Source: Microbacterium gorillae
GTDB lineage: Bacteria > Actinomycetota > Actinomycetes > Actinomycetales > Microbacteriaceae
DNA length: 64,000 nt
Direction of reading: 5' to 3'
NCBI RefSeq assembly: GCF_000826185.2
Contig: NZ_LN648875.1
Location: forward strand, 926,356-990,355
The position numbers and the translations under genes are program-made. Below are positions 1 to 64,000 of the stretch, in pieces. The notes under the pieces are model-generated. The model made no database searches and was not told the DNA's origin. It saw only the letters and a list, made by a program, of their open reading frames with translations. How positions within the stretch are numbered: position 1 is the stretch's first letter; the number at the start of each line of letters is the position of its first letter.

Positions 1-1702
1 TGACGTTGCGGAAATCCACCGTGCGCCCCTGACCATCGGTCAGACGTCCGTCGTCCATGACCTGCAGCAGCACGTCGAACACCTCGGGGTGGGCCTTTTC
101 GACCTCATCCATCAGCACCACGCTGTACGGACGACGGCGCACGGCCTCGGTCAACTGACCGCCCTGCTCGTAGCCGACGTATCCCGGAGGGGCTCCGACC
201 AGTCGCGAGACGGAGTGCTTCTCGCCGTACTCGGACATGTCGATGCGGACCATGGCCTGCTCGTCGTCGAAGAGGAACTCCGCGAGCGCCTTGGCCAGCT
301 CCGTCTTGCCGACACCGGTCGGACCGAGGAACAGGAACGATCCCGTGGGACGGTTCGGGTCATTGATGCCGGCACGCGAGCGGCGCACCGCATCGGCGAC
401 GGCCTTGACGGCGTCCTTCTGCCCGATCAGGCGCTTGCCGAGCTCCTGCTCCAGGTGCACGAGCCTGTCGCTCTCGCCCTGCATGAGCTTGCCGACCGGA
501 ATCCCGGTCCACGCGGCGATGACCTCCGCGATGTCCTCGTCGGTCACCTGGTCGCCGACCATGCGATCGTCGGCGTTCTCCGCCTTCTCCGCTTCGCCGA
601 GCTCGCGCTCCAGCGCCGGAATGTCCGCGTACAGCAGGCGGGACGCCTTCTCCAGGTTGCCCTCCCGCTGGGCGCGTTCGGCGTCACCCCGGGCGCGGTC
701 CAGCCGCGTCTTGAGGTCACCCACCTTGTTCAGCGACGCGCGCTCGGCCTCCCACCGCTGCTGCAGGCCGTCCAGGCGTTCCTGCTGCGCGGCGAGATCC
801 TCGCGGAGCTTGGCCAGGCGCTCCTTCGAGGCCGGATCCTTCTCCTTCTTCAGCGCGAGCTCCTCCAGCTTCAGCCGGTCGACGTGGCGGCGGAGTTCGT
901 CGATCTCCAGCGGCGCGGAGTCGATCTCCATCCGCAGCCGGGAGGCGGCTTCATCGATGAGGTCGATGGCCTTGTCCGGAAGCTGACGCGACGGGATGTA
1001 CCGGTGCGACAGGGATGCGGCCGCGACCAGCGCGTTGTCCGCGATCGCCACCTTGTGGTGCGCCTCGTAGCGCTCCTTCAAGCCGCGCAGGATCGCGATG
1101 GTGTCCTCGACGGACGGCTCCCCGACGTAGACCTGCTGGAAGCGACGCTCGAGAGCGGCGTCCTTCTCGATGAACTCGCGGTACTCGTTGAGCGTGGTCG
1201 CGCCGATCAGGCGCAGCTCTCCGCGCGCCAGCATCGGCTTGAGCATGTTGGACGCCGCGACGGACCCTTCGCCGCCGCCCGCGCCCATCAGCACGTGCAG
1301 CTCGTCGATGAAGGTGATGACCTCGCCGTCGGAGTCGGTGATCTCCTTGAGGACGTTCTTCAGCCGCTCCTCGAACTGGCCGCGGTACATCGCGCCCGCG
1401 ACGAGGGCGGACATGTCCAGCGAGATCAGGCGCTTGCCCTTGAGGCTCTCCGCCACATCGCCGGCCACGATGCGCTGCGCGAGCCCCTCGACGACGGCGG
1501 TCTTGCCGACACCGGGCTCGCCGATCAGCACCGGATTGTTCTTCGTGCGGCGCGTGAGCACCTGACTGACGCGCCGGATCTCCGAGTCGCGTCCGATCAC
1601 CGGATCGAGCTTGCCCTGCCGGGCCCGTTCGGTGAGGTCGATCCCGAACTGCTCGAGGGCGGACTGCTGTTCCTCCTGACCGGGATTCTGTGTTGCGTTC
1701 AT
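1..1702 (-). CDS. clpB: ATP-dependent disaggregase ClpB, 3' end outside window
   Basis: Cytosolic AAA+ disaggregase that works with DnaK/DnaJ/GrpE to pull apart aggregated protein. The visible 567 residues contain nucleotide-binding domain 1 (Walker A GEPGVGKT at residues 61-68, Walker B near FIDELH), a long charged middle domain (about 340-430) and nucleotide-binding domain 2 (Walker A GPTGVGKT at about 460-467, [11 protein letters not shown] near 525). The end is cut by the left edge. The protein starts directly at NBD1: the roughly 150-residue N-terminal substrate-binding domain of classical ClpB is absent, which I recall as normal for Microbacteriaceae. Start ATG follows GGAGAAAAC. Upstream lies a perfect HspR-type palindrome, so it should belong to the same heat-shock regulon as the dnaK operon at 28-32 kb. 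ClpC is less likely, because the long middle domain and FIDELH context fit ClpB. Confidence 0.95.
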
Positions 1703-1730
1703 GTTTTCTCCTAAGTCTTCGCGCTCACCC

Positions 1731-1759
1731 TAAAGTTGAGTCACTGTGACTCAACTTTA
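1731..1759. promoter_or_regulatory. HAIR operator (HspR-binding palindrome) upstream of clpB
   Basis: A perfect 29-bp palindrome with 14-bp arms around one central base. Its core is TTGAGT-N7-ACTCAA, the HspR-associated inverted repeat known from actinobacterial heat-shock promoters. It lies 29-57 bp upstream of the clpB start. The HspR gene is in this window at 27843-28298 and two weaker copies precede dnaK. Confidence 0.9.
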
Positions 1760-1850
1760 CCACTGAATCTGTTGCCACGCCAGGGGTTCTGCGGTCGATC
1801 CGTTCTGCGACGGTAGGCTTTCACAGACGTCCCGAACCCAGGAAGAAATC

Positions 1851-2756
1851 ATGACCGACCTCCCCGCCTCGCACCACGAAGAGGTTGACGAGAGCATCTC
1901 GGACAAGGTCACGGAGGCCGCCGGTGCCCCCGTTCTCGACGGCGACGTCTCGCGCTTCCACTGGGAGGGTGCGGAGATGGTCGTCGAGGAGTTCGGGTCC
2001 GGCGAGCCGGTCTTCCTCCTCGTGCACGGCATCGGCATGGGCCGCGTGGTGTTCGCCGAACTCATCGCCGACCTGCGCCGACGCGGCCGGGTCCTCGCGA
2101 TCGACCAGCCCGGTTACGGTGATTCCGCCGAGCCACCGCGCACGCCGACGATGGAGCGGACCGCGGACATGCTGGCGGCCCTCCTGACCGACCGCGGCTA
2201 CACGGGCGTCATCGCGATCGGTCACTCGATGGGTACGCAGGTCGTCGCGGAGCTGGCGGTGCGCCATCCGACCCTCGTGTCCGCCACGGTCCTCATCGCC
2301 CCGACCGTGGACGAGGACGCGCGCCGCGTCACGGTCCAGATCGGGCGCCTGATCGCCGACCTCTGGGGTGAGAGCCGCAAGGTCGTCCTCCTCGGCGCCT
2401 GGGAGTATCTGCGCGCCGGACCTCACCTGATCCGCAAGATCCGCGCCATGATGGTGCATCGACCGGAGAAGGTCTACCCGCGGATCACGCAGCCGACGCT
2501 CGTGCTGCGCGGCGAGAACGACAAGGTGGTGCCGGATGAGTGGGGGCATCAGGTCGCAGCCCTCGTCCCGAACGCGATCTACGACGTGCTCCCGCACACC
2601 AGTCATCAGTCGATGATCCGCGACGCCGGCCCCACCTCACGTCGCATCGGCCTCTTCCTCGATGACCATCCGGAACGCCGCCGGCGCGGCGGGAATCTCC
2701 GCGGGCGGCGACGTCGCCACGGCGAGGATCAGACCGAGACGCCCGAAAAGCGCTGA
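1851..2756 (+). CDS. alpha/beta hydrolase
   Basis: A 301-residue cytosolic alpha/beta-hydrolase-fold protein of unknown substrate. Visible elements are the oxyanion loop HGIGMG (59-64), the nucleophile elbow GHSMG (Ser126), a probable acid in RGENDK (Asp224) and a probable catalytic His252 in PHTSHQS. The order and spacing fit an active enzyme. There is no signal peptide. The last ~25 residues are arginine- and glutamate-rich, probably a disordered tail. Start ATG is preceded by AGGAAG. The 3' end overlaps the convergent GlxA-type regulator by 28 bp. It could be an esterase, lipase or C-C hydrolase; the context does not decide. Confidence 0.85.
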   Translation: MTDLPASHHEEVDESISDKVTEAAGAPVLDGDVSRFHWEGAEMVVEEFGSGEPVFLLVHGIGMGRVVFAELIADLRRRGRVLAIDQPGYGDSAEPPRTPTMERTADMLAALLTDRGYTGVIAIGHSMGTQVVAELAVRHPTLVSATVLIAPTVDEDARRVTVQIGRLIADLWGESRKVVLLGAWEYLRAGPHLIRKIRAMMVHRPEKVYPRITQPTLVLRGENDKVVPDEWGHQVAALVPNAIYDVLPHTSHQSMIRDAGPTSRRIGLFLDDHPERRRRGGNLRGRRRRHGEDQTETPEKR

Positions 2757-3697
2757 CGGTACGCGGTGGGGCTCGTGCCGAGCACGCGCGAGAAGTTCTG
2801 TCGCAGCACCGTCGCCGAGCCGAACCCCGCGCTCTGCGCGACCGCCTCGATGTCATCGTCGGTCTGCTCCAGCAGACGCTGCGCGAGGTCAACGCGGCGC
2901 CGCGCGATCCAGGCAGCGGGGCTGACGCCGTAGTCGGCGCGGAACCGGCGCGCGAACGTCCGGGGCGACATGTGCGCCCGGGTGGCGAGCACCTCAACCG
3001 TGAGGTCGTCGTGCAGGTTCTCGACCGCCCACTCCGCGACCGGTGCGAGGGAGAGGCTGAGTGAGAGGGGGACGGGTCTGCGCACGAACTGCGCCTGACC
3101 GCCATCGCGTTGCGGCGGCACCACCATTCGCCGCGCGATGGTGTTGGTGTGCTCGGCGCCGATCGTCTGACGCAGCAGATGCAGGCACGCATCGATCCCG
3201 GCGGCGGTGCCGGCGGAGGTGATGATGCGCCCCTGCTGCACGTAGAGAGCGTCTCGGTCCACATCGATCGCGGGGTACATCTCGGCGAGGACATCGGAGT
3301 ACCGCCAGTGCGTGGTGGCGCGCTGACCGTCCAGAACTCCCGCCTGCGCGAGCCGGAAGGCCCCACTGCACACGGCGACGACCCAGGCGCCTCGATCCAC
3401 GGTTCGACGGATGAGGTCGACCACCGCGTCCGGACCGCTGCCCCAGGTCGAGCTCGGCGTCGGCAGCACCACGAGCACGTCGGCGTCATCGGCGTCGACG
3501 AGTGGCCGATCGATCACGAGCGGCAGGCCCAGGCTGGTCAGCACCGGCCCGGGCTCGGGAGTCACGACCCGGAAATCGAAGTTGGGCACGCCGTCGTCCG
3601 AGCGGTCGAGCCCGAACGCCTCGGCGGCGATGCCGAACTCGAAGGGCGTCACCCCGGACTCGGCGACGACGGCGACCACACGCAACAGCTCGCTCAT
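2729..3697 (-). CDS. GlxA-type transcriptional regulator (DJ-1/PfpI domain plus AraC HTH)
   Basis: A 322-residue regulator with an N-terminal DJ-1/PfpI amidase-like domain (about 1-190, with the nucleophile-elbow cysteine in VVAVCSGAF) and a C-terminal AraC/XylS double helix-turn-helix (about 220-322, with LATRAHMSPRTFARRF and the second helix pair ending AYRQRF). This is the GlxA family layout. In that family the DJ-1 domain is thought to sense a small molecule rather than act as an enzyme. The chosen start ATG at 3697 has AAAGGA seven bases upstream; an in-frame ATG 36 bp further out has no ribosome-binding site. No target is obvious in the neighbourhood. Confidence 0.88.
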   Translation of the reverse strand: MSELLRVVAVVAESGVTPFEFGIAAEAFGLDRSDDGVPNFDFRVVTPEPGPVLTSLGLPLVIDRPLVDADDADVLVVLPTPSSTWGSGPDAVVDLIRRTVDRGAWVVAVCSGAFRLAQAGVLDGQRATTHWRYSDVLAEMYPAIDVDRDALYVQQGRIITSAGTAAGIDACLHLLRQTIGAEHTNTIARRMVVPPQRDGGQAQFVRRPVPLSLSLSLAPVAEWAVENLHDDLTVEVLATRAHMSPRTFARRFRADYGVSPAAWIARRRVDLAQRLLEQTDDDIEAVAQSAGFGSATVLRQNFSRVLGTSPTAYRQRFSGVSV

Positions 3698-3769
3698 TGG
3701 CGGATTCCTTTCGGACGTCGACATTTCTGCCACTGGTGACAGCTATCCGGCGATCATATCGTTTCTGCC

Positions 3770-3886
3770 ATGGTTCTCCTCATCGTCCTCGCCGCTCTGG
3801 GCCTCGCCGGGCTCGTGTCCACCGTCCGCGCCCTCCGGACCGACGGGTATCACCGGTTACCCACGGACCCGACCCGCCCGCGCTGA
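3770..3886 (+). CDS. small single-span membrane protein (38 aa)
   Basis: A 38-codon frame: one hydrophobic helix (residues 2-18, rich in Leu/Val/Ala/Gly) followed by a short basic tail with an RTDGYHRLPT motif. Similar tiny proteins ending in a TDGY-R-P motif are, as I recall, common unnamed proteins of Microbacteriaceae. No Shine-Dalgarno sequence is present, but TATCGT lies exactly 7 nt before the ATG, the pattern of a leaderless actinobacterial transcript. Function unknown. The call rests on the membrane helix, the motif and the promoter-like spacing. Confidence 0.5.
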   Translation: MVLLIVLAALGLAGLVSTVRALRTDGYHRLPTDPTRPR

Positions 3887-3934
3887 CGGCGGCCGACTCC
3901 CCTATGCTCGGGTCAACGAGTTCAGGGGGAGAAC

Positions 3935-4330
3935 ATGACGCAACCCACACCATCCGCGGCCGATCGCACGACCCCGGTGTCCTACCCTCCGATGACGAGC
4001 GCGCCCCCGACCGGCCGCGGCATCGCGATCACCACCCTCGTCCTGCTCGGCGCGTCCGTCGTCACCGGGATCACCGCCAGCCTGGTCACGCAGGCGGTGA
4101 TCTACAGCGGCGGGCCCGGGGCCCTCACGGCGGTGAGCATCATCGGCGGCATCGGCATGATCGTGAGCACCGTGCTCACCCTCGTCGCCCTCGTTCTCGG
4201 GATCATCGCATTGCGCGGGGGCACCAAGCTCGGCGCGGTCGCGTTCGGTGCGGCGATCTTCGCCGTGCTGGGTGTGCTCAGCACCTGGATCACGCAATTC
4301 GCCAGCATGGTCCTGAGCGCGGCGTTCTGA
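3935..4330 (+). CDS. small multi-pass membrane protein (DUF4190-like)
   Basis: A 131-residue protein with a proline/threonine-rich cytoplasmic head (1-27) and three hydrophobic segments at about 29-52, 64-89 and 96-120. The layout resembles short DUF4190-type actinobacterial membrane proteins, but no defining motif is visible, so the family is a suggestion. Start ATG is preceded by AGGGGGAG. It stands alone between a small ORF and a convergent glycosyltransferase. Function unknown. Confidence 0.75.
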   Translation: MTQPTPSAADRTTPVSYPPMTSAPPTGRGIAITTLVLLGASVVTGITASLVTQAVIYSGGPGALTAVSIIGGIGMIVSTVLTLVALVLGIIALRGGTKLGAVAFGAAIFAVLGVLSTWITQFASMVLSAAF

Positions 4331-4343
4331 CCGTCGTGCTGCG

Positions 4344-5537
4344 TCAGGACCCGGACGGCACGAGCCGTCGATAGAGCTCGATCATGTCGGCGGTTCGCGA
4401 GGACTGCCGGAATCGGGTGCCCACCGCGGGGTTGACCGCGACCGCACGCCCGCCGGCGATGTCCGTCGCCGCGGTGCGCAGGGTCGTCGCAAGTGCGGCC
4501 ACGGATTCGTCCGGCACCGCCCAGAATCCCGTCTCGAGTTCCCCGGCGATGTCGGGGTCACTGATCACGGCGGGCGTGCCGAGTGCGGCCGCCTCGAACG
4601 GGGTCATGCCCTGCGTCTCGAAACCGATCGAGGTCTGCACCACGGCGTCGGCCTCGGCAAGGCGACGGAGCGTGTCCGCGTACGGCAGGCGACCCGCGAA
4701 CCTCACGTGCGCGGTGGGCGTCGAACCGGCCACCAACCGCCGCGCCGCGGCGAGTTGACCGCCGCCACCGATCACCTCGACGTCGGCATCGATCCCGCTC
4801 AGCGCGACGGCCCGCAGGAACGGCAGCAGCCGCTTCTCCGGGCTCATCCGGCCGACCCAGACGAACCGCGGACGACCGGGGCGACGCGGACCGGCCTCGG
4901 TCAGCACACTGTCCAGCACGGCGTCGTCCGCGCCGTTCCACATCGCGTCCACGTGCCCGAACACGTCGTGCTCCTCGAGGCGACGGGCGAAGTGTCCGGA
5001 CGGCGCTGTCACCGCTGCGGACCCGGCGGCGAGACCGCGGAGGTACGCCCAGCCGTCCGAGCCTGCCCGCACATCCGCCGGCAGCGGCAGCAGGCGCCGC
5101 TGCCAGGCGTTCAGCACCCGCAGAGCGAGCGGAGCGATCGGCCCGGCCGTCGCGCGCAGGCCCACATCGACCCGGTTGTGCATCGTGTGCACGACCGGAA
5201 GGTCGTGGCGGCGGGCGAACCGATGACCTGTGATCCCGCCCCAGAAGTCGGCCTGCACGTGCACCAGGTCCACCGGAGGTCGAGATGCCAGGGCTGCGTC
5301 GATGAACCGGTCCACGCGCTTTCCCGGCACCGACATCGCGTACTCGCGGTCCAGCGTGATCGGGATCGACGGAGTGTCGATGTACCCCGGATCGTCGAAT
5401 ACGCGACCGGGCATCTTCGGTGCCACCACGGAGACCGTGTGACCGGCGCGCTCCAGGAACGCGCGCTGCAGACGCGTCGAGACCTGAGCACCGCCGGAGG
5501 ACTCCAGGTGCTGATCGCCGAAGAAGACGACGTGCAT
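4344..5537 (-). CDS. GT4 family glycosyltransferase
   Basis: A 397-residue GT-B fold retaining glycosyltransferase. The N-terminal half carries the acceptor-side motif FFGDQHLESSGGAQ and HTMHNRVDVG. The C-terminal half has the GT4 donor-site block VWVGRMSPEKR (about 227-237) and the E-x7-E-type motif GFETQGMTPFEAAALGTP. It lies just downstream of a second GT4 gene on the same strand with a 50-bp gap, so the two are probably co-transcribed and act in one pathway, likely a cell-envelope glycolipid or glycan. Sugar donor and acceptor cannot be read from the sequence. No signal peptide or transmembrane segment, so it acts at the cytoplasmic face. Confidence 0.85.
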   Translation of the reverse strand: MHVVFFGDQHLESSGGAQVSTRLQRAFLERAGHTVSVVAPKMPGRVFDDPGYIDTPSIPITLDREYAMSVPGKRVDRFIDAALASRPPVDLVHVQADFWGGITGHRFARRHDLPVVHTMHNRVDVGLRATAGPIAPLALRVLNAWQRRLLPLPADVRAGSDGWAYLRGLAAGSAAVTAPSGHFARRLEEHDVFGHVDAMWNGADDAVLDSVLTEAGPRRPGRPRFVWVGRMSPEKRLLPFLRAVALSGIDADVEVIGGGGQLAAARRLVAGSTPTAHVRFAGRLPYADTLRRLAEADAVVQTSIGFETQGMTPFEAAALGTPAVISDPDIAGELETGFWAVPDESVAALATTLRTAATDIAGGRAVAVNPAVGTRFRQSSRTADMIELYRRLVPSGS

Positions 5538-5587
5538 GTCAATTCCGACGCGGTCGACGGTGGGCGGTCCGGATCATGACGCGCATG

Positions 5588-6805
5588 TCAGTCCGGAAGC
5601 GGTTCGCCGCGGTAGAGCGCCTCGAAGGTGTCCAGCGTCCGGTTGATGTCGTGGATGGCGACGCCGTCGAGCGAGGCCTGCTGCAGTCGTCGCCGCTCGG
5701 CGTCGGAGGCGGTGAGCACGCGCGTGATCGCGGCGGCCTCGGCATCCACGTCTCCGGGCGGGAAGAGGTAGCCGTTCTCCCCGTCGTGCACGAGGTGCGG
5801 CAGCGCCATCGCGTCGGCGGCGACGACCGGGAGTCCGGACGCCATGGCCTCCATGGTCGAGATCGACTGCAGTTCGGCGATCGAGGCGATCGCGTACAGC
5901 GCGGCGTTTGTGTAGACGGCGCGCAGTTCCTCATCGGTCGTGCGGCCGTGGAAGATCACCCGGTCCTGCAGGCCGAGCTCGGCGGTCAGCACCTCGAGCT
6001 TGTGGCGCTGGTCCCCACCCCCGACGATGTCGACCTTGACGTCGAGTGCGGGGTCGAGCTTCGCGATCGCCCGCAGCGTGACGTCGACCTCCTTCTCGGT
6101 GGTCAGGCGCCCGACGATGGCGATGCGATTCTCGGTCCGGGGCGCGAGGTCGGCGGTGTAGAAGCGCCGGTCGATGCCGCAGCTGATCGGGATCACGCCC
6201 TCGAGCCCGGTGGTCGCCTCCAGGAAGTCGGCGGCCTTCTGGGTCGGGGTCGTGACGGCGCGCGACATGTCGAAGGTCCGGCGCGCATCCCCCCACGCGG
6301 CCTTGATCACGAGCTTGTCCAGCAACGGCGGCAGCGTGGTGAAGTCGAGGATGTTCTCCGCCATCACGTGGTTGGTCGCGATCACGGGGATGTTTCGTTT
6401 GCGGGCCTCGCGCGCGAGGCCGCGACCGATCACGATGTGCGACTGGATGTGCACGGCGTCGGGCTTGACCAGATCCAGCACCTGTCGCGCGTAGTGCTTG
6501 GAACGCCACGGCCAGACGAAACGCAGCCAGTCGTGCGGGGCCCAGCGGATCGACGGCAGGCGGTGCATCGTGACCGGCTGACCCTCGATCATCTCCGCGG
6601 CGGGCGGCGCGATCCGGTAGCGCGTGTTCGGCGCCATGACGTGCACGTCATGCCCGCGCTCGACCAGACCGGCAGCCAACCGCTCGGCGAAGCGTGCGGC
6701 TCCGTTGATGTCCGGGGCGAAGGTGTCCGCCCCCATCACGATGGTGAGAGGACGCCGGTCGGGCGTCACGGCATCGCCGGAAGTGTGATTGGGGGGTGTG
6801 GTCAC
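5588..6805 (-). CDS. GT4 family glycosyltransferase, glycolipid type
   Basis: A 405-residue GT-B fold glycosyltransferase resembling bacterial diacylglycerol/phosphatidylinositol glycosyltransferases. The N-terminus has the ADTFAPDINGAARFAERLA acceptor loop typical of lipid-linked GT4 enzymes. The donor half has IAIVGRLTTEKEVD and the E-x7-E motif in SIAELQSISTMEAMASGLP. The start is uncertain: GTG at 6805 is used here, and a GTG 36 bp downstream would also keep the whole domain. Neither has a strong ribosome-binding site. First gene of a probable two-gene operon with the neighbouring GT4. Likely membrane-associated at the cytoplasmic face; the exact lipid product is not determinable. Confidence 0.85.
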   Translation of the reverse strand: MTTPPNHTSGDAVTPDRRPLTIVMGADTFAPDINGAARFAERLAAGLVERGHDVHVMAPNTRYRIAPPAAEMIEGQPVTMHRLPSIRWAPHDWLRFVWPWRSKHYARQVLDLVKPDAVHIQSHIVIGRGLAREARKRNIPVIATNHVMAENILDFTTLPPLLDKLVIKAAWGDARRTFDMSRAVTTPTQKAADFLEATTGLEGVIPISCGIDRRFYTADLAPRTENRIAIVGRLTTEKEVDVTLRAIAKLDPALDVKVDIVGGGDQRHKLEVLTAELGLQDRVIFHGRTTDEELRAVYTNAALYAIASIAELQSISTMEAMASGLPVVAADAMALPHLVHDGENGYLFPPGDVDAEAAAITRVLTASDAERRRLQQASLDGVAIHDINRTLDTFEALYRGEPLPD

Positions 6806-7047
6806 GTGATGAGGCCTGTTCTGTGGAGACACGGGCGGGTGTGCGGTCCGGCTTCCAGCGTAGTCGAGGACCGCGCCACGCCCGGGGACACGCGCCGTTG
6901 CGCGGGTGGGGGGTCCCTGGGAAGAACCGGACGCGTGTCGCAGGGCTTCTCCGACATCCGCTCCGCCCCGCTCGTGTCGCAGCGGACCGCGGCGGTAGGG
7001 TCGATCTCGCAGCACGTCGCTCGCCGTAGTCCCAGAGGAGTCGCCGG

Positions 7048-8007
7048 GTGGATCAGGACCTCGCCCGCATCATCGAACTGTTCTCGCTCGAGGGCGCAGC
7101 GCAAACCCGGTACCGCGAATTGCGCGAGGGCGGCGGCGTAGCTCAACCTCCCACCTCCGCGGACGAGCGTCTGCTCGCTCTGGGTCTCGTTGAGCGGCGC
7201 CACGACGGCATCGTCCTGGCGCCCGTGCGTCTGGCCGTCGAGCATCACGTCGCGCTGATCGACCAGCGCGTGGACGCCGCGCGTCGCGCCGCGACCGAGC
7301 TCGACAGCGCGCTGCGTTCGGCACAGGGCCCGATCTGCGAGGTGCTTTACGGGCAGAGCGCGGTCAACCGGGCTTTTCTGGAGCTGCAGCTGAACGCCCG
7401 GGCAACCGTGCGCTCCTTCGACCGTGGGCCGTACTTCCACAGTTCGGCGGACGAGGTGCTCTCGCCCGTGCAGGCCGAGGTGAGCGCGCGAGGCATCGCC
7501 TACTCGACGATCGTCGAGCAGCGTCACCTGGACGACCCGGAACTGCTCGCGGCGACGCGCGCCGGCCTCGAGCTCGGCGAGAGTCTCCGGGTGATCGCCG
7601 AGCTGCCTCTGCGACTCACGATCGCGGACGACCGGCTGGCGTGGCTCGTCCTGCCCCGGCCCGAGGGAGGGGACGGGGCCGGCGCGGTCGATGCCCTGGT
7701 GGTGTACCCGTCCGCTTTCCTGGACGGGCTCATCAACATGTTCGAGTCCTATTGGGCCCTCGCGATTCCCGTCGATCTCGGCGACCCGGATGTGCTCGGG
7801 GACGGGGAGGACCGACGCCTGCTGAATCTGCTCGCCACCGGAATGACCGACGCGACGATCGCCGCCGAACTCGGGGTGAGCGCGCGCACCGTGCAGCGGC
7901 GGCTGAATCTCCTGCAGCATCGCCACGGCGCCGTGAACCGGTTCCAACTCGGAGCCCTCGCCGTCCACCGCGGGCTCCTCGACCTCGGCGCCGTCGAACA
8001 CGAGTGA
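7048..8007 (+). CDS. LuxR-type HTH regulator with TrmB-like N-terminus
   Basis: A 319-residue DNA-binding protein. The N-terminal ~60 residues resemble a degenerate TrmB/winged-helix segment (sequence ending in ERLLALGLVERR), the middle (about 75-250) is a ligand- or signal-sensing region without a known motif, and the C-terminus (about 250-310) is a LuxR/NarL helix-turn-helix: LLNLLATGMTDATIAAELGVSARTVQRRLN. The GTG start is preceded by AGAGGAG. This architecture recurs in actinobacteria beside peptidase and secondary-metabolism genes. It converges on the secreted TAP-like peptidase, so co-regulation is not implied. Confidence 0.82.
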   Translation: MDQDLARIIELFSLEGAAQTRYRELREGGGVAQPPTSADERLLALGLVERRHDGIVLAPVRLAVEHHVALIDQRVDAARRAATELDSALRSAQGPICEVLYGQSAVNRAFLELQLNARATVRSFDRGPYFHSSADEVLSPVQAEVSARGIAYSTIVEQRHLDDPELLAATRAGLELGESLRVIAELPLRLTIADDRLAWLVLPRPEGGDGAGAVDALVVYPSAFLDGLINMFESYWALAIPVDLGDPDVLGDGEDRRLLNLLATGMTDATIAAELGVSARTVQRRLNLLQHRHGAVNRFQLGALAVHRGLLDLGAVEHE

Positions 8008-8033
8008 GGGGGCCCGCCACGCGGACCCCCTCA
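8005..8033. terminator. bidirectional hairpin terminator
   Basis: A hairpin with 12-13-bp GC-rich arms (GAGGGGGCCCGC and GCGGACCCCCTC, one mismatch) and a 3-base loop, placed between two convergent genes. It overlaps the stop codon of the LuxR-type gene. There is no long T-run, as usual in actinobacteria. Confidence 0.7.
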
Positions 8034-8065
8034 TTGTGCCGATCACTGACCGGCGACGTCACCGC

Positions 8066-10264
8066 TCAGCCGCGCAGCGGCTGCTGGTCGAGGACGATCT
8101 CGGCCATGAGGTCCTTCATGACCCGGTCGGCCTCCTGCTGATCCTTCGTCAGCTTCGGCTTCTTGTTCGGCTTCGGCTTGCCGTTCTTGCCCAGCGGCGA
8201 GCCCGATTCGAACGTCTCGTCCTCGCCCGGCAGAGGCAGGCCCTGGCAGACCGTGACCTTGTCCTTCGGCTGCTGACCGGTGCGGAAGAAGTTCAGCACC
8301 GGCTCATCGACGCAGGCGTCGCCATACGGGAACAGACCGTGCGAGCCCTCGTTGTCCACCGCGATCAGCTTGGCGTGCGGCGACTTCGTGCCGGACGCGA
8401 GGCCACCCTCGTAGGCGGTCTGCGAGTCCTGCTCCGCCTGAACGACGAGCGTCTGCGGGTACGTCGAGGCGGACAGGCCGCGCATCTGGGGGGTGGACGC
8501 CTGCCAGCCCATCGTGCACAGCGGCGGACCGTCCATGACACCGATCAGGCTGCTCAGCGGGGTCAGCGGGCGCTCGTTGGCGTAGTAGTCCACGCCGGCG
8601 ACCGAGGTGGACCACTGGCCGTCGTTGCACCGGATGGTCTCGAAGTCCTCGTTGAAGCTGTTGAACGTGGCCACGCCGATGGCTCGGGCGTTCTTCCATT
8701 CGACGAGCTCCTCTGGGGTGTCGACACCCTCCCAACCGCAGGCGAAGTAGACCTCGTTGCTCGGCTCGACGAAGCTCACGAGGTCCCCGGTGTCCCAATT
8801 GATGGTGAGCCACTCCCAGTTCACCCAGTCCTCGCGGTTGCAGAGGTCGAAGTCCGGGTTGTTCATGTCCGCGAAGGGCAGGTCGACGACCTCGAACTGA
8901 TCCGGAACGGGCGGATTGAACCGTCCCGAGCCGGGCTTGGTGGCCGGCAGCAGCTTGCTGGCGGTCACGTTCTGCGGGGCGATCCCGGTGCCGGACGGCA
9001 CCAGCGGGGCGTCCATGCGCTCGAGCGCGTCGGCGCGCTGTTCCTCGGACAGGTAGTCGGCGCTCTCGAACGTGGTGCGCAGGGTCTGCTCCGCGTCCGC
9101 GGGCTTCACTTCCTTGCGCGCCAGCTTCACCAGGGTGCTGATGACCGGCACGATGCGCGGGTACTGGGTGTTATCCGGGAATGCGACGTACGCCGGGTTC
9201 CAGAGCAACCCCACGCTCTTCTTCGCGGCCTGGTAGAGCTCCTGGCCGGCGAGGTAGTCGGCGTAGAGTGCGTCCGGGTCCGTGCCGAGCCCGTATGTCG
9301 CATCGTTGCGCGCGATCCACGGGATCATGTGCTCGCGCAGCTGGCGATCGCGAGCCACACCCTGGAGCTTGAAGGTGTCCTCCATGGTCGGATCGGTCAC
9401 ATCGATCGAGGAGTCGAGGAGGACCTGCCCGGTGTTGGCGGGGAAGGTGCGTGCGTAGATGCTGCCGAGCCAGGTGCCGTACGAGAAGCCGATGTAGTTC
9501 AGCTTCTCCTCCTGGAGGAGGTAGCGGGCGAGGTCCATGTCATAGACCGTCTGCTCCGTGGAAACGAAGCGCTGTTCCGAAGCGGTGCTGCACGACTCGG
9601 CGATCGCCGTGTTCGCGATACGCGTCGTCGCTGCCCGGTCACCCGCCACGTACGCGTTCGCCCACTCCATGAACGGGGCGTTCTCAACGCGGCACGCGTC
9701 GGGCGAGGTCGTCATCGGCAGGTTGCCGGACACGGCATCGCTCAGGGTGATCGAGCCGCGCGGGTCGAAGCCGATGAAGCTGAAGTTCTCGGCGAGCTCC
9801 GGGGATCGCTGATTCATCGCGCCCGACCAGGCCAGGCCGGCGCCTCCCGGGCCCCCTGGGTTGAGGAAGATGGGACCGCGGTAGCCCGGGTCATCGACCC
9901 GATCGCCACCGACCCGAGAGATCGCGACCGACCAGGTGTTGCTGTTGTTCTCGTCGAACCAGTCCTGGGGGACCTCGATACGTGCGCACTCGGCGCCGTT
10001 CTTGGACAGGATCTCCTTGTAGTCGAAGAACTCGTTCTCGATGGTGCACTCCTTCCACACCAACTCCTGGTTCGCCAGCGGGCCGGCGAGCTTCGCGATG
10101 TCCGGCGTCGCCTTCTGCTTCTGCTTGTCACTGCCCTTGCCCGCGCTCACGGGTGGAGCGGCGGCGGCGGGTCCCGCGGTCGCGATGCTCAGCGTGCCGG
10201 CCAGCGCGACCGCGGCGAGCACGGCGACGGCCTTGCGCATTCGCGATGGGTCCGTTCCGGTCAT
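8066..10264 (-). CDS. secreted alpha/beta hydrolase, TAP-like peptidase (S33)
   Basis: A 732-residue exported serine hydrolase of the tripeptidyl-aminopeptidase type. It has a Sec signal peptide (about 10-36, ending AGPAAAA), the oxyanion stretch NPGGPGGAG (135-143), the nucleophile elbow GFSYGTWLG (Ser261), and a C-terminal TAP-like segment with a probable acid in VVQAEQDSQT and catalytic His in DNEGSHGLF. It therefore probably cleaves short peptides outside the cell. The chosen start at 10264 has GAGGAGG at good spacing; the upstream in-frame ATG is inside that ribosome-binding site. The protein is longer than typical Streptomyces Tap (about 530 residues), with a lysine-rich C-terminal tail. 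Stands alone, convergent with a LuxR-type gene. Confidence 0.9.
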   Translation of the reverse strand: MTGTDPSRMRKAVAVLAAVALAGTLSIATAGPAAAAPPVSAGKGSDKQKQKATPDIAKLAGPLANQELVWKECTIENEFFDYKEILSKNGAECARIEVPQDWFDENNSNTWSVAISRVGGDRVDDPGYRGPIFLNPGGPGGAGLAWSGAMNQRSPELAENFSFIGFDPRGSITLSDAVSGNLPMTTSPDACRVENAPFMEWANAYVAGDRAATTRIANTAIAESCSTASEQRFVSTEQTVYDMDLARYLLQEEKLNYIGFSYGTWLGSIYARTFPANTGQVLLDSSIDVTDPTMEDTFKLQGVARDRQLREHMIPWIARNDATYGLGTDPDALYADYLAGQELYQAAKKSVGLLWNPAYVAFPDNTQYPRIVPVISTLVKLARKEVKPADAEQTLRTTFESADYLSEEQRADALERMDAPLVPSGTGIAPQNVTASKLLPATKPGSGRFNPPVPDQFEVVDLPFADMNNPDFDLCNREDWVNWEWLTINWDTGDLVSFVEPSNEVYFACGWEGVDTPEELVEWKNARAIGVATFNSFNEDFETIRCNDGQWSTSVAGVDYYANERPLTPLSSLIGVMDGPPLCTMGWQASTPQMRGLSASTYPQTLVVQAEQDSQTAYEGGLASGTKSPHAKLIAVDNEGSHGLFPYGDACVDEPVLNFFRTGQQPKDKVTVCQGLPLPGEDETFESGSPLGKNGKPKPNKKPKLTKDQQEADRVMKDLMAEIVLDQQPLRG

Positions 10265-10415
10265 GATGTACCTCCTCGTCATCGACCGATGTCCGATCTT
10301 TGAAAACTGTATGAACGCTGGACGCGCCCTGCCCAGCGTTCCGGGTGGCGAAAAGCCGCGGTGCCGATGTTCGCCACCGGTGATCCTGCGCAGACGCCTC
10401 GCCTACGCTGGAGCC

Positions 10416-11003
10416 ATGCCCCGACTTCACGCCGAAGCCGACCCGTCCCGGTGGGTCCCCGTCACCGGATCCTTCGGACTGCGCGGTCGACGTCTGCGCA
10501 AGCGGGCGATCGGGATGGTCATGGCGCAGATGAACCGCTCGCTCGGGGTCGAGACCCGCGGCGGCGGCTTCACGGCGTGGGCGATGAGCCAGGCCGCCCC
10601 TGCCCTGATGCGCAAGGCCAACGGCCGCGTGCTGGTGTGGGTGTGGAAGGACGATCCGGAGCTGGTCGTCGCCGTCGCCGTGATCCAGGAGGCGTCACCG
10701 GCGATGCGGACGGCGCGCGCGTCACGGCCGATGGAGTATGACGACACGGAGAACTTCCCGCACCCCACCCTCGGCGTCGGGGAGCGGCTCATCATGGACG
10801 AGCCCGGGAGCGACCGGCCGCCCTTCGTCGGCTACACGTTCGACCTCGGCACCCACCTCGTCGAGCTCACCGCCATGAGCGGGGACACCACCAGGTTCCG
10901 CACGGTGCTCCCCGACCTGGACGCCCTCGCCCGTGAGCTGCGTGTCATCGACGATCTGTCCCTCGGTGAGGTACCGGGCACTCTCCGTCTGCCCCCAGCC
11001 TGA
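10416..11003 (+). CDS. conserved hypothetical protein (195 aa)
   Basis: A soluble 195-residue protein I do not recognise. It has no signal peptide or membrane segment. The fold appears mixed alpha/beta with a run of beta-strand-like segments (GRVLVWVWKDDPELVVAVAVI, GYTFDLGTHLVEL). The ATG is placed 6 nt after a TACGCT box, suggesting a leaderless transcript; a longer in-frame extension upstream has unlike codon use and runs through the divergent peptidase promoter. It is followed by a hairpin at 11027-11072 and then a two-component system. Function unknown. Confidence 0.7.
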   Translation: MPRLHAEADPSRWVPVTGSFGLRGRRLRKRAIGMVMAQMNRSLGVETRGGGFTAWAMSQAAPALMRKANGRVLVWVWKDDPELVVAVAVIQEASPAMRTARASRPMEYDDTENFPHPTLGVGERLIMDEPGSDRPPFVGYTFDLGTHLVELTAMSGDTTRFRTVLPDLDALARELRVIDDLSLGEVPGTLRLPPA

Positions 11004-11026
11004 GCCGAAACACCCACGAGCGAGCG

Positions 11027-11072
11027 AAACACCCATGCGTCGCGGGAGGGTTTCGCGCGCTTCGGGGTGTTT
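11027..11072 (+). terminator. putative terminator (AAACACCC/GGGTGTTT hairpin)
   Basis: Arms AAACACCC and GGGTGTTT separated by 30 bases that can fold further, ending in TTT, directly downstream of the hypothetical gene. A second AAACACCC copy lies just before it at 11008. The rest of the gap to 11176 contains further GC-rich inverted repeats (GGGGG-ATAA-CCCCC at 11106-11119) and the promoter of the sensor kinase. Confidence 0.45.
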
Positions 11073-11176
11073 AGCCTGCGGGCACGGGACGTCCGGACGG
11101 CTTCTGGGGGATAACCCCCGCAGAGCGAGGGGCTCTCCCCCTGGGGTGCGTGCGATCGGGCTCGTAGGTTTGGGTC

Positions 11177-12409
11177 ATGACTTGGACACGACTCCGCGTG
11201 AACTCCGCGGCCGCCGCCCACCTGGCGGTGTACGGCATCGTCGGCTCGGTGGTGATCGGCGTGCTTGGGATGCTGATCGGTCTCGGAATCGGACTCCTGC
11301 CGGTGTTCGGCATCGGCCTCATCTTCCTCATCCCCCTGGCGTACCTGATCGGCACGATCCGCCGGGTTGAGGACCTCCGGGTCGCCGGACTCTTCGGCTA
11401 TGCGATTCCGGCCCGCTCGTGGCCGACGTCCACGCGCACCGACGGCTGGCGCTGGCTGCAGACACTGTGGCTGCGACTGATCGACCCGGGCGCTTGGCTC
11501 GGCGTGCTGCATCTGCTCATCATCACCGCGCTCGGCAGCGTCGTGCTCTCGCTGATCCAGCTGATCGTCTCTGCGATCGGTTCCTTCGGAGCCGCGGTTT
11601 CCACCCCCGGCGCGGACGCGCGAATTCCTCTGATGACACTGAAATTCCCCGGGGTCGTCGCCGCTGTCCTGGATCTCGTCATCGTCGTCGCCGCCGTGGT
11701 GGCGATCCTCGCACTGGGCAGTGCCCACGCCAGCATCTCCCGCATGCTCGTCCCGTCCCGGACTCGCGAACTGCAGGAGATCGCGGAGACGGCCACGCGC
11801 CGCCGCGACGACGCCGTGCAGGCCGCCACGGTCGAACGCAGCCGCATCGAACGCGATCTGCACGACGGCGTCCAGCCCCGCCTGGTCTCGATCGGCATGA
11901 CGCTGGGCCTGGCCAAGACGAAGGTCGCCCAGGACCCGGCCGCCGCGGCCGTGCTCATCGACGAGGCGCACGCCTCGACGAAGGAGGCCATCACCGAGCT
12001 CCGTCAGCTCGCCCGGGGCATCCGCCCGGCGGTGCTGGAGGATCGCGGGCTCGATGCCGCGCTGTCCGCCCTCGCTGCGCGGTCCCCGATCCCGGTGGTT
12101 CTCGACGTCCGCCTGGAGTCGCGGTGCTCCCAAGCCAGCGAATCGGCGATGTACTTCGCCGTCGCCGAGGCCCTGACGAACGCCGCCAAGCACTCCGGTG
12201 CGTCCTCGTGCCGGGTCACGATCCTCTCCCGCCCGGGCGGGATGGTCTGGGCCCGGATCGAGGATGACGGCCACGGCGGCGCCCGACCGGTTCCCGGTGG
12301 CGGCCTGGACGGCATGATCCGTCGGGTCCAAGCGGCCGGCGGCTCGCTGACGCTGACCAGCCCCGACGGGGGTCCGACCACGATCGAAGTGAGCCTGCCG
12401 TGCGCGTGA
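11177..12409 (+). CDS. two-component sensor histidine kinase (NarL-partner type)
   Basis: A 410-residue membrane histidine kinase. The N-terminus (about 15-185) has four hydrophobic segments, of the putative-sensor type found in actinobacteria. It is followed by a short coiled linker, the HisKA_3 dimerisation/phosphoacceptor helix with ERDLHDGVQPRL (His229), and a HATPase domain with the N-box EALTNAAKHSG (331-341), DDGHGG (G1) and GGGLDGM (G2). It should autophosphorylate and signal to the overlapping response regulator. The ATG lies 6 nt after TAGGTT, so the transcript is probably leaderless. The gene overlaps the regulator gene by 10 bp. The stimulus is unknown; membrane placement suggests an envelope signal. 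Confidence 0.93.
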   Translation: MTWTRLRVNSAAAAHLAVYGIVGSVVIGVLGMLIGLGIGLLPVFGIGLIFLIPLAYLIGTIRRVEDLRVAGLFGYAIPARSWPTSTRTDGWRWLQTLWLRLIDPGAWLGVLHLLIITALGSVVLSLIQLIVSAIGSFGAAVSTPGADARIPLMTLKFPGVVAAVLDLVIVVAAVVAILALGSAHASISRMLVPSRTRELQEIAETATRRRDDAVQAATVERSRIERDLHDGVQPRLVSIGMTLGLAKTKVAQDPAAAAVLIDEAHASTKEAITELRQLARGIRPAVLEDRGLDAALSALAARSPIPVVLDVRLESRCSQASESAMYFAVAEALTNAAKHSGASSCRVTILSRPGGMVWARIEDDGHGGARPVPGGGLDGMIRRVQAAGGSLTLTSPDGGPTTIEVSLPCA

Positions 12410-13047
12410 TGATCTGCGAGGACTCGGGACTGCTCCGCGACGGAATCGCCCGTCTGCTCGAGGACGCCGGCCATGAGGTGACCGCGGCCCTGCCCGACGC
12501 CGATGGCCTGGCGGAGACCGTCGCGGCCGACCGCCCGGACCTCCTGGTGCTGGATGTCCGGCTCCCGCCGACGTTCACCGACGAGGGCATCCGCGCTGCC
12601 ATCGCCCTGCGGAGCGCGGACCCGACGCTCCCGATTCTCGTCCTCAGCCAGTACGTCGAGGAGCGGTACGCCACCGACCTCATCGCCAGCAGCAGCGGGG
12701 GACTCGGCTACCTGCTCAAGGACCGCGTCGCCGATGTCGTCGAGTTCCTGGAGAGCGCGACCACGGTCGCCGAGGGCGGCACGGTCCTGGACCCCGAGGT
12801 CGTCGCGCAGCTTCTCACCCGGCGTCGGCGAGACTCGCGCCTCGAACGGCTCACCGACCGCGAGCGCGACGTCCTCGCGCTCATGGCCGAGGGACGGGCC
12901 AACGCCTCCATCGCCACCACGCTCCACATCTCCGAGGGTTCGGTCGAGAAGCACATCTCGGCCGTTTTCCAGAAGCTCGATCTCGAACCGGCAGACGGAA
13001 ACCGCCGCGTTCTCGCCGTTCTCGCGCACCGCGGTGCGACCTCTTAG
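12400..13047 (+). CDS. NarL/FixJ-family response regulator
   Basis: A 215-residue response regulator: a receiver domain with the acidic pocket E7/D8, phosphoacceptor Asp52 and conserved Lys107 (GYLLKDR), then a LuxR-type HTH (about 145-205, LTDRERDVLALMAEG and ISEGSVEKHISAVFQKL). The GTG start lies inside the 3' end of the kinase gene, so translation is coupled. It is followed 11 bp later by a membrane protein gene, the likely third member of the operon. Confidence 0.95.
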   Translation: MRVMICEDSGLLRDGIARLLEDAGHEVTAALPDADGLAETVAADRPDLLVLDVRLPPTFTDEGIRAAIALRSADPTLPILVLSQYVEERYATDLIASSSGGLGYLLKDRVADVVEFLESATTVAEGGTVLDPEVVAQLLTRRRRDSRLERLTDRERDVLALMAEGRANASIATTLHISEGSVEKHISAVFQKLDLEPADGNRRVLAVLAHRGATS

Positions 13048-13058
13048 AAGGGTTCACG

Positions 13059-13910
13059 ATGTCTCAGCAGCTCACTCCCCCGCCCGCTCCGACCACGGGC
13101 GCGGCGACCGCCCCGGAGCCCCGCGGGCGGAGCCTCGCCCGCACGATCACGATCATCGGGATCATCTTCATCGCCCTCGTCCTGGTCTCCGGCATCCTCA
13201 CCGCTCTCGCCGGTCGAGGCGCGCCGACGCTGGAGAAGACCGCGAAGACCGACGGCGTCACCGCGGTGCAGGTCAACGCGAGCGCCGCAGATCTGGCGAT
13301 CACGTTCTCCGAGAACGCGACCCAGGCTGAGCTCCACGTCACCGCGTCGAGCTGGCAGGGCGTGCGCGAATGGAAGCTCGATCGCGTCGGGGACACGCTG
13401 CAGGTCGGAGACGACAACGGTTGGAGCCCCTTCACCTGGATCGGTTTCAACGGCGAGAACGCCACCCTGGTTCTGCCCGCCGCCCTGGAGGGCACCGTGG
13501 ACGCGAGTCTCCACCTTTCGGCCGGGTCACTGACCTACACTGGCGACGCTCGCGCGGTCGAGGTGGACGTCTCCGCCGGCGACCTCACGTTCACGGGCGC
13601 GGCCGAGACCGTGACGGCGACCGTCAGTGCCGGGTCCGCGGTCGTGACCACCCATGACGTGCGCACCGTCTCCGCAAAGGTCAGCGCCGGCGGCCTCACC
13701 CTCAAGACGACCGGCGAGGCTCCGGAGCGGACGGCGGTCGAGGTGAGCGCCGGCAGCGCCACGCTGACCCTGCCTGATGTCCCCTACGCCGTGAGCGGGG
13801 GATCCTCCGCCGGCGATCGACACATCAACGTGCGCCAGGACCCGTCCGCTCCGCACTCGATCCAGGCCGACATCAGCGCCGGCGACATCACGATCAATCC
13901 CGGCAACTGA
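13059..13910 (+). CDS. membrane-anchored DUF4097-like beta-repeat protein
   Basis: A 283-residue protein: proline-rich cytoplasmic head (1-25), one transmembrane helix (about 27-50), and an extracytoplasmic domain made of repeated short beta-strand units with alternating VSAG/LSAG/ISAG motifs (at least seven from residue 140 on), which suggests a stacked beta-helix like DUF4097. Ribosome-binding site AGAAGGG. Third gene of the operon with the kinase and regulator; DUF4097-type proteins often accompany such envelope-stress systems. Its role, perhaps sensing or feedback at the membrane, is inferred from context only. A strong hairpin follows. Confidence 0.8.
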   Translation: MSQQLTPPPAPTTGAATAPEPRGRSLARTITIIGIIFIALVLVSGILTALAGRGAPTLEKTAKTDGVTAVQVNASAADLAITFSENATQAELHVTASSWQGVREWKLDRVGDTLQVGDDNGWSPFTWIGFNGENATLVLPAALEGTVDASLHLSAGSLTYTGDARAVEVDVSAGDLTFTGAAETVTATVSAGSAVVTTHDVRTVSAKVSAGGLTLKTTGEAPERTAVEVSAGSATLTLPDVPYAVSGGSSAGDRHINVRQDPSAPHSIQADISAGDITINPGN

Positions 13911-13920
13911 GACGGGCGCA

Positions 13921-13959
13921 CGAACGGGGCACTCTCTCTCAAAGCGAGTGCCCCGTTCG
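13921..13959. terminator. bidirectional hairpin terminator
   Basis: Perfect 14-bp arms (CGAACGGGGCACTC / GAGTGCCCCGTTCG) around an 11-base loop, between the DUF4097-like gene and the convergent isomerase gene. Confidence 0.85.
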
Positions 13960-13969
13960 GTGGTGGGAG

Positions 13970-15604
13970 CTACAGTGCGACGTCACCGATCAGGTTCACA
14001 CGAATGCCCATCCCGTCCAGCATCGCGGCCTTCGCGGCCAGCGCCTTGTCGGCGGTCGCCGCGTCGGGCGCGTAGACGAGCTGCGCGTGGTTGGCCTTGT
14101 GGCGAGCCATGAACTGATCCCGCGTGACGCCGTGGAGCACGACGTGCGCGATCGGCCATTCCGGGTTCGTCGCGTCCTTGCGCCGCTGCGTCTCGGCCTC
14201 CGGAAGCGCGACCGCGGTCCCACGGAAGAGATCCGCCTGCAGCACCCCCTCGGCGATGAAGATCCGGCTGAGGACGAGCTCCCCCGGCCGCGAGACGCCG
14301 TTGATCGTCGAGCCACCCGCGGGGAAGAAGACCGGGTGCTGGCGCCAGCCCTCGGCGTGCTCCCATCCCCCGAGGTGCGAGCCCGGCACCGAGCCGGAGA
14401 TCTCGTACACCCACACGAACCGGCCGTCGTACTCCTCACCCCACCGGACGTCGTGCAGCGTGTTGTCCGGGACCAGCCCCATCGCCCGCCAGACACGATC
14501 GGTCACGAGCGTGTCGACGGCCACACCCTCATCGGCCTCGTTGAAGTGCGGGAACGCCCGCCCCTCGTGCAGGATGCGCTCGCCGTCCCGCGATCGCACG
14601 GGCGGGCGGTCGGTCGAGTTCAGCAGCCCCTCGGCGAGATCCGACGCCGGAACGAGGTCCTTCAGCCCCTGCTGGTACTGGATGCCGACCGCATCCAGGC
14701 CGAAGTCGTCCGCGATCCGCAGTGCCGCGATGTACATCTTGAACTGCCAGCGCAGCTGCGCCTCGGTGAGCTCGGTCGCCTCGTCCGTGCCGAGCCGGAA
14801 GGTCATCCCGCGCTCGCGCAACCAGTCCCCGACGGCGTCCGCCTCGGCATCATCGACGCGCAGCATCTCGGCGTACAGGGCCGACTGCGACAGCCGTTCC
14901 TTGTACACGCCGGTCGGGTTGAGCAGCTCGTCGTCGAAGATCGCGTTGTACATGCCCATGCAGCCCTCGTCGAAGACACCGACGATCGCCTTGTCCGTGT
15001 GAAGTTGCTCCGCGAGGGCGCGCCCGAGGCGCGTCTCCTCGGTGTCCGGGAGGTCCGGCAGCGGGCGAACATGCGAGAGGTCGTGCTCGATCCGCCCCGT
15101 CCGCGTCCACTCCTCGATCCCGGACCGGAACCACGTGTCCGTGAAGTCCACCGACCAGATCGTCGAGTAGCTGCGACCCATCTTCGTGAGCCCCGCGTTC
15201 AGCCCCAGCAATCCGACCAAGCCCGGCCAGTCTCCGGCGAAGTTCGCCACGGTGAGGATCGGCCCCGCGTGCGTGCGCAGACCGGCGAGCACGTGGTGGG
15301 AGTACTGCCAGACCGCCTCCGCGACGATCAAGGGGGCGTCCGGGGGAATGTCCCGGAACACCTCCATTCCCATGCGCTGGCTGGAGATGAATCCGTGGCC
15401 GGTCTCGGGATCGACGCCGTTGGCACGCCGGACGGTCCAGCCGAGGTCCGCGAACACACGGGTGACGCCCGCCTCCAGCTCAACCTGCGTCGGCCAGCCG
15501 GCGACGTTCGCGGACTCGCGCAGGTCGCCGGAGGCGATCAGGTACGCCGTCTGCGGCGGTGCGGACTCCTGCGGCCGTCGGGCCGGGAGCGTGTAGGTGC
15601 TCAT
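13970..15604 (-). CDS. L-fucose/D-arabinose isomerase-like protein
   Basis: A 544-residue cytosolic protein of the fucose/arabinose isomerase fold. The family interconverts aldoses and ketoses using a divalent metal. L-fucose isomerases also accept D-arabinose, giving D-ribulose. Visible landmarks are VGVFDEGCMGMYNAIFDDE (acidic, probable metal-site region) and the C-terminal KANHAQLVYA block with a conserved His. The start ATG overlaps the stop of the GH116 gene (ATGA), behind GGAGGAG, so the two are translationally coupled. In this locus its likely job is D-arabinose to D-ribulose, feeding the FGGY kinase at 26170. The substrate assignment is inference from neighbours; L-fucose or another aldose remains possible. 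The open frame extends beyond this start without plausible coding. Confidence 0.8.
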   Translation of the reverse strand: MSTYTLPARRPQESAPPQTAYLIASGDLRESANVAGWPTQVELEAGVTRVFADLGWTVRRANGVDPETGHGFISSQRMGMEVFRDIPPDAPLIVAEAVWQYSHHVLAGLRTHAGPILTVANFAGDWPGLVGLLGLNAGLTKMGRSYSTIWSVDFTDTWFRSGIEEWTRTGRIEHDLSHVRPLPDLPDTEETRLGRALAEQLHTDKAIVGVFDEGCMGMYNAIFDDELLNPTGVYKERLSQSALYAEMLRVDDAEADAVGDWLRERGMTFRLGTDEATELTEAQLRWQFKMYIAALRIADDFGLDAVGIQYQQGLKDLVPASDLAEGLLNSTDRPPVRSRDGERILHEGRAFPHFNEADEGVAVDTLVTDRVWRAMGLVPDNTLHDVRWGEEYDGRFVWVYEISGSVPGSHLGGWEHAEGWRQHPVFFPAGGSTINGVSRPGELVLSRIFIAEGVLQADLFRGTAVALPEAETQRRKDATNPEWPIAHVVLHGVTRDQFMARHKANHAQLVYAPDAATADKALAAKAAMLDGMGIRVNLIGDVAL

Positions 15605-18129
15605 GTCTCCTCCTTCTGCGATGGCTGAGCGGTGCCGCATACGGCGCTCGCTCCCGCCTCGATCACCAGATCCGTTGCGACCGGCACGCCGCGCAGAGTC
15701 AGCTCGCGCAGCCGCAGCCGCCCACCGTGGACGTCGAGCCGGACCTCGTCGCCGTCCACCCCCACCGTCCCCCAGGCGTGCGCCGTGGTGAACGGCGCTC
15801 GCACATCTCCCGCCGGAGCGAAGTGCAGCGTCTCGGCCGCCGCGTCCCACTGGGCGCCGGTGGCCGCGATGAGCAGCCCCCACGACGACAGCGAACGGGC
15901 GTAATGATTGCCGCACTCGATCTCGTTCCACGGATTGCGGACGACGCCGTCGTAGCGGGCGCGAGCTCGCTCCTCGATCGCGAGCGCCGCCTCCGGCATC
16001 CCGGCGAACAGCGCCGTCGCAGCCACCTGATGCTCGACCCCGGTCCACACTTCGTCCGCGTAGACGAACGGGATCCGCGGCCGGCCACCGTTCGGCCACG
16101 ACGCCAGCAGGAGGCCGCCCTCGCCACGGACGGCGAACACGCGCTGCGTGGACGCCACGCTCGAGACGTCTTCGCGCAGGTTGTGCTCCACGATCTCCGC
16201 CAGCGCGGAGCGGATGTGGGCGGGGTCGACAACCGGCCCCAACCCGTTCAGGTAGGCGTGGAACTGCCCGAGCAGCTGATCCGAGAGCACCCCCGTGCCG
16301 TACTGATACCGCTCGGCATCGACGTCGTCGATGCGCTGGACGTACCGTCGCCCGTCGAACAGCCGCTCGTCCATGAGCCGGGATGCCGCCCCGGCCCGCG
16401 CACGCCAGTCCGACGCCGACGCGACGTCACCGACCGCGTCCGCCAGGTCCGCGCCGGCGAGCATCGCCGTGACGTACAGTCCGTTGGCCAACGGTTCGAT
16501 CCCGTGGAACTCGATGTCGTACGTGTTGTGCAGCTCGCCGTCCAGCAGCCCGTCGCCGTCCCGGTCCCACCGGGTGGCCGCGTAGCGCAGGCAGCGCGCC
16601 GCCGCCGGGTACAGCTCGCCCAGGAACGCCGCGTCACCGCTGAAGCGCCATTCGCGGTGCAGTCGGATCACGGTGCCCAACTGGCCGTCCACGGCCGGAC
16701 CCATGAACCAGGGGCGGTCCCCGAAGACGGCGGCGGTGCGGAACTTCTGCGCGCCGTCCTCATCGGTCTCCCGCAGGAACTCGTTGCGCCGGGCGGAACG
16801 CTCGAGCCCGGGCCAGAGCCAGGCGATGGTCTGTGCGTAGGACCAGACGTGCGTGCATGTACCCTCGCAGCTGCCCACGTGGTCGAATGACCCCTCCCAA
16901 GCCGCGAACTGCCCGCCCGGTGTCCCGTCTTCGAGCCGGAAGCAGGTCGTGGAGCGCGCGGCGGCGATGTTCGCACCGATACTGTCGGCGAGGACGCCCG
17001 GAAGTCCGCCGCTGTAGAGGGCGTCGCGGAACGCCAGCGTCGCGGCTTCCAGCGCGGCGAGGTCGCCGTGCAGTGCCATCGCCGCCGACCAGGCGTCCGG
17101 CCACCGGGTCGCGTACTGATTTCGCACGATCTCGTCTCGGTGCGCTTCTTCGGGGAAGATGTTGCCGGACCAGGCCCGTTGCCGATTCGGGAAGCACCAG
17201 GCGAGAACGAACTCGAAGTCCTGCTCGGCACCGGGGGCGATCTCGTGGCGGATGCCGAGCGAACCGGTGCGCAGCCGCGGCAACCGAGCAAGAACCTCGG
17301 CCTCGCTCATCTCTCCATCAGCGGCGGAATCCGCGAACAGCCCCGCGGGCCGGTCCACCAGCGTCGCCTCCGACTCCGCGTCGAGCAGACCGTCCGCGCT
17401 GAAGTCGTTCCAGAACAGCCGCGAGCCGTCCGGCCAGAAGCCCACCACCCACTGCGGCTTCACCGTCACCGCGTCATCCGTGGTGGTCAGGCTCACCGTG
17501 CCGGCACCGAGATCACCCTCCGGCAGGTCGGTGTCGAACGCGAGGCCGCGCACGGCACCTTCCTCCCGCCACCGCACGTTCTGCGTGGCCCGCATGCCCC
17601 AGGGCCCGTCGCCACGGCCGCCGGGGTGCGAGAGGCTGCCGGCGATCGTCACCGAGACAGGCTCCGGACCGGGGTTCGTCACGGTGTACCGCAGCACGGC
17701 GACCGGCATTCCGGACGCGTCCTCATCGAGCGGGACGAGCGGAGTGAAGGCGGTCAACCGCACGGCAACGGGCAGCGCGGCATCGGTGAAGTCCACTCGG
17801 GCGGTCGGGTAGGTTCCCGTGAGCGTCGCGCCGTCCAGGCGCGGAAGCCCGGCCACGCGCTCGAACGGATACCCGGCATCGAGATCGTGCGGGCCGTTGA
17901 GTACGGCTTCGAGCACGCGTGACACGGCGCGCCCATCGCCGGCATCGGCGTGGATCGCGAAGAACGAATAGGGGTTGATCCGCCCCTTGTCCGGGTGGTT
18001 CTCCAGCTCCCAGTCGCGCAGTTCCCCACGCGCACCGAGCGAGACGTTGCCGGTGCCGATCCCGCCGAGGGGAAAGGCGGCCCGGGATGCCGTGGACGCC
18101 AGCACGCGGGCCCCGTCGCCGCGGATCAT
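15601..18129 (-). CDS. GH116 family glycoside hydrolase, probable exo-D-arabinofuranosidase
   Basis: An 842-residue cytosolic enzyme (no signal peptide) with an N-terminal beta-sandwich (about 1-330) and a C-terminal (alpha/alpha)6 catalytic barrel, the GH116 (GBA2/DUF608) layout. The N-terminus has the family motif FPLGGIGTGNVSLG. HNTYDIEF (Asp538) aligns with the family acid/base Asp; SCEGTCTHVW (Glu422) is the best nucleophile candidate, though I could not align it with certainty. GH116 members include beta-glucosidases, but an enzyme from Microbacterium arabinogalactanolyticum has been described as an exo-beta-D-arabinofuranosidase, and GH172 plus GH183 neighbours support that role here. 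ATG 18129 overlaps the stop of a 26-residue upstream ORF, and its own stop overlaps the isomerase start. Confidence 0.88.
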   Translation of the reverse strand: MIRGDGARVLASTASRAAFPLGGIGTGNVSLGARGELRDWELENHPDKGRINPYSFFAIHADAGDGRAVSRVLEAVLNGPHDLDAGYPFERVAGLPRLDGATLTGTYPTARVDFTDAALPVAVRLTAFTPLVPLDEDASGMPVAVLRYTVTNPGPEPVSVTIAGSLSHPGGRGDGPWGMRATQNVRWREEGAVRGLAFDTDLPEGDLGAGTVSLTTTDDAVTVKPQWVVGFWPDGSRLFWNDFSADGLLDAESEATLVDRPAGLFADSAADGEMSEAEVLARLPRLRTGSLGIRHEIAPGAEQDFEFVLAWCFPNRQRAWSGNIFPEEAHRDEIVRNQYATRWPDAWSAAMALHGDLAALEAATLAFRDALYSGGLPGVLADSIGANIAAARSTTCFRLEDGTPGGQFAAWEGSFDHVGSCEGTCTHVWSYAQTIAWLWPGLERSARRNEFLRETDEDGAQKFRTAAVFGDRPWFMGPAVDGQLGTVIRLHREWRFSGDAAFLGELYPAAARCLRYAATRWDRDGDGLLDGELHNTYDIEFHGIEPLANGLYVTAMLAGADLADAVGDVASASDWRARAGAASRLMDERLFDGRRYVQRIDDVDAERYQYGTGVLSDQLLGQFHAYLNGLGPVVDPAHIRSALAEIVEHNLREDVSSVASTQRVFAVRGEGGLLLASWPNGGRPRIPFVYADEVWTGVEHQVAATALFAGMPEAALAIEERARARYDGVVRNPWNEIECGNHYARSLSSWGLLIAATGAQWDAAAETLHFAPAGDVRAPFTTAHAWGTVGVDGDEVRLDVHGGRLRLRELTLRGVPVATDLVIEAGASAVCGTAQPSQKEET

Positions 18130-18206
18130 GACGCGCGCCCCGCCCGGCACGCGCCCGCGAACCGCACACGCCCATCGTGGGCGCCGATAGCGATTCGTCC
18201 CGTCAC
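18126..18206 (-). CDS. possible 26-residue leader peptide of the GH116 operon
   Basis: A GTG-started frame with a strong ribosome-binding site (GAGGAGG, 5 nt upstream) lies between the operator-promoter and GH116, and its TGA overlaps the GH116 ATG. The GH116 start itself has no good ribosome-binding site, so re-initiation after this ORF would explain its translation. The peptide is basic and has no recognised motif. Alternative: the GH116 protein really begins elsewhere, for example at GTG 18150. Confidence 0.4.
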   Translation of the reverse strand: MTGRIAIGAHDGRVRFAGACRAGRAS

Positions 18207-18231
18207 GTGACCCTCCTCGGCCTCACGCCAG

Positions 18232-18260
18232 AGCGTAGACGAAATCGATTTCATGGACAA
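18232..18260 (-). promoter_or_regulatory. GH116-operon promoter with LacI operator in the spacer
   Basis: On the minus strand: -35 TTGTCC (18260-18255), 17-bp spacer, -10 TACGCT (18237-18232). The spacer holds the perfect palindrome GAAATCGATTTC (18241-18252). Repressor binding there would block RNA polymerase. The stretch from spacer to -10 is nearly identical to the promoter at 24865-24893. Confidence 0.85.
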
Positions 18261-18300
18261 GAGCGCGGGAACGGATGCCGTAGGCCCAGCACGACGGCGC

Positions 18301-19287
18301 TCAGCCGGCGGTCACCGTCGCAGGAAGCACCTCGTGCGGAAGCACGACGGTCCGCGCAGCCCCGGCATCCCCGCCGATGCGGTCCAGCAGCAACTGCGCC
18401 GCGGTCGTTCCCATCTGGCGCGCGTTCAGCCGGATGATCGTCACGAGGTTCGGACTCAGCGTCGTGAACGGCAGGGAGCCGACGACCGCGACCCCGATCT
18501 GCGGCGGCGTGAGCCCGCGCCCGCTCAGTTCCTGGAGAACACCGACGCCGAGGAGGTTGTTGCCCGCCACGATCGCATCCGGCGGCTCCGGCCCCTCCAG
18601 CAGATCAGCGGTGGCATCGCGGCCACCGTCCACCCGGAAAGTGCTGAAGCGCAACAGGCCCTCGGACTCGGCTTCGGACAGCTCACGCTGCACCGTCGAC
18701 CGCCACCCGTCGGCACGCTCCCGGGCCGTTTCGATCGACTCCGGGCCGGTGATGCACGCGATGCGCTGATAGCCCGCCGCAACCAGTTGCGCCGTGGCCT
18801 CGGCACCGGCGCTGCGGTTGTCCATGACCACACTGTCCACGTCGTACCCCGTCCGCCGGTCCACGGCGACGACGGGGCGGCCACCCGCGAGAACCTCGTC
18901 CAGCCGTGACGCGCTGCTCGCCGCGGCGAGAATGACGCCGGCCATGTTCTCCGCGAGGGCGATCTCGAGGTACGTGCGCTCCTTCGCCAACTCCGCATCG
19001 GTGTTGCACAGCACGACGGAGTAGCCGGCAGCCTGTGCGACGTCCTCCACGCCGCGCGCCATCTCCGTGAAGTAGGGGTTCTCGATATCCGGGATGACCA
19101 GCGCGATGACCTCCGCGCTCTGCTTGCGCAGCGTCCGCGCGGCCCGGTTCGGCGTGAACCGCAGCGCCGTCGCCGCCGACCGCACGGCTTTCGCCTTGGC
19201 CTCGGAGACGCTCGCCCCGTTGAACACACGCGATACCGTCGCCGGGCTGACGCCCGCCAATTTCGCGACCTCATAAATGGTGGCCAC
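18301..19287 (-). CDS. LacI-family repressor of the arabinan locus
   Basis: A 328-residue LacI/GalR regulator: N-terminal helix-turn-helix (IYEVAKLAGVSPATVSRVFNGA), hinge helix (about 45-57), and a periplasmic-binding-protein-like sensor domain (from IALVIPDIENPYFTEMARGVE). The GTG start is preceded by AAGGGGAG. It lies between the GH116 operon and the divergent GH172 gene. Four GAAATCGATT(T/G)C palindromes in promoters of this locus make it the likely local repressor, with a sugar released from D-arabinan as inducer. That pairing is inference; the DNA sites and the gene are seen directly. Confidence 0.92.
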   Translation of the reverse strand: MATIYEVAKLAGVSPATVSRVFNGASVSEAKAKAVRSAATALRFTPNRAARTLRKQSAEVIALVIPDIENPYFTEMARGVEDVAQAAGYSVVLCNTDAELAKERTYLEIALAENMAGVILAAASSASRLDEVLAGGRPVVAVDRRTGYDVDSVVMDNRSAGAEATAQLVAAGYQRIACITGPESIETARERADGWRSTVQRELSEAESEGLLRFSTFRVDGGRDATADLLEGPEPPDAIVAGNNLLGVGVLQELSGRGLTPPQIGVAVVGSLPFTTLSPNLVTIIRLNARQMGTTAAQLLLDRIGGDAGAARTVVLPHEVLPATVTAG

Positions 19288-19314
19288 GCGTCTCCCCTTC
19301 GACCACCCGGAGCA

Positions 19315-19358
19315 TTGACACGCCGGTCAGCCCACCCTACAGTGTTGAAATCGATTGC
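19315..19358 (+). promoter_or_regulatory. GH172 promoter with LacI operator at the start site
   Basis: -35 TTGACA (19315-19320), 17-bp spacer, -10 TACAGT (19338-19343), then an operator GAAATCGATTGC (19347-19358) that matches the locus palindrome at 11 of 12 positions and covers the expected transcription start. The site lies between the divergent lacI and GH172 genes and may also affect lacI itself. Confidence 0.8.
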
Positions 19359-19416
19359 AGAAGGGCAACGCGCTCCGGAATCACGCGTTCGCTCACCCGG
19401 AGCACCAGGGAGCCAC

Positions 19417-20550
19417 ATGAGTCTGCCACCGTCCGACCTGGCTTCGATCGCTGCGCTGCGTCCCGTGCGCACCCGGTCGATCTCACCGGAGAACTTCGAC
19501 GGCAGCCCGGGCGGGGGCGGTCGGGCCACGACGGGCACGGGAGCGAGTTGCGCGCGCGATCTCGGCCCGGGGTGGAAGATCTCCCCCAGCGTCGACATCC
19601 GCGCCGGCGAGACGTTCGACCTCGCCCGCATCGAGGGTGCCGGCAAGATCACCCACATCTGGATCACCACGCACACCGACAACTGGCGCACGCTGCTGCT
19701 CCGCGCGTACTGGGACGGTGCGGAGGAACCGGCCGTGGAAGTGCCCTACGGGGACTTCTTCTGCAACGGGTGGGGTGTGTTCGCCCAGGTGAACTCCACC
19801 GCCATCGCCGCGAACCCCCACGGCGGGTTCAACTCGTACTGGCCGATGCCCTTCCGCTCGGGTGCGCGACTGACGGTCGAGAACCTCTCCGACGTGGACG
19901 TTCGCATCTACTACCAGGTGACCTACGAGATCGACGGCGACTACTCGAATGATGCGTACTTCCACGCCCAGTGGCGCCGCTCGGCCCCGCTGGAGGACCG
20001 CACTCCGCACGTGATCCTGGAGGGCATCGAAGGACAGGGACAGTACGTCGGCACCTACATCGCGTGGGGAGTGAACTCCAACGGCTGGTGGGGTGAGGGC
20101 GAGATCAAGTTCTACCTCGACGAAGACGACGAGTACCCGACCATCTGCGGCACCGGCACCGAGGACTACTTCGGCGGGGCATGGAACTTCGATGTGCCCG
20201 GTGAGGGGTACACGTCGTTCTCGACGCCGTACCTCGGCATGCCGCAGGTCATCCGCCCGGACGGCCTGTACGTCAGCCAGCAGCGGTTCGGCCTGTACCG
20301 ATGGCACCTGCTCGATCCGATCCACTTCAGCACCGGAATCCCGAAGGTCGACATCCAGGCGCTCGGCTGGCGCAGCGGATGGCGCTACCTGCCGCTGCGC
20401 GATGACATCGCCTCGACCGCGATGTTCTACCTGGATCGACCCACCGCGCGACGGCCCCGCACGCCATCGGCGGACGATCTGGAGGTGCACCTGGGCGCCG
20501 CCCCGGTGCCGGACATCGGCGCCACCCCACCGCGAGCGCCGCAGGACTGA
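19417..20550 (+). CDS. GH172 (DUF2961) family enzyme, probable exo-alpha-D-arabinofuranosidase
   Basis: A 377-residue cytosolic protein of the DUF2961 family, now GH172, whose known members act on alpha-D-fructofuranosides or alpha-D-arabinofuranosides. No signal peptide. The family core is clear: WWGEGEIKFYLD (224-235) and ICGTGTEDYFGGAWNF (243-258). Glutamates 227/229 and 249 are the likely catalytic pair by analogy with the family. The ATG follows GGGAG; the open frame upstream of it runs through the promoter and is not coding. An exo-alpha-D-arabinofuranosidase of this family has been described from Microbacterium arabinogalactanolyticum. With GH116 and GH183 alongside, release of D-arabinose from imported arabinan fragments is the best reading. 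Confidence 0.88.
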   Translation: MSLPPSDLASIAALRPVRTRSISPENFDGSPGGGGRATTGTGASCARDLGPGWKISPSVDIRAGETFDLARIEGAGKITHIWITTHTDNWRTLLLRAYWDGAEEPAVEVPYGDFFCNGWGVFAQVNSTAIAANPHGGFNSYWPMPFRSGARLTVENLSDVDVRIYYQVTYEIDGDYSNDAYFHAQWRRSAPLEDRTPHVILEGIEGQGQYVGTYIAWGVNSNGWWGEGEIKFYLDEDDEYPTICGTGTEDYFGGAWNFDVPGEGYTSFSTPYLGMPQVIRPDGLYVSQQRFGLYRWHLLDPIHFSTGIPKVDIQALGWRSGWRYLPLRDDIASTAMFYLDRPTARRPRTPSADDLEVHLGAAPVPDIGATPPRAPQD

Positions 20551-20561
20551 GGCGCAAACCG

Positions 20562-21152
20562 ATGCTGCTTTCGCTGACGGGCGCCAGCGGCGCGGGAAAG
20601 TCCACGGCCCTCGACCGCCTCACGTCGACCGCTTGGCCGGTACCGGTGAGCCTGGTGGAGTTCGATTCGATCGGGGTCCCGGAGGGGGCGGACACCGCCT
20701 GGCGTCACCGCACCATCGAACACTGGGTGCGTGAGGCCGTCGCCGAGCAGGCGGACGGGGGTCATCTGCTGCTGTGCGGCCAAGTGCCGATGGGCGAACT
20801 ACTGGCGGCACCCTCGGCCGACCTGCTGGATGGAATCAGCATCTGCGTCCTGCACTGTTCACCGGAGACCCGCACGCGACGTCTGCTGCACCGCGGCGAG
20901 CATCCGGACGCGATCGTGCACCACAACCGGTTCGGCGAATGGTTCCTCGCGCACACCCTCGATCCCACGCACGCGCCCGAGGTGATCCGGACGGACGGCG
21001 ATCCGACGATGCGCTGGTCGCGTTGGTCGGACTGGAGCGCCGGCGATCCGCGGTGGCGTGCGACGATCATCGACACCGACACGCTGACGCCGCAGGAGAG
21101 CGCGTCAGCGGTCGAGGAGTGGGCACGGAGCGAACTCGCTCCGATCATCTGA
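20562..21152 (+). CDS. P-loop NTPase / kinase-like protein
   Basis: A 196-residue protein with a Walker A motif GASGAGKST (7-15) at the very N-terminus, a DSIG acidic turn after strand 2, and an HLLLCGQVPMGELL stretch like the substrate loop of small nucleoside or sugar kinases. An arginine pair (RTRRLLHRGEH) could form the lid. It follows GH172 by 11 bp on the same strand, so it is in the same transcript. It may phosphorylate a sugar or nucleoside, but no specific substrate can be read. It could also be a general nucleoside-kinase-like protein unrelated to arabinan. Confidence 0.7.
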   Translation: MLLSLTGASGAGKSTALDRLTSTAWPVPVSLVEFDSIGVPEGADTAWRHRTIEHWVREAVAEQADGGHLLLCGQVPMGELLAAPSADLLDGISICVLHCSPETRTRRLLHRGEHPDAIVHHNRFGEWFLAHTLDPTHAPEVIRTDGDPTMRWSRWSDWSAGDPRWRATIIDTDTLTPQESASAVEEWARSELAPII

Positions 21153-21174
21153 GCCGCTTCGCGCGGGCGGCGGC

Positions 21175-22077
21175 CTACTTCAGACCGGCCATCTTGATGT
21201 TGCCGATGATCTGCCGCTGGAAGATCAGGAACAGGATCATCACCGGGGCGGCGGCGAGCACGGAGCCCGCCATCAGCAGACCGAGCTCGGAACTGCGCTC
21301 CGAGCGGAAGGTCGCGAGGTACTGCTGGATCACGAACCGTTCGGGTGTCGTGATGGTCATGATCGGCCAGACGTAGGAGTTCCAGTAGGCCAGGAACGCC
21401 GTGATGCCCATCACCACGAACGGCGGCTTGGACAGCGGCAGGAACAGCCGGAGGAAGATCGCGAACCGCCCGCACCCGTCCAGCATCGCGGCCTCCTCGA
21501 GGCTCGCCGGGATGTTCAGGTAGAACTGCCGGATGAAGAAGATCATCGCGGCGCTGGCAGCGCCCGGGATGACCAGGACCGCAAGCGTGTCCAGCATCGA
21601 CAGCCGGGTCACCACGATGAAGCTCGTCAGCAGGATGGTCATGCCGGGAATGAACATCGTGGTGATCACGATCACCCAGATCGTCCGCTTGAACCGGAAC
21701 TCCAGCCGGGCGAAGGCGTAGGCCGCGAGCGAGTTGACGGCCAAGCTCAACACCGTGAACAGCACAGCGCCGAAGAACGTCCACGCCATCGTCCGCAGGA
21801 AGGACGGGTCGCCGAGGATCTGCGCGTAGTTCTGCCAGCGCCACACCTCGGGGAAGAACTGGAACGGCGTCTGGATCACTTCGGTCTTCGACTTGAAGCC
21901 GGCCACGACCATCCAGGCGAGCGGAAACAGCGCCGCGAGAACGAAGGCGAGCCCGACGATCGTCTTGCCGATGGCGAAGAACCACCAGGTCGCGCCGTGG
22001 CGGTGATGCAGGCGTGAGGGTCGCTGGGGTGCACCGGCCGGGTCGGCCACGGTCAGCGTACGGGTGGCGATGGCCAT
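21175..22077 (-). CDS. ABC sugar transporter permease (MalG type)
   Basis: A 300-residue inner-membrane permease with six predicted transmembrane helices and the CUT1 signature EEAAMLDGCGRFAIFLRLFLPL (EAA loop, residues about 197-218) that docks the ATPase. Third gene of the operon: binding protein, MalF-type permease, MalG-type permease. No ATP-binding subunit is present in the locus, so a shared MsiK/MalK-type ATPase elsewhere in the genome is expected. Its substrate is probably the oligosaccharides released by the GH183 lipoprotein. Confidence 0.92.
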   Translation of the reverse strand: MAIATRTLTVADPAGAPQRPSRLHHRHGATWWFFAIGKTIVGLAFVLAALFPLAWMVVAGFKSKTEVIQTPFQFFPEVWRWQNYAQILGDPSFLRTMAWTFFGAVLFTVLSLAVNSLAAYAFARLEFRFKRTIWVIVITTMFIPGMTILLTSFIVVTRLSMLDTLAVLVIPGAASAAMIFFIRQFYLNIPASLEEAAMLDGCGRFAIFLRLFLPLSKPPFVVMGITAFLAYWNSYVWPIMTITTPERFVIQQYLATFRSERSSELGLLMAGSVLAAAPVMILFLIFQRQIIGNIKMAGLK

Positions 22078-22138
22078 CAGCGGCTCCGTCCCGGACGGTT
22101 GCTCAGTGCGGACACGGTGTGTGACATCGGGAATGTCA

Positions 22139-23062
22139 TCAGTCCACCAGCCTCTCGGAGTTCACGAACCGGAAGACCAGCGCGGAGACCGTGCCCAGGA
22201 CCACGAACAGCAGCAGCGCCGCCGCGATCGAGTAGCCCACGTTCGTGTCGTTGCGGAAGTGATTGAAGATGAACAGGTTCGGCGTCGTGGTGGAGGCCAG
22301 CGGCCCACCGCCGGTCATGATCAACGGAAGCTCGAACTGCTGGATCGCCGCGACGAAACCCGTGATCAGCAGGTACAGGAAGATGTTCTTCATCTGCGGC
22401 ATCGTGATGTAGAAGGTCTTCTGCCACCAGTTCGCACCCTCCATCGCAGCCGCCTCGTAGAACTCCGCGGGGATGTCGATCATCGCCGCGACCATGATCA
22501 GCGAGGTCAGCCCCATCCCGAGCCAGATCGCCGGCACCGCGATCGCCAGCAGCGCCCAGGCCGGGTCGCCGAGCCACGCGATCGGATCGATGCCGACGGC
22601 GGCGAGGGCGGCGTTGAGCAGTCCGCCGGAGTAGTCGTAGATCAGCACGAAGACGATCGAGGCGATCACGCTGGAGATGATCGTCGGAATGTAGATGCTG
22701 ACCTTGAGCACGCTCGCGAAGCGCCTCGACACGGCGACGACGAGGCTCGCGAACAGGAACGCCAGGACGAGCATGATCGGCACCGTCAGGAGCACGAACA
22801 TGAAGCCACGTCCGATGGCGTCGTAGAACAGGGGGTCGGACAGGACGGCGGTGAAGTTGTTGAGTCCGACGAACACGGGGTCCTTGTAGAAGCTCCAGTC
22901 CTGGAAGGACAGGTACATGGCGTACACCGTCGGCCAGATGACGAACACCCCGAGCAGCCCGACCGCCGGCAGTAGGAACCAGTACGCGACCTTGCCGTCC
23001 CGGAACCGGTATCGATCGTGCGCGCGTCGCTGGGCGGCGACCGCCCCTGTCGCAGCCGTCAT
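22139..23062 (-). CDS. ABC sugar transporter permease (MalF type)
   Basis: A 307-residue permease with six transmembrane helices; the first begins at YWFLLPAVGLLGVFVIWP. The CUT1 EAA loop is EFYEAAAMEGANWWQKTFYITMPQM. ATG 23062 is preceded by GGGGAGG. Its 5' region lies in the first copy of a 281-bp duplication that looks like an assembly fault (22950-23511), but the coding sequence itself is in the clean half and reads normally. Forms the channel with the MalG-type partner encoded 61 bp downstream. Confidence 0.92.
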   Translation of the reverse strand: MTAATGAVAAQRRAHDRYRFRDGKVAYWFLLPAVGLLGVFVIWPTVYAMYLSFQDWSFYKDPVFVGLNNFTAVLSDPLFYDAIGRGFMFVLLTVPIMLVLAFLFASLVVAVSRRFASVLKVSIYIPTIISSVIASIVFVLIYDYSGGLLNAALAAVGIDPIAWLGDPAWALLAIAVPAIWLGMGLTSLIMVAAMIDIPAEFYEAAAMEGANWWQKTFYITMPQMKNIFLYLLITGFVAAIQQFELPLIMTGGGPLASTTTPNLFIFNHFRNDTNVGYSIAAALLLFVVLGTVSALVFRFVNSERLVD

Positions 23063-23511
23063 GCCGCCACCTCCCCGTTCTCGGGGACGGCGGGGGCGGG
23101 GGCGGCCGCCCCCCCCCTCCCCCCGGTCCCTTCCTTGGCGCCCTTTCTTCGGGACCCTCCGGCTCGCCGACCGCGGCGGTCGCCCTCTCCCCCCTCCCCG
23201 CGGCGGCGCGCCGCGTCCGCGCCCCCCCCCCCGACCGCCCCGCCCGCCGGCAGTAGGACCCAGTCCGCGCCCTGGCCGCCCCGGACCCGGTATCGATCGG
23301 GCGCGCGTCGCGGGGCGGCGCCCGCCCCTGTCGCAGCCGTCATGCCGCCCCCTCCCCGTTCTCGGGGACGGCGGGGGCCGCCGCCCCCGCCCCCGCCGTC
23401 CGCACGGTCACTTCTTGGGCGCCTTATCTGCGAGACCGTCGCGCTGCACGACCGTGGCGATCGCCTTCTCCGCCGTCGCGATGGCGGCGTCCGGCGTCGC
23501 GGCCCCCTTCA
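22950..23511. repeat. 281-bp tandem duplication with corrupted inner halves (probable assembly fault)
   Basis: The segment from the MalF-type permease 5' end to the binding-protein 3' end occurs twice, offset by 281 bp. The left half of copy 1 and the right half of copy 2 are normal coding sequence. The right half of copy 1 (about 23100-23230) and left half of copy 2 (about 23231-23340) are degraded versions in which most changes are A or T to C or G, producing C-runs. Both real genes stay intact outside it. Removing one unit leaves a 64-bp spacer. The 23063-23407 gap therefore holds no gene. Confidence 0.85.
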
Positions 23512-24775
23512 TCACCGTCTCCATCGCCGTGCCGACCGCGAGCGAGACGTCCCACGGGTAGGTCGGCTCCGGGATGGCGGTGGGGGCGATGTCCTTGACG
23601 AGGATGCTGGACCACGGGGCCTTCGCAGCCGCCTCATCCGCCGCGACCGCGTCCTGAACGGACTGCCGAACCGGGATCTTGGTGAACTGCGTGTTGACGA
23701 AGAACGGCACCACGTTCGCCGGATCCCCGGCGATCGACCAGGTGAGGAAGTCGGCCGCGGCCTGCGCGTTCTTGCTCTTCGCGTCGATCACCCACTTGAA
23801 GTTTCCGAGCGTGGTCGCGGTGCGATCGTTGCCGGCTTCCGAGCTCGGGAACGCTCCGACACCGGTCTTGGTGAGCAGGTCCTTGTAGTCGGAGCCGATC
23901 TCGGACATCATCCACGATCCGGACACCTTGAAGGCCACCTTCTGCTCTCCGAAGTCCTTACCCTCGACATACGCGGCCAACGGCTGCTTGGGCATGTACC
24001 CCTCATCCCAGAGCTTCTTGTAGTAGCCCATCAGCGCCTTGTAACCGTCATTGTTGATGTCGGCCGCTGTCCAGTCATCCTTCAGCGCGGTGTGACCGGC
24101 GAAGTTGTACTGCTGACCCACGGTCGACCAGGCGAACGTCGCCGCGTCCTGGGCCGGGGAGATGCAGTACTGGCCGCTCTTCAGCGTCGGCTTGATCTTG
24201 GCGCAGGCCGCGAGCAGGTCGTCCCACGTCGCGGGAGCCTTGTCCGTGTCAACCCCGGCTGCGGAGAGCATGTCCTTGTTCCAGAACAGCACCGCTTGCG
24301 CCTCCTGCAGCAGCGGGTAGGCGTAGTACGTGCCATCGACCGCGGAGATCGACGTCGCCGCCGGCAGGATCTCCTTGAGCTTGTCATCGGGCACCAGACC
24401 GTTGAGCTTGTGCAGCTGACCGGCGGCGACCGCATCCTGGATCGATCCGGAATGGGTGTAGATGTCCGGCGCCTTGCCCGCAGCCTGTGCGGCCTTCATC
24501 TTCTGGTCCCACGCATCGGCGGGGACTTCGGTGTCCACCACCTTGATCTTGCTCTGGGACTCGTTGAACTTCTTGACGATGCCGGAGTACCAGTCGTTCT
24601 CCGCCGGAGTGAAGGTGCGGTGCCAGAACTGCACTTCGGTGACGCCGCCCGCATCACCGCTTCCGCCGCCGGCGGATTCGCCGGGGGTGCCCGAACCGCA
24701 CCCGGCCAGCAGCGTGATCGCCGCCACGGCCCCGGTTGCACCGAGAACGAGCCGACGCGAACGTGATGTGCTCAT
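23408..24775 (-). CDS. ABC sugar transporter substrate-binding lipoprotein
   Basis: A 455-residue family 1 extracellular solute-binding protein. The signal peptide ends in the lipobox LLAGC (Cys26), so it is membrane-anchored outside the cell. A glycine/serine linker follows, then a two-lobed binding domain opening with EVQFWHRTFTPAENDWYSGIV. Start ATG has GAGGAAAG. An in-frame ATG 30 bp upstream lacks a ribosome-binding site. First gene of the importer operon, driven by a promoter whose spacer contains the LacI operator. Likely ligand: D-arabino-oligosaccharides, inferred from the flanking GH183, GH172 and GH116 genes. Confidence 0.92.
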   Translation of the reverse strand: MSTSRSRRLVLGATGAVAAITLLAGCGSGTPGESAGGGSGDAGGVTEVQFWHRTFTPAENDWYSGIVKKFNESQSKIKVVDTEVPADAWDQKMKAAQAAGKAPDIYTHSGSIQDAVAAGQLHKLNGLVPDDKLKEILPAATSISAVDGTYYAYPLLQEAQAVLFWNKDMLSAAGVDTDKAPATWDDLLAACAKIKPTLKSGQYCISPAQDAATFAWSTVGQQYNFAGHTALKDDWTAADINNDGYKALMGYYKKLWDEGYMPKQPLAAYVEGKDFGEQKVAFKVSGSWMMSEIGSDYKDLLTKTGVGAFPSSEAGNDRTATTLGNFKWVIDAKSKNAQAAADFLTWSIAGDPANVVPFFVNTQFTKIPVRQSVQDAVAADEAAAKAPWSSILVKDIAPTAIPEPTYPWDVSLAVGTAMETVMKGAATPDAAIATAEKAIATVVQRDGLADKAPKK

Positions 24776-24864
24776 GCTTTCCTCCTCAGGAAGCGACCCA
24801 TCCACGGGTCAGTGCCGTGACGCGACATCAGCTCGACGCACGTCGTCGCTGACCTCGTGGGGCC

Positions 24865-24893
24865 AGCGTAGACGAAATCGATTTCACGGTCAA
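24865..24893 (-). promoter_or_regulatory. ABC-importer promoter with LacI operator in the spacer
   Basis: Minus strand: -35 TTGACC (24893-24888), 17-bp spacer, -10 TACGCT (24870-24865); the spacer contains the perfect palindrome GAAATCGATTTC (24874-24885). The -35 box overlaps the stop codon of the GH183 gene, so the importer has its own regulated promoter directly behind GH183. Confidence 0.87.
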
Positions 24894-26041
24894 TGGGTGG
24901 CGAGACGATTGAGGTCGGCCGAGAACCAGAACACGTTGTACGGACCCCAGAGCGACAGGGTGAAGTAGATCGTCCGGCCGCCGTCCGTGACGTAACGCGG
25001 GTTGAGGAACGGCGCGTAGAGGCCCGGAAACTTCTTCCCGGACACCAGTTCGATCGGCTCACCCCACGACCCCCACGGCGTGATGCCCTCGCGGATGTAC
25101 GCATTGCCGGCATCCGAGTACGTCATCACCCAGCGGTCGAGATATGTCGAGAACATCACCGACAGCTCACCGATCGTGCCCTCGACGACGTGCTCGGCGT
25201 CCGCCGCGGATCCGCTCCACTGCGGCGTCCCATCCGCGCCGACGCCGGAGTAGTACTGGTACGCCGACGCGTCCTCCACCGCCTCCCGGCGGTCGGCCAC
25301 GCGCATCAGGTCGACGGATCCGAACCTCCCGGCCGGGATCGTCCAGAAGTAGATCTGCGCGCCGTCCGGGTCGTCGACGTGGGCGGTGGCGACCTGGATG
25401 GTGTTGGACCCACCAGGCCATCGCGGCTGCGCGAGCTCATGCCAGGAGCGCCCCTCGTCGTCCGAGCGCGCCAGGGCGGCGTAGTTCGCGTCCCAGGCAC
25501 CGGGCTCGCCCCAGTGCGAGACCGACATGAAGAAGGCGTACAGCGACCCGTCGACCGCGAACCCGTAGGTGGGGATCTTCGTCACCTCGCCGCCGAAGTC
25601 GTTGGCGTCGTGATCGCCCTCCACGATCGGCGCCGCCAGGCCGAACTCGTCGACGGCCCAGCCGTCGAAGGTGATGCCGTCGGTCGGATCAGCGTCGGTG
25701 GACCAGGCGACCACATTCGATCGCCAGTTGCCGCCCTGCCCACCGATGGAGTCCGGGTCGCGTTCACCGAACGTATCGCCGAACAGGAAGTACGTCGTGT
25801 CATCGAGGTTGACCATCGAGCCGAGGTCGGTGCCGGCGACCCCCACACCGACGGTGTCGTTGATCGCCCCCGGACCGGTGAGACGCGCGATCTCGGTCAG
25901 CGCGCTCACGCCCCCGAGGACGAACGGCTTGGTCTGATCCAGGTTCACGGACACACCCTCTCCACCGGCGCACGCTGTCGCGAAGAACAGGAGCCCGAGC
26001 GCGCCGGCGGCCAGCATGCGTGCCCGTCGTCGCACCATCAT
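24890..26041 (-). CDS. GH183 (DUF4185) lipoprotein, probable endo-D-arabinanase
   Basis: A 383-residue surface lipoprotein: signal peptide with lipobox-like ATAC (Cys24), then a DUF4185 five-bladed-propeller-type domain. The acidic motifs GTDLGSMV (Asp72) and FGDTFG (Asp89) are the conserved family pair, followed by repeated blade motifs such as YAFFMSVSHWGEPG, YFWTIPAGRFGS and MFSTYLDRWVMTYSD. DUF4185 is now GH183; members from Microbacterium arabinogalactanolyticum, Dysgonomonas gadei and mycobacteria are endo-D-arabinanases. This would be the only extracellular enzyme of the locus. ATG 26041 (or 26038) sits just below its own operator; upstream in-frame sequence runs through that operator and is not coding. 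Confidence 0.86.
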   Translation of the reverse strand: MMVRRRARMLAAGALGLLFFATACAGGEGVSVNLDQTKPFVLGGVSALTEIARLTGPGAINDTVGVGVAGTDLGSMVNLDDTTYFLFGDTFGERDPDSIGGQGGNWRSNVVAWSTDADPTDGITFDGWAVDEFGLAAPIVEGDHDANDFGGEVTKIPTYGFAVDGSLYAFFMSVSHWGEPGAWDANYAALARSDDEGRSWHELAQPRWPGGSNTIQVATAHVDDPDGAQIYFWTIPAGRFGSVDLMRVADRREAVEDASAYQYYSGVGADGTPQWSGSAADAEHVVEGTIGELSVMFSTYLDRWVMTYSDAGNAYIREGITPWGSWGEPIELVSGKKFPGLYAPFLNPRYVTDGGRTIYFTLSLWGPYNVFWFSADLNRLATH

Positions 26042-26054
26042 GACCCCCGGAGGC

Positions 26055-26078
26055 GAAATCGATTTCACCTGCAGGGTA
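26055..26078 (-). promoter_or_regulatory. GH183 promoter region with LacI operator
   Basis: The palindrome GAAATCGATTTC (26055-26066) lies 14 bp before the GH183 start, just downstream of a probable -10 box TACCCT (minus strand, 26078-26073). No good -35 is visible. The operator would cover the transcription start, as at the GH172 promoter. Confidence 0.78.
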
Positions 26079-26169
26079 GGGCATCTTCGCGGCCCGCGGA
26101 ACACTGCCACGCGAGTCACGGCCCTGATGCCGGGCGCTCCCAGACGGCGCGGCCGAGCGGAAACGGTGC

Positions 26170-27681
26170 TCAGACCGTGGCGTGCTTCCCCCGGGCGAGC
26201 GCATGCTGGATGTCCCGTGTGGCGGCGTACAGCGCACGGTAACGGGCGAAGTTCGCATCGTGCCCGACGCGCGTCGCGGTGTTCGGCTCGATCACGATCG
26301 CCGTGTCGTTCCAGTCCTCGATCGGGAAGTCGCCGATCACGGCACGACGAGCGAGGTAGGCGGCCCCGTAGCTCGCTCCGATCGTCAGCCTCGGGACGTG
26401 CTGAGTCAGACCGGTGACGTCCGAGACCGTCTGCAGCCACAACCGGCCCTGCGTGCCACCCCCGACGGCGACGATCCGCGTGATCTCCGCGCCCGCTTCC
26501 CGCATGGCGTCGACGTTGTCGCGGACGCCGAACGCGGTCGCCTCGAGCGCCGCCCGATACAGGTCTCCGCGACCGTGGTCGAGGGTCAGGCCGGCGATCA
26601 CTCCGCGGGCGTCCGGGTCAAGGATCGGCGTGCGCTCCCCTGCGAAGTACGGCAGCATCAGCAGTCCTCGAGCGCCGGGCCCGGACGCCTCCGCCTCCGA
26701 AAGCAGTGTCGGGAAGTCCGCCCCCGTGAGTCGACGCAGCCAGTCGGTCACCGCGCCCGATGTGGCCAGCCCGCCGGCCAGGCACATGGTTTCCGGGAAG
26801 GCACCGACTGTCGTCCACATCGACGGATGGCGCATCGTGCGGATGTCCGTGGCGACGAGGAACATCGTCGTGCCGTACATCAGCAGCAGGTCACCGGGAC
26901 GAACGGCGCCGGCGCTGATGCCCTCGGTCCAAGCATCGATCGTCCCGCTGATCACCGGAATTCCCGCGGGCAGACCGGTCTCGGCCGCGGCCTCGGCTGC
27001 CACCGCGCCCACCACGTCCTTCGGGTAGACCAGGCGCGGACGCTCGATCCCGGGGGCGATGCGCTCCCACCACGGCTCGTGCCAGCGCCGGCGTTCGACG
27101 TCGTACAGCGGCGTGGACTGGCTGGCGCTGTGGTGGTCCAGCACGTATTCGCCGGTCAGGTGCCGGGCGAGGAACGACGCCGGCATGAAGAGTCGGCGCG
27201 CGGCGGCGTACGCCTCCGGCTCATGCTCCGCCACCCAACGGAGCTTCGGCCCCACGGCCTGTGTGGTGAGGCGAGAGCCGCCGATGGCTGTGACCATGTC
27301 CTCGCCGAGTTCGGTGGTGAGTTCCTCGATCTGCGCCGTCGCGCGCATGTCGACGCCGTAGAGGATCGCGGGGCGCACCGGCTGATCCCGGTCATCCGCC
27401 AGCAGGACGCACGGCCCCATCCCGCTCACTCCCACGGCGATGACAGCCGCCTCCGGGTGCGCGGCGAGCAGCTCACCCGTGAGGTCGACGAACTCGCGCC
27501 ACCAGGTGCGGCCGTCCATCTCCGCCCACGTGGGCTCGGGACGATCCACCCGGTGCTCGGCGACCGCCTGGCCGACGATCTCTCCCGCGGCATCGACGAG
27601 CACCGCCTTGGTGCTGGAAGTGCCGATGTCCACTCCGAGCGTCACCTCGGTCGTCGCTCTGTCATCCCGGACCTTCGTCAT
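26170..27681 (-). CDS. FGGY-family carbohydrate kinase, probable D-ribulokinase
   Basis: A 503-residue cytosolic FGGY kinase. The N-terminal half has the phosphate loop GVDIGTSSTKAVL (16-28) and GVSGMGP; the C-terminal half has GTIDAWTEGISAG (246-258), with Asp249 the likely catalytic base, then LMYGTTMF and the adenosine motif AVGGGTQGRLW. The family includes xylulokinase, ribulokinase and others. In this locus the parsimonious substrate is D-ribulose made by the isomerase at 13970, giving D-ribulose 5-phosphate for the pentose phosphate pathway. No LacI operator is visible directly upstream, and the ribosome-binding site (GGGAAG) is modest. Confidence 0.85.
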   Translation of the reverse strand: MTKVRDDRATTEVTLGVDIGTSSTKAVLVDAAGEIVGQAVAEHRVDRPEPTWAEMDGRTWWREFVDLTGELLAAHPEAAVIAVGVSGMGPCVLLADDRDQPVRPAILYGVDMRATAQIEELTTELGEDMVTAIGGSRLTTQAVGPKLRWVAEHEPEAYAAARRLFMPASFLARHLTGEYVLDHHSASQSTPLYDVERRRWHEPWWERIAPGIERPRLVYPKDVVGAVAAEAAAETGLPAGIPVISGTIDAWTEGISAGAVRPGDLLLMYGTTMFLVATDIRTMRHPSMWTTVGAFPETMCLAGGLATSGAVTDWLRRLTGADFPTLLSEAEASGPGARGLLMLPYFAGERTPILDPDARGVIAGLTLDHGRGDLYRAALEATAFGVRDNVDAMREAGAEITRIVAVGGGTQGRLWLQTVSDVTGLTQHVPRLTIGASYGAAYLARRAVIGDFPIEDWNDTAIVIEPNTATRVGHDANFARYRALYAATRDIQHALARGKHATV

Positions 27682-27799
27682 GGCGCCGCTTCCCGTCGTC
27701 GATGGTCGCCGGCGATGAGGGCCCGCCGGTCGGACGATCCATTTCAGCGCCTTCGGATCGCCCCGTCCACCCGCAGCGTCGCAACTGGCGCGGGAACGC

Positions 27800-27833
27800 G
27801 AAACGGGCGCCTCCCGAGGGAGGCGCCCGTTTC
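27800..27833. terminator. hairpin terminator downstream of hspR
   Basis: Perfect 15-bp arms (GAAACGGGCGCCTCC / GGAGGCGCCCGTTTC) around CGAG, 10 bp beyond the hspR stop. It ends the dnaK operon on the minus strand. Confidence 0.88.
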
Positions 27834-27842
27834 ATAGCGGTG

Positions 27843-28298
27843 TCAGTCCGCGGTGGCGTCCGGATCCGCGCGGTGCGGATGAGGACGGTACAGCGTGACC
27901 TCAGTGGAGCGCCGGACACGACGGCCGGCGCGGAGCGTGATGATCGAGCCGGTGGCGCCGGCGGCGAACACTCGCGCTCCGGGGCGGCTCTCCGCGTCCT
28001 GGCGCGCCTGCTCCTGCAGGTCGGTGACCTGCCGGGTGAGCGAGCGGACCGTCTTCTCCAGCTCGATGATCCGCGCGATGGCCGGCAGGCTCATCCCGTC
28101 CCCCGACATCTGCGCCACCTGGCGCAACTGTCGGATGTGGACCACCGAGTAGCGGCGACTGCCGCCCCGGGTCCGGCCCGGGACGACGAGTCCGATCCGG
28201 TCGTACTGCCGAAGAGTCTGCGGGTGCATGCCGGCCAGCTCCGCGGCCACGGCGATCGCGAAGATCGGCGCGTCCTCGTCACGGGTCTGGTCTGACAT
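27843..28298 (-). CDS. hspR: heat-shock repressor HspR (MerR family)
   Basis: A 151-residue MerR-type regulator: winged HTH (IFAIAVAAELAGMHPQTLRQYDRIGLVVP), GSRRYS wing, and a coiled-coil dimerisation helix (about 75-100). This is the HspR signature; HspR represses dnaK and clpB by binding HAIR sites and uses DnaK as co-repressor. ATG 28298 is used (AAAGGAG upstream); a GTG codon immediately before is in frame. Last gene of the dnaK-grpE-dnaJ-hspR operon, the classical actinobacterial order. HAIR sites are visible in front of dnaK and clpB. Confidence 0.95.
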   Translation of the reverse strand: MSDQTRDEDAPIFAIAVAAELAGMHPQTLRQYDRIGLVVPGRTRGGSRRYSVVHIRQLRQVAQMSGDGMSLPAIARIIELEKTVRSLTRQVTDLQEQARQDAESRPGARVFAAGATGSIITLRAGRRVRRSTEVTLYRPHPHRADPDATAD

Positions 28299-28334
28299 CA
28301 CTCACTCCTTTCGCCTTTCGCGGGCCACGAACCG

Positions 28335-29309
28335 TCAGGCCTTCGCCTTCGCCAGCAGCTCGGCCCGCGGGTTCTCCTTGGGCTCCGCCTCGGCGAAGCG
28401 CTCCAGCGCTTCCTTGGCCGCGCCCTCGAGGTGCGAGGGAACGACCACCTGGACCTCGGCGAGCAGGTCGCCGGTGCCCTTGCTGCTCTTCACGCCCCGA
28501 CCCTTGACGCGCAGCACGCGTCCGGAGGGGGTACCCGGCGCCACCTTGAGCTTGACCGGGTCACCACCGAGGGTGGGGACCTCGATCGTCGACCCCAGAG
28601 CGGCCTCGGTGAAGGTGACCGGCACGGTCACCCGCAGGTTCAAGCCGTCCCGGGTGAACACCGGGTGCTTGCGCACCGCGACGCTCACGACGATGTCGCC
28701 GTTCGCGCCGCCGTTCGGCGACGGACGCCCGCGGCCACGCAGTCGGATCTTCTGCCCGTCCGCGACCCCGGCCGGAATCTTCACCTTGAACGGCTTGCCG
28801 TCCTCGCCCGCCAGCGTCACCGTCTCGCCGTTGACCGCGGTCGCGAAACCGATCGTGGTCGTGGCGGTGACGTCCGCCCCCTTCTGGGGACCGGCGCGGA
28901 ACCCGGCCGATCGGCCGAATCCGCCACCCTGCTGCTGGTTGAACATGCTGAAGATGTCGTCGAAGTCCGCCGACTGCCCACCGCGTCCGCCGCGGTTGAA
29001 CATGCTGAACACATCCTCGAACCCGGCCGACGATCCTCCACCGCCCCCACCAGGGGCCTGGAATCGTGCACCGGATCCCATCGCGCGGATCTGGTCGTAC
29101 TCGGAGCGCTGCTCCTTGTCGCTCAGCACGGCGTACGCCTCGCTGATCTCCTTGAACTTGGCCTCAGCGGCCGCGTCCCCGGGATTCGAGTCGGGGTGGT
29201 ACTTGCGTGCGAGCTTGCGGTAGGTCTTCTTCAGGTCAGCGGCCGAGACGTCCTTGGACACCCCGAGGACCTTGTAGAAGTCCTTGTCGAACCAATCATT
29301 GCTCGCCAT
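28335..29309 (-). CDS. dnaJ: co-chaperone DnaJ/CbpA type, without zinc fingers
   Basis: A 324-residue J-domain protein. The J domain (8-75) has HPD at 38-40. It is followed by a Gly/Phe-rich region containing a doubled motif (FEDVFSMFNRGG and FDDIFSMFNQQQ), then two substrate-binding beta-domains (about 140-310). The CxxCxGxG zinc-finger modules of classical DnaJ are absent, so it is the CbpA-like class. It stimulates DnaK ATPase and delivers substrates. Third gene of the dnaK operon. Confidence 0.93.
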   Translation of the reverse strand: MASNDWFDKDFYKVLGVSKDVSAADLKKTYRKLARKYHPDSNPGDAAAEAKFKEISEAYAVLSDKEQRSEYDQIRAMGSGARFQAPGGGGGGSSAGFEDVFSMFNRGGRGGQSADFDDIFSMFNQQQGGGFGRSAGFRAGPQKGADVTATTTIGFATAVNGETVTLAGEDGKPFKVKIPAGVADGQKIRLRGRGRPSPNGGANGDIVVSVAVRKHPVFTRDGLNLRVTVPVTFTEAALGSTIEVPTLGGDPVKLKVAPGTPSGRVLRVKGRGVKSSKGTGDLLAEVQVVVPSHLEGAAKEALERFAEAEPKENPRAELLAKAKA

Positions 29310-29326
29310 CGATCCCCCCTGTTCGC

Positions 29327-29920
29327 TTACTCAGCGGGAACCGCGACGACGACCTTGGCCGGCCGGAGCTCGACATCGCCGAGGCGGTAGCCCACCTCGA
29401 CCACATCGAGAATGGTCGACTCAGTCGCTCCCGGCGTCGGCTGCTGGAAGATGGCCTCGTGACGCTGCGGGTCGAAGACCTCGCCGACCTCACCGTACGT
29501 CTCCACGCCCTGGCGTGAGACCAGCGTGCGGATCTTGTCGGCGATGACGGCGAACGCGCTGCCCTCGGCGAGATCGCCGTGCTTCTCAGCACGGTCGAAG
29601 TCGTCCAGCACCGGCAGCAGCCCGGAGAGAACGTCGCGCTTGGCGCGCTGCTTCTCGACCTCACGGTTCGCGTCGGTCCGGCGGCGGTAGTTGGCGTACT
29701 CGGCGGTCAGGCGCTGCAGGTCGGCCAGATGGCCGTCCGTCGCCTCGTCGGCGCCCTCGGCGTCGACGTCGGCCGCGGCCGCGTCCTCGCTCTGGGCGGC
29801 ACCGAGGATGTCATCCACGGTGAGTTCCTCGTCCTGCGAAGCGGGGTCGGAGGCGTGAGCCTCCGACCCCTCAGCGCCGGACGGGGCTTCGTTTTTCTCG
29901 AAGTCCTTGTCGTCCGTCAT
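29327..29920 (-). CDS. grpE: nucleotide exchange factor GrpE
   Basis: A 197-residue GrpE. An acidic disordered head (1-60) is followed by the long coiled-coil helix (LADLQRLTAEYANYRRRTDANRE), a helical dimer region with LLPVLDDFDRAEKHGD, and the C-terminal beta domain (GEVGEVFDPQRHEAI, LGDVELRPAKVVV). Speeds ADP release from DnaK. Starts 6 bp after the dnaK stop, so co-transcribed and probably coupled. Confidence 0.95.
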   Translation of the reverse strand: MTDDKDFEKNEAPSGAEGSEAHASDPASQDEELTVDDILGAAQSEDAAAADVDAEGADEATDGHLADLQRLTAEYANYRRRTDANREVEKQRAKRDVLSGLLPVLDDFDRAEKHGDLAEGSAFAVIADKIRTLVSRQGVETYGEVGEVFDPQRHEAIFQQPTPGATESTILDVVEVGYRLGDVELRPAKVVVAVPAE

Positions 29921-29925
29921 GTCTC

Positions 29926-31912
<1,987 letters not shown>

Positions 31913-31944
31913 CCTTAGATCAGAACCCGTTTCCGTGTCAAGTC

Positions 31945-31971
31945 AAAGTTGATACTGTTTGACTCAACTTT
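31945..31971. promoter_or_regulatory. HAIR-like operator, distal to dnaK
   Basis: Arms AAAGTTGA and TCAACTTT, 8 bp each, in the HAIR spacing (TTGATA-N7-ACTCAA). It shares the AAAGTTGA flank with the perfect clpB palindrome, which supports recognition by the same HspR. Confidence 0.78.
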
Positions 31972-32084
31972 GAATTCGGCGCGGATATTCCCCCGCCCCT
32001 TCCCGCATCCCCGTGTCGTCGGTATCCTCTGCTCACTGTCGAGCGAGCACTCGACGCGACAATGACGTCGACTGGGGGAAGAAC

Positions 32085-33134
32085 ATGGCGCGACGACGCC
32101 TCATCACGGCCTGGGCGGGTGGCGCGACCGTCGTGCTCGCCTCCGTCTTCGCACTCACCCCCGCGGTGCACGCGGAGACCGCACCGAGCGAGGACGCTCC
32201 GGCGAACGTCGTCGTCAGCCTGGCGTGGGAGAAGCCGGAGTCCGCGACCGCGGTGCCTGCCCCGACGTACACCGTCGACTACGAATACGACGGGCCGTCG
32301 TGCAGCGACGACGGCACCCCGCTGACCGGCGGCGGCAGCTTCGAGGTCACGGTCGGAGGCGAAACGACGCTCGTCGGCGTACCCGGCGGCGTCAATCTGA
32401 CCCTGTCAGCCCGCCCCCTGGACGGTTACCTCGCCCCCGGGATCGCGGCGGGCTGGCCCTGGTTCGCCGAGAACGGCACGGCGTCCTCCTGTGGCGGAAG
32501 CGAAACGCGCTACCACGGCTACACCTCGTTGAGCTTCAGCAGCGGACACGCGACCTGGCAGGCGGTCTCGCCGGACGGGAAGCTCCTTCCGGGCGCCGTG
32601 TGGGAGCTGGTCGGGCCGGAGAGCCGCTTCGTCATCGACGGTCCGCCCCAGAACCCGGACGCCCCGAACGAGCCGGGTTGGGGATACGCCGGATACGGGG
32701 AGTGGGGCGAGTTCATCCTCACCGAGCTCACTCCCCCACCCGGGTACAGCGGTGTGGCCCCCATCACGTTCGTCGTGGACGGCACCCACCTGGTGCATGA
32801 GCTCGGACCGATCGTGCACCAGCCCCTGGTTACGGAACCGACTCCCACACCGACGGCCACGCCTGAGCCGACGACCACCACGGACCCGTCGCCGACGGCC
32901 ACGGCGTCACCGACGTCCACCGCCGTCCCGTCACCGACGTCCGTGCCGACGCGGTCCGCGACGGCGCCCCCGACGCGCCCCGCGAGCGCGTCGCCGACCC
33001 GCACGGGCCTGGCCAGCACCGGCGCGAGCGGTGCGGAGTCCGCAGCCGCCGTCGTCGTCGGGCTCCTCGTCGCGGGGATCGGGACCGCTGTGATCGCTCG
33101 CACGCGCACCCGCGCCACGCCGCGCCGGGACTGA
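32085..33134 (+). CDS. sortase-anchored surface protein (LAxTG signal)
   Basis: A 349-residue exported protein: signal peptide (1-31, ending AVHAE), an extracellular region with an immunoglobulin/prealbumin-like character (about 45-245, SpaA-type GAVWELVGPESRF and LTELTPPPGYS), a long Pro/Thr/Ser stalk (about 250-305), then the sorting signal LASTG (309-313), a hydrophobic helix and a basic tail RTRTRATPRRD. LAxTG is the signal recognised by class E sortases of high-GC actinobacteria. No sortase gene is nearby. The ATG has GGGGGAAG. GYSGVAP following TPPP is typical of pilin-like domains that form isopeptide bonds, but function is unknown. Confidence 0.85.
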   Translation: MARRRLITAWAGGATVVLASVFALTPAVHAETAPSEDAPANVVVSLAWEKPESATAVPAPTYTVDYEYDGPSCSDDGTPLTGGGSFEVTVGGETTLVGVPGGVNLTLSARPLDGYLAPGIAAGWPWFAENGTASSCGGSETRYHGYTSLSFSSGHATWQAVSPDGKLLPGAVWELVGPESRFVIDGPPQNPDAPNEPGWGYAGYGEWGEFILTELTPPPGYSGVAPITFVVDGTHLVHELGPIVHQPLVTEPTPTPTATPEPTTTTDPSPTATASPTSTAVPSPTSVPTRSATAPPTRPASASPTRTGLASTGASGAESAAAVVVGLLVAGIGTAVIARTRTRATPRRD

Positions 33135-33178
33135 TCGACCCCTGGCGCCCTCGGGCGCGGCGGCCTAGCGTGACCACC

Positions 33179-33706
33179 ATGAAGATGTCACCCGAGCTGG
33201 AGAAGCTCTTCAACGACCAGATCACCCTCGAGTTCGGGGCCTCCATGGTCTACCGCCAGCTGGCCATCGAGATGGAGGACAACGACTTCCCCGGGGCCGC
33301 GCAGTGGTTGCGCCACCAGGCCGACGAGGAGATCGTGCACGCGAACAAGTTCATCGATCACCTCGCTGACCGCGGCAACCATCCGTCCATCGGCACGATC
33401 TCGGCGCCCAAGTCACCCGGCACGACGATGCTGAAGGTCTTCAACGCCGCCCTCGCGCACGAGCAGAAGGTGTCCGCGGCCATCCGCGGTCTCGTGAACG
33501 CCGCGGAAGCGGAAGGAGACCTCGACTCCCGCCCACTGCTGAACTGGTTCCTGTCCGAGCAGATCGAGGAGGAGTCCACGGTCAGCGAGATCATCGGCCG
33601 CATCCAGCTCATCGGAGACGACGGCGTCGGCCTCTACCAACTCGATCTCGAGCTCGCCCAGCGTCCGGTCGCGACCACCGAGAACACCGGCGGCAGCCCG
33701 CACTGA
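33179..33706 (+). CDS. non-haem ferritin
   Basis: A 175-residue four-helix-bundle ferritin. The ferroxidase residues are in place: Glu18, Tyr25, Glu51 and His54 (ADEEIVHA), with a further acidic ligand set in helix 3 (ALAHEQK) and helix 4 (EQIEEE). It oxidises and stores iron in the cytosol. ATG 33179 lies 7 nt after TAGCGT, so the transcript is probably leaderless; an in-frame GTG three codons upstream is less likely. Ends 14 bp before the convergent MFS gene. Confidence 0.93.
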   Translation: MKMSPELEKLFNDQITLEFGASMVYRQLAIEMEDNDFPGAAQWLRHQADEEIVHANKFIDHLADRGNHPSIGTISAPKSPGTTMLKVFNAALAHEQKVSAAIRGLVNAAEAEGDLDSRPLLNWFLSEQIEEESTVSEIIGRIQLIGDDGVGLYQLDLELAQRPVATTENTGGSPH

Positions 33707-33719
33707 GCCGCCGCGGACG

Positions 33720-35147
33720 TCAGGACTTCGCCGCGTCCTCGCCCGTCACGTGCGGCATCTTGACGAAGAGCATCAGGACCAGGCCGACCGCGATCACGGC
33801 GATGATGCCGAGGATGCCCCAGTAGATGGCGCCGAACCACGCGATGAGCAGCGTCCAGGCGAGGGAGGCGAGCCAGCTCGCCGCGCGTCCGGTCGTGGCG
33901 TACAGGCCGAAGATCTCACCCTCGCGGCCCACCGGAGTGACGCGCGCGAGTAGGGAGCGGGATGCGGACTGCACCGGCCCCACGAGCGAGGACAGCACCA
34001 TCCCGCAGATCCAGAACACGACCTTGCCGGAGTCGTGCGCGACGAAGACGACGAAGCCGCTGAGCACCAGCAGGCTCAGCGCGCCGATGATGACCGCCCG
34101 CGGCCCGAAGCGGTCATCCAAACGCCCGCCGATGATCGTGCCGATCCCGGCGATGAGGTTCGCGGCGATGCCGAAGATGATGACCTCGTTCGAGGAGAAG
34201 CCGAACACCCGAGCCGCGATCACCGCACCGAAGGTGAACACGCCGCTCAGTCCGTCTCGGTAGACAGCGCTGGCGCACAGGAACCAGAACGTGGGCCGGT
34301 CCTCGCGGAAGATCCGCGCGATGTGGCGGAACAGGTCCACGTAGCTGAGGAAGAAGTTGCGCTTCGGGCCGGTGACGAGCTTCGGCGTCTCGGCCACGTT
34401 CAGGACGAGCGGGATGGAGAAGACGACGGCCCACACCGCGCAGCCGACGGCGATGAGGCGATAGGCCATGCCGTTGGAGGTGTCCATGCCGAACCAGTGG
34501 AAGCTGTTCAGGAGCACCACGATCACGAGCGCGACGATGCCGCCGATGTAGCCGAGGCCCCACCCGAGGCCACTCACCCGGCCGACGGTCTTCGGCGTCG
34601 CCACCTGCGTGATCATCGAGTTGTAGTTGACGCCGGCGAGCTCGCTGAACACGGTGCCGGCGGAGATGAGCACGACGCCGAGAATGAACCATTCCGGCGC
34701 ACCCTGCACGAAGTAGAGCAGGGCCATCGTCACCACGAGAGCGGTGGTGTAGACGATCAACCATTGCTTCCGCTTGCCGGCCGCATCCGCGCGCTGAGCC
34801 AGCACGGGAGCGAGCAGCGCGATGAGGATGCCTGCGATCGTCGTGCCCCAGCCGAGCGTGGCGGCGAGGTCGGCGAACGCCGCCTGCTTGACGGGGTTGT
34901 CGTCGGCGAGCGCGGCGACGGACGGGTCCAGGAAGGTGTCGCTGATCAGATAGAGCGTCGTGAAGACGAACGTCAGGATCACGGAGTTGAACGGCTGCGT
35001 CGCCCAGTCCCACATGGCCCAGGACCACACCTGCTTGCGAGGTATCACACGGTCGGCGTTCTCATCGAGCGCAAGGGCCGGCAGTGCATCGGTGTCCACG
35101 GTCGCACGGACCTGCGGATCGCGGTCGGCGGCATCGGGGGTCGTCAT
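33720..35147 (-). CDS. UMF1/Atg22-like MFS transporter
   Basis: A 475-residue membrane protein with about 12 transmembrane helices. The N-terminal WAMWDWATQPFNSVILTFVF signature is that of the UMF1 (Atg22-like) family of the major facilitator superfamily. Members are putative effluxers, some implicated in amino-acid export; substrate unknown here. Divergent from the CPBP gene across a 151-bp region holding two TetR-type palindromes, so it may share that regulation. Confidence 0.85.
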   Translation of the reverse strand: MTTPDAADRDPQVRATVDTDALPALALDENADRVIPRKQVWSWAMWDWATQPFNSVILTFVFTTLYLISDTFLDPSVAALADDNPVKQAAFADLAATLGWGTTIAGILIALLAPVLAQRADAAGKRKQWLIVYTTALVVTMALLYFVQGAPEWFILGVVLISAGTVFSELAGVNYNSMITQVATPKTVGRVSGLGWGLGYIGGIVALVIVVLLNSFHWFGMDTSNGMAYRLIAVGCAVWAVVFSIPLVLNVAETPKLVTGPKRNFFLSYVDLFRHIARIFREDRPTFWFLCASAVYRDGLSGVFTFGAVIAARVFGFSSNEVIIFGIAANLIAGIGTIIGGRLDDRFGPRAVIIGALSLLVLSGFVVFVAHDSGKVVFWICGMVLSSLVGPVQSASRSLLARVTPVGREGEIFGLYATTGRAASWLASLAWTLLIAWFGAIYWGILGIIAVIAVGLVLMLFVKMPHVTGEDAAKS

Positions 35148-35247
35148 GCGCTCACCCTAGCGGCCGCCGGGAACGCGACGGTGGACCCCACTCGGTCCTG
35201 CGGCCAGGAGCACGCGCGATGCCGGTCGGGAGATCGGACTTGCGCGT

Positions 35248-35288
35248 GAATACGATCGTATTCTAAGGTGCAGAATACGTTCGTATTC
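35248..35288. promoter_or_regulatory. twin TetR-type operators
   Basis: Two near-identical 16-bp palindromes, GAATACGATCGTATTC (35248-35263) and GAATACGTTCGTATTC (35273-35288), 25 bp centre to centre, upstream of the CPBP/tetR operon and between it and the divergent MFS gene. The second ends 10 bp before the CPBP start. They are the probable sites of the TetR protein at 36054. Confidence 0.85.
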
Positions 35289-35298
35289 GGAGGTTCAG

Positions 35299-36057
35299 AT
35301 GTCCGGCAACAGACACCCGCTCCCCGCCGCCTGGCGGCCACGCCTTCCCTGGCTCGTCGCTCTCGGCCTGGCCCTCATTCCCCTGATCTGCACCGCGGTC
35401 GGTTCCGCCATCGGTCAGGTGCTCGACCTCCCGAACGCGGCAGCGATGCTGGTCATCGCCGCCGCCGTCACGGTGTCCGCGACGATCGGCCTGCTGATCG
35501 CTCGAGCCGCCGCCCCCGGTCTGCGGGGCTTCGGTTTCCGCGCTCCCGCGAGCCAGCCGCTCCCTGCCCTGCTGATCATCCCCGCCCTCACGGTGATCAT
35601 CACCGTGGCGGCGGGCGGCGGCTTCGCACCGTTGCCCACGATCGCCGCGGCGGTCGTCCTGTGCGCGGTGGTGGCGGTCAACGAGGAGCTCTTCTTCCGC
35701 GGTCTCGTCCTCGGGGCGCTTTCGCGTTATGGCGCTCGGGTGGCCGTATCCGGTTCGGCCGGGTTCTTCGCGGTTCTGCACCTCGGATCTCTCGCGGGCG
35801 GCGCCTCCCCGCTGTACGCAGCACTGCAGCTCGTCTTCGCGGCCCTGTTCGGCATCGTCGCCGGCGAGCTCGCCTGCCTGACCGGCAGCCTATGGCCGAC
35901 GATCGCCTGGCACTTCGCCTACGACCTCGCCTCCTATGCGACCGGGGACGCGCTGACGCCCCTGTCCCTCACCGGCATCGGGGTGAACTGCGCCGCACTC
36001 GCGATCCTGGCGGTCATTCTCTGGCGCCGTCTTCCTCGCCGTACTGTGGACGCATGA
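35299..36057 (+). CDS. CPBP-family intramembrane metalloprotease-like protein
   Basis: A 252-residue protein with about seven transmembrane helices and the CPBP (CAAX/Abi) motifs EELFFRG (motif 1), FAVLHLG (motif 2) and WHFAYD (motif 3). The glutamates and histidines of the glutamate-type active site are present, so it may be an active intramembrane protease; family roles range from prenyl-protein processing to bacteriocin self-immunity. RBS GGAGG. Its stop overlaps the start of a TetR gene (ATGA), so they form one translational unit. Confidence 0.87.
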   Translation: MSGNRHPLPAAWRPRLPWLVALGLALIPLICTAVGSAIGQVLDLPNAAAMLVIAAAVTVSATIGLLIARAAAPGLRGFGFRAPASQPLPALLIIPALTVIITVAAGGGFAPLPTIAAAVVLCAVVAVNEELFFRGLVLGALSRYGARVAVSGSAGFFAVLHLGSLAGGASPLYAALQLVFAALFGIVAGELACLTGSLWPTIAWHFAYDLASYATGDALTPLSLTGIGVNCAALAILAVILWRRLPRRTVDA

Positions 36058-36626
36058 CCTACAGCGCCCGCCAGCTCGAGCTTGCGGACGCCGGCCTCGC
36101 GCTCACGGCGCGGTCGGGCCTCGCGGCCGTGACCTTCCGCACCGTCGCCGCCGAGTCCGGATGGTCGGTCGGAGCCGTGCAGAAGGCGTTCGCGACGAAG
36201 GACGCCCTGCTGAGCGCCATGTTCGCGCGGTTGCGAGAACGCGATCAGCCGCTGCCGGAGGCGCCACCGGGGCAGCCGACAGTGACCGAATGGCTCACCG
36301 AGCTGTTCGTTCTGATGATGCCGTTGGACCCCGAACGCCGCACCGCCTACGTCCTGGGGGCGGCATTCGGCGAGCGCGTCCCGTTCGATGACGCGATCGC
36401 CGCGGCGGTGCGCGCCAGCGATGCGGAGATCGAAGCCCGTATCGCTGCGCTGATCGGACTGGCGAAGTCGACCGGCGAGGCCGGAAGTGGGGTCGACCCC
36501 GTCTCGATCGCCGCCGCCTATCTCGCTCTGGCCACGGGGTGCGCGACGCGGCTGCTGGCGACCCACGAGCCGGAAGACGTCGTACGCGAGCGCGCAACGG
36601 CGTGGATCAGCGCACTCCTGCGCTGA
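36054..36626 (+). CDS. TetR-family regulator
   Basis: A 190-residue regulator: N-terminal TetR HTH (about 8-48: ADAGLALTARSGLAAVTFRTVAAESGWSVGAVQKAFATKDALL, read in part) and an all-alpha ligand-binding/dimerisation region. It overlaps the CPBP stop by 4 bp. Twin GAATACG-type palindromes upstream of the CPBP gene are the obvious autoregulatory targets. Ligand unknown. Confidence 0.88.
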   Translation: MTYSARQLELADAGLALTARSGLAAVTFRTVAAESGWSVGAVQKAFATKDALLSAMFARLRERDQPLPEAPPGQPTVTEWLTELFVLMMPLDPERRTAYVLGAAFGERVPFDDAIAAAVRASDAEIEARIAALIGLAKSTGEAGSGVDPVSIAAAYLALATGCATRLLATHEPEDVVRERATAWISALLR

Positions 36627-36633
36627 TCTGAAC

Positions 36634-37197
36634 TCAGTCCTGCGGCCAGGCGGCGGAGAACTTCGTCAGCAGGCGGACGAACTCTGCGCGCTCGGCGGCG
36701 GTGAGCGCCTCGAGCGCGGTGCTGATCATGTCTCGACGCTGACCACGCATGCCGCGACCGAGGCGCTTTCCGTCGTCGGTCAGCGCGACGAGCGTGCGCC
36801 GGGCATCGTCCGGGTCCGCCTCCCGGCGAACGAGGCCGAGCTCGACGGACTGCTGCACCAGTCGCGACGCACGCGGCTGGTCCACGCCCACCGCGGTCGC
36901 GATATCGGACACCGCGAGCGGACCGTTCGCGGCCGCGAGAGCCTCGAGCAAGCGCATCCGCGCGATGCCCCCGAATCGTCCACCCATGCCGCCGGGTCCT
37001 CCCCAGCCGTGGTGCGGCCCATGCTCGTGCGGCCCGTGGTGGGGCGCCGCGTGATCCTCGGGCGGCAGCGGCCCACGCGGGCCACCGGGGCGCGGGCCCC
37101 GACGAGGACGCATGCGTCCGAGCGCCGCGGCGACGTCGTCGACGGGGTCCGTGGGGGTGTTGTTCTCGAGGCTCACGAATTGATTTTCACATGTCAC
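36634..37197 (-). CDS. MarR-family regulator with His/Pro/Gly-rich head
   Basis: A 187-residue regulator with a winged HTH in the second half (ARMRLLEALAAANGPLAVSDIATAVGVDQPRASRLVQ, wing READPDDARRTLVALTDDG). Residues about 28-75 are low complexity, rich in His, Pro and Gly (for example HHGPHEHGPHHGWGG), which could bind metal ions. The GTG start lies 6 nt after GATACT, so the mRNA is probably leaderless, and the operator at 37191-37204 covers the start itself. Divergent from another winged-helix protein with a similar low-complexity region. Autorepression is likely. Confidence 0.85.
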   Translation of the reverse strand: MTCENQFVSLENNTPTDPVDDVAAALGRMRPRRGPRPGGPRGPLPPEDHAAPHHGPHEHGPHHGWGGPGGMGGRFGGIARMRLLEALAAANGPLAVSDIATAVGVDQPRASRLVQQSVELGLVRREADPDDARRTLVALTDDGKRLGRGMRGQRRDMISTALEALTAAERAEFVRLLTKFSAAWPQD

Positions 37198-37204
37198 TTG
37201 ACAA
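37191..37204. promoter_or_regulatory. MarR operator 1
   Basis: ATGTCA-CT-TGACAA. It overlaps the GTG start of the MarR-type gene and the -35 TTGACA (37198-37203) of the divergent gene, so one bound dimer could block both. Confidence 0.75.
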
Positions 37205-37235
37205 GTATCGAAACTTCATGTCACACTACATGTAC

Positions 37236-37249
37236 ATGTCACCTGACAT
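37236..37249. promoter_or_regulatory. MarR operator 2
   Basis: Perfect palindrome ATGTCA-CC-TGACAT, the same core as operator 1. A further ATGTCA half-site is at 37218-37223. It lies near the expected start of the divergent transcript. Confidence 0.75.
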
Positions 37250-37318
37250 ACAACGGCGTCGATCCGGACGGATCCGCCCACAGACATCGGGGCTGAGGCC
37301 CCACGAAAGGAATCACTC

Positions 37319-38182
37319 ATGAACACCCATGATGAGAACAACAACAACGAACGAACCGACGCCGCATCGATCGGCACCCTGCTGCGTGCGGCCGGTTCCC
37401 TGTACCGCGCCGAGCTGCGCGCCACCCTGGCTGAGGAGGACGTGCACCCGGGCGCTCTGCGTCGGCTGCGTCGCATCGCCGCCGGATCCGACGCGCACGT
37501 CGGTGGACCCCGCACCCGTCGGCTCGCCGAGCGCGGCTGGGTCACCCGCACGGACGAGGGCATCGCGCTGACGCCGGAGGGCACCGCGCTCCTGGAGCGC
37601 GTGGCCGCCCGCCGTTCGGCGCTCGAGGAGCGTCTGGCCGACGCCATCGGCGCCGAGCACCTGGAGGACGTCCGCACCGCACTGGGCGCGCTCGCCACCG
37701 AGCTCGGCGGCGAAGAGCGACTGCGCGAGCTGCGCGCCGAGCGCCGCGGCCGGCGCCGCCCCGAGCGTGGGCACTCCCCGCGATGGGGTCACGGACACCG
37801 GATGTCGCGCGAGCGCGGCGACGGATTCGAGAGCCGGCGCCACGACCGTGGCGGCTTCGGCCCCGGTGACGAGCGTCGCGAGGGGCGTGGGCACCGCCGC
37901 GAGGGCTTCGGCCCGGGCTTCGGCCACCGCCCCGAGGACGAGTCGTTCCGCCCCGGACCCGACGGCTTCGGCCCGCGCGGTCCCCGGCACGACGAGCGCC
38001 GCGGCGGTCGGGAGTTCGGCTACAGCCGTCCGTTCCGGGACGACGCTCCGCAGTGCCGCCACGAGCGTGACGGTCGTCGCCACGAGGACCGTTCCGGCTT
38101 CGGCGATGAGCGGGCCCGCGAGGCATTCCGTCGCGGCTTCCACGCCGGCGCCCACTCCCACCGCGCACCGCGCGAATGGTGA
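37319..38182 (+). CDS. winged-helix protein with Arg/Gly/His-rich tail
   Basis: A 287-residue protein. The N-terminal ~110 residues look like a MarR/PadR-type winged helix (LLRAAGSLYRAELRATLAEEDVHPGALRRLRRI and a TRRLAERGWVTRTDEGIALTPEGTALL wing). A helix follows, then about 145 residues of low complexity rich in Arg, Gly, His, Pro and Phe with repeated GFGPG/GHR-like blocks. The tail may bind nucleic acid or metals. Ribosome-binding site GAAAGGA. Its promoter region is shared with the divergent MarR gene. No specific function is recognised. A strong terminator follows at 38204. Confidence 0.75.
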   Translation: MNTHDENNNNERTDAASIGTLLRAAGSLYRAELRATLAEEDVHPGALRRLRRIAAGSDAHVGGPRTRRLAERGWVTRTDEGIALTPEGTALLERVAARRSALEERLADAIGAEHLEDVRTALGALATELGGEERLRELRAERRGRRRPERGHSPRWGHGHRMSRERGDGFESRRHDRGGFGPGDERREGRGHRREGFGPGFGHRPEDESFRPGPDGFGPRGPRHDERRGGREFGYSRPFRDDAPQCRHERDGRRHEDRSGFGDERAREAFRRGFHAGAHSHRAPREW

Positions 38183-38203
38183 TCTCCGCTCTGATCTGAA
38201 GTC

Positions 38204-38233
38204 GAGCCCCGCACCCATTCCGGTGCGGGGCTC
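38204..38233 (+). terminator. hairpin terminator
   Basis: Perfect 12-bp arms GAGCCCCGCACC / GGTGCGGGGCTC with a 6-base loop, 22 bp after the winged-helix gene. Confidence 0.85.
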
Positions 38234-38327
38234 AATGGCGTTGCGAACGAACCCTCCGATCCGGACGGAGTGCTCGCGGGCGCTGTGGCTACACTGTGCG
38301 AAACCGCGCAGCACCAGGGGGAGCTCG

Positions 38328-39167
38328 ATGGAAGACGTACTCGACACCGCGCGCGCCACGGCGGAAGACCACGACGCGACGGCCAACGACGTGCTCGCCG
38401 CCGCGATCGCGCTCGACGAGGCGTTGCAGCAGAAGACCGGACGCAGCGCCGAGGCGCTCCCGATCCTCGTCACGCTCTACACCCGCGCCGGCGAGGCGGG
38501 ACTGGTCGACGGCTGGATCCGACTCGCGCGGCTGCACGGGCCGCACGGGATCTCGCCGACCCCGGCCGTGGCGCTCGCCGCGAGCGAGCGGGCAGCCGAA
38601 TCCGGTGAGCCGACGGCTGTGGCGGAGTTCGTCCGCGCGGTCCGCGCAGCTCCCGTGGAGCTGGCCGAACCCCTGTACGCCGAGGCCGCCGAGCACCTGA
38701 ACGCGGCCCTCGTCCAGCACCCGGATCCGGACCTGATGGTGCTGTCGGCCTTCATGCTCGCTGACGGACAGGGCTACGCGGCGGACCCCGCTCAGGCACG
38801 CCAGGTTCTGGAGGCCGCCGCCGCAGCAGGCAGCGCCGATGCGCACTTCGAGCTCTACGTCTACGACATGACCGGCGCCACTGGCCCCGAGGATCGCGAG
38901 TCCGCGATCTCGCATCTGCGGGCGGCCGCGCACGGCGGCAACCACCGGGCGATGGCGAACCTCGGTGCGATGTACGCCACCGGAGACGGCGTGGAGGCCG
39001 ACGAGGACAGCGCCGTCGCCTGGTACCGGCGTGCCGCGGACGCGGGCAACGCGAGGGCCGCATTCAACCTGGCGATCATGTTCTCCACCGGAGACGGCGC
39101 CCCGAAGGACCGCCGACTCGCGCAGCACTACCGTCGCATCGCCGCCGATCGCGGCCTCGCGAACTGA
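38328..39167 (+). CDS. Sel1-repeat protein
   Basis: A 279-residue soluble helical-repeat protein. The C-terminal half has clear Sel1-like repeats, e.g. NHRAMANLGAMYATGDGVE and NARAAFNLAIMFSTGDGAP, each with AVAWYRRAA / RLAQHYRRIA helices; earlier units are more divergent. Such repeats usually mediate protein-protein contacts. The ATG follows GGGGGAG. A TACACT -10-like box lies at 38290-38295. The longer open frame upstream includes the terminator of the previous gene and is not coding. Function unknown. Confidence 0.83.
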   Translation: MEDVLDTARATAEDHDATANDVLAAAIALDEALQQKTGRSAEALPILVTLYTRAGEAGLVDGWIRLARLHGPHGISPTPAVALAASERAAESGEPTAVAEFVRAVRAAPVELAEPLYAEAAEHLNAALVQHPDPDLMVLSAFMLADGQGYAADPAQARQVLEAAAAAGSADAHFELYVYDMTGATGPEDRESAISHLRAAAHGGNHRAMANLGAMYATGDGVEADEDSAVAWYRRAADAGNARAAFNLAIMFSTGDGAPKDRRLAQHYRRIAADRGLAN

Positions 39168-39176
39168 CCGGGACCG

Positions 39177-39206
39177 GACGCCCCGGACCGGAGTGCCCCG
39201 GGCGTC
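39177..39206. terminator. weak hairpin between convergent genes
   Basis: Seven-bp arms GACGCCC / GGGCGTC around a GC-rich loop, overlapping the stop of the aminopeptidase gene. Position between convergent genes suits a terminator; the stem is short. Confidence 0.45.
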
Positions 39207-40458
39207 AGCGGACCCGCTTGTCCTGCGCCAGCTCGATGAGCCGCGGCAGGACGCGTCCGGTGCGCAGGCCCCCGTGCTCGTTCTCACTGGTCACCCACGT
39301 CTTCACGCCGGGCAGGAGCTCGGCCGTCTCCAGCGAGAACTCCAGCGGAACGTAGACGTCGTTGACGTAGATCGCCGCCGCCCCGGTCGCACCCGACGCC
39401 GCGATCTTCTCGGCGTCGTACAGCTGCGGCCAGTCCACCGTCGCGAGCTCGTCGACGACGTCCTTCCACGGCTGGAAGGCCGGCACGGTCTCGGTCCAGT
39501 CCCGGCGGACGTGCTCGCCGGTGAACAGCGTGGGATCGTCGCGGTAGTCCTGCGGCTCGGTGCGTTCGGCGGACCAGTTCGTGGCGAAGCCGTCCGCGTA
39601 GCTGGACTCGTGGAAGACGTAGTACAGCGGATTCCGTCCGCCGAACGGCATGGCCCCGGCGAGGTCGTAGCGGAATGCGTTCGTCAGCGGGTCGCCGTCC
39701 AGGACGCTCCACAGCTGCTGCCAGCCGTTGTCGCTGCCGAGCAGCGACCCGGTCGAGCGCAGACGCGACACCGAGACGACTTCGCCGGACGGCAGCACGA
39801 TGCGTCCGTCCGCGGCGAGGTCGACCAGGCGCCGCATGGCGTCGCGATGCTCCGGGAAGCGGCGATAGTAGCGCTCCGTCATCACGCGCATCTTGTCGTA
39901 GCAGAGTGCGTAGACGTCGTCCGGGTGACGCCCGACGGCGGACAGTCCCCCGGTGATGAAGACGTCGTCGAGGGACGAGGCGTCCGTGGTCAGGTAGGCG
40001 AGTGTGGTGAAGCCGCCGAACGACTGTCCCAGCGTGCTCCAGGTCGTGGCCCCGAGATGCTCGCGCATCGCTTCCGCGTCGCGGACGATGCTGTCGGCGC
40101 GGAGGTGCGTCAGGTGCTCCGCCACGTCCGTGGCGCTCATCTCGTCGAGGATCCCGTCCGAAACCGGGGAGGACTTGCCGGTGCCGCGCTGGTCGAGCAT
40201 GACCACGCGGTAGTGCGCCAGGGCGTCATCGAGCCAGCTCGGCTGCGTGGGCTGGTGGAACGGCGTGGGCGCCTCGATGCCCGGTCCGCCCTGCAGGAAC
40301 GTCAGGTACGGCAGGTCCTCGCCACCCTCGCGCGTGACGACGGCCGCGTGCACGTCGATCGTCCGCTTGTCCGCGTCGTCACCCCACACCAGCGGCACGG
40401 TGATGATGTGGTCATCGACGGTCAGATCCTGCAGACGGCGGGTGGTGGTGGTGCTCAC
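39205..40458 (-). CDS. prolyl aminopeptidase-like alpha/beta hydrolase (S33)
   Basis: A 417-residue cytosolic serine peptidase-like protein: oxyanion QGGPG (56-60), the S33 motif LDQRGTGKSSP (88-98), nucleophile elbow GQSFGG (Ser146), and a C-terminal His in SENEHGG. A large helical cap lies between about 180 and 340. This is the proline iminopeptidase layout, so removal of N-terminal proline from peptides is the likely activity. The GTG start lies 6 nt after TAGCCT; the intervening GGAGGG could also act as a ribosome-binding site. Confidence 0.9.
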   Translation of the reverse strand: MSTTTTRRLQDLTVDDHIITVPLVWGDDADKRTIDVHAAVVTREGGEDLPYLTFLQGGPGIEAPTPFHQPTQPSWLDDALAHYRVVMLDQRGTGKSSPVSDGILDEMSATDVAEHLTHLRADSIVRDAEAMREHLGATTWSTLGQSFGGFTTLAYLTTDASSLDDVFITGGLSAVGRHPDDVYALCYDKMRVMTERYYRRFPEHRDAMRRLVDLAADGRIVLPSGEVVSVSRLRSTGSLLGSDNGWQQLWSVLDGDPLTNAFRYDLAGAMPFGGRNPLYYVFHESSYADGFATNWSAERTEPQDYRDDPTLFTGEHVRRDWTETVPAFQPWKDVVDELATVDWPQLYDAEKIAASGATGAAAIYVNDVYVPLEFSLETAELLPGVKTWVTSENEHGGLRTGRVLPRLIELAQDKRVR

Positions 40459-40467
40459 CCCTCCAGG

Positions 40468-41685
40468 CTAGTGGCGCGCGGATTCAGCCGCCGAGGGATC
40501 ACACGCCCGCACGCACAGGAGGGCGTCCTCGAGGTAGCGCACGAAGATCTCGGGGTTCTCGGCGTGCGGAAAGTGTCCGAGTTCGGGCATCTCCACGAAG
40601 GAGGCATTCGGAATCGCCGCCGCCAGTTCCCGCGATGCGGCCGGCGGCACGGTGGTGTCGTAGCTTCCGCTCAGCACGGCGATGTGGGGCGAGTCGGTGG
40701 TGAGCAGCTGCTCGACCGCACCCAGATCCCACTGCTGGTACGAGTCGATGTCCGCGGCGTACAGCCCCTGTCCGGCGGAGGAGTATCCCCACCACACCCG
40801 CCGGCGCATCTCCACCGGTGATGCCGGATTCATCAGTCCGACGGTCCACTCCGGGATGAACAGGGAGGGGTTCACGTCGGTCGCGCGCAAGCGCGGGTCG
40901 GTGCGGTTGCGCACCGACCGTCCGGCCTGGCACGACACCGCTCCCGCGAATCGGTCGGGATGGGTCGCGACGGCGTGGACCACGGCGGCTCCGGCCATGG
41001 ACGCACCGATCAGGGTCGGTCGCGACAAGTGCAGCGCGTCGGCGACCGCGACGATGAGTTCCGTGTAGGTCTCGGGGGTCAGGTGCCAGTCACCGGGTGC
41101 CGCTCCGGCGATGGGCGAGGACATGCCGTGCCAGGGCAGGTCCACGGTGATCAGCTCGTACCGGTCCGTGAGATCGGTTCGCGTCATGACCCCGTGCCAC
41201 TGCGAGATGTCGCTGCCCGCGGTCGCGAATGCGAGCAGCGGCGGGCCGTCCCCACACCGTTCCACGTGCAGATCCGCGCGGCCGAGCGAGGTCGCCACGC
41301 GGTGGTAGGACCCGCTCGCCCGCAGCGGGCGGGGTTCGGGTGGTGCCACCGCACCGTCATCGCGCGCGGCGCTCAGCAGGGAACGGACGAGGTGAACGTG
41401 TCGCCAGAACGCGTCAGCGTCCCCGTCGACGCGCACCAGCCCGGTCCGAACCAGGTGAACGATGCTGTGACGTCCGGGCGGCGGCGCATCAGCGGTCAGG
41501 TCGTTCCACAGCTCGTCCGGAGCGATCAGGGTGAAGTCGGGCTCGTCCGAGGGGGGACGAGGTTCGCCGTCCACGATCGTGACCGCGCGCCGCTCGGACT
41601 CGCCGACGAGCGCGAAGCTCACGGTCGCCCCACGCGCCAGCGCACGGAACTCGCGACCGGGCGCCGCACCTCCGACGCCCGTCAC
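40468..41685 (-). CDS. alpha/beta hydrolase with N-terminal extension
   Basis: A 405-residue protein. The first ~110 residues form a separate domain with sterol-carrier-like features (FTLIAPDELWNDL, a short DAFWRHVHLVRSLL helix). The hydrolase domain follows: nucleophile elbow IGASMAG (Ser229), probable acid in SGSYDTTVPP and His in MPELGHFPHAE. Its GTG start overlaps the stop of the upstream metallo-beta-lactamase gene (GTGA). Last gene of the catabolic cluster read leftwards from 46150; it probably hydrolyses an ester, thioester or C-C bond in that pathway. Confidence 0.83.
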   Translation of the reverse strand: MTGVGGAAPGREFRALARGATVSFALVGESERRAVTIVDGEPRPPSDEPDFTLIAPDELWNDLTADAPPPGRHSIVHLVRTGLVRVDGDADAFWRHVHLVRSLLSAARDDGAVAPPEPRPLRASGSYHRVATSLGRADLHVERCGDGPPLLAFATAGSDISQWHGVMTRTDLTDRYELITVDLPWHGMSSPIAGAAPGDWHLTPETYTELIVAVADALHLSRPTLIGASMAGAAVVHAVATHPDRFAGAVSCQAGRSVRNRTDPRLRATDVNPSLFIPEWTVGLMNPASPVEMRRRVWWGYSSAGQGLYAADIDSYQQWDLGAVEQLLTTDSPHIAVLSGSYDTTVPPAASRELAAAIPNASFVEMPELGHFPHAENPEIFVRYLEDALLCVRACDPSAAESARH

Positions 41686-42497
41686 CGGAACTCACCGATC
41701 GTCGCGGCCAACCCCGCGAGCGGCCCCGCCAGCGGCGTATGACGCTCGAGTTCGCCGGAATCGTGCCCACTGACGATGACGGCGGCATCGGACTGCCGCA
41801 GCCGATCCAGGGTGGCGTAGGACTGCGGGAGGTCCGCCATCGATTGGAACAGCATGTCCCGGTCCATCTCCTCGTGGAAGTGGACGGCGTCGCTGGCGAG
41901 GATGACGGTCCCGACCGAAGTCCGCACGGTGACGACCGACTGGCCCGGGGTGTGGCCCCCGACCTTCGTGACGGTGACTCCGGGTGCGATCTCGACCTGC
42001 TCGTCGTACAGCGCCAGCCGCCCGTCCCCGACGGCGGGATCGAGCTCTGCCACCGCTTCGGGATCACCGAAGTGCGCGAACAGCGTGCGTCGCCCCATCC
42101 GTCCGGTCCAGAACTCGTGCTCGATCCGGGCCAGGTGAATGGTGGAGCTCGGGAAGGCCGCGATGTTGCCGATGTGGTCGTAGTGCGCGTGGGTGATGAC
42201 CACCGGATGTCCCGCGGCCGGATCGACCCCGATCGCGCGCAGGGCCTCGAGGGGGTCGATGATCACCTCACGACCGCGCCGCGTCCCCTCGTCGCCCCGA
42301 TACCCGGTGTCGACGACGATGACCTCGTCACCGCGCCGCAGTACCCACAGGAAGTAGTCGAGCCGGAACGGACCATCCGGCTCGTCATAGAACGCGTAGT
42401 TCATGTACGCGTCCGAGCGGGTCGTGGCTCGCGTGCCGTGTTTGATGATCACCACCTGCCAGGGTGCGGACTCGGCGGCGGCGGGGTCGTACGTCAT
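41682..42497 (-). CDS. metallo-beta-lactamase fold hydrolase (N-acyl homoserine lactonase family)
   Basis: A 271-residue MBL-fold protein with the binuclear zinc motif THAHYDHIG (His103, His105, Asp107, His108), a third His in GGHTPGQS, the bridging Asp in LASDAVHF and a terminal His in SGHDSGE. The pattern matches the AiiA-like lactonase branch, but in this catabolic context the substrate is more likely a pathway lactone or ester than a signalling lactone. Coupled to the downstream alpha/beta hydrolase by a 4-bp overlap. Confidence 0.85.
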   Translation of the reverse strand: MTYDPAAAESAPWQVVIIKHGTRATTRSDAYMNYAFYDEPDGPFRLDYFLWVLRRGDEVIVVDTGYRGDEGTRRGREVIIDPLEALRAIGVDPAAGHPVVITHAHYDHIGNIAAFPSSTIHLARIEHEFWTGRMGRRTLFAHFGDPEAVAELDPAVGDGRLALYDEQVEIAPGVTVTKVGGHTPGQSVVTVRTSVGTVILASDAVHFHEEMDRDMLFQSMADLPQSYATLDRLRQSDAAVIVSGHDSGELERHTPLAGPLAGLAATIGEFR

Positions 42498-42515
42498 GGT
42501 GCTGCGGTCCGAGGC

Positions 42516-42950
42516 TCAGGCGGCGCCGGACCCGCCCTCGTGCGCCGCGACGGTCGGCTCGATGCCCTCGGCGCCGACGATCTCGCGCCACGCCTCGAAC
42601 CCGGTCTGGAACGCGACGATGCCGGCCTCGGGCAGTGCGATCTCGATCGCCTCGAGGATCTCCGTCGGCGTCAGTCCGAGGTCGAGCGCGACGCGGATGT
42701 GCGACTGGATGTGCCCCTTCGAGGCGCGCATGACGGTGAGCGAGACGATGAAGATGAGCTCCTTCGTCTTGCGGTCCAGGGTGCGCTGGTCGAGGTAGGC
42801 GGCCGAGACGATGTGGTTGGCGGCCTGGAGCACGGGGAAGTCCTGCTTCGCCATGATCTTGTGGTAATCCAGCACGTAGCCGCGCTTGGTCGCCATGTCG
42901 TCGATGTAGGCCTGCGCCTCGGCGTCCGGGTTCGTGTTCTGGTCGGTCAT
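42516..42950 (-). CDS. carboxymuconolactone decarboxylase-family protein without Cys pair
   Basis: A 144-residue helical protein of the CMD/AhpD-like fold (TLDRKTKELIFIVSLTVMRASKGHIQSHIRVALDLGLTPTEILEAIEIALPEAG, read in part). The conserved histidine segment GHIQSHI is present, but no cysteine occurs at the usual CxxC position, so it resembles decarboxylase-type rather than peroxidase-type members. Part of the catabolic cluster; its stop and the dehydrogenase neighbour are within a few bases (4-bp overlap with 42947). Exact reaction unknown. Confidence 0.82.
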   Translation of the reverse strand: MTDQNTNPDAEAQAYIDDMATKRGYVLDYHKIMAKQDFPVLQAANHIVSAAYLDQRTLDRKTKELIFIVSLTVMRASKGHIQSHIRVALDLGLTPTEILEAIEIALPEAGIVAFQTGFEAWREIVGAEGIEPTVAAHEGGSGAA

Positions 42951-43843
42951 TCGTTCTCCTCCTGAGATGTGGTCCGGTTCTCGCCGAGGCCGTACAGCCG
43001 GGCGATCTCGGTGTGGTCGGGGTGGTCGCCGAGCTGCGGACGTCCATCGCGCAGGCGGTCGAAGACGGTGCGGGTGACGGGGATGTCGAGGCCATCCGTC
43101 ATGCCCATGGCGATCGTGATGTCCTTCAGCATGAGGTCGTAGGCGAACCCGCTGTCGAACGTGCCGGTCAGCACGTAGCGCGGGAACTTCAACTCGCTGG
43201 ACTGGCTGCGTCCCGTCGCGGCGTTCAGGACCTCGATCATGGTCGCCGGTTCGATGCCGAAGGACTCGGCGACGACGAGAGCCTCGCTCGCGACGGCGAT
43301 GTTGCTCGCGCTGACGAGGTTGTTCAGGGCCTTCGCGGCATCGCCGGCACCGGCCGGGCCCACGTGCACGATCGATCCGCCCAGGACTTCCAGGTGCGAC
43401 ATCGCCCGCGCCACGGCGTCATCGGCGCCGCCGACCATGATGGCCAGCTCGCCGGAGACCGCCTTGATGACCCCGCCGGAGACCGGCGCGTCCACGTAGT
43501 CGATGGACCGGGTGGCACCCTCGGCGGCGAGCTCACGCGTGCTGCCCGGCTCGCTGGAGCCCATGTCGATCACGAGGGCTCCCTCCGGGAGCCGCGCGAA
43601 CAGACCGTCATCGCCGCGCAGCACGCGCTCGACGTGGCGGCTCGTCGGCAGCATCAGGATGACGGTGTCGACGCCCTCGGGCAGCTCGGCGAGGTCGGCC
43701 ACTGCGGTCGCCGGGCTCTCCCCGGTGACGTGGGCGACCGCGTCGGCGGACAGGTCGAACACGGCCGTGGGGAAGGCACGGGCGTGCAGCAGGGCCATGG
43801 GCGAGCCCATGTTGCCGAGGCCGATGAACAGCGTTGTCGACAT
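42947..43843 (-). CDS. NAD(P)-dependent beta-hydroxyacid dehydrogenase (HIBADH family)
   Basis: A 298-residue dehydrogenase: Rossmann motif GLGNMGSPM (8-16), substrate motif DAPVSGGVIKAVSG (118-131), catalytic Lys171 and Asn175 in AAKALNNL. The 3-hydroxyisobutyrate dehydrogenase / tartronate semialdehyde reductase family oxidises or reduces small beta-hydroxyacids. It overlaps the CMD-family gene by 4 bp and follows the nitrilase gene by 24 bp, so it belongs to the same catabolic operon. Substrate unassigned. Confidence 0.9.
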   Translation of the reverse strand: MSTTLFIGLGNMGSPMALLHARAFPTAVFDLSADAVAHVTGESPATAVADLAELPEGVDTVILMLPTSRHVERVLRGDDGLFARLPEGALVIDMGSSEPGSTRELAAEGATRSIDYVDAPVSGGVIKAVSGELAIMVGGADDAVARAMSHLEVLGGSIVHVGPAGAGDAAKALNNLVSASNIAVASEALVVAESFGIEPATMIEVLNAATGRSQSSELKFPRYVLTGTFDSGFAYDLMLKDITIAMGMTDGLDIPVTRTVFDRLRDGRPQLGDHPDHTEIARLYGLGENRTTSQEENE

Positions 43844-43867
43844 GCGACGAATCCTTTCTGAGGCGCG

Positions 43868-44788
43868 TCAGTCGAAAGTGACCGACTGCCGGGGTGCGGT
43901 GTGGACGCGGAGCTCGAAGACATCCGGCCGGGAGTAGTGCCCGACGACGTCGAAGTCGAGGTGCGAGCGCGTCTTCAGGTCCGGGTCGATTTCGGCGTAG
44001 AGGATCGTCTCCTCATCGAAGACCGGACCGGCCAGAACCTCGCCCGTCGGCGCGACGATCATGCTTCCGCCGCGCATCACGGTCTCGCCGCCGGGAAGGT
44101 CGACCTCGAACGGGTGGTCCTCGGGATACGCGTCACGGGTGATGTACTGGCAGGCCGAAAGCACGTGCGTTCGACCCTCGACCGCGACGTGCGTCATCGT
44201 CGCCGCCCAGGTGGGCCGGTCATCGGCCGTCGGTGCGCAGTAGATCTCCACTCCCTTCGCGTACATCGCCTGACGCATCAGCGGCATGTAGTTCTCCCAG
44301 CAGATCACCGAGCCGACGCGACCGAACGGCGTGTCCATGACATCGAGGGTGGACCCGTCACCGAACCCCCAGATCACCCGCTCCGCCCCGGTCGGCATGA
44401 GCTTGCGATGCGCCCCCACGACTCCGCGTTCCGGATCGATCATCACGGCCGTGCAGTAGAGCGTTTCGCCGAGCCGTTCGATCACGCCGATCACGCAGAA
44501 GATGTCGTTCTCCCGCGCGGCCTCGGCCAGACGTGCGATCTCGGATCCGTCCAGGGTGACGGCCCCACGCGAATACCGAAGGTACTCATCTCGGCCCCCG
44601 GCGGTGCGCACTCCCACCGGGGCTCCGAACGTGCTGCCCTTCGGGTAGGTGCCGATGAAGGCTTCCGGGAAGACGGCGAGGCGTGCGCCGGCGCCGGCCG
44701 CCTCCGCCAGCCGGGCGATCGCCCGGTCGGTGGAGGCGGCGGCGTCGAACGGAACCGACGCGGCCTGGATGACGGCGACTTTCTGCAT
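43868..44788 (-). CDS. nitrilase-superfamily carbon-nitrogen hydrolase
   Basis: A 306-residue nitrilase-fold enzyme with the catalytic triad Glu42 (FPEAFIG), Lys129 (HRKLMPTG) and Cys163 (VICWENYMP). The HRKLMPT and CWENYMPLMR motifs match branch 1 (true nitrilases and cyanide-type hydrolases), so conversion of a nitrile to an acid and ammonia is the best guess; an amidase cannot be excluded. Second gene of the cluster after the transporter. Confidence 0.9.
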   Translation of the reverse strand: MQKVAVIQAASVPFDAAASTDRAIARLAEAAGAGARLAVFPEAFIGTYPKGSTFGAPVGVRTAGGRDEYLRYSRGAVTLDGSEIARLAEAARENDIFCVIGVIERLGETLYCTAVMIDPERGVVGAHRKLMPTGAERVIWGFGDGSTLDVMDTPFGRVGSVICWENYMPLMRQAMYAKGVEIYCAPTADDRPTWAATMTHVAVEGRTHVLSACQYITRDAYPEDHPFEVDLPGGETVMRGGSMIVAPTGEVLAGPVFDEETILYAEIDPDLKTRSHLDFDVVGHYSRPDVFELRVHTAPRQSVTFD

Positions 44789-44806
44789 GATGTCCTCTCG
44801 TCCCGC

Positions 44807-46150
44807 TCAGCCCTGGGAGATGTCGATGCCCTTGGTCTCCTTCAACGTCGGCACCAGAATGGCCAGCGCGAGGATGGCGACGGCGATGACGTAGAAGGCG
44901 GGCGAGATGAGCAGGCCGGTCCCGGCGACCAGAGCCGCGGCGATGAGCGGACCCGGGCCGGCGAGGGCGGCGTACGCGACGTTGTAGCCGATGGCGGAGC
45001 CCGTGGCGCGGACCGAGGCCGGGAAGACCTCCACCAGGAGCACGTTGTTGACCACCGCCGTGCAGGCGACGAAGAACGCGAACGGGATCAGTGCGACCGC
45101 GACGAGCCAGGCGTTGCCCGTGCTCATCAGCAGGAACGCGGGCACCGGCCACACGATGAGTCCGATCAGTCCGGTGTAGAGCAGCGGGCGACGACCGAGC
45201 TTGTCCACGAGGGCGCCGACGAGCGGGTTGAAGCAGACGTAGATCGCCATCACGATGCCGCAGACCGTCAGCGCCTCCAGGCGGGGCATCCCGACCGGGC
45301 CGGACAGGAAGTTGTTCATGTACGTGATCAGGTAGTACAGCCCGACGCCGAAGATGCCGGAGAACGCGAGGGTCATGACGAACGCCTTCGCGACGACGCC
45401 GCGCGGTGCCTTCTCGAGCGTGTTCGACGCGCGCTTGCGCTCGACCTCTTCGAACACCGGGGTGTCGACGAGCTTGCGACGGATGTAGGTGGCGACGATC
45501 GCCATCAGGATCGAGGCGAGGAACGGCACACGCCAGCCCCACGAGTTCAGCGCGTCCTCGGGCATCGACGCGGTGAGGATCGCCGCGGTGACGGTGCCGA
45601 TGAGGAATGCCAGGCCGGCGGTGCCGGTGACGACACTGGCGTACAGTGCGCGGTGCTGGCGCGGGGCGCTCTCACCGATGTACGCGGCCGCGCTGGTCCA
45701 CTCACTTCCGGCGAAGGCTCCCTGCAGCAGACGCAGGATCACGATGATGACCGGTGCTGCGATGCCGATGGTGGCGTACGACGGCGTGAGGCCGATCAGG
45801 GTCGTGATGATGCCCATGCCGAGCACGGTGATGATCAGGACTGCGCGGCGTCCGAGACGGTCGCCCAGCGGGCCGAGGATGAGGGCACCGAACGGCCGCG
45901 AGATGAACCCGACCGCGAACACGGCGAGCGAGGAGAGCATCTCGGCGGTCGGATCGCCGGACGGGAAGAACTGCGCGCCGATGATGGCGGCGAAATAGCC
46001 GTAGATGGCGAAGTCGAACCACTCCATGAAGTTGCCGATGCCGACGGCCACCATGCGCCGCGTGCGATCGGACCTGCTCAGGGCGGTCGTAGCGGTCACG
46101 GGCGCGGGCTCGGCTTGCGTGGGGCTGGCCGGCGTGCGGGTGTTGTCCAT
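44807..46150 (-). CDS. MFS transporter, metabolite:H+ symporter family
   Basis: A 447-residue permease with 12 predicted transmembrane helices. The N-terminus has the MHS signature NFMEWFDFAIYGYFAAIIGAQFFP (read in part) and the loop 2-3 motif GPLGDRLGRRAVLI; loop 8-9 has LVDKLGRRPLL. MHS members import organic acids such as shikimate, ketoglutarate and aromatic acids. ATG 46150 with GGGAG is chosen over an in-frame codon 21 bp upstream. First gene of the catabolic operon, divergent from the LysR gene. Confidence 0.9.
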   Translation of the reverse strand: MDNTRTPASPTQAEPAPVTATTALSRSDRTRRMVAVGIGNFMEWFDFAIYGYFAAIIGAQFFPSGDPTAEMLSSLAVFAVGFISRPFGALILGPLGDRLGRRAVLIITVLGMGIITTLIGLTPSYATIGIAAPVIIVILRLLQGAFAGSEWTSAAAYIGESAPRQHRALYASVVTGTAGLAFLIGTVTAAILTASMPEDALNSWGWRVPFLASILMAIVATYIRRKLVDTPVFEEVERKRASNTLEKAPRGVVAKAFVMTLAFSGIFGVGLYYLITYMNNFLSGPVGMPRLEALTVCGIVMAIYVCFNPLVGALVDKLGRRPLLYTGLIGLIVWPVPAFLLMSTGNAWLVAVALIPFAFFVACTAVVNNVLLVEVFPASVRATGSAIGYNVAYAALAGPGPLIAAALVAGTGLLISPAFYVIAVAILALAILVPTLKETKGIDISQG

Positions 46151-46225
46151 TGCGTGATCTCCCTTGGTCACAGACGCGTCGGAACTCTCCTGTCACTGTG
46201 GCGGCGCGCATCGACAACAGTCAAA

Positions 46226-47167
46226 CCGATGTTTATCATGGGCGGTATTAACGGTATTTCTTTGCACCAGGTCGACCTCAACCTCCTCGTCGTCTTCCAG
46301 ACGCTGATGCAGGAGGGCAGCGTGACGCGCGCGGGCTACAAGCTCAATCTCTCCCAGAGCGCGGTCAGCGCAGCGCTCGGGCGGTTGCGGCGCCTCTTCG
46401 ACGACCCGCTCTTCGAGCGCACACGGTCCGGCATGACCCCGACGCCCAAGGCGCTTTCCCTGTCAGTGAGCCTCGGACCGAGCCTCAGTGCGATCGCGGC
46501 GGTGATCCTCGAGGACGTCGAGTTCGAGCCGTGGCAGAGTTCACGCACCTTCCACCTGGCGATGTCCGACGACATCGAGGTGCGCTTCGGCCCCTGGGTC
46601 GCGCAGCAGAAACTCGCCCATAACTGGAACGTGAACTTCGCCATTCACCAGACGAATAGTACGTTGTGGCGCGAGACGCTCGAGGACCCGTTGATCGACG
46701 TGGTTCTCACGACGACCCCGGAGCACCTGCCCACGGGGGTCCGCTCGGAACCGCTCTTCTCGGGCGACTACCGGTGCGTCCACAATCCGCGCCTGCTGTC
46801 GCTGTCCACGCCGGTGACCGAACGTGAGTACATCGAGACCCGCCATGTCCGGGTGTCGTACGACCTGCAACGGGGATGGGTGGACGACGTGCTCGCCGCG
46901 ATGGGTCAGCGCCGCAACACGCTGTGCACGATCAGCCACTTCAGCGGGTTGGGAGCGATCCTGCTGGACCTTCCCGTCATCGCCACGATCCCGGAGCACG
47001 TGGCGACGCGAATCGCGGCGATGCTCGATCTGCAGCTCTCACCGGTGCCGATTCAGATGCCGCGGTTCACGATCTCCGCACTGTGGCGGACCGAGGTCGA
47101 CGGCCTGATCGAGAACCAGTGGATCCGCCAGCTCTGCCAGTCCTTCGTGCAGGCGCAGAAGCTCTGA
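46226..47167 (+). CDS. LysR-family regulator of the catabolic cluster
   Basis: A 313-residue LysR protein: N-terminal winged HTH (QVDLNLLVVFQTLMQEGSVTRAGYKLNLSQSAVSAALGRLR, read in part) and a co-inducer domain with the NodD/PcpR-like HxSxF-rich layout. The start is at ATG 46226 or 46235; neither has a strong ribosome-binding site. The very long open frame upstream is an artefact of GC-rich antisense coding. Divergent from the MHS transporter across 75 bp, the classical arrangement for a LysR activator and its target operon. Its 3' end touches the convergent dcd gene. Confidence 0.9.
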   Translation, partial: PMFIMGGINGISLHQVDLNLLVVFQTLMQEGSVTRAGYKLNLSQSAVSAALGRLRRLFDDPLFERTRSGMTPTPKALSLSVSLGPSLSAIAAVILEDVEFEPWQSSRTFHLAMSDDIEVRFGPWVAQQKLAHNWNVNFAIHQTNSTLWRETLEDPLIDVVLTTTPEHLPTGVRSEPLFSGDYRCVHNPRLLSLSTPVTEREYIETRHVRVSYDLQRGWVDDVLAAMGQRRNTLCTISHFSGLGAILLDLPVIATIPEHVATRIAAMLDLQLSPVPIQMPRFTISALWRTEVDGLIENQWIRQLCQSFVQAQKL

Positions 47168-47168
47168 G

Positions 47169-47774
47169 TCAGCCGCCGAGGGAACCGGCGTCCGTGGCGG
47201 AGACGTCAGTGCGGTGGAAGTTCTCGTACGAGCGGGACGCGGTCGGACCGCGCTGGCCCTGGTACCGGTTGCCGTAGGGGCCCGAGCCGTACGGGTTCTC
47301 CGTGGCGGACGAGAGCCGGAAGTAGCAGACCTGTCCGATCTTCATGCCCGGCCAGAGCTTGATCGGCAGGGTCGCGACGTTGGACAGCTCCAGCGTCACG
47401 TGACCGGTGAAGCCGGGGTCGATGAAGCCCGCGGTGGAGTGCGTCAGCAGGCCGAGCCGGCCGAGGGACGACTTGCCCTCCAGGCGTGCGGCGACGTCGT
47501 CCGGCAGCGTGACCTGCTCGTACGTGGAGCCGAGGACGAACTCCCCCGGGTGCAGGATGAACGGCTCGTCCGGCGCGACCTCGATGAGGTGCGTGAGATC
47601 GGGCTGGTCCTCACTCGGGTCGATGAAGGGGTACTTGTGGTTGTCGAACAGCCGGAAATACCGGTCCAGGCGCACGTCCACGCTGGAGGGCTGCACCATG
47701 GCGGGATCGAACGGATCCAGGGCGATCCGTCCGCGGGCGAGTTCGGCTTTGATGTCGCGATCCGAGAGCAGCAC
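47169..47774 (-). CDS. dcd: dCTP deaminase
   Basis: A 201-residue dCTP deaminase: MLLSDRDI start, [10 protein letters not shown] substrate motif, [10 protein letters not shown], and [19 protein letters not shown] with the catalytic Glu. Converts dCTP to dUTP, and in the actinobacterial form probably on to dUMP, supplying dTMP synthesis. The GTG start lies 6 nt after TAGGCT, consistent with a leaderless transcript. A housekeeping gene unrelated to the neighbouring cluster. Confidence 0.95.
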
Positions 47775-47837
47775 GGCACCAGCCTAGAGGGTGCCGCGCG
47801 TCCGCCTGCCAGAATCGAAGACCGAGGAGGAAGAAGC

Positions 47838-48743
47838 ATGGCGCACGCACCGCGAGCCGAGGTCGACGTGACGGTGCCGCTCGTGCGTGATCTGCTCGCC
47901 GCGCAGCATCCGGACCTCCTCATCCGCCGCGATCTCGTCCCGTTCGCGGAGGGGTGGGACAACGTCATGCTGCGCCTCGGAACGGACCTCCTCGTCCGCC
48001 TGCCGCGGCGCGCGGTGGCCGTCGACCTCCTGCAGAACGAACAGCGCTGGTTGCCGGAGCTGCAGCGGGTTCTGCCGGCCACCGTCCCGGTCCCGGTGCG
48101 CGTCGGTGCTCCCTCTGGGGAGTACCCGTGGCCGTGGTCCGTTCTCACTTGGACGCCCGGGATGCCCGTCGGGATGGTGTCGGTGCACGATCGCCGCCCG
48201 CTGGCAGAACCGCTCGCGGAGTTCTTCGCCGCCCTGCACCGCCCGGCGCCGGCGGACGCACCGCGAAACCCCGTGCGCGGTGGCGCACTGACCTCACGCG
48301 CGGCCGCGTTCCGCGAGCGGCTGCCGCGCCTTCCGGAGCCCGCCCTGCTGGCCGACGTCTTCGACGATGCCGTGGCCGTGGACCTCAGCAGGCGCCCGGG
48401 GTTGTGGGGTCACGGTGATCCGCACCCGTTCAACCTCCTCGCCGACGGCCGGCGACTGGCGGCCGTGATCGACTGGGGCGATGTGACGGTCGGGGACCCG
48501 GCGAGTGACCTGGCGACCGCGTGGCTGACTTTCGACGAGAACGCCCATGCCCGGTTCCGCTCGCGATACGACGCTCTCGCCGCGCACGGCTTGGACGTGG
48601 CGGCTCTCTGGCGACGGGCCCGTGGCTGGGCCGTGCACCTGGGCGCGATCCTCGCGGTCGAGTCCGACGACCGTCCGGATCTGCGGGCGGTCGGAGAGCA
48701 CGCGCTCGCCCGCCTCCGTCGCGAGTCCGCTACAGCTGGATGA
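47838..48743 (+). CDS. aminoglycoside phosphotransferase-family kinase
   Basis: A 301-residue APH-fold protein with the catalytic loop WGHGDPHPFNLL and metal motif VIDWGDVTVGDPASDLA. The N-lobe has VMLRLGTDLLVRLPRR with the ATP-contacting Arg/Lys. Such chromosomal proteins phosphorylate varied small molecules; resistance is not implied. RBS GAGGAGG. Its 3' end overlaps the convergent DUF1361 gene by 14 bp. Confidence 0.87.
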   Translation: MAHAPRAEVDVTVPLVRDLLAAQHPDLLIRRDLVPFAEGWDNVMLRLGTDLLVRLPRRAVAVDLLQNEQRWLPELQRVLPATVPVPVRVGAPSGEYPWPWSVLTWTPGMPVGMVSVHDRRPLAEPLAEFFAALHRPAPADAPRNPVRGGALTSRAAAFRERLPRLPEPALLADVFDDAVAVDLSRRPGLWGHGDPHPFNLLADGRRLAAVIDWGDVTVGDPASDLATAWLTFDENAHARFRSRYDALAAHGLDVAALWRRARGWAVHLGAILAVESDDRPDLRAVGEHALARLRRESATAG

Positions 48744-49425
48744 GCAGCGGGACGCCGGTGAGGGCGTCCAGCAGCGCCAGCAGGATCGAGTGCGTGAGGC
48801 AGAACCCGAACGCCTCGAGGCGGTTGGCACGGACGCGGAAGTGGTCCACGAGCTTGCCGAGGAACCCGATCGGGTGCCGGATGTCCCAACTGTTCACGCG
48901 GAGGTAGCGACCGAGATACATGCCCAGCGTGACGAGCACGAGGATGCCGGCCACCACGATCCAGGACGCCGGCCGGGTGAACGGGTGCGTGACGTTCGGG
49001 AAGATGAGGCTGACGACCAGGAGCTGCGCGAGCGTGACGTTCAGCAGCGTGTTCGCGACGCCGGACAGGGCGAGCGTCAGGGTCTGCACGATGTCGTACC
49101 AGGCGGGGACCGGGCTGTCCTCGCGCCGGTGAGAGAAGTTCAGTTCGGTGATGAGGTAGGCCGCGTTCGGCAGCAGGAGGAGCCAGATCACGCCGCCGAC
49201 AGCCAGCACAACCCCGAGCAGCGCCCGGCTGCCCGCGTCGACGGCGAGTTCCAACAACGCGACCGCTGCGACGAGGACGATCGTGGGCATCAGCGACAGC
49301 GCGATGTTCCACACCATCGGCCGATACACCGGCACGCGGTACAACCAGGAACGCGTCAGGACGAGCACGAGCGCGTAGACGTTCAGCGCGAGTGTGGCGG
49401 CGGCGAACACGACGATTCCGATCAT
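48730..49425 (-). CDS. DUF1361 membrane protein
   Basis: A 231-residue membrane protein with about six transmembrane helices. The loop motifs LLLLPNAAYLITELNFSH and GMYLGRYLRVNSWDI are those of DUF1361. No function is established for the family. It overlaps the convergent kinase gene. Start ATG at 49425; ribosome-binding site GGGGACGC is weak. Confidence 0.85.
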   Translation of the reverse strand: MIGIVVFAAATLALNVYALVLVLTRSWLYRVPVYRPMVWNIALSLMPTIVLVAAVALLELAVDAGSRALLGVVLAVGGVIWLLLLPNAAYLITELNFSHRREDSPVPAWYDIVQTLTLALSGVANTLLNVTLAQLLVVSLIFPNVTHPFTRPASWIVVAGILVLVTLGMYLGRYLRVNSWDIRHPIGFLGKLVDHFRVRANRLEAFGFCLTHSILLALLDALTGVPLLIQL

Positions 49426-49524
49426 GCGTCCCCTTCGCGCCCCGAAGAGCCGACTCTACCCCGACACCCCTTCCCTGCCGCACCGCGCTGGCCTAGTGTC
49501 GTGCGTGACAGAGAGGGGACGCTC

Positions 49525-49707
49525 ATGTCCGATCGCGACGACTTCGTCATCCCGGGAATCTTCGACGCCGCTGAGCGGGAGCGAGAGGACCTCGCCTCCG
49601 TTGACGTCAACGGCAAGCGAGAACTCGATCCCGACGCCAACGAGGATCTCGTCGAGAGCTCCGACGCCGACCGCCTCGCGGCGGAGAACGGCGAAGCCGA
49701 AGACTGA
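49525..49707 (+). CDS. small acidic hypothetical protein (60 aa)
   Basis: A 60-residue hydrophilic, strongly acidic protein (many Asp/Glu) without membrane segments, ribosome-binding site GAGAGGGG before the ATG. Codon use is like its neighbours. Probably disordered; function unknown. Confidence 0.7.
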   Translation: MSDRDDFVIPGIFDAAEREREDLASVDVNGKRELDPDANEDLVESSDADRLAAENGEAED

Positions 49708-49886
49708 CCCTCACCCGCGCCGCTCCGGTGGCACCGGGTGTCGGTGCGCGCGGTCCCGGTGCCGGTGCGGCTTGCTGTCGCGACGCCGACGACGGGTATG
49801 CTGGTTCTCGGCGCGCGGATTCGGGCGCCGCACCCATGTACAACTCGTGCTGTTCCGGCCCCAGGCCCGGACCGTCGAGAGGTTCC

Positions 49887-49960
49887 GGGGCTGTAGTTCA
49901 ATGGTAGAACTTCTGCTTCCCAAGCAGACAGCGCGGGTTCGATTCCCGTCAGCCCCTCCA
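49887..49960 (+). tRNA. tRNA-Gly (anticodon CCC), CCA encoded
   Basis: A complete 74-nt cloverleaf: acceptor GGGGCTG/CAGCCCC, D-arm GTTCAATGGTAGAAC, anticodon stem-loop TCTGC-TTCCCAA-GCAGA with anticodon CCC, T-arm GCGGG-TTCGATT-CCCGT, encoded CCA end. A TATGCT -10-like box lies at 49797-49802 in the otherwise empty 179-bp stretch upstream. Confidence 0.97.
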
Positions 49961-49988
49961 CGACTTCATCCGCAAACCAATTGTCAGT

Positions 49989-50025
49989 TCTCAACGTTGT
50001 TGAGACTTTCTCACGGTTGCTGAGA
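49989..50025. terminator. paired inverted repeats between tRNA-Gly and lacI-type gene
   Basis: TCTCAAC-GTT-GTTGAGA (49989-50005) is followed by a similar TCTCA...TGAGA repeat (50009-50025). Placed between the tRNA and the convergent regulator gene, they suit termination in either direction; an operator role is possible. Confidence 0.45.
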
Positions 50026-50030
50026 CATGC

Positions 50031-50475
50031 TCACCGGGTGACGGGGGCGAGGGTGGACCCCGGTACGAAAGAGCCGCGCAGGCGTTCGTGTCGGACAGCG
50101 ACTTCTCCGGGTGTCGCGAGCATCGAACGCATCACCGTCATCGCACGGACGGCCGCCGCTTCGATCGGGATCCGCACCGTCGTCAACCCGAGCAGGCCGT
50201 CGTCGTCGTACACCCCGTCCCACCCGGTGACTGAGAGGTCCTCGGGGACACGCAGCCCGGCACGCTTCGCTTCCGTGAGGAAGCGGATGAGGCGGTGGTC
50301 GGACGGGAACATCGCGGCGGTGATCTCGCCCCCCCGCGCCAGCGCGATCACCGTCTCGCAGTGCTCATCCCGCGTGTTGAACAGGGTCGCCGTGAGTTCC
50401 ACCACCCCCCCACCCCGCCCCCGCAGAAGGGCGATGCACAGACGAGCCCCGATCGTCTCCGTGTCGCCGCACGGC
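50031..50475 (-). pseudogene. stranded C-terminus of LacI-family regulator (split by duplication)
   Basis: Carries the true 3' end of the LacI gene at 50348-51391 (ending in GSFVPGSTLAPVTR and a stop at 50031), separated from it by a 326-bp tandem duplication. The protein reads FPSDHRLIRFLTEAKRAGL and LTTVRIPIEAAAVRAMTVMRSML, duplicating part of the upstream copy. Taking out one 326-bp unit joins the two frames exactly. Confidence 0.75.
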
Positions 50476-50791
50476 CGGCCGCCGCTTCGATCGGGATCCG
50501 CACCGTCGTCAACCCGAGCAGGCCGTCGTCGTCGTACCCCCCGTCCCACCCGGTGACTGAGAGGTCCTCGGGGACACGCAGCCCGGCACGCTTCGCTTCC
50601 GTGAGGAAGCGGATGAGGCGGTGGTCGGACGGGAACATCGCGGCGGTGATCTCGCCCCGCCGCGCCATCGCGATCACCGTCTCGCAGTGCTCATCCGGCG
50701 TGTTGAACAGGTTCGCCGTGAGTTCCACCACCTCCACACCCCGCGCCCGCAGAAGGTCGATGCACAGACGAGCCCGGATCGTCTCCGTCCC
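50140..50791. repeat. 326-bp tandem duplication with corrupted inner halves (probable assembly fault)
   Basis: Two copies of one segment of the LacI gene, 326 bp apart. Copy 1 is clean on the left and degraded on the right (about 50330-50465); copy 2 is slightly degraded at its left end and clean on the right. Differences in the bad halves are almost all to C or G (T to G, A to C, G to C), giving C-runs. Same signature as at 22950-23511. Confidence 0.85.
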
Positions 50792-51391
50792 CCAGATCGG
50801 CGACAGCACCGCCACCCGACGATGGCCGTAGTTGGCCACCGCGGACGCCATCAGCCGCGCGTTGTCCTCCTCGTCATACGAGATCGAGTAGATGTCGGGA
50901 TGCTGCTCCGGACGGCCCACCACGACGACGGGCAACCGCGACGTCAGTGGCGCGATGAGTTCGCTCGAGAGCAGGCCGGTCGAGATGATCAGTCCGGCCA
51001 CCCGCAACCCGATCAGCCGATCGAGCGCTGCACGCTCGTGCGTCTCGCCCTCCTCGGTGTCCGGAACGGCGGAGATCATATGCAGTCGTGAGCGGGAGAC
51101 CTCCCGCTGGATCACGCTGTGAAGCAGGGCATATGCAGGGACGCGGGGGTCGCGCAGCAGCAGTCCGAGCATGTCCGAGGAACGCGACGCGAGCGACTGC
51201 GCCATGACGTTCGGAACGTACCCCAAGCGATCGACGGCATCCAGGACGGACCGTCGCACCGCGGCCGACACGTTCGTGCTCCCGCTGAGCACACGGGAGA
51301 CGGTCGCCCGCGAGACCTTCGCCGCCTGCGCGACCGCTTCCATGGTCGCGGGAGCAGATGCAGCAGAGTCGCCCGCGGGCCCCGAGGTCAT
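50348..51391 (-). CDS. LacI-family regulator, C-terminus disrupted
   Basis: A LacI/GalR regulator: HTH (TMEAVAQAAKVSRATVSRVLSG), hinge, and sensor domain with SDHRLIRFLTEAKRAGLRVPEDLSVTGWD. As written, the frame goes out of register after IPIEAAA and ends in a nonsense tail (347 residues); the real C-terminus is at 50031. The intact gene would be 344 residues, 50031-51391 less 326 bp. The ATG is 9 nt after GATAAT, without a ribosome-binding site. It follows the GDPD gene on the same strand, so it probably regulates the GDPD/ABC operon. Confidence 0.85.
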   Translation of the reverse strand: MTSGPAGDSAASAPATMEAVAQAAKVSRATVSRVLSGSTNVSAAVRRSVLDAVDRLGYVPNVMAQSLASRSSDMLGLLLRDPRVPAYALLHSVIQREVSRSRLHMISAVPDTEEGETHERAALDRLIGLRVAGLIISTGLLSSELIAPLTSRLPVVVVGRPEQHPDIYSISYDEEDNARLMASAVANYGHRRVAVLSPIWGTETIRARLCIDLLRARGVEVVELTANLFNTPDEHCETVIAMARRGEITAAMFPSDHRLIRFLTEAKRAGLRVPEDLSVTGWDGGYDDDGLLGLTTVRIPIEAAAGRAATRRRSGLVCASPFCGGGVGGWWNSRRPCSTRGMSTARR

Positions 51392-51432
51392 GACGCCCAC
51401 ATTATCGCCAGACCTGCGACGCGACAGCGAGT

Positions 51433-52332
51433 TCAGGACCGCGAACGGACCGGCGTCAGCGCGTCGAACTCTCGAGACACCCCAGCCGCCACGAGGTAGT
51501 CGCCGAGCAGCGACGTCCAGTCCGTCTGAATCAGGTCCGCGCCGAGCCGCAGGAGCTCGCCCCACCCGGCATCCGGGTCACCGAGGACCGACGTCTCGTC
51601 GTCGAATCCGGCGAACAGCGGCACGCGGTTGTTGAGGTTGATCGCGTTCAGGAGGCAGGCGAGGCCACGAGCGCGGAGCTCGTCGATCGCGCCGGGCGCA
51701 AGGAACTCGTGAGAGCGATCCGCGGCGATCAGCTCCACCCCGACGAGGTTGATCTCCTCGTCGCCGAACACCTTCTCGATCTGCGCGAGCGAGTGGACCA
51801 TCGGGATGAACGGGTACTTCACCGGATGCCGGCGGAGACGTTCCAGCGAGGCGTCGTCGACGTTGCTCTTCAGCACGAGCTGGTCGGCCATCTCGAACTC
51901 GTCCAGCCGGGGCAGCAGCGAGTCCCAGTACCACCAGGATCGGTCGACGTTGAACAGGACGTCCTCGCCGCGGAATCGCTCCAGCACGGGCGCGAGCTCC
52001 TCCACTCGCGGGGCCGACGCCGTGGAGTTCATCTCGACGTACGTCAGCTCACGGATCTGCGTCGTCGACATCGAGTTGATGTTCTGGTGCGTTCCGAACC
52101 GCTGCGGCTCGAGGCCGTCGTGGAAGAGGAAGTGGTCGCCGTCCGTGGACGCGATGACGTCGATCTCCACGATCGTCGCGCCGGAGCGAACCGCCGCCTG
52201 CACCGCGGGCAGCGTGTTCTCCATGATCGTTCCCGTCGCCGTCCCGCGATGCGCGGCGATCAGCACCCCCCGCTCGGCGGCGAGACGGTTGATCCGTGCG
52301 TTCTGGGCGGCGTATCGGCTCTGACCGAACAT
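51433..52332 (-). CDS. glycerophosphodiester phosphodiesterase
   Basis: A 299-residue GDPD-family TIM-barrel enzyme: IAAHRGTATGTIMENTLPAV (catalytic His-Arg and Glu-Asn), VEIDVIASTDGDHFLFHD (metal ligands Glu, Asp, and the second catalytic His), and a C-terminal IQTDW strand. Hydrolyses glycerophosphodiesters to glycerol 3-phosphate and an alcohol. No signal peptide, so it is cytosolic and would act on imported substrate. ATG 52332 has AAGGAG; the frame upstream is not coding. Follows the ABC permease gene by 14 bp. Confidence 0.92.
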   Translation of the reverse strand: MFGQSRYAAQNARINRLAAERGVLIAAHRGTATGTIMENTLPAVQAAVRSGATIVEIDVIASTDGDHFLFHDGLEPQRFGTHQNINSMSTTQIRELTYVEMNSTASAPRVEELAPVLERFRGEDVLFNVDRSWWYWDSLLPRLDEFEMADQLVLKSNVDDASLERLRRHPVKYPFIPMVHSLAQIEKVFGDEEINLVGVELIAADRSHEFLAPGAIDELRARGLACLLNAINLNNRVPLFAGFDDETSVLGDPDAGWGELLRLGADLIQTDWTSLLGDYLVAAGVSREFDALTPVRSRS

Positions 52333-52346
52333 CGATCTCCTTCGAT

Positions 52347-54143
52347 TCAGCGCCGCGCGGACGCGCGGTCGCGGGTGGAACGTCCGTACACGGCCCACAT
52401 CGCGGTCCCGGCAAGGATCATCACGATGACGGTGTAGACGAACGAGAGTGCGGTCGCGTCACCGAGAGTGCCCTCACCCTTGGTGGCGTTCTGAATGACG
52501 ATTCCCAGCGGCTGGTACAGCGGATGCGCCAAGAACACGGCGCTGTCGTAGTCGGTGAGCAGGCTGTTGAAGTTCAACGCGGTGATCGCCGCGGCGGTCG
52601 GCAGCACCAGTGGCAGCAGCACACGACGGAACGTGTAGAACGAGCTGGCTCCGAGGATGGTGGCCGCTTCCTCCATGCTGTCCGGCACGCCGATGAAGGC
52701 GGCCTTCAGCAGACGCAGTGTGAACGGGATCGTCGCCGACACGAACGCGATGCCGAGGAGGATGACGGTTCCGGTGAGCACGGTGCCGCCGACGAGCGCC
52801 TGCGGCACGGAGAACGTCACGATGAGGCCGAGTGCGAGCAGCGTCGCCGGCAGCACCCACGGGATGTGCAGCAGGTACTCGAAGAACGCGGTCACCGGGT
52901 TCTCGTACCGCTGCACGATGCGCGCGATGAACAGCACCCCGATGACCACGACGAGAGAGCAGATCGCGCCGTAGCAGACCGACACGAGCAGGGGCTTGAG
53001 TGCCGCCGGGTCGGTGAACACCTTGACGTAGTTCGCCAGCGTGAAGCTCTCCGGACGGAGATCACCACTGGAGATCGTCGCGGCGTCCGTGAAGGAGAAC
53101 ACCACGATCAGCAGCGGCGGGATGACGTAGATCGCGAACAGCAGGTACGCGATGGCATGCACGATGACGTTCCCCACCGGCGAGGTGATCTTCTGCTTCT
53201 CCATCACGCTCGGGACCTTGGACACCGAGAAGTAGGTTCCCCCCTTCTGCATGCGGTTCAGCACGAACAGCAGGATGAGGGTGGACAGACCGAGCGCGAG
53301 CGCGAGCACGGCGGCCAGGTCGCGGGAGGACGGCGCCTGCGCGAACGTGAGGATCATCGGCGAGATCGTCTGGAAACCCGTGCCACCCAAGACCTGGGGA
53401 GCGGCGAACGCGCTCAGCCCGCCGAGGAAGGTCAGGATCGTGATCGCGAAGATCATGGGCTTGATCGTCGGCAGCACGATGCGGCGCAGGATCGTCCAGG
53501 CCGAGGCGCCCATCATCTTCGCCGCTTCGATCGTGGTGTAGTCGACCTTTGCGAGCGCCGCGGACAGGAACAGCATGTGCTGGCCCGTGCCGGCGAAGGT
53601 CATCACGATGATCACGGCGAGCGGACCCTGGAACCAGTGCGGATCGATGTCGGGGAAGATCGGGATCAGGAGCTTGGTGACGAAGCCGTTCGAGCCGAAC
53701 ATGAACTTGTAGCCGGAGACCGCGATGACGCCGCCGTAGATGAGGGCGGTCGCGTATCCCACCCACAGCAGCTTCGACCCGCGAATGGCGAAGTAGCGCG
53801 TGACGAGGACGATGAAGATTCCGACGACGTTGACGGTCACGGACAGCGACACCGCGAGGATGAAGCTGTTCAGCAGCGACCTCATCGCACGTTCGCTGGA
53901 GAGCAGTTTCTCGAACGCCCGGCCGGAGGGAGAACCGTCCGGGAAGAAGATCTGCCCGAGCAGGGTGATGTTCGGAACGATGAGGAATGTGACGATGAAC
54001 CAGGCCGTCACCACGAGCACGATGATCACGAGCGGGGATCGCAGCATGTCACGGATCGAGCGCTGCCACAGCCACTTCTGCGACGGCGCCTTCTGCGCAG
54101 CGATGGCCCGCGTGCTCGCGGTCGGTGTCGCCTCGGTGGTCAC
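52347..54143 (-). CDS. ABC transporter permease, fused two-module (FbpB type)
   Basis: A 598-residue membrane protein made of two permease modules (about 30-310 and 330-598), each with six or so transmembrane helices and an EAA loop (TIEAAKMMGASAWTILRRIVLP and SMEEAATILGASSFYTFRRVLLP). This fusion is typical of ferric-iron, phosphonate and some polyol-phosphate importers. It overlaps the ATPase gene by 4 bp and precedes GDPD, so an organophosphate diester or its fragments are plausible cargo; iron remains possible. Confidence 0.9.
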   Translation of the reverse strand: MTTEATPTASTRAIAAQKAPSQKWLWQRSIRDMLRSPLVIIVLVVTAWFIVTFLIVPNITLLGQIFFPDGSPSGRAFEKLLSSERAMRSLLNSFILAVSLSVTVNVVGIFIVLVTRYFAIRGSKLLWVGYATALIYGGVIAVSGYKFMFGSNGFVTKLLIPIFPDIDPHWFQGPLAVIIVMTFAGTGQHMLFLSAALAKVDYTTIEAAKMMGASAWTILRRIVLPTIKPMIFAITILTFLGGLSAFAAPQVLGGTGFQTISPMILTFAQAPSSRDLAAVLALALGLSTLILLFVLNRMQKGGTYFSVSKVPSVMEKQKITSPVGNVIVHAIAYLLFAIYVIPPLLIVVFSFTDAATISSGDLRPESFTLANYVKVFTDPAALKPLLVSVCYGAICSLVVVIGVLFIARIVQRYENPVTAFFEYLLHIPWVLPATLLALGLIVTFSVPQALVGGTVLTGTVILLGIAFVSATIPFTLRLLKAAFIGVPDSMEEAATILGASSFYTFRRVLLPLVLPTAAAITALNFNSLLTDYDSAVFLAHPLYQPLGIVIQNATKGEGTLGDATALSFVYTVIVMILAGTAMWAVYGRSTRDRASARR

Positions 54144-55168
54144 GATGACGCCCCGTAGCTGAGCACGTCGGTCGGGTCGATTCCGACCGTGACCTCATCG
54201 CCGGGCTCGAACATGCGCGTCGAGCGTGCGTCCCCGATGACCTTCACTTCGGTGTCGCCGATCATCGTGCGGTACGACGTGTACAGGCCGTGGAACGACC
54301 GGGACACCACACGCGCCGAGAACGGCACACCGGCCACAGCCTCACCGGCGGCGGCGACGTGCGGCTTCTCGACGCGGACGTAGGCCGCATCCTTCAACTG
54401 CGCCGCACCGGCGGCCCCCGAGGTTCGCAGCGTGTCGACCACGGCCGGGTCCAGCCGGTTGACGTCACCGATGAACGTGCAGACGAACTCCGACGCCGAA
54501 CGGTCGTAGATGTCCTCCGGCGGACCGACCTGCTCGATCCGTCCCTGGTTGATGACCGCGATGCGGTCCGACATCGTGAGGGCCTCTTCCTGGTCGTGCG
54601 TCACGTAGACCGTGGTGATGCCGAACTGCGACTGCAGGTCCTTGAGCTGCCCGCGCAGCTGATGACGCAGCTTCGCGTCCAGGTTCGACAGCGGCTCGTC
54701 CAGGAGGAGGATCTTCGGCTTCGTGACGAGGGCGCGTGCGATCGCGACGCGCTGCTGCTGACCACCCGACAGCGCGGCGACGGACTTGCCCAGCTGCTCC
54801 TCGGTCAGACGCACATCCGCGGCGATCGCGGCCACGCGCTCCGCCACCTCAGCCTTCGGACGGTGCTTGACCGCCAGCCCGAACGCGATGTTCTCCCGCA
54901 CGGTCATGGAGGGGAACAGAGCGTAGTTCTGGAACACCATGCCGATCTCCCGCTTGTCCGGGGTGAGCCGCGTGACATCCTTCCCGGCGACGCGGATCTT
55001 CCCGGCCGCGGGCTGGACGAACCCGGCGAGGGTCCGCAGCGCCGTGGTCTTCCCGCACCCGGATGGTCCGAGAAGCGTGAAGAACTCACCCTCCTCGATC
55101 GTGAGATCGAAGTCCGGGAGCGCGGTGAAGTCACCGAAGGCGACCGTGATGTTGTCGAAAGTGATCAT
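54140..55168 (-). CDS. ABC transporter ATP-binding protein (CUT1/Fbp-type with TOBE domain)
   Basis: A 342-residue importer ATPase: Walker A GPSGCGKTT (34-42), Q-loop FQNYALFPSM, signature LSGGQQQRVAIARAL, Walker B ILLLDEPLSNLD, H-loop VYVTHDQEEALTMSD, and a C-terminal TOBE/OB domain (about 240-342). Powers the permease encoded by the overlapping downstream gene. Confidence 0.95.
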   Translation of the reverse strand: MITFDNITVAFGDFTALPDFDLTIEEGEFFTLLGPSGCGKTTALRTLAGFVQPAAGKIRVAGKDVTRLTPDKREIGMVFQNYALFPSMTVRENIAFGLAVKHRPKAEVAERVAAIAADVRLTEEQLGKSVAALSGGQQQRVAIARALVTKPKILLLDEPLSNLDAKLRHQLRGQLKDLQSQFGITTVYVTHDQEEALTMSDRIAVINQGRIEQVGPPEDIYDRSASEFVCTFIGDVNRLDPAVVDTLRTSGAAGAAQLKDAAYVRVEKPHVAAAGEAVAGVPFSARVVSRSFHGLYTSYRTMIGDTEVKVIGDARSTRMFEPGDEVTVGIDPTDVLSYGASS

Positions 55169-55249
55169 GAGGCCTCCTGGCCGATGCGACGGGCGGGACG
55201 AGTTCGGGGTGGGGCTCGCTTGCGGACGAGCCCCACCCCGGGCGAGAGA

Positions 55250-56326
55250 TCAGCCGAGGTACTCGAGCGTGACCTTCTCGACCCACGCGTCGATGTTCGT
55301 CGCCACGAAGGCCCAGTCGACCTCCTGCGTCTCGAACGAGTCGGTCTGCTTCACCGCGTCCGCGTTCGCATCGGCGATCGCGTCCTCGTTCATCGGTGCG
55401 GTGAAGAACTGCTTCGACCAGGCGGCCTGCGACTCGGCGCCGCCGAACCAGTCCAGGAACTTCTGTGCGGATTCCTCGTGCTTGGTCCCCTTCACGACGG
55501 CGACCGACTGCGCGACCATCGGCACCCCGATCTTCGGGTGCACCGCTTCGGTCTTCAGGCCGTACTGCTCGTCGCGCATCGCCTTGCCCGCGAGCCACAT
55601 CTGGCCCGCGTCAACCTCGCCGGCCGCGATACGGGCGTAGAGGTCCTCGCCCTCCACCGCGCGGTTGCCGTTCTTGAAGTACTGCTTCACGGCGTTCCAT
55701 CCCTCATCCGAGATGCCGAGATCGCCCTTCTCGTCGGCGTAACGGGTGAGGATTCCGCTCAGGACCATCTGCGTCGTGGCACCGCCGAGCTCAGCCGGTG
55801 TCTCGTACCGACCGGAGAGCCCCTTCTTCGTCCAGAGGTCCGGCCAGTCGGTCGGGACCTCGGCACCCGACAGCGCCTCCGGGTTGTAGACGAGCATCAC
55901 GGGCTCACGCACGATCGGCCAGTAGGTCTTGCCGTTGCCGAACTGCTCGGCGTCGACCTTGTCAGCCCAGCTGGGCTTCGAGTCAGCCAGAACGCCCTGG
56001 GCGTCGAGCTTCTCGTAGTACACCTGGTTGAGGCCGAACACGACGTCGGCGACCGGGTTGGCCTTCTCGGCGATGAGGCGGTTCATCACGTCCGCTCCCC
56101 CGAGGTCGACGAACTGGATCTCGAAGCCGGCCTTCTTCGCCGCATCGGTCAGCCATTCCCCGCGGCCATCGGACACCGAGTTCGAGTAGACGACGAGCGG
56201 GTCGCCCGATCCGCCGGAACCCGACCCCGCCGTGGAGCCGTCCGAGCTTCCGCCGGCCGAGCAAGCGGTCAGCGCGAGTGCGGATGCTGCGAGGACCGCG
56301 CCGAGCGCGCGTGCGTACTTCTTCAT
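55250..56326 (-). CDS. ABC transporter substrate-binding lipoprotein (family 1, Fbp/AfuA-like)
   Basis: A 358-residue binding lipoprotein: signal peptide with lipobox ALTAC (Cys22), Gly/Ser linker, then an AfuA/FutA-like two-lobed domain (LVVYSNSVSDGRGEW, VFGLNQVYYEKL, YWPIVREPVMLVYNPEAL). The ligand cannot be read; with the GDPD gene in the operon a glycerophosphodiester is a reasonable guess. ATG 56326 has GGAGAGA; an in-frame codon 45 bp upstream is not used. First gene of the operon. A CGTTCATC/GATGAACG inverted repeat lies upstream. Confidence 0.9.
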   Translation of the reverse strand: MKKYARALGAVLAASALALTACSAGGSSDGSTAGSGSGGSGDPLVVYSNSVSDGRGEWLTDAAKKAGFEIQFVDLGGADVMNRLIAEKANPVADVVFGLNQVYYEKLDAQGVLADSKPSWADKVDAEQFGNGKTYWPIVREPVMLVYNPEALSGAEVPTDWPDLWTKKGLSGRYETPAELGGATTQMVLSGILTRYADEKGDLGISDEGWNAVKQYFKNGNRAVEGEDLYARIAAGEVDAGQMWLAGKAMRDEQYGLKTEAVHPKIGVPMVAQSVAVVKGTKHEESAQKFLDWFGGAESQAAWSKQFFTAPMNEDAIADANADAVKQTDSFETQEVDWAFVATNIDAWVEKVTLEYLG

Positions 56327-56719
56327 TGTGATCTCTCTCCGTGATTGACGCCGTTGACACCAAGGATGCACGGAAATGATCGCGCGTTCATCAACCCCGT
56401 GTCAAGCGTGGATGAACGACCGGTTCCTTCCACGTAAACACCGTTGGATAGCTACTCTCCTGCGGATACACCTCGCCGGAACCGCAAGAGTTGTCGGTGA
56501 ACGCGCGTACAGCAATGCAACGGAGAATGGAAGGAAGGGCCCGTCATGCGACCGATTCCCGGCTCGCTCCGCGCGACCGCCGGCCCTCTGCCGAGCCGGT
56601 GGAGTGCGCGGACCAGCGCCGCGTCAGGGTGAGGGAGACCTCGTTGAGGCGCGAGACCGGGCGGGCGCAGCCGTTGCGGGCGCAGCCGGTTGGCGAGCGC
56701 AATTCGCGGCGGCGGAACA
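56327..56719. other. 393-bp intergenic region without a convincing gene
   Basis: Contains the promoter side of the ABC operon, with an inverted repeat CGTTCATC (56385-56392) / GATGAACG (56411-56418) that could be an operator for the neighbouring LacI protein. Further right is a 28-codon plus-strand frame (56546-56632) with a good ribosome-binding site (GGAAGGAAGGG) but no recognisable product, and short direct repeats of GGGCGCAGCCG near 56670-56690. Confidence 0.5.
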
Positions 56720-57724
56720 TCAGGGGGCGAGCGGCGGAGCGCCCTCTTCCAGCGACGCGAGAACGCCCGCGAGAAGGCCCCGGCTCCACAGCGCCTGGCC
56801 CGGGTCCTGCGGCCCGCGGAACGCGGGTTCGATGGTCATGATCAGGAGCAGGTGAAGCGAGTAGAGGCGGCGCCGAACCGGTGCTGTCCCATCGTTCGGG
56901 AGGGCGCCGTACCCTGCCGCGAACTCTTCCGCGCAGGGGAAGATCGGCACCTCGTTGTTCATGAACGCGGCTTCCATCAGAGGGTCACCCCACAGCGCGC
57001 GTTCGTGATCGACGAGCCCGGTGATCCGCCCCTCCTCGGCGAGCGCATTGCCCGGCCACAGATCCCACGCGACGAAGCGGGGGGTGCGAATGACATCGAG
57101 CGCGGCGCCGTGGGCGTCCACCACGGCGGTGATGCGCCCGGGCTCGACCCCGAGGTCGACGCCGGCACGGACGGCATCGCCGAGGAGATCGGCGATCAGG
57201 AGGCTGAAGGCGCCCCGCCACGTTTCGTGAAGCACACCGCCGACATGGCCGAAGCCGGGCCCTCGGATGTCATTGAGCCGTCGGTTCAGCACGCCGAGCT
57301 CACGAATCCGGGCGGCTTCGTCCACCGGTGTCAGGGTCTTCTCGTCCATGACCTCACCGAGGTTGCGTCCGGGAATGCGGGACATCGTGAACCACGGCGC
57401 ATCCACGAGTGACATCGTCGTGTCCACGTGGTGCAGGCGCGGGACCGGAAGTCCCGCTCTGTCAGCCAGCAGACCGAGCACCGTGGTCTCGTTCTGCATC
57501 GCGTTGAGTTCGTACGTCAGAACCGGCGTCCGGCGCAGGGGAGCGATCTTCAGGACCACCTCGCGACCGTCGCGAAGGCGTGCCGCATAGACGGCGTTGA
57601 ACCAACCGCGTTCGAGCTCCTGGACGGCGTCCGGCGTGGTGCACACGGAGTCCGTGCCGTATGCGTCCTCCAACATCCGACGAATCACATGCGACGCCGG
57701 ACGGTTCTTCGTTCTGCTGTCCAT
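56720..57724 (-). CDS. APH-family phosphotransferase next to the mycofactocin genes
   Basis: A 334-residue APH/choline-kinase-fold protein. The N-lobe has VVLKIAP (ATP-binding Lys) and MQNETTVLGLL; the catalytic loop is AWDLWPGNAL, where the usual HGD is replaced by AWD but the Asp and Asn are kept; the metal motif is VDHERALWGDP. Ribosome-binding site AGGAGGA. It follows mftF by 46 bp on the same strand, so it may be co-transcribed with mftE-mftF, but it is not a known mycofactocin gene. Substrate unknown. Confidence 0.82.
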   Translation of the reverse strand: MDSRTKNRPASHVIRRMLEDAYGTDSVCTTPDAVQELERGWFNAVYAARLRDGREVVLKIAPLRRTPVLTYELNAMQNETTVLGLLADRAGLPVPRLHHVDTTMSLVDAPWFTMSRIPGRNLGEVMDEKTLTPVDEAARIRELGVLNRRLNDIRGPGFGHVGGVLHETWRGAFSLLIADLLGDAVRAGVDLGVEPGRITAVVDAHGAALDVIRTPRFVAWDLWPGNALAEEGRITGLVDHERALWGDPLMEAAFMNNEVPIFPCAEEFAAGYGALPNDGTAPVRRRLYSLHLLLIMTIEPAFRGPQDPGQALWSRGLLAGVLASLEEGAPPLAP

Positions 57725-57770
57725 TACTCCTCCTGCCCGGTCAGGCCGACGGTCGACGCCTTTCCCGGCG

Positions 57771-59183
57771 TCAGCGATGCCCGGTTCGCCACGTGATCAA
57801 CGGCAGCAGTGCGCGGATGCGGCGATCGCGGATCGCGCTCCACCACACGCCGGCGCCGTAGGCGGCATCATCCAGTCGCCGCGCGACCATGAAGCGCAGC
57901 GGATCCAGACGCACGTGGAGGCGGCGCAGTTCCCAGATCGTGTCCAGCGCGACGGCGACGACGACCACGCGACGCGCGCGGCTCGAGAACGGCAGCGCCA
58001 CCATCGTCACCGGCCACCAATGCCGGAGCACCAGAGCGACGCCCTGTCCGACCGCCGCCAGGATGCCCCGTCCGACCAGCCGCCCTGCTTCGCGCGGCAG
58101 GCCGTGCATCGGCCGCAGGCGTGCGGCGACGCGGATCGTCGCGATGATGCACAGCACGAGCGCGACGGGCAGTGACCAACGGCGCTGCAGCACGAGCGCG
58201 GTGAGCACCGCCACCGCCCACGGCGGCAGGATCGCAGGTGCGATGGCATCCGGATGACGCCGCCCCAGGTCGGAGGCCCCGGTGCCGTAGAAGAACTTCC
58301 GCGACAACCACGCGCACAGTGTGGACCGATGCTCGTGCTGCACGGCGGCCGTCGGCTCGTATCGAACCCGCCACCCTGCCTCCACCAACCGCCACACGAG
58401 GTCGACGTCCTCCCCGACCTGCATCGCGTCATCGAAGCCGTCCGCCAAGGCCTCCGCGCGTGCGACGACGCACGTGCTGGACACCCAGGAGACACGGTTG
58501 CGTGGACGCACCAGCGCCGGACGATCGCCGAGGTCGAGAGACGACCGCGCGTTCTCGTACCGAACGATCCAGTTGTCCTGCTCGCTCTCGATGCCGCGCA
58601 CCTGGGGTGCCGCGAGCGCGAGCGAAGGATCCGCGAAATGCGCCAACAGGGTCTGCAGGGCACCGGGTAGCACCACCACATCCGAGTCCACGAACGCGAT
58701 GAACGGCGTCCCGCAGCGCTTCGCGCCGGCGTTGCGGGCACCGGCGGGCCCGACGTTGCGCGAAAGCGCGACGAACTCGGCCCCCGCGCTCGCGGCAACC
58801 GCGGCGGTCGCGGCCGGATCCCGCGAAGCATCATCGACGACGATGACCGCAGCGAGCCCGTCGGGAAGACTGCCCAGCAGGCGCGCGAGCTGGCGCGGAC
58901 GGTCTCGCACGGGAATGACGACACTGAGCCGACCGAGTTCGATCGGCGCGAGCGAATCGAGAACGGGATCGGCGAGTCCCGCTTCGAGGAGGTGATCGGC
59001 GAGAACGGCACTCGCGCTGTCCACGACGGTGACGATGCCGTCGACCAGAAGCGCACGCGCGGCCGGCTTGAGACGCACGACTCGGGTGGGCGATCCACCG
59101 ATCAGCAGCCCCGCACGCACCATCCGGACGTCGCCGCGCACGCGGACGACGAACCCGTCCGGAAGTCGCTTTCCGCTGGTCAC
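57771..59183 (-). CDS. mftF: mycofactocin glycosyltransferase MftF
   Basis: A 470-residue GT2 enzyme with a short N-terminal domain of its own (1-85), a GT-A fold (LSVVIPVRDRP; VVDDASRD; FVDSDVVV as the DXD region; QVGEDVDLVWRLVEAGWRVRYEP as the ED/W motif) and C-terminal hydrophobic helices (about 315-400). MftF adds a beta-1,4-linked glucan to the mycofactocin redox core. Overlaps the mftE stop by 4 bp. Its assignment is firm given mftE, mftD and mftC nearby. Confidence 0.93.
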   Translation of the reverse strand: MTSGKRLPDGFVVRVRGDVRMVRAGLLIGGSPTRVVRLKPAARALLVDGIVTVVDSASAVLADHLLEAGLADPVLDSLAPIELGRLSVVIPVRDRPRQLARLLGSLPDGLAAVIVVDDASRDPAATAAVAASAGAEFVALSRNVGPAGARNAGAKRCGTPFIAFVDSDVVVLPGALQTLLAHFADPSLALAAPQVRGIESEQDNWIVRYENARSSLDLGDRPALVRPRNRVSWVSSTCVVARAEALADGFDDAMQVGEDVDLVWRLVEAGWRVRYEPTAAVQHEHRSTLCAWLSRKFFYGTGASDLGRRHPDAIAPAILPPWAVAVLTALVLQRRWSLPVALVLCIIATIRVAARLRPMHGLPREAGRLVGRGILAAVGQGVALVLRHWWPVTMVALPFSSRARRVVVVAVALDTIWELRRLHVRLDPLRFMVARRLDDAAYGAGVWWSAIRDRRIRALLPLITWRTGHR

Positions 59184-59893
59184 GTCAATACCTTCTGCAA
59201 GCAGCCGTACCGATCGACGGTGCCTTCGAGGCGAGCGCGCGCAGTGGCGATCATCTCGGCGAGGATCACTTCACCCGAAGCCGCCGTCGCGCCCCGCGGA
59301 TCGCCGAGAACGCCGGTCGGAGCAACGGCGCGCATTCCCGCAACGCGAAGCACCCCCAGCAGTTCGTCGAGCGGCCGAGTCTCGCCCGCAGCCATCCGGT
59401 CCGGCCGGACATCGCCGGGGCGCAGGTGGGCCATGACCGAGGTCTCGATCCGCCCGGCGTGCGTGTCGGCCGGATCCGGTGCGGCGGTCCCGCACGGCAG
59501 CCAGGCGACGTCCCGTCCTTCACGCCGCAACCGTGTGACCGCCGCCGCGAGCGCACCGACGTTCCCACCATGGCCGTTGACGAACACCACGCGGGCGGCC
59601 CACCGCATCGCGGAACGCCCGAATTCCGTGATCAGCAACTCCAACGCTTCCGCACCGATCGAAACGGTGCCCGGGAAGTCCTCGTGCTCACCGCTGGATC
59701 CGTACGCGATCTCCGGCGCGACGAGACCGCCGTGAACGGCGACGAGACCGCGCGCGACGGCAACGGCGATGGCGGTGTCGGTCCCGAGAGACAGGTGGGG
59801 ACCGTGCTGCTCCGTCGAGCCGAGCGGGACGAAGACCGTCGCCGCCTCGATCTCGGGCCAGGTGCGGGTGGCGAGCTCATCGTCACCGGACAT
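59180..59893 (-). CDS. mftE: mycofactocin precursor peptide peptidase MftE
   Basis: A 237-residue creatininase-fold metallopeptidase: VPLGSTEQHGPHLSLGTDT (metal ligands Glu, His, Asp), VNGHGGNVGAL and DTHAGRIETS. MftE cleaves the modified C-terminal Val-Tyr dipeptide-derived core from the MftA precursor. First gene of the minus-strand mftE-mftF unit, divergent from mftG. Confidence 0.93.
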   Translation of the reverse strand: MSGDDELATRTWPEIEAATVFVPLGSTEQHGPHLSLGTDTAIAVAVARGLVAVHGGLVAPEIAYGSSGEHEDFPGTVSIGAEALELLITEFGRSAMRWAARVVFVNGHGGNVGALAAAVTRLRREGRDVAWLPCGTAAPDPADTHAGRIETSVMAHLRPGDVRPDRMAAGETRPLDELLGVLRVAGMRAVAPTGVLGDPRGATAASGEVILAEMIATARARLEGTVDRYGCLQKVLT

Positions 59894-59984
59894 GGTGTGC
59901 TCCTTCGCACCCGCACGTGGACAGCAGGGGATCTTGCGCCGATACTAGTGGCACTCGATGCAGAATATGACGGACGGGGGCGAT

Positions 59985-61478
59985 ATGAGGCGGATCGTCG
60001 TCGTGGGAGGCGGAGCCGCCGGCGTCCCCCTCGCCGTTCGACTCGCGGAAGATCCCGAGATCACGGTCACACTCGTCGAAGCAGGGCCGGCCCGAGACCT
60101 GCCGCCCGAGCTCGACGACGGCACCTCGATCCGTGCTGCCGCTCCGGATCACCCGCAGAACTGGGCGTACCCGGCACACCTCACGCCAGAGCGCCCCTGG
60201 CTCGTTGCCCGCGGACGGGTGCTCGGCGGTTCGAGCGCCATCAACGGCGGCGCGTTCGTGCGCGCCTGCCCCGCCGAATTCGATGCGTGGGCAGAGATCG
60301 GGGGCGACGCGTGGCGATACGAGAACATGCTGCCGTTGATGCGCGCGATCGAGACCGACCTCGATACCGGCGCCACAGCCGTGCACGGCTGCGACGGGCC
60401 GATCCGCGTTCGTCGTGCGAGAACCGACACGCCGCTCGTTCACGCGTTCATCCACGGCGCCGTCGAACTCGGGTTCCCCGTTGAGCCGGACAAGAACGCG
60501 CCCGGCGTCGCGGGGGTAGGAACCGTGCCGTCGACGGTCGTGGACGGGGTGCGCGTCAGCACCGCCACCGCGTATTCGGGTGACTGCGGGCCCGCCGGCC
60601 TGACGATCGTGAGCGAAACAGTCGTTCACCGTGTGCTCTTCGATGGCATCCGGACCACGGGCGTGGAAACCTCCGACGGGGTCATCCCCGCCGACGACGT
60701 CGTCCTGTGCGCCGGTGGCATCGGTTCGGCACGCGTTCTGCTGGCGTCCGGCATCGGGCCCCGTGCGCAGCTTGAGCCTCTCGGCATCGCCGTTGTCGCC
60801 GATCTTCCGGTCGGAACCGCCTTCAGCGACCACCCCGACGTCACCCTCACCTGGCGCGCGGCGACCGACCTCAGCCAAGAAGTGGGTTCGCCTTTCCCCG
60901 CGACCCTCGATTTCGCCGCGGATGCGGGCGATGCCGTCGACACGGATCTTGAGATCGTCCTCGTCACACGTCCGCTCTCGGAGCTGCTCGGGGACGAACC
61001 GGCCGCAGCCGGGACGCAGGAACTCCCGCTCATCGTCTCGTTGCAGGCTCCCCGTTCTCGCGGCGCGATCCGCCTCACATCGTCCGACCCGACCTCCCCG
61101 CCGGACATCGACTACGGATATCTCGCCCATGAGGACGATCGCGCGCGGCTGCGCATCGGCGTGCGCACCGCCGCGGCGCTGCTGACCAGCGCCGCGTTCG
61201 CGGCGATGTTTCAGGGCTTCACCGATCTCGATACGCCCACGCTCACCGATGACACGCAGCTCGACGCATGGATTCGCGGGCATCTGGGCACCGCGATCCA
61301 TCTCTCCGGCTCCGCCCCGATGGGCACCGTGGTCGACGGCGACGGACGGGTTCTCGGCACTCGTGGCCTGAGCGTGGCCGACACGTCGATCCTGCCGACG
61401 GTACCCACGCGCGGTCCGTTCGCGACGGCCGTGCTGATCGGGGAGCACGTCGCGCGGGTTCTGCGCGCGCACGATTGA
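59985..61478 (+). CDS. mftG: mycofactocin-associated GMC oxidoreductase MftG
   Basis: A 497-residue FAD-dependent GMC oxidoreductase: Rossmann motif VVVGGGAAGVPLA at the N-terminus, GMC signature 1 GRVLGGSSAINGGAFVRA, and the C-terminal active-site region HLSGSAPMG with a catalytic His and TVPTRGPFATAVLIGEHVA. MftG is thought to pass electrons from reduced mycofactocin to the respiratory chain. ATG 59985 (GGGGG upstream) gives the usual short N-terminus; ATG 59958 is an alternative. Unlike in mycobacteria, the gene is on the strand opposite to the other mft genes, convergent with mftD (8 bp) and divergent from mftE. Confidence 0.9.
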   Translation: MRRIVVVGGGAAGVPLAVRLAEDPEITVTLVEAGPARDLPPELDDGTSIRAAAPDHPQNWAYPAHLTPERPWLVARGRVLGGSSAINGGAFVRACPAEFDAWAEIGGDAWRYENMLPLMRAIETDLDTGATAVHGCDGPIRVRRARTDTPLVHAFIHGAVELGFPVEPDKNAPGVAGVGTVPSTVVDGVRVSTATAYSGDCGPAGLTIVSETVVHRVLFDGIRTTGVETSDGVIPADDVVLCAGGIGSARVLLASGIGPRAQLEPLGIAVVADLPVGTAFSDHPDVTLTWRAATDLSQEVGSPFPATLDFAADAGDAVDTDLEIVLVTRPLSELLGDEPAAAGTQELPLIVSLQAPRSRGAIRLTSSDPTSPPDIDYGYLAHEDDRARLRIGVRTAAALLTSAAFAAMFQGFTDLDTPTLTDDTQLDAWIRGHLGTAIHLSGSAPMGTVVDGDGRVLGTRGLSVADTSILPTVPTRGPFATAVLIGEHVARVLRAHD

Positions 61479-61485
61479 ACCTGCG

Positions 61486-62709
61486 TCAGACCGTCTGCCC
61501 AGCCGGAACGCCGAGCGCGCGGATGAAGTCGTCAGGGACCAGAATCGAGTCCGGAGACAGCTCGTGGATCGAGCTGAGACCCAGTCCGAGCAGCGCCGAG
61601 TCGATGCCCGAACGCATGATGTCGAGAACGTTGCCGACCCCGATCTCACCGTTCGCAGCCATACCCCAGAGGTAGGCACGGCCGATCATCACGGCTTTTG
61701 CTCCCAGCGCGACGGCCTTGACCACATCGGACCCACGGCGCACGCCGCCGTCCATGAGCACGTCGATCTGATCGCCGACCGCGTTCGCGATCGGGTTCAG
61801 CACGCGAATCGTCGCGGGGGTGCCGTCGAGATTGTTCCCACCGTGGTTGGAGACCGAGATCGCGTCGACCCCGGCGTCGACCGAACGGCGTGCGTCATCA
61901 ACACGGCACACACCCTTCAACATGAACGGCGTGCCGCTGATCTGCTGCCATTGCTCGCGCATCCAGGCCACATCCTCCCAGGTCGGCGGGGTCGTGGTCA
62001 TCCACTCGTAGTAGGCGCCGAAGAACGTCGGCCCCGTCTTCTCCCCGGCAGCGGCGAGGTTCGGCGCGGTGAGGTCGGGGATATGGCCGGACTTCACGAA
62101 GCGCCACAGCCAACTCGGCTTCGTGATCACCGCAGGCGCGAGCTTGATCGCCGCCGCGAGATCCACCTTTTCCGGGATCTCCGGGCTCCCCCAATCGCGC
62201 CCCATGCTGAATGACCAGTCGAGGGTCGCGATGAGGCCCACGACGCCCGCGGCGTGAGCACGAAGCATGCGCTGGATCATCACATCGCGATCACCGGTCC
62301 AGTACATCTGGAACAAAGTGTTCGGTGCCGCGGCCACGACGTCTTCGACCGACTTCGACGCGAAGTTCGACAGCCCCATGAGGGTGCCCCGAGACGCGGC
62401 GGCGCGTGCGACTCCGACCTCTCCTTCGGGATCAACCGCCTGCACACCGGTCGGTGAGATGATCACCGGAAGTGAGATGTCCTGTCCCATCACACGCGTC
62501 GCCATGGATCGCTCGGCCTGATGCCCGGCGACCACGGGCGCGAATCCGAGTTCACGGAAGGCCGCCTCATTGTCGGCGATGGTCTGCCCTCGTTCGGAGC
62601 CCGCGAGGAGGGCGCCGTAGACCGGCTGCGGGAGCCGCTTCTTGGCGCGAGCCTGCGCGACGGCGACGGACTCGAACCAGGGATTCTGCTTCCAGGGATT
62701 GAGCTTCAT
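61486..62709 (-). CDS. mftD: mycofactocin FMN-dependent oxidoreductase MftD
   Basis: A 407-residue FMN-dependent alpha-hydroxyacid-oxidase-fold enzyme. It has the N-terminal NPWKQNPWFESVAVAQARAKKRLP, typical of MftD, the FMN-site stretch SPTGVQAVDPEGEV, FQMYWTGD, and SNHGGNNLDGTPA with the catalytic His. MftD deaminates the modified core (AHDP) to the redox-active premycofactocin. Separated from mftC by 84 bp with a hairpin. Confidence 0.95.
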   Translation of the reverse strand: MKLNPWKQNPWFESVAVAQARAKKRLPQPVYGALLAGSERGQTIADNEAAFRELGFAPVVAGHQAERSMATRVMGQDISLPVIISPTGVQAVDPEGEVGVARAAASRGTLMGLSNFASKSVEDVVAAAPNTLFQMYWTGDRDVMIQRMLRAHAAGVVGLIATLDWSFSMGRDWGSPEIPEKVDLAAAIKLAPAVITKPSWLWRFVKSGHIPDLTAPNLAAAGEKTGPTFFGAYYEWMTTTPPTWEDVAWMREQWQQISGTPFMLKGVCRVDDARRSVDAGVDAISVSNHGGNNLDGTPATIRVLNPIANAVGDQIDVLMDGGVRRGSDVVKAVALGAKAVMIGRAYLWGMAANGEIGVGNVLDIMRSGIDSALLGLGLSSIHELSPDSILVPDDFIRALGVPAGQTV

Positions 62710-62767
62710 GTGCGGTGTCTCATTTCGGGTCGGGCGACCGAATGTCGGGCGCTGTGCCGGGTAACCC

Positions 62768-62790
62768 GCTGATCGGCGGGGCCGATCAGC
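62768..62790. promoter_or_regulatory. hairpin in the mftC-mftD spacer
   Basis: Perfect 10-bp arms GCTGATCGGC / GCCGATCAGC with a 3-base loop, 4 bp after the mftC stop. Could attenuate or terminate part of the transcript before mftD. Confidence 0.6.
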
Positions 62791-62793
62791 CGA

Positions 62794-64000
62794 TCATGCG
62801 GTCGGCGCGAAGCCGGCGAGAGGGTTGACCGCGCACGCCGAGACCGGAGGCGCGGTGATGTCCTCCCGACGCCGCAGCGTCAGCATCACGGGTCGGTTGC
62901 GGGTGGGATTGCGCTTGGAGTGGTCCTTGCTCGCCGTCGGCACGGAACGAGCCTCGGCCAGGGCCGTGGCGCCGTAGCCCTGCACGCATTCCGGGTCGGG
63001 TCCGTCCATCGGGATGCCGGTGAAGAACTTCGCCGCCATGCAGCCGCCGCGGCAGGTGTCGAAGAACGAGCACGACGAACATGCGCCGCCCGCGGTCGGG
63101 TTGCGAAGCTTGCGGAACAGCTCCGAGTCCTGCCAGACCCGCTGGAACCCGCCCTCGTCGAGCAGGTTGCCGGCGAGGAACTCGTCGTGGATCGCGAACG
63201 GACACGCGTAGACGTCGCCGACCGGGTCGATGAGGCACACGACGCGGCCTGCGCCACAGAGATTCAGTCCCGGCAGGGAGTCACCGAAGGCGGCGAGGTG
63301 GAAGAACGAGTCACCCGTCAGCACGTTCTCGCCGTTCGCCATCAGCCAGTCGTACAGTTCACGTTGCTGCTCCGGCAGCGGGTGCAGCTCGTCCCACACG
63401 TCCGCACCACGACCGGACGGACGCAGGCGGGTCAAGCGCAGCGTCGCGCCGTACGCGTCGGCGAGCGCCTTGAACTCATCCAGTTGGCCGATGTTCTGGC
63501 GCGTGCAGACGACCGAGATCTTCGCGTCCCGAAAGCCCGCGTCCTGCAGGTTCTGCAGTGCCCGGATCGCCGTGTCGAACGAACCCGGGCCACGGACGTA
63601 GTCATTGACCTCGGCGGTCGCGCCGTCGAGGGAGATCTGCACATCGACGTAGTCCGTCGACGCCAGCAGCCGCGCCTTCTCCGGCGTCAGGCGCGAGCCG
63701 TTCGTGGAGAACTTCACACCGACCTGGTGGTCGACCGCATACTGCAGCAGATGCCAGAAATCCGGGCGGATCGTCGGCTCACCGCCGCCGATGTTCACGT
63801 AGAAGACCTGCATGCGCTGCAGCTCGTCGATCACGGCCTCGCATTGCTGCGTCGTGAGCTCGCGCGGGTCGCGACGTCCCGAGCTGGACAGGCAGTGCGC
63901 GCACTCGAGGTTGCACGCGTAGGTCAGCTCCCACGTCAGGCAGATCGGCGCGTCGAGGCCGAACTCGAACTGCTCGACCAACGTGCCGCCCTGCGGGCGC
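62794..64000 (-). CDS. mftC: mycofactocin radical SAM maturase MftC (5' end outside window)
   Basis: At least 396 residues of a radical SAM/SPASM protein: the [4Fe-4S] motif CNLECAHCLSSSG, GGEPT, STNGSRLTPEKA, ISLDGATAEVNDYVRGPGSF, and a SPASM C-terminus (CGAGRVVCLIDPVGDVYACPF, CSSCSFFDTCRGGC). MftC decarboxylates and then cross-links the Val-Tyr end of the MftA peptide. Homology starts a few residues before EQFEFGLDAP, so the true start is at or just beyond the right edge; the TTG at 63981 is an alternative. mftB and mftA are expected immediately outside the window. Confidence 0.97.
   Translation of the reverse strand, partial: RPQGGTLVEQFEFGLDAPICLTWELTYACNLECAHCLSSSGRRDPRELTTQQCEAVIDELQRMQVFYVNIGGGEPTIRPDFWHLLQYAVDHQVGVKFSTNGSRLTPEKARLLASTDYVDVQISLDGATAEVNDYVRGPGSFDTAIRALQNLQDAGFRDAKISVVCTRQNIGQLDEFKALADAYGATLRLTRLRPSGRGADVWDELHPLPEQQRELYDWLMANGENVLTGDSFFHLAAFGDSLPGLNLCGAGRVVCLIDPVGDVYACPFAIHDEFLAGNLLDEGGFQRVWQDSELFRKLRNPTAGGACSSCSFFDTCRGGCMAAKFFTGIPMDGPDPECVQGYGATALAEARSVPTASKDHSKRNPTRNRPVMLTLRRREDITAPPVSACAVNPLAGFAPTA

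Follow-up and report, generated by a model that had tools for sequence, protein, structure and literature searches.

We identified a putative D-arabinan utilisation locus in Microbacterium gorillae within a window of 64,000 nt, the whole stretch of DNA that was analysed (GCF_000826185.2, NZ_LN648875.1, positions 926,356-990,355). The following features were found, with coordinates given as positions in the window:

13970..15604, minus strand: 544-aa isomerase resembling FucI / D-arabinose isomerase, predicted to convert D-arabinose to D-ribulose; Fucose_iso_C
15601..18129, minus strand: predicted GH116 exo-beta-D-arabinofuranosidase, ExoMA2 orthologue, predicted cytoplasmic; 8ic6 match
18240..18253, no strand: operator-like palindrome CGAAATCGATTTCA upstream of GH116-isomerase
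18301..19287, minus strand: LacI-family regulator; Pfam LacI and Peripla_BP_1, 68% to LacI of the reference locus L120 (see below)
19346..19359, no strand: imperfect operator-like palindrome TGAAATCGATTGCA in the LacI / GH172 gap
19417..20550, plus strand: predicted GH172 exo-alpha-D-arabinofuranosidase, ExoMA1 orthologue, predicted cytoplasmic; 8ic8 match
21175..22077, minus strand: ABC permease 2; Pfam BPD_transp_1, 88% to L120
22139..23062, minus strand: ABC permease 1; Pfam BPD_transp_1, 82% to L120
23408..24775, minus strand: lipoprotein substrate-binding protein (SBP); SBP_bac_1/8, lipobox LAGC, 76% to L120
24873..24886, no strand: operator-like palindrome CGAAATCGATTTCA upstream of SBP-permease-permease
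24890..26041, minus strand: GH183 (DUF4185) lipoprotein, MIAR_33320-type, predicted membrane-anchored endo-D-arabinanase; PF13810
26054..26067, no strand: operator-like palindrome CGAAATCGATTTCA, 12 bases from the GH183 start codon
26170..27681, minus strand: FGGY kinase, predicted D-ribulokinase, displaced; Pfam FGGY_N/FGGY_C

All genes named in the original prediction were therefore found in a single block (13970-27681) using Pfam, with GH172 recognised by its match to the solved ExoMA1; NCBIfam gave no name to GH183, GH172, GH116 or the isomerase. The isomerase (start ATG 15604, preceded by GGAGGA) and the stop end of GH116 share 4 bases. This gene set is not a chance assembly, because the scores against solved D-arabinan enzymes are 1150 bits for GH116 (8ic6), 797 for GH172 (ExoMA1, 8ic8) and 148 for GH183, and because the isomerase accompanies a strong GH183 (at least 100 bits) in 48/48 genomes of our survey, which comprised 198 Microbacterium genomes, that of the window included.

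Relation to the published M. arabinogalactanolyticum locus

At the sequence level, the window locus is an orthologue of the polysaccharide utilisation locus (PUL) published for M. arabinogalactanolyticum. We found this PUL as locus L120 of another Microbacterium genome (G107), which encodes, at 100% identity, the crystallised ExoMA1 over 368 aa, EndoMA1 over 315 aa and ExoMA2 over a piece of 306 aa. The isomerase, GH116, kinase, LacI, GH172, permeases, SBP and SBP-side GH183 are orthologous between the two loci (64-89%), their strands are equal, and operator-like sites are found at corresponding places. Gene order is also equal except for the kinase. The L120 kinase, which the window kinase matches at 65%, sits between LacI and GH116, whereas that of the window is upstream of GH183 and beside dnaJ-dnaK, so that judged by sequence the kinase has moved relative to L120. 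In addition, the M. arabinogalactanolyticum PUL has three further GH183 genes, whereas the M. gorillae genome shows none of these three above the cut-off. The isomerase, kinase and importer had been expected to be less-studied additions to the pathway; however, PMC10509167 already places them in the PUL route to D-ribulose 5-phosphate, and it reports induction of the PUL by D-arabinose and by mycobacterial wall extract.

The two exo-enzymes fit their predicted role in D-arabinan degradation, as orthologues of ExoMA1 and ExoMA2 with conserved specificity residues. GH172 is 88.6% identical to ExoMA1 and retains the Fruf-blocking position Asn253 and the motif GAWNFD. GH116 (64% to L120) retains E431, H446, R483 and D557 of ExoMA2, numbered as in PMC10509167 (8ic6 chain numbering +4). 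Both would be expected to have the corresponding activities in M. gorillae. The ABC importer was predicted correctly as regards the SBP and the two permeases, but no ATPase gene was seen in the locus. The M. gorillae genome has a single MalK OB-domain match (G000:C12:183897), and the importer may depend on a shared MalK-type ATPase to take up what are presumably D-arabino-oligosaccharides.

The GH183 lipoprotein

The GH183 protein (PF13810, 263.1 bits vs a cut-off of 39.5) was set to start at ATG 26041, and a 516-aa frame was not adopted. The resulting 383-aa protein has a lipobox-like Cys at residue 24, is predicted to be a lipoprotein and adjoins the importer genes. In the tree it groups with L120_18644 (support 100/98); one row, L050 (47 bits), was a long-branch stray and was excluded from the clade count. 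Gene order and tree together identify it as an orthologue of MIAR_33320, and neither of EndoMA1 nor of EndoMA2. Alignment with the characterised M. arabinogalactanolyticum enzymes therefore gave the expected partners for GH172 and GH116 but not for GH183. MIAR_33320 was insoluble and not characterised, according to PMC10509167, and in the titles and abstract openings covered by our literature searches (DUF4185, endo-D-arabinanase, GH183 with lipoprotein) we found no assay of an enzyme of this type. The only clear polymer-cutting enzyme here is thus of the GH183 type that stayed insoluble in the published study.

The window GH183 shares 36% identity with EndoMA1 (8hhv), the likeness lying in residues of the catalytic domain. 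D33, D51, W138, R198, E243, L292 and Y293 of EndoMA1 are all present in the alignment, Asp33, Asp51 and Glu243 being conserved by sequence. Unlike EndoMA1, it has no C-terminal sugar-binding domain, as the match ends near its own C-terminus. In 14/15 loci, 2 of them from Paenibacillaceae, the window-type GH183 gene has a same-strand SBP gene no more than 439 bases away.

A single DUF4185 gene exceeds the family cut-off in the M. gorillae genome, and no EndoMA1-, EndoMA2- or MIAR_33220-type gene was found above it; a second match (C12:1634094, 32 bits) is below the cut-off and was left uncounted. Since importer and exo-enzymes could function without an endo-enzyme, the sole strong GH183 might open the polymer poorly, having another specificity or acting on very short chains, and the strain would then use D-arabino-oligosaccharides freed by neighbours or by mycobacteria. 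We regard such scavenging as unlikely, given that all 16 sequences of the window clade retain D33, D51, W138, R198, E243 and Y293, and 14 of them L292. Moreover, the window type is the only GH183 of at least 100 bits in 13 of the 48 genomes with a strong match (the window genome and 12 others), although five of these (G004, G099, G145, G160 and G197) also have 40-84-bit matches above the family cut-off, and one (G091), with GH183 split over two frames, was counted as window-type by assumption. We therefore favour a membrane-anchored endo-D-arabinanase activity for this protein, as predicted from its sequence. These 13 genomes offer a natural test of whether the MIAR_33320 type is a true endo-D-arabinanase. 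Ethambutol blocks the making of D-arabinan in mycobacteria, and enzymes that cut this polymer are wanted as tools.

The isomerase, the kinase and the candidate operator

The isomerase matches Fucose_iso_C at 33 bits. A single-sequence search of the PDB with it gave no match, but a profile of 26 relatives had the D-arabinose isomerase 3a9r of B. pallidus as its first match (E 7e-10). The AF2 model (pLDDT 89.6) aligns over residues 186-544 with the E. coli L-fucose isomerase FucI (1fui, Z 36.3) and with 3a9r (Z 35.0), at about 18% identity over the aligned part and with the N-terminal part outside the aligned rows; these values are from VIA-align, Foldseek rows (TM near 0.5, large rmsd) having been set aside. 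As modelled, the fold is of the FucI / D-arabinose isomerase type. The metal ligands of FucI-type enzymes are Glu, Asp and His. D385 and H506 are invariant in the 26 rows and align with the D and H of 3a9r, and Asp356 or Glu357 are candidates for the third ligand. Our literature search found no paper on such an isomerase in Microbacterium.

For the kinase, the best family model was TIGR01312 xylulokinase, with a score of 327.9 that is under the cut-off of 380.25. Another FGGY kinase of the M. gorillae genome exceeds this cut-off (395.7), and a xylose-isomerase-like TIM barrel is coded nearby.

The isomerase was found in 95/198 genomes, and 47 of these 95 are without a strong GH183. If GH183 is counted by the PF13810 cut-off, 52 genomes have it and 50 of them have the isomerase (G110 and G133 do not). 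A Fisher value calculated in this survey takes no account of kinship and was not treated as a probability. Isomerase and kinase are thus not confined to D-arabinan loci; together with LacI they form a cassette that is wider than these loci. In 6 of 27 loci hand-picked from the 47 isomerase-only genomes, the isomerase has an SDR, a DHDPS-family aldolase and ABC permeases encoded close by, and in 10 it lies near TctA. FucI-type enzymes take both L-fucose and D-arabinose, and the pair could mainly serve L-fucose or another relative of D-arabinose, being placed beside the hydrolases through shared ancestry or regulation. This seems improbable for the window locus: the best profile match is a D-arabinose isomerase, every strong-GH183 genome has the isomerase, and Pfam showed no aldolase among the locus genes. 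Furthermore, Dysgonomonas gadei makes a predicted fucose isomerase of its PUL42 in bulk on D-arabinan, according to PMC10115798. D-arabinose is therefore our preferred substrate for the isomerase, and D-ribulose would be that of the kinase; the pair is an obvious candidate to carry out the D-arabinose step.

The palindrome TGAAATCGATTTCR occurs at four places in the locus and recurs in relatives. Five sites with at most 2 mismatches were found genome-wide, four of them in the locus, compared with 0 for the reversed control; the fifth (G000:C12:1513064, 2 mismatches) lies within open frames, one of 503 codons, and was taken as chance. The LacI-GH172 gap of L120 has the identical 14 bases at the corresponding place. 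Exact 12-mer sites numbered 139 in the 48 GH183 genomes, 34 in the 47 isomerase-only genomes and 1 in the 103 genomes without isomerase (G119). They were absent from two GH183 genomes (G108, 79% complete, and G163, 76% complete) and from 22/47 isomerase-only genomes. The palindrome is probably the LacI operator, and from the distribution of sites LacI would be expected to bind it. Our literature search found no paper on LacI, operator and D-arabinose. The shared site could provide a simple marker for membership of the regulon. For the kinase, no operator-like site with at most 4 mismatches was found within 26068-28400, and scans of its upstream region for promoters and terminators returned nothing. 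In L120, no site with at most 3 mismatches directly precedes the EndoMA1 and EndoMA2 genes. Both enzymes are induced in M. arabinogalactanolyticum, as stated in PMC10509167, and their induction without a directly preceding site counts against the reading of the locus proposed here.

Proposed route and source of the polymer

Taken together, the locus is very probably one for the utilisation of D-arabinan (or D-arabino-oligosaccharides) and a pared-down orthologue of the M. arabinogalactanolyticum PUL. In the proposed route, the membrane-anchored GH183 lipoprotein would cleave foreign mycobacterial or corynebacterial alpha-D-arabinan at the cell surface, and the oligosaccharides would be taken up through the two permeases with the help of the lipoprotein SBP, a shared MalK-type ATPase supplying the energy. 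In the cytoplasm, GH116 would act on beta ends and GH172 on alpha links to release D-arabinose; the FucI-like isomerase would convert this to D-ribulose, and the FGGY kinase would turn the latter into D-ribulose 5-phosphate. Until D-arabinose or one of its products appears, LacI would repress GH116-isomerase, SBP-permeases and GH183, and would hold GH172 less tightly. The route is likely, by sequence, to be complete; we do not put it more strongly because GH183 is not an orthologue of a characterised endo-enzyme, the isomerase and kinase are wider than D-arabinan loci, and the kinase has no operator-like site.

No PF04602 arabinosyltransferase match was found in the M. gorillae genome, with C. 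glutamicum as a positive control; the polymer would therefore come from other bacteria, which supports the suggestion that the organism feeds on foreign walls. Remodelling of its own envelope arabinan, as discussed for mycobacteria, which have D-arabinan-acting GH183 enzymes (PMC10115798), is highly improbable in view of this result, of the importer, isomerase and kinase genes that the locus also contains, and of a genus shared with the genome that carries the M. arabinogalactanolyticum enzymes.

Tentatively, utilisation of foreign D-arabinan may here represent a lean, cell-tethered ("selfish") mode of feeding, in which an importer-linked GH183 clade (Actinomycetota and Bacillota), which would suffice as sole endo-D-arabinanase in many Microbacterium, was added to an older, portable, one-operator LacI-kinase-isomerase cassette. 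Two systems, compared by description, resemble the window locus. PUL42 of D. gadei, a member of the Bacteroidota unlike the window organism, shares GH172, GH183 and the predicted fucose isomerase (PMC10115798) and a putative GH116 (as described in PMC10509167). M. amalyticus, which differs from M. gorillae in organism and lifestyle, has a lipoprotein DUF4185 and a cytoplasmic GH172, and the same order of surface cleavage, import and completion inside the cell has been proposed for it (PMC10115798).

Locus content and orthology with a published PUL

We identified every gene that the original prediction had placed in a D-arabinan utilisation block, by Pfam matches (FGGY kinase, DUF4185 (GH183), SBP, two permeases, LacI, GH116 and a Fucose_iso_C protein) and, for GH172, by a 797-bit match to the solved exo-enzyme ExoMA1 of Microbacterium arabinogalactanolyticum. 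The starts below were picked by eye from upstream sequence.

13970-15604, - strand: FucI/D-arabinose isomerase-like protein (start 15604)
start 18129: GH116
start 19417, + strand: GH172
start 24775: SBP
start 26041: GH183
26170-27681, - strand: FGGY kinase, predicted D-ribulokinase

The GH116 stop and the isomerase start overlap by 4 bases. Since no ATPase gene was seen within the locus and the genome has one MalK OB-domain match, the importer likely uses a shared ATPase.

A D-arabinan PUL of M. arabinogalactanolyticum has already been published (PMC10509167). Among the genomes searched, G107, which is counted in the same genus as the window genome and so places the window in Microbacterium, contains ExoMA1 (368/368 aa), the endo-enzyme EndoMA1 (315 aa) and a 306-aa piece of the exo-enzyme ExoMA2, all at 100% identity; because of these matches its PUL, L120, is either the published one or one identical in these enzymes. 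The window proteins are 89% (GH172), 88 and 82% (permeases), 80% (isomerase), 76% (SBP), 68% (LacI), 66% (GH183), 65% (kinase) and 64% (GH116) identical to those of L120. The window locus is confirmed as a pared-down orthologue of the published PUL, ordinary in kind and useful in detail. The importer, isomerase and kinase, earlier thought to be its less studied part, are not new, having already been placed on the path to D-ribulose 5-phosphate in PMC10509167.

Hydrolases and isomerase

Comparison of the exo-enzymes with their characterised relatives, using the ExoMA2 key residues and the role of Asn253 in GH172 (blocking fructofuranose) from PMC10509167, upheld their assignment. The GH116 keeps the nucleophile and acid/base of ExoMA2, as well as both residues that separate it from a GH116 beta-glucosidase, and the GH172 keeps Asn253. 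No signal peptide was found by eye in either.

The GH183 genes of L120 include EndoMA1, a second divergent one (EndoMA2 by order) and one adjoining the SBP. The last is MIAR_33320 by gene order, MIAR_33310 being the SBP (PMC10509167). The predicted endo-enzyme is indeed present in the window, but it groups with MIAR_33320, which was not obtained soluble in PMC10509167, rather than with EndoMA1 (clade support 100/98; 16 real rows, leaving out a stray 17th). It is the one GH183 over the cut-off in its genome, and the locus makes this type of GH183 testable. Equivalents of EndoMA1 Asp33, Asp51, Trp138, Arg198, Glu243 and Tyr293 are kept in 16/16 clade members and that of Leu292 in 14/16. A lipobox (loose pattern) is found in 14/16, and none was seen by eye in eight EndoMA1-type and one EndoMA2-type N-termini. 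An SBP gene lies at most 439 bases away on the same strand in 14 of 15 loci with window-type GH183, one Paenibacillus and one Cohnella locus among them, although these loci were gathered via GH172 or picked for GH183 and are not an unbiased survey. The idea of a tethered GH183 has a precedent in PMC10115798, which proposed for M. amalyticus that a DUF4185 lipoprotein at the cell surface supplies a GH172 in the cytoplasm; the DUF4185 enzymes assayed in that paper come from several lobes of the family. A second, weak DUF4185 match in the window genome (G000:C12:1634094-1634429, in L002 and L088; 32 bits, below the cut-off) lies in a 394-aa frame; similarly weak matches turn up in further Microbacterium genomes, some of which lack the isomerase.

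The top match of a 26-row isomerase profile was D-arabinose isomerase 3a9r (E 7e-10), which may have been helped by three rows that are themselves FucI-like (24-26% identical). The AF2 model (pLDDT 89.6, pTM 0.89) aligned to FucI 1fui with Z 36.3 and to 3a9r with Z 35.0 (333 residues, 2.5 A, 18% identity), compared with Z 28-31 for L-arabinose isomerases. Identity between the window kinase and 44 kinases of compared loci is 57-68%; most of these adjoin a window-type isomerase, and four, in Streptomyces (L034, L050, L059, L064), adjoin a distant FucI-like protein. Its identity to six other FGGY rows is 25-29%. The substrates of isomerase and kinase are predicted. The window genome also encodes a separate xylulokinase over the family cut-off (L129, G000:C12:1021000-1031000); its neighbours include a ROK protein and a xylose-isomerase-like TIM barrel, so that this looks like an ordinary xylose locus.

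A probable LacI operator

The palindrome TGAAATCGATTTCA occurs at four sites in the window at up to 3 mismatches (0.5 expected), and at up to 2 mismatches at five sites in 3.69 Mb, four of them in the locus (reversed control, 0). The four operator-like sites lie as follows, with sites at corresponding places in L120.

before GH116-isomerase
between LacI and GH172
before SBP-permeases
before GH183

Counted over 198 Microbacterium genomes, there are 139 exact GAAATCGATTTC sites in the 48 genomes that have both the isomerase and a strong GH183 (at least 100 bits), 34 in the 47 with isomerase alone and a single one in the 103 that lack the isomerase. One arm of the pre-GH172 site is imperfect in both the window and L120, which is suggestive beside the mild induction of GH172 (3.5- and 6-fold, against >10-fold for GH183 and GH116; PMC10509167), as a single match and not a test. 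As a counterpoint, EndoMA1 and EndoMA2 were both induced (PMC10509167), but neither has its own site in L120 at up to 3 mismatches, so read-through would have to be assumed. No site precedes the window kinase at up to 4 mismatches.

A probable isomerase-kinase-LacI unit in the genus

The isomerase is present in 95/198 genomes. From the 47 loci that lack a strong GH183 we read a hand-picked set of 27, including two truncated at contig ends; 17 have the kinase, 10 TctA and 6 an SDR with a DHDPS-family aldolase, and some carry the same operator-like site as the window. Such loci suggest that LacI, kinase and isomerase form a wider unit which the hydrolases and importer have joined. In L120 the kinase lies between LacI and GH116, whereas in the window it adjoins the dnaJ-dnaK cluster (28335-31794). 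The PUL is beside dnaJ-dnaK in the window, L006, L008, L009 and L096, and an isomerase without the PUL is found there in L091, L101, L108, L109 and L118 (dnaJ-to-isomerase distance 2.7-16 kb), a pattern consistent with an old site where modules were gained and lost.

TctA-type transporter genes and a DHDPS-family aldolase are near the isomerase in L089, L091, L099, L100, L101, L103, L106, L109, L111 and L113, five of which have no kinase in view. In L092, L097, L098, L114, L116 and L119 the isomerase occurs with an SDR, a DHDPS-family aldolase, ABC permease genes and operator-like sites, an arrangement suggesting that D-arabinose/L-fucose-like sugars are handled by an oxidative route paired with an isomerase route. 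Four Streptomyces loci (L030, L033, L042, L063), in which no GH116 match was found, combine GH172, isomerase, kinase, ABC permeases and LacI with a GH183 grouping with EndoMA2-type rows, and operator-like sites were seen in L030 and L033.
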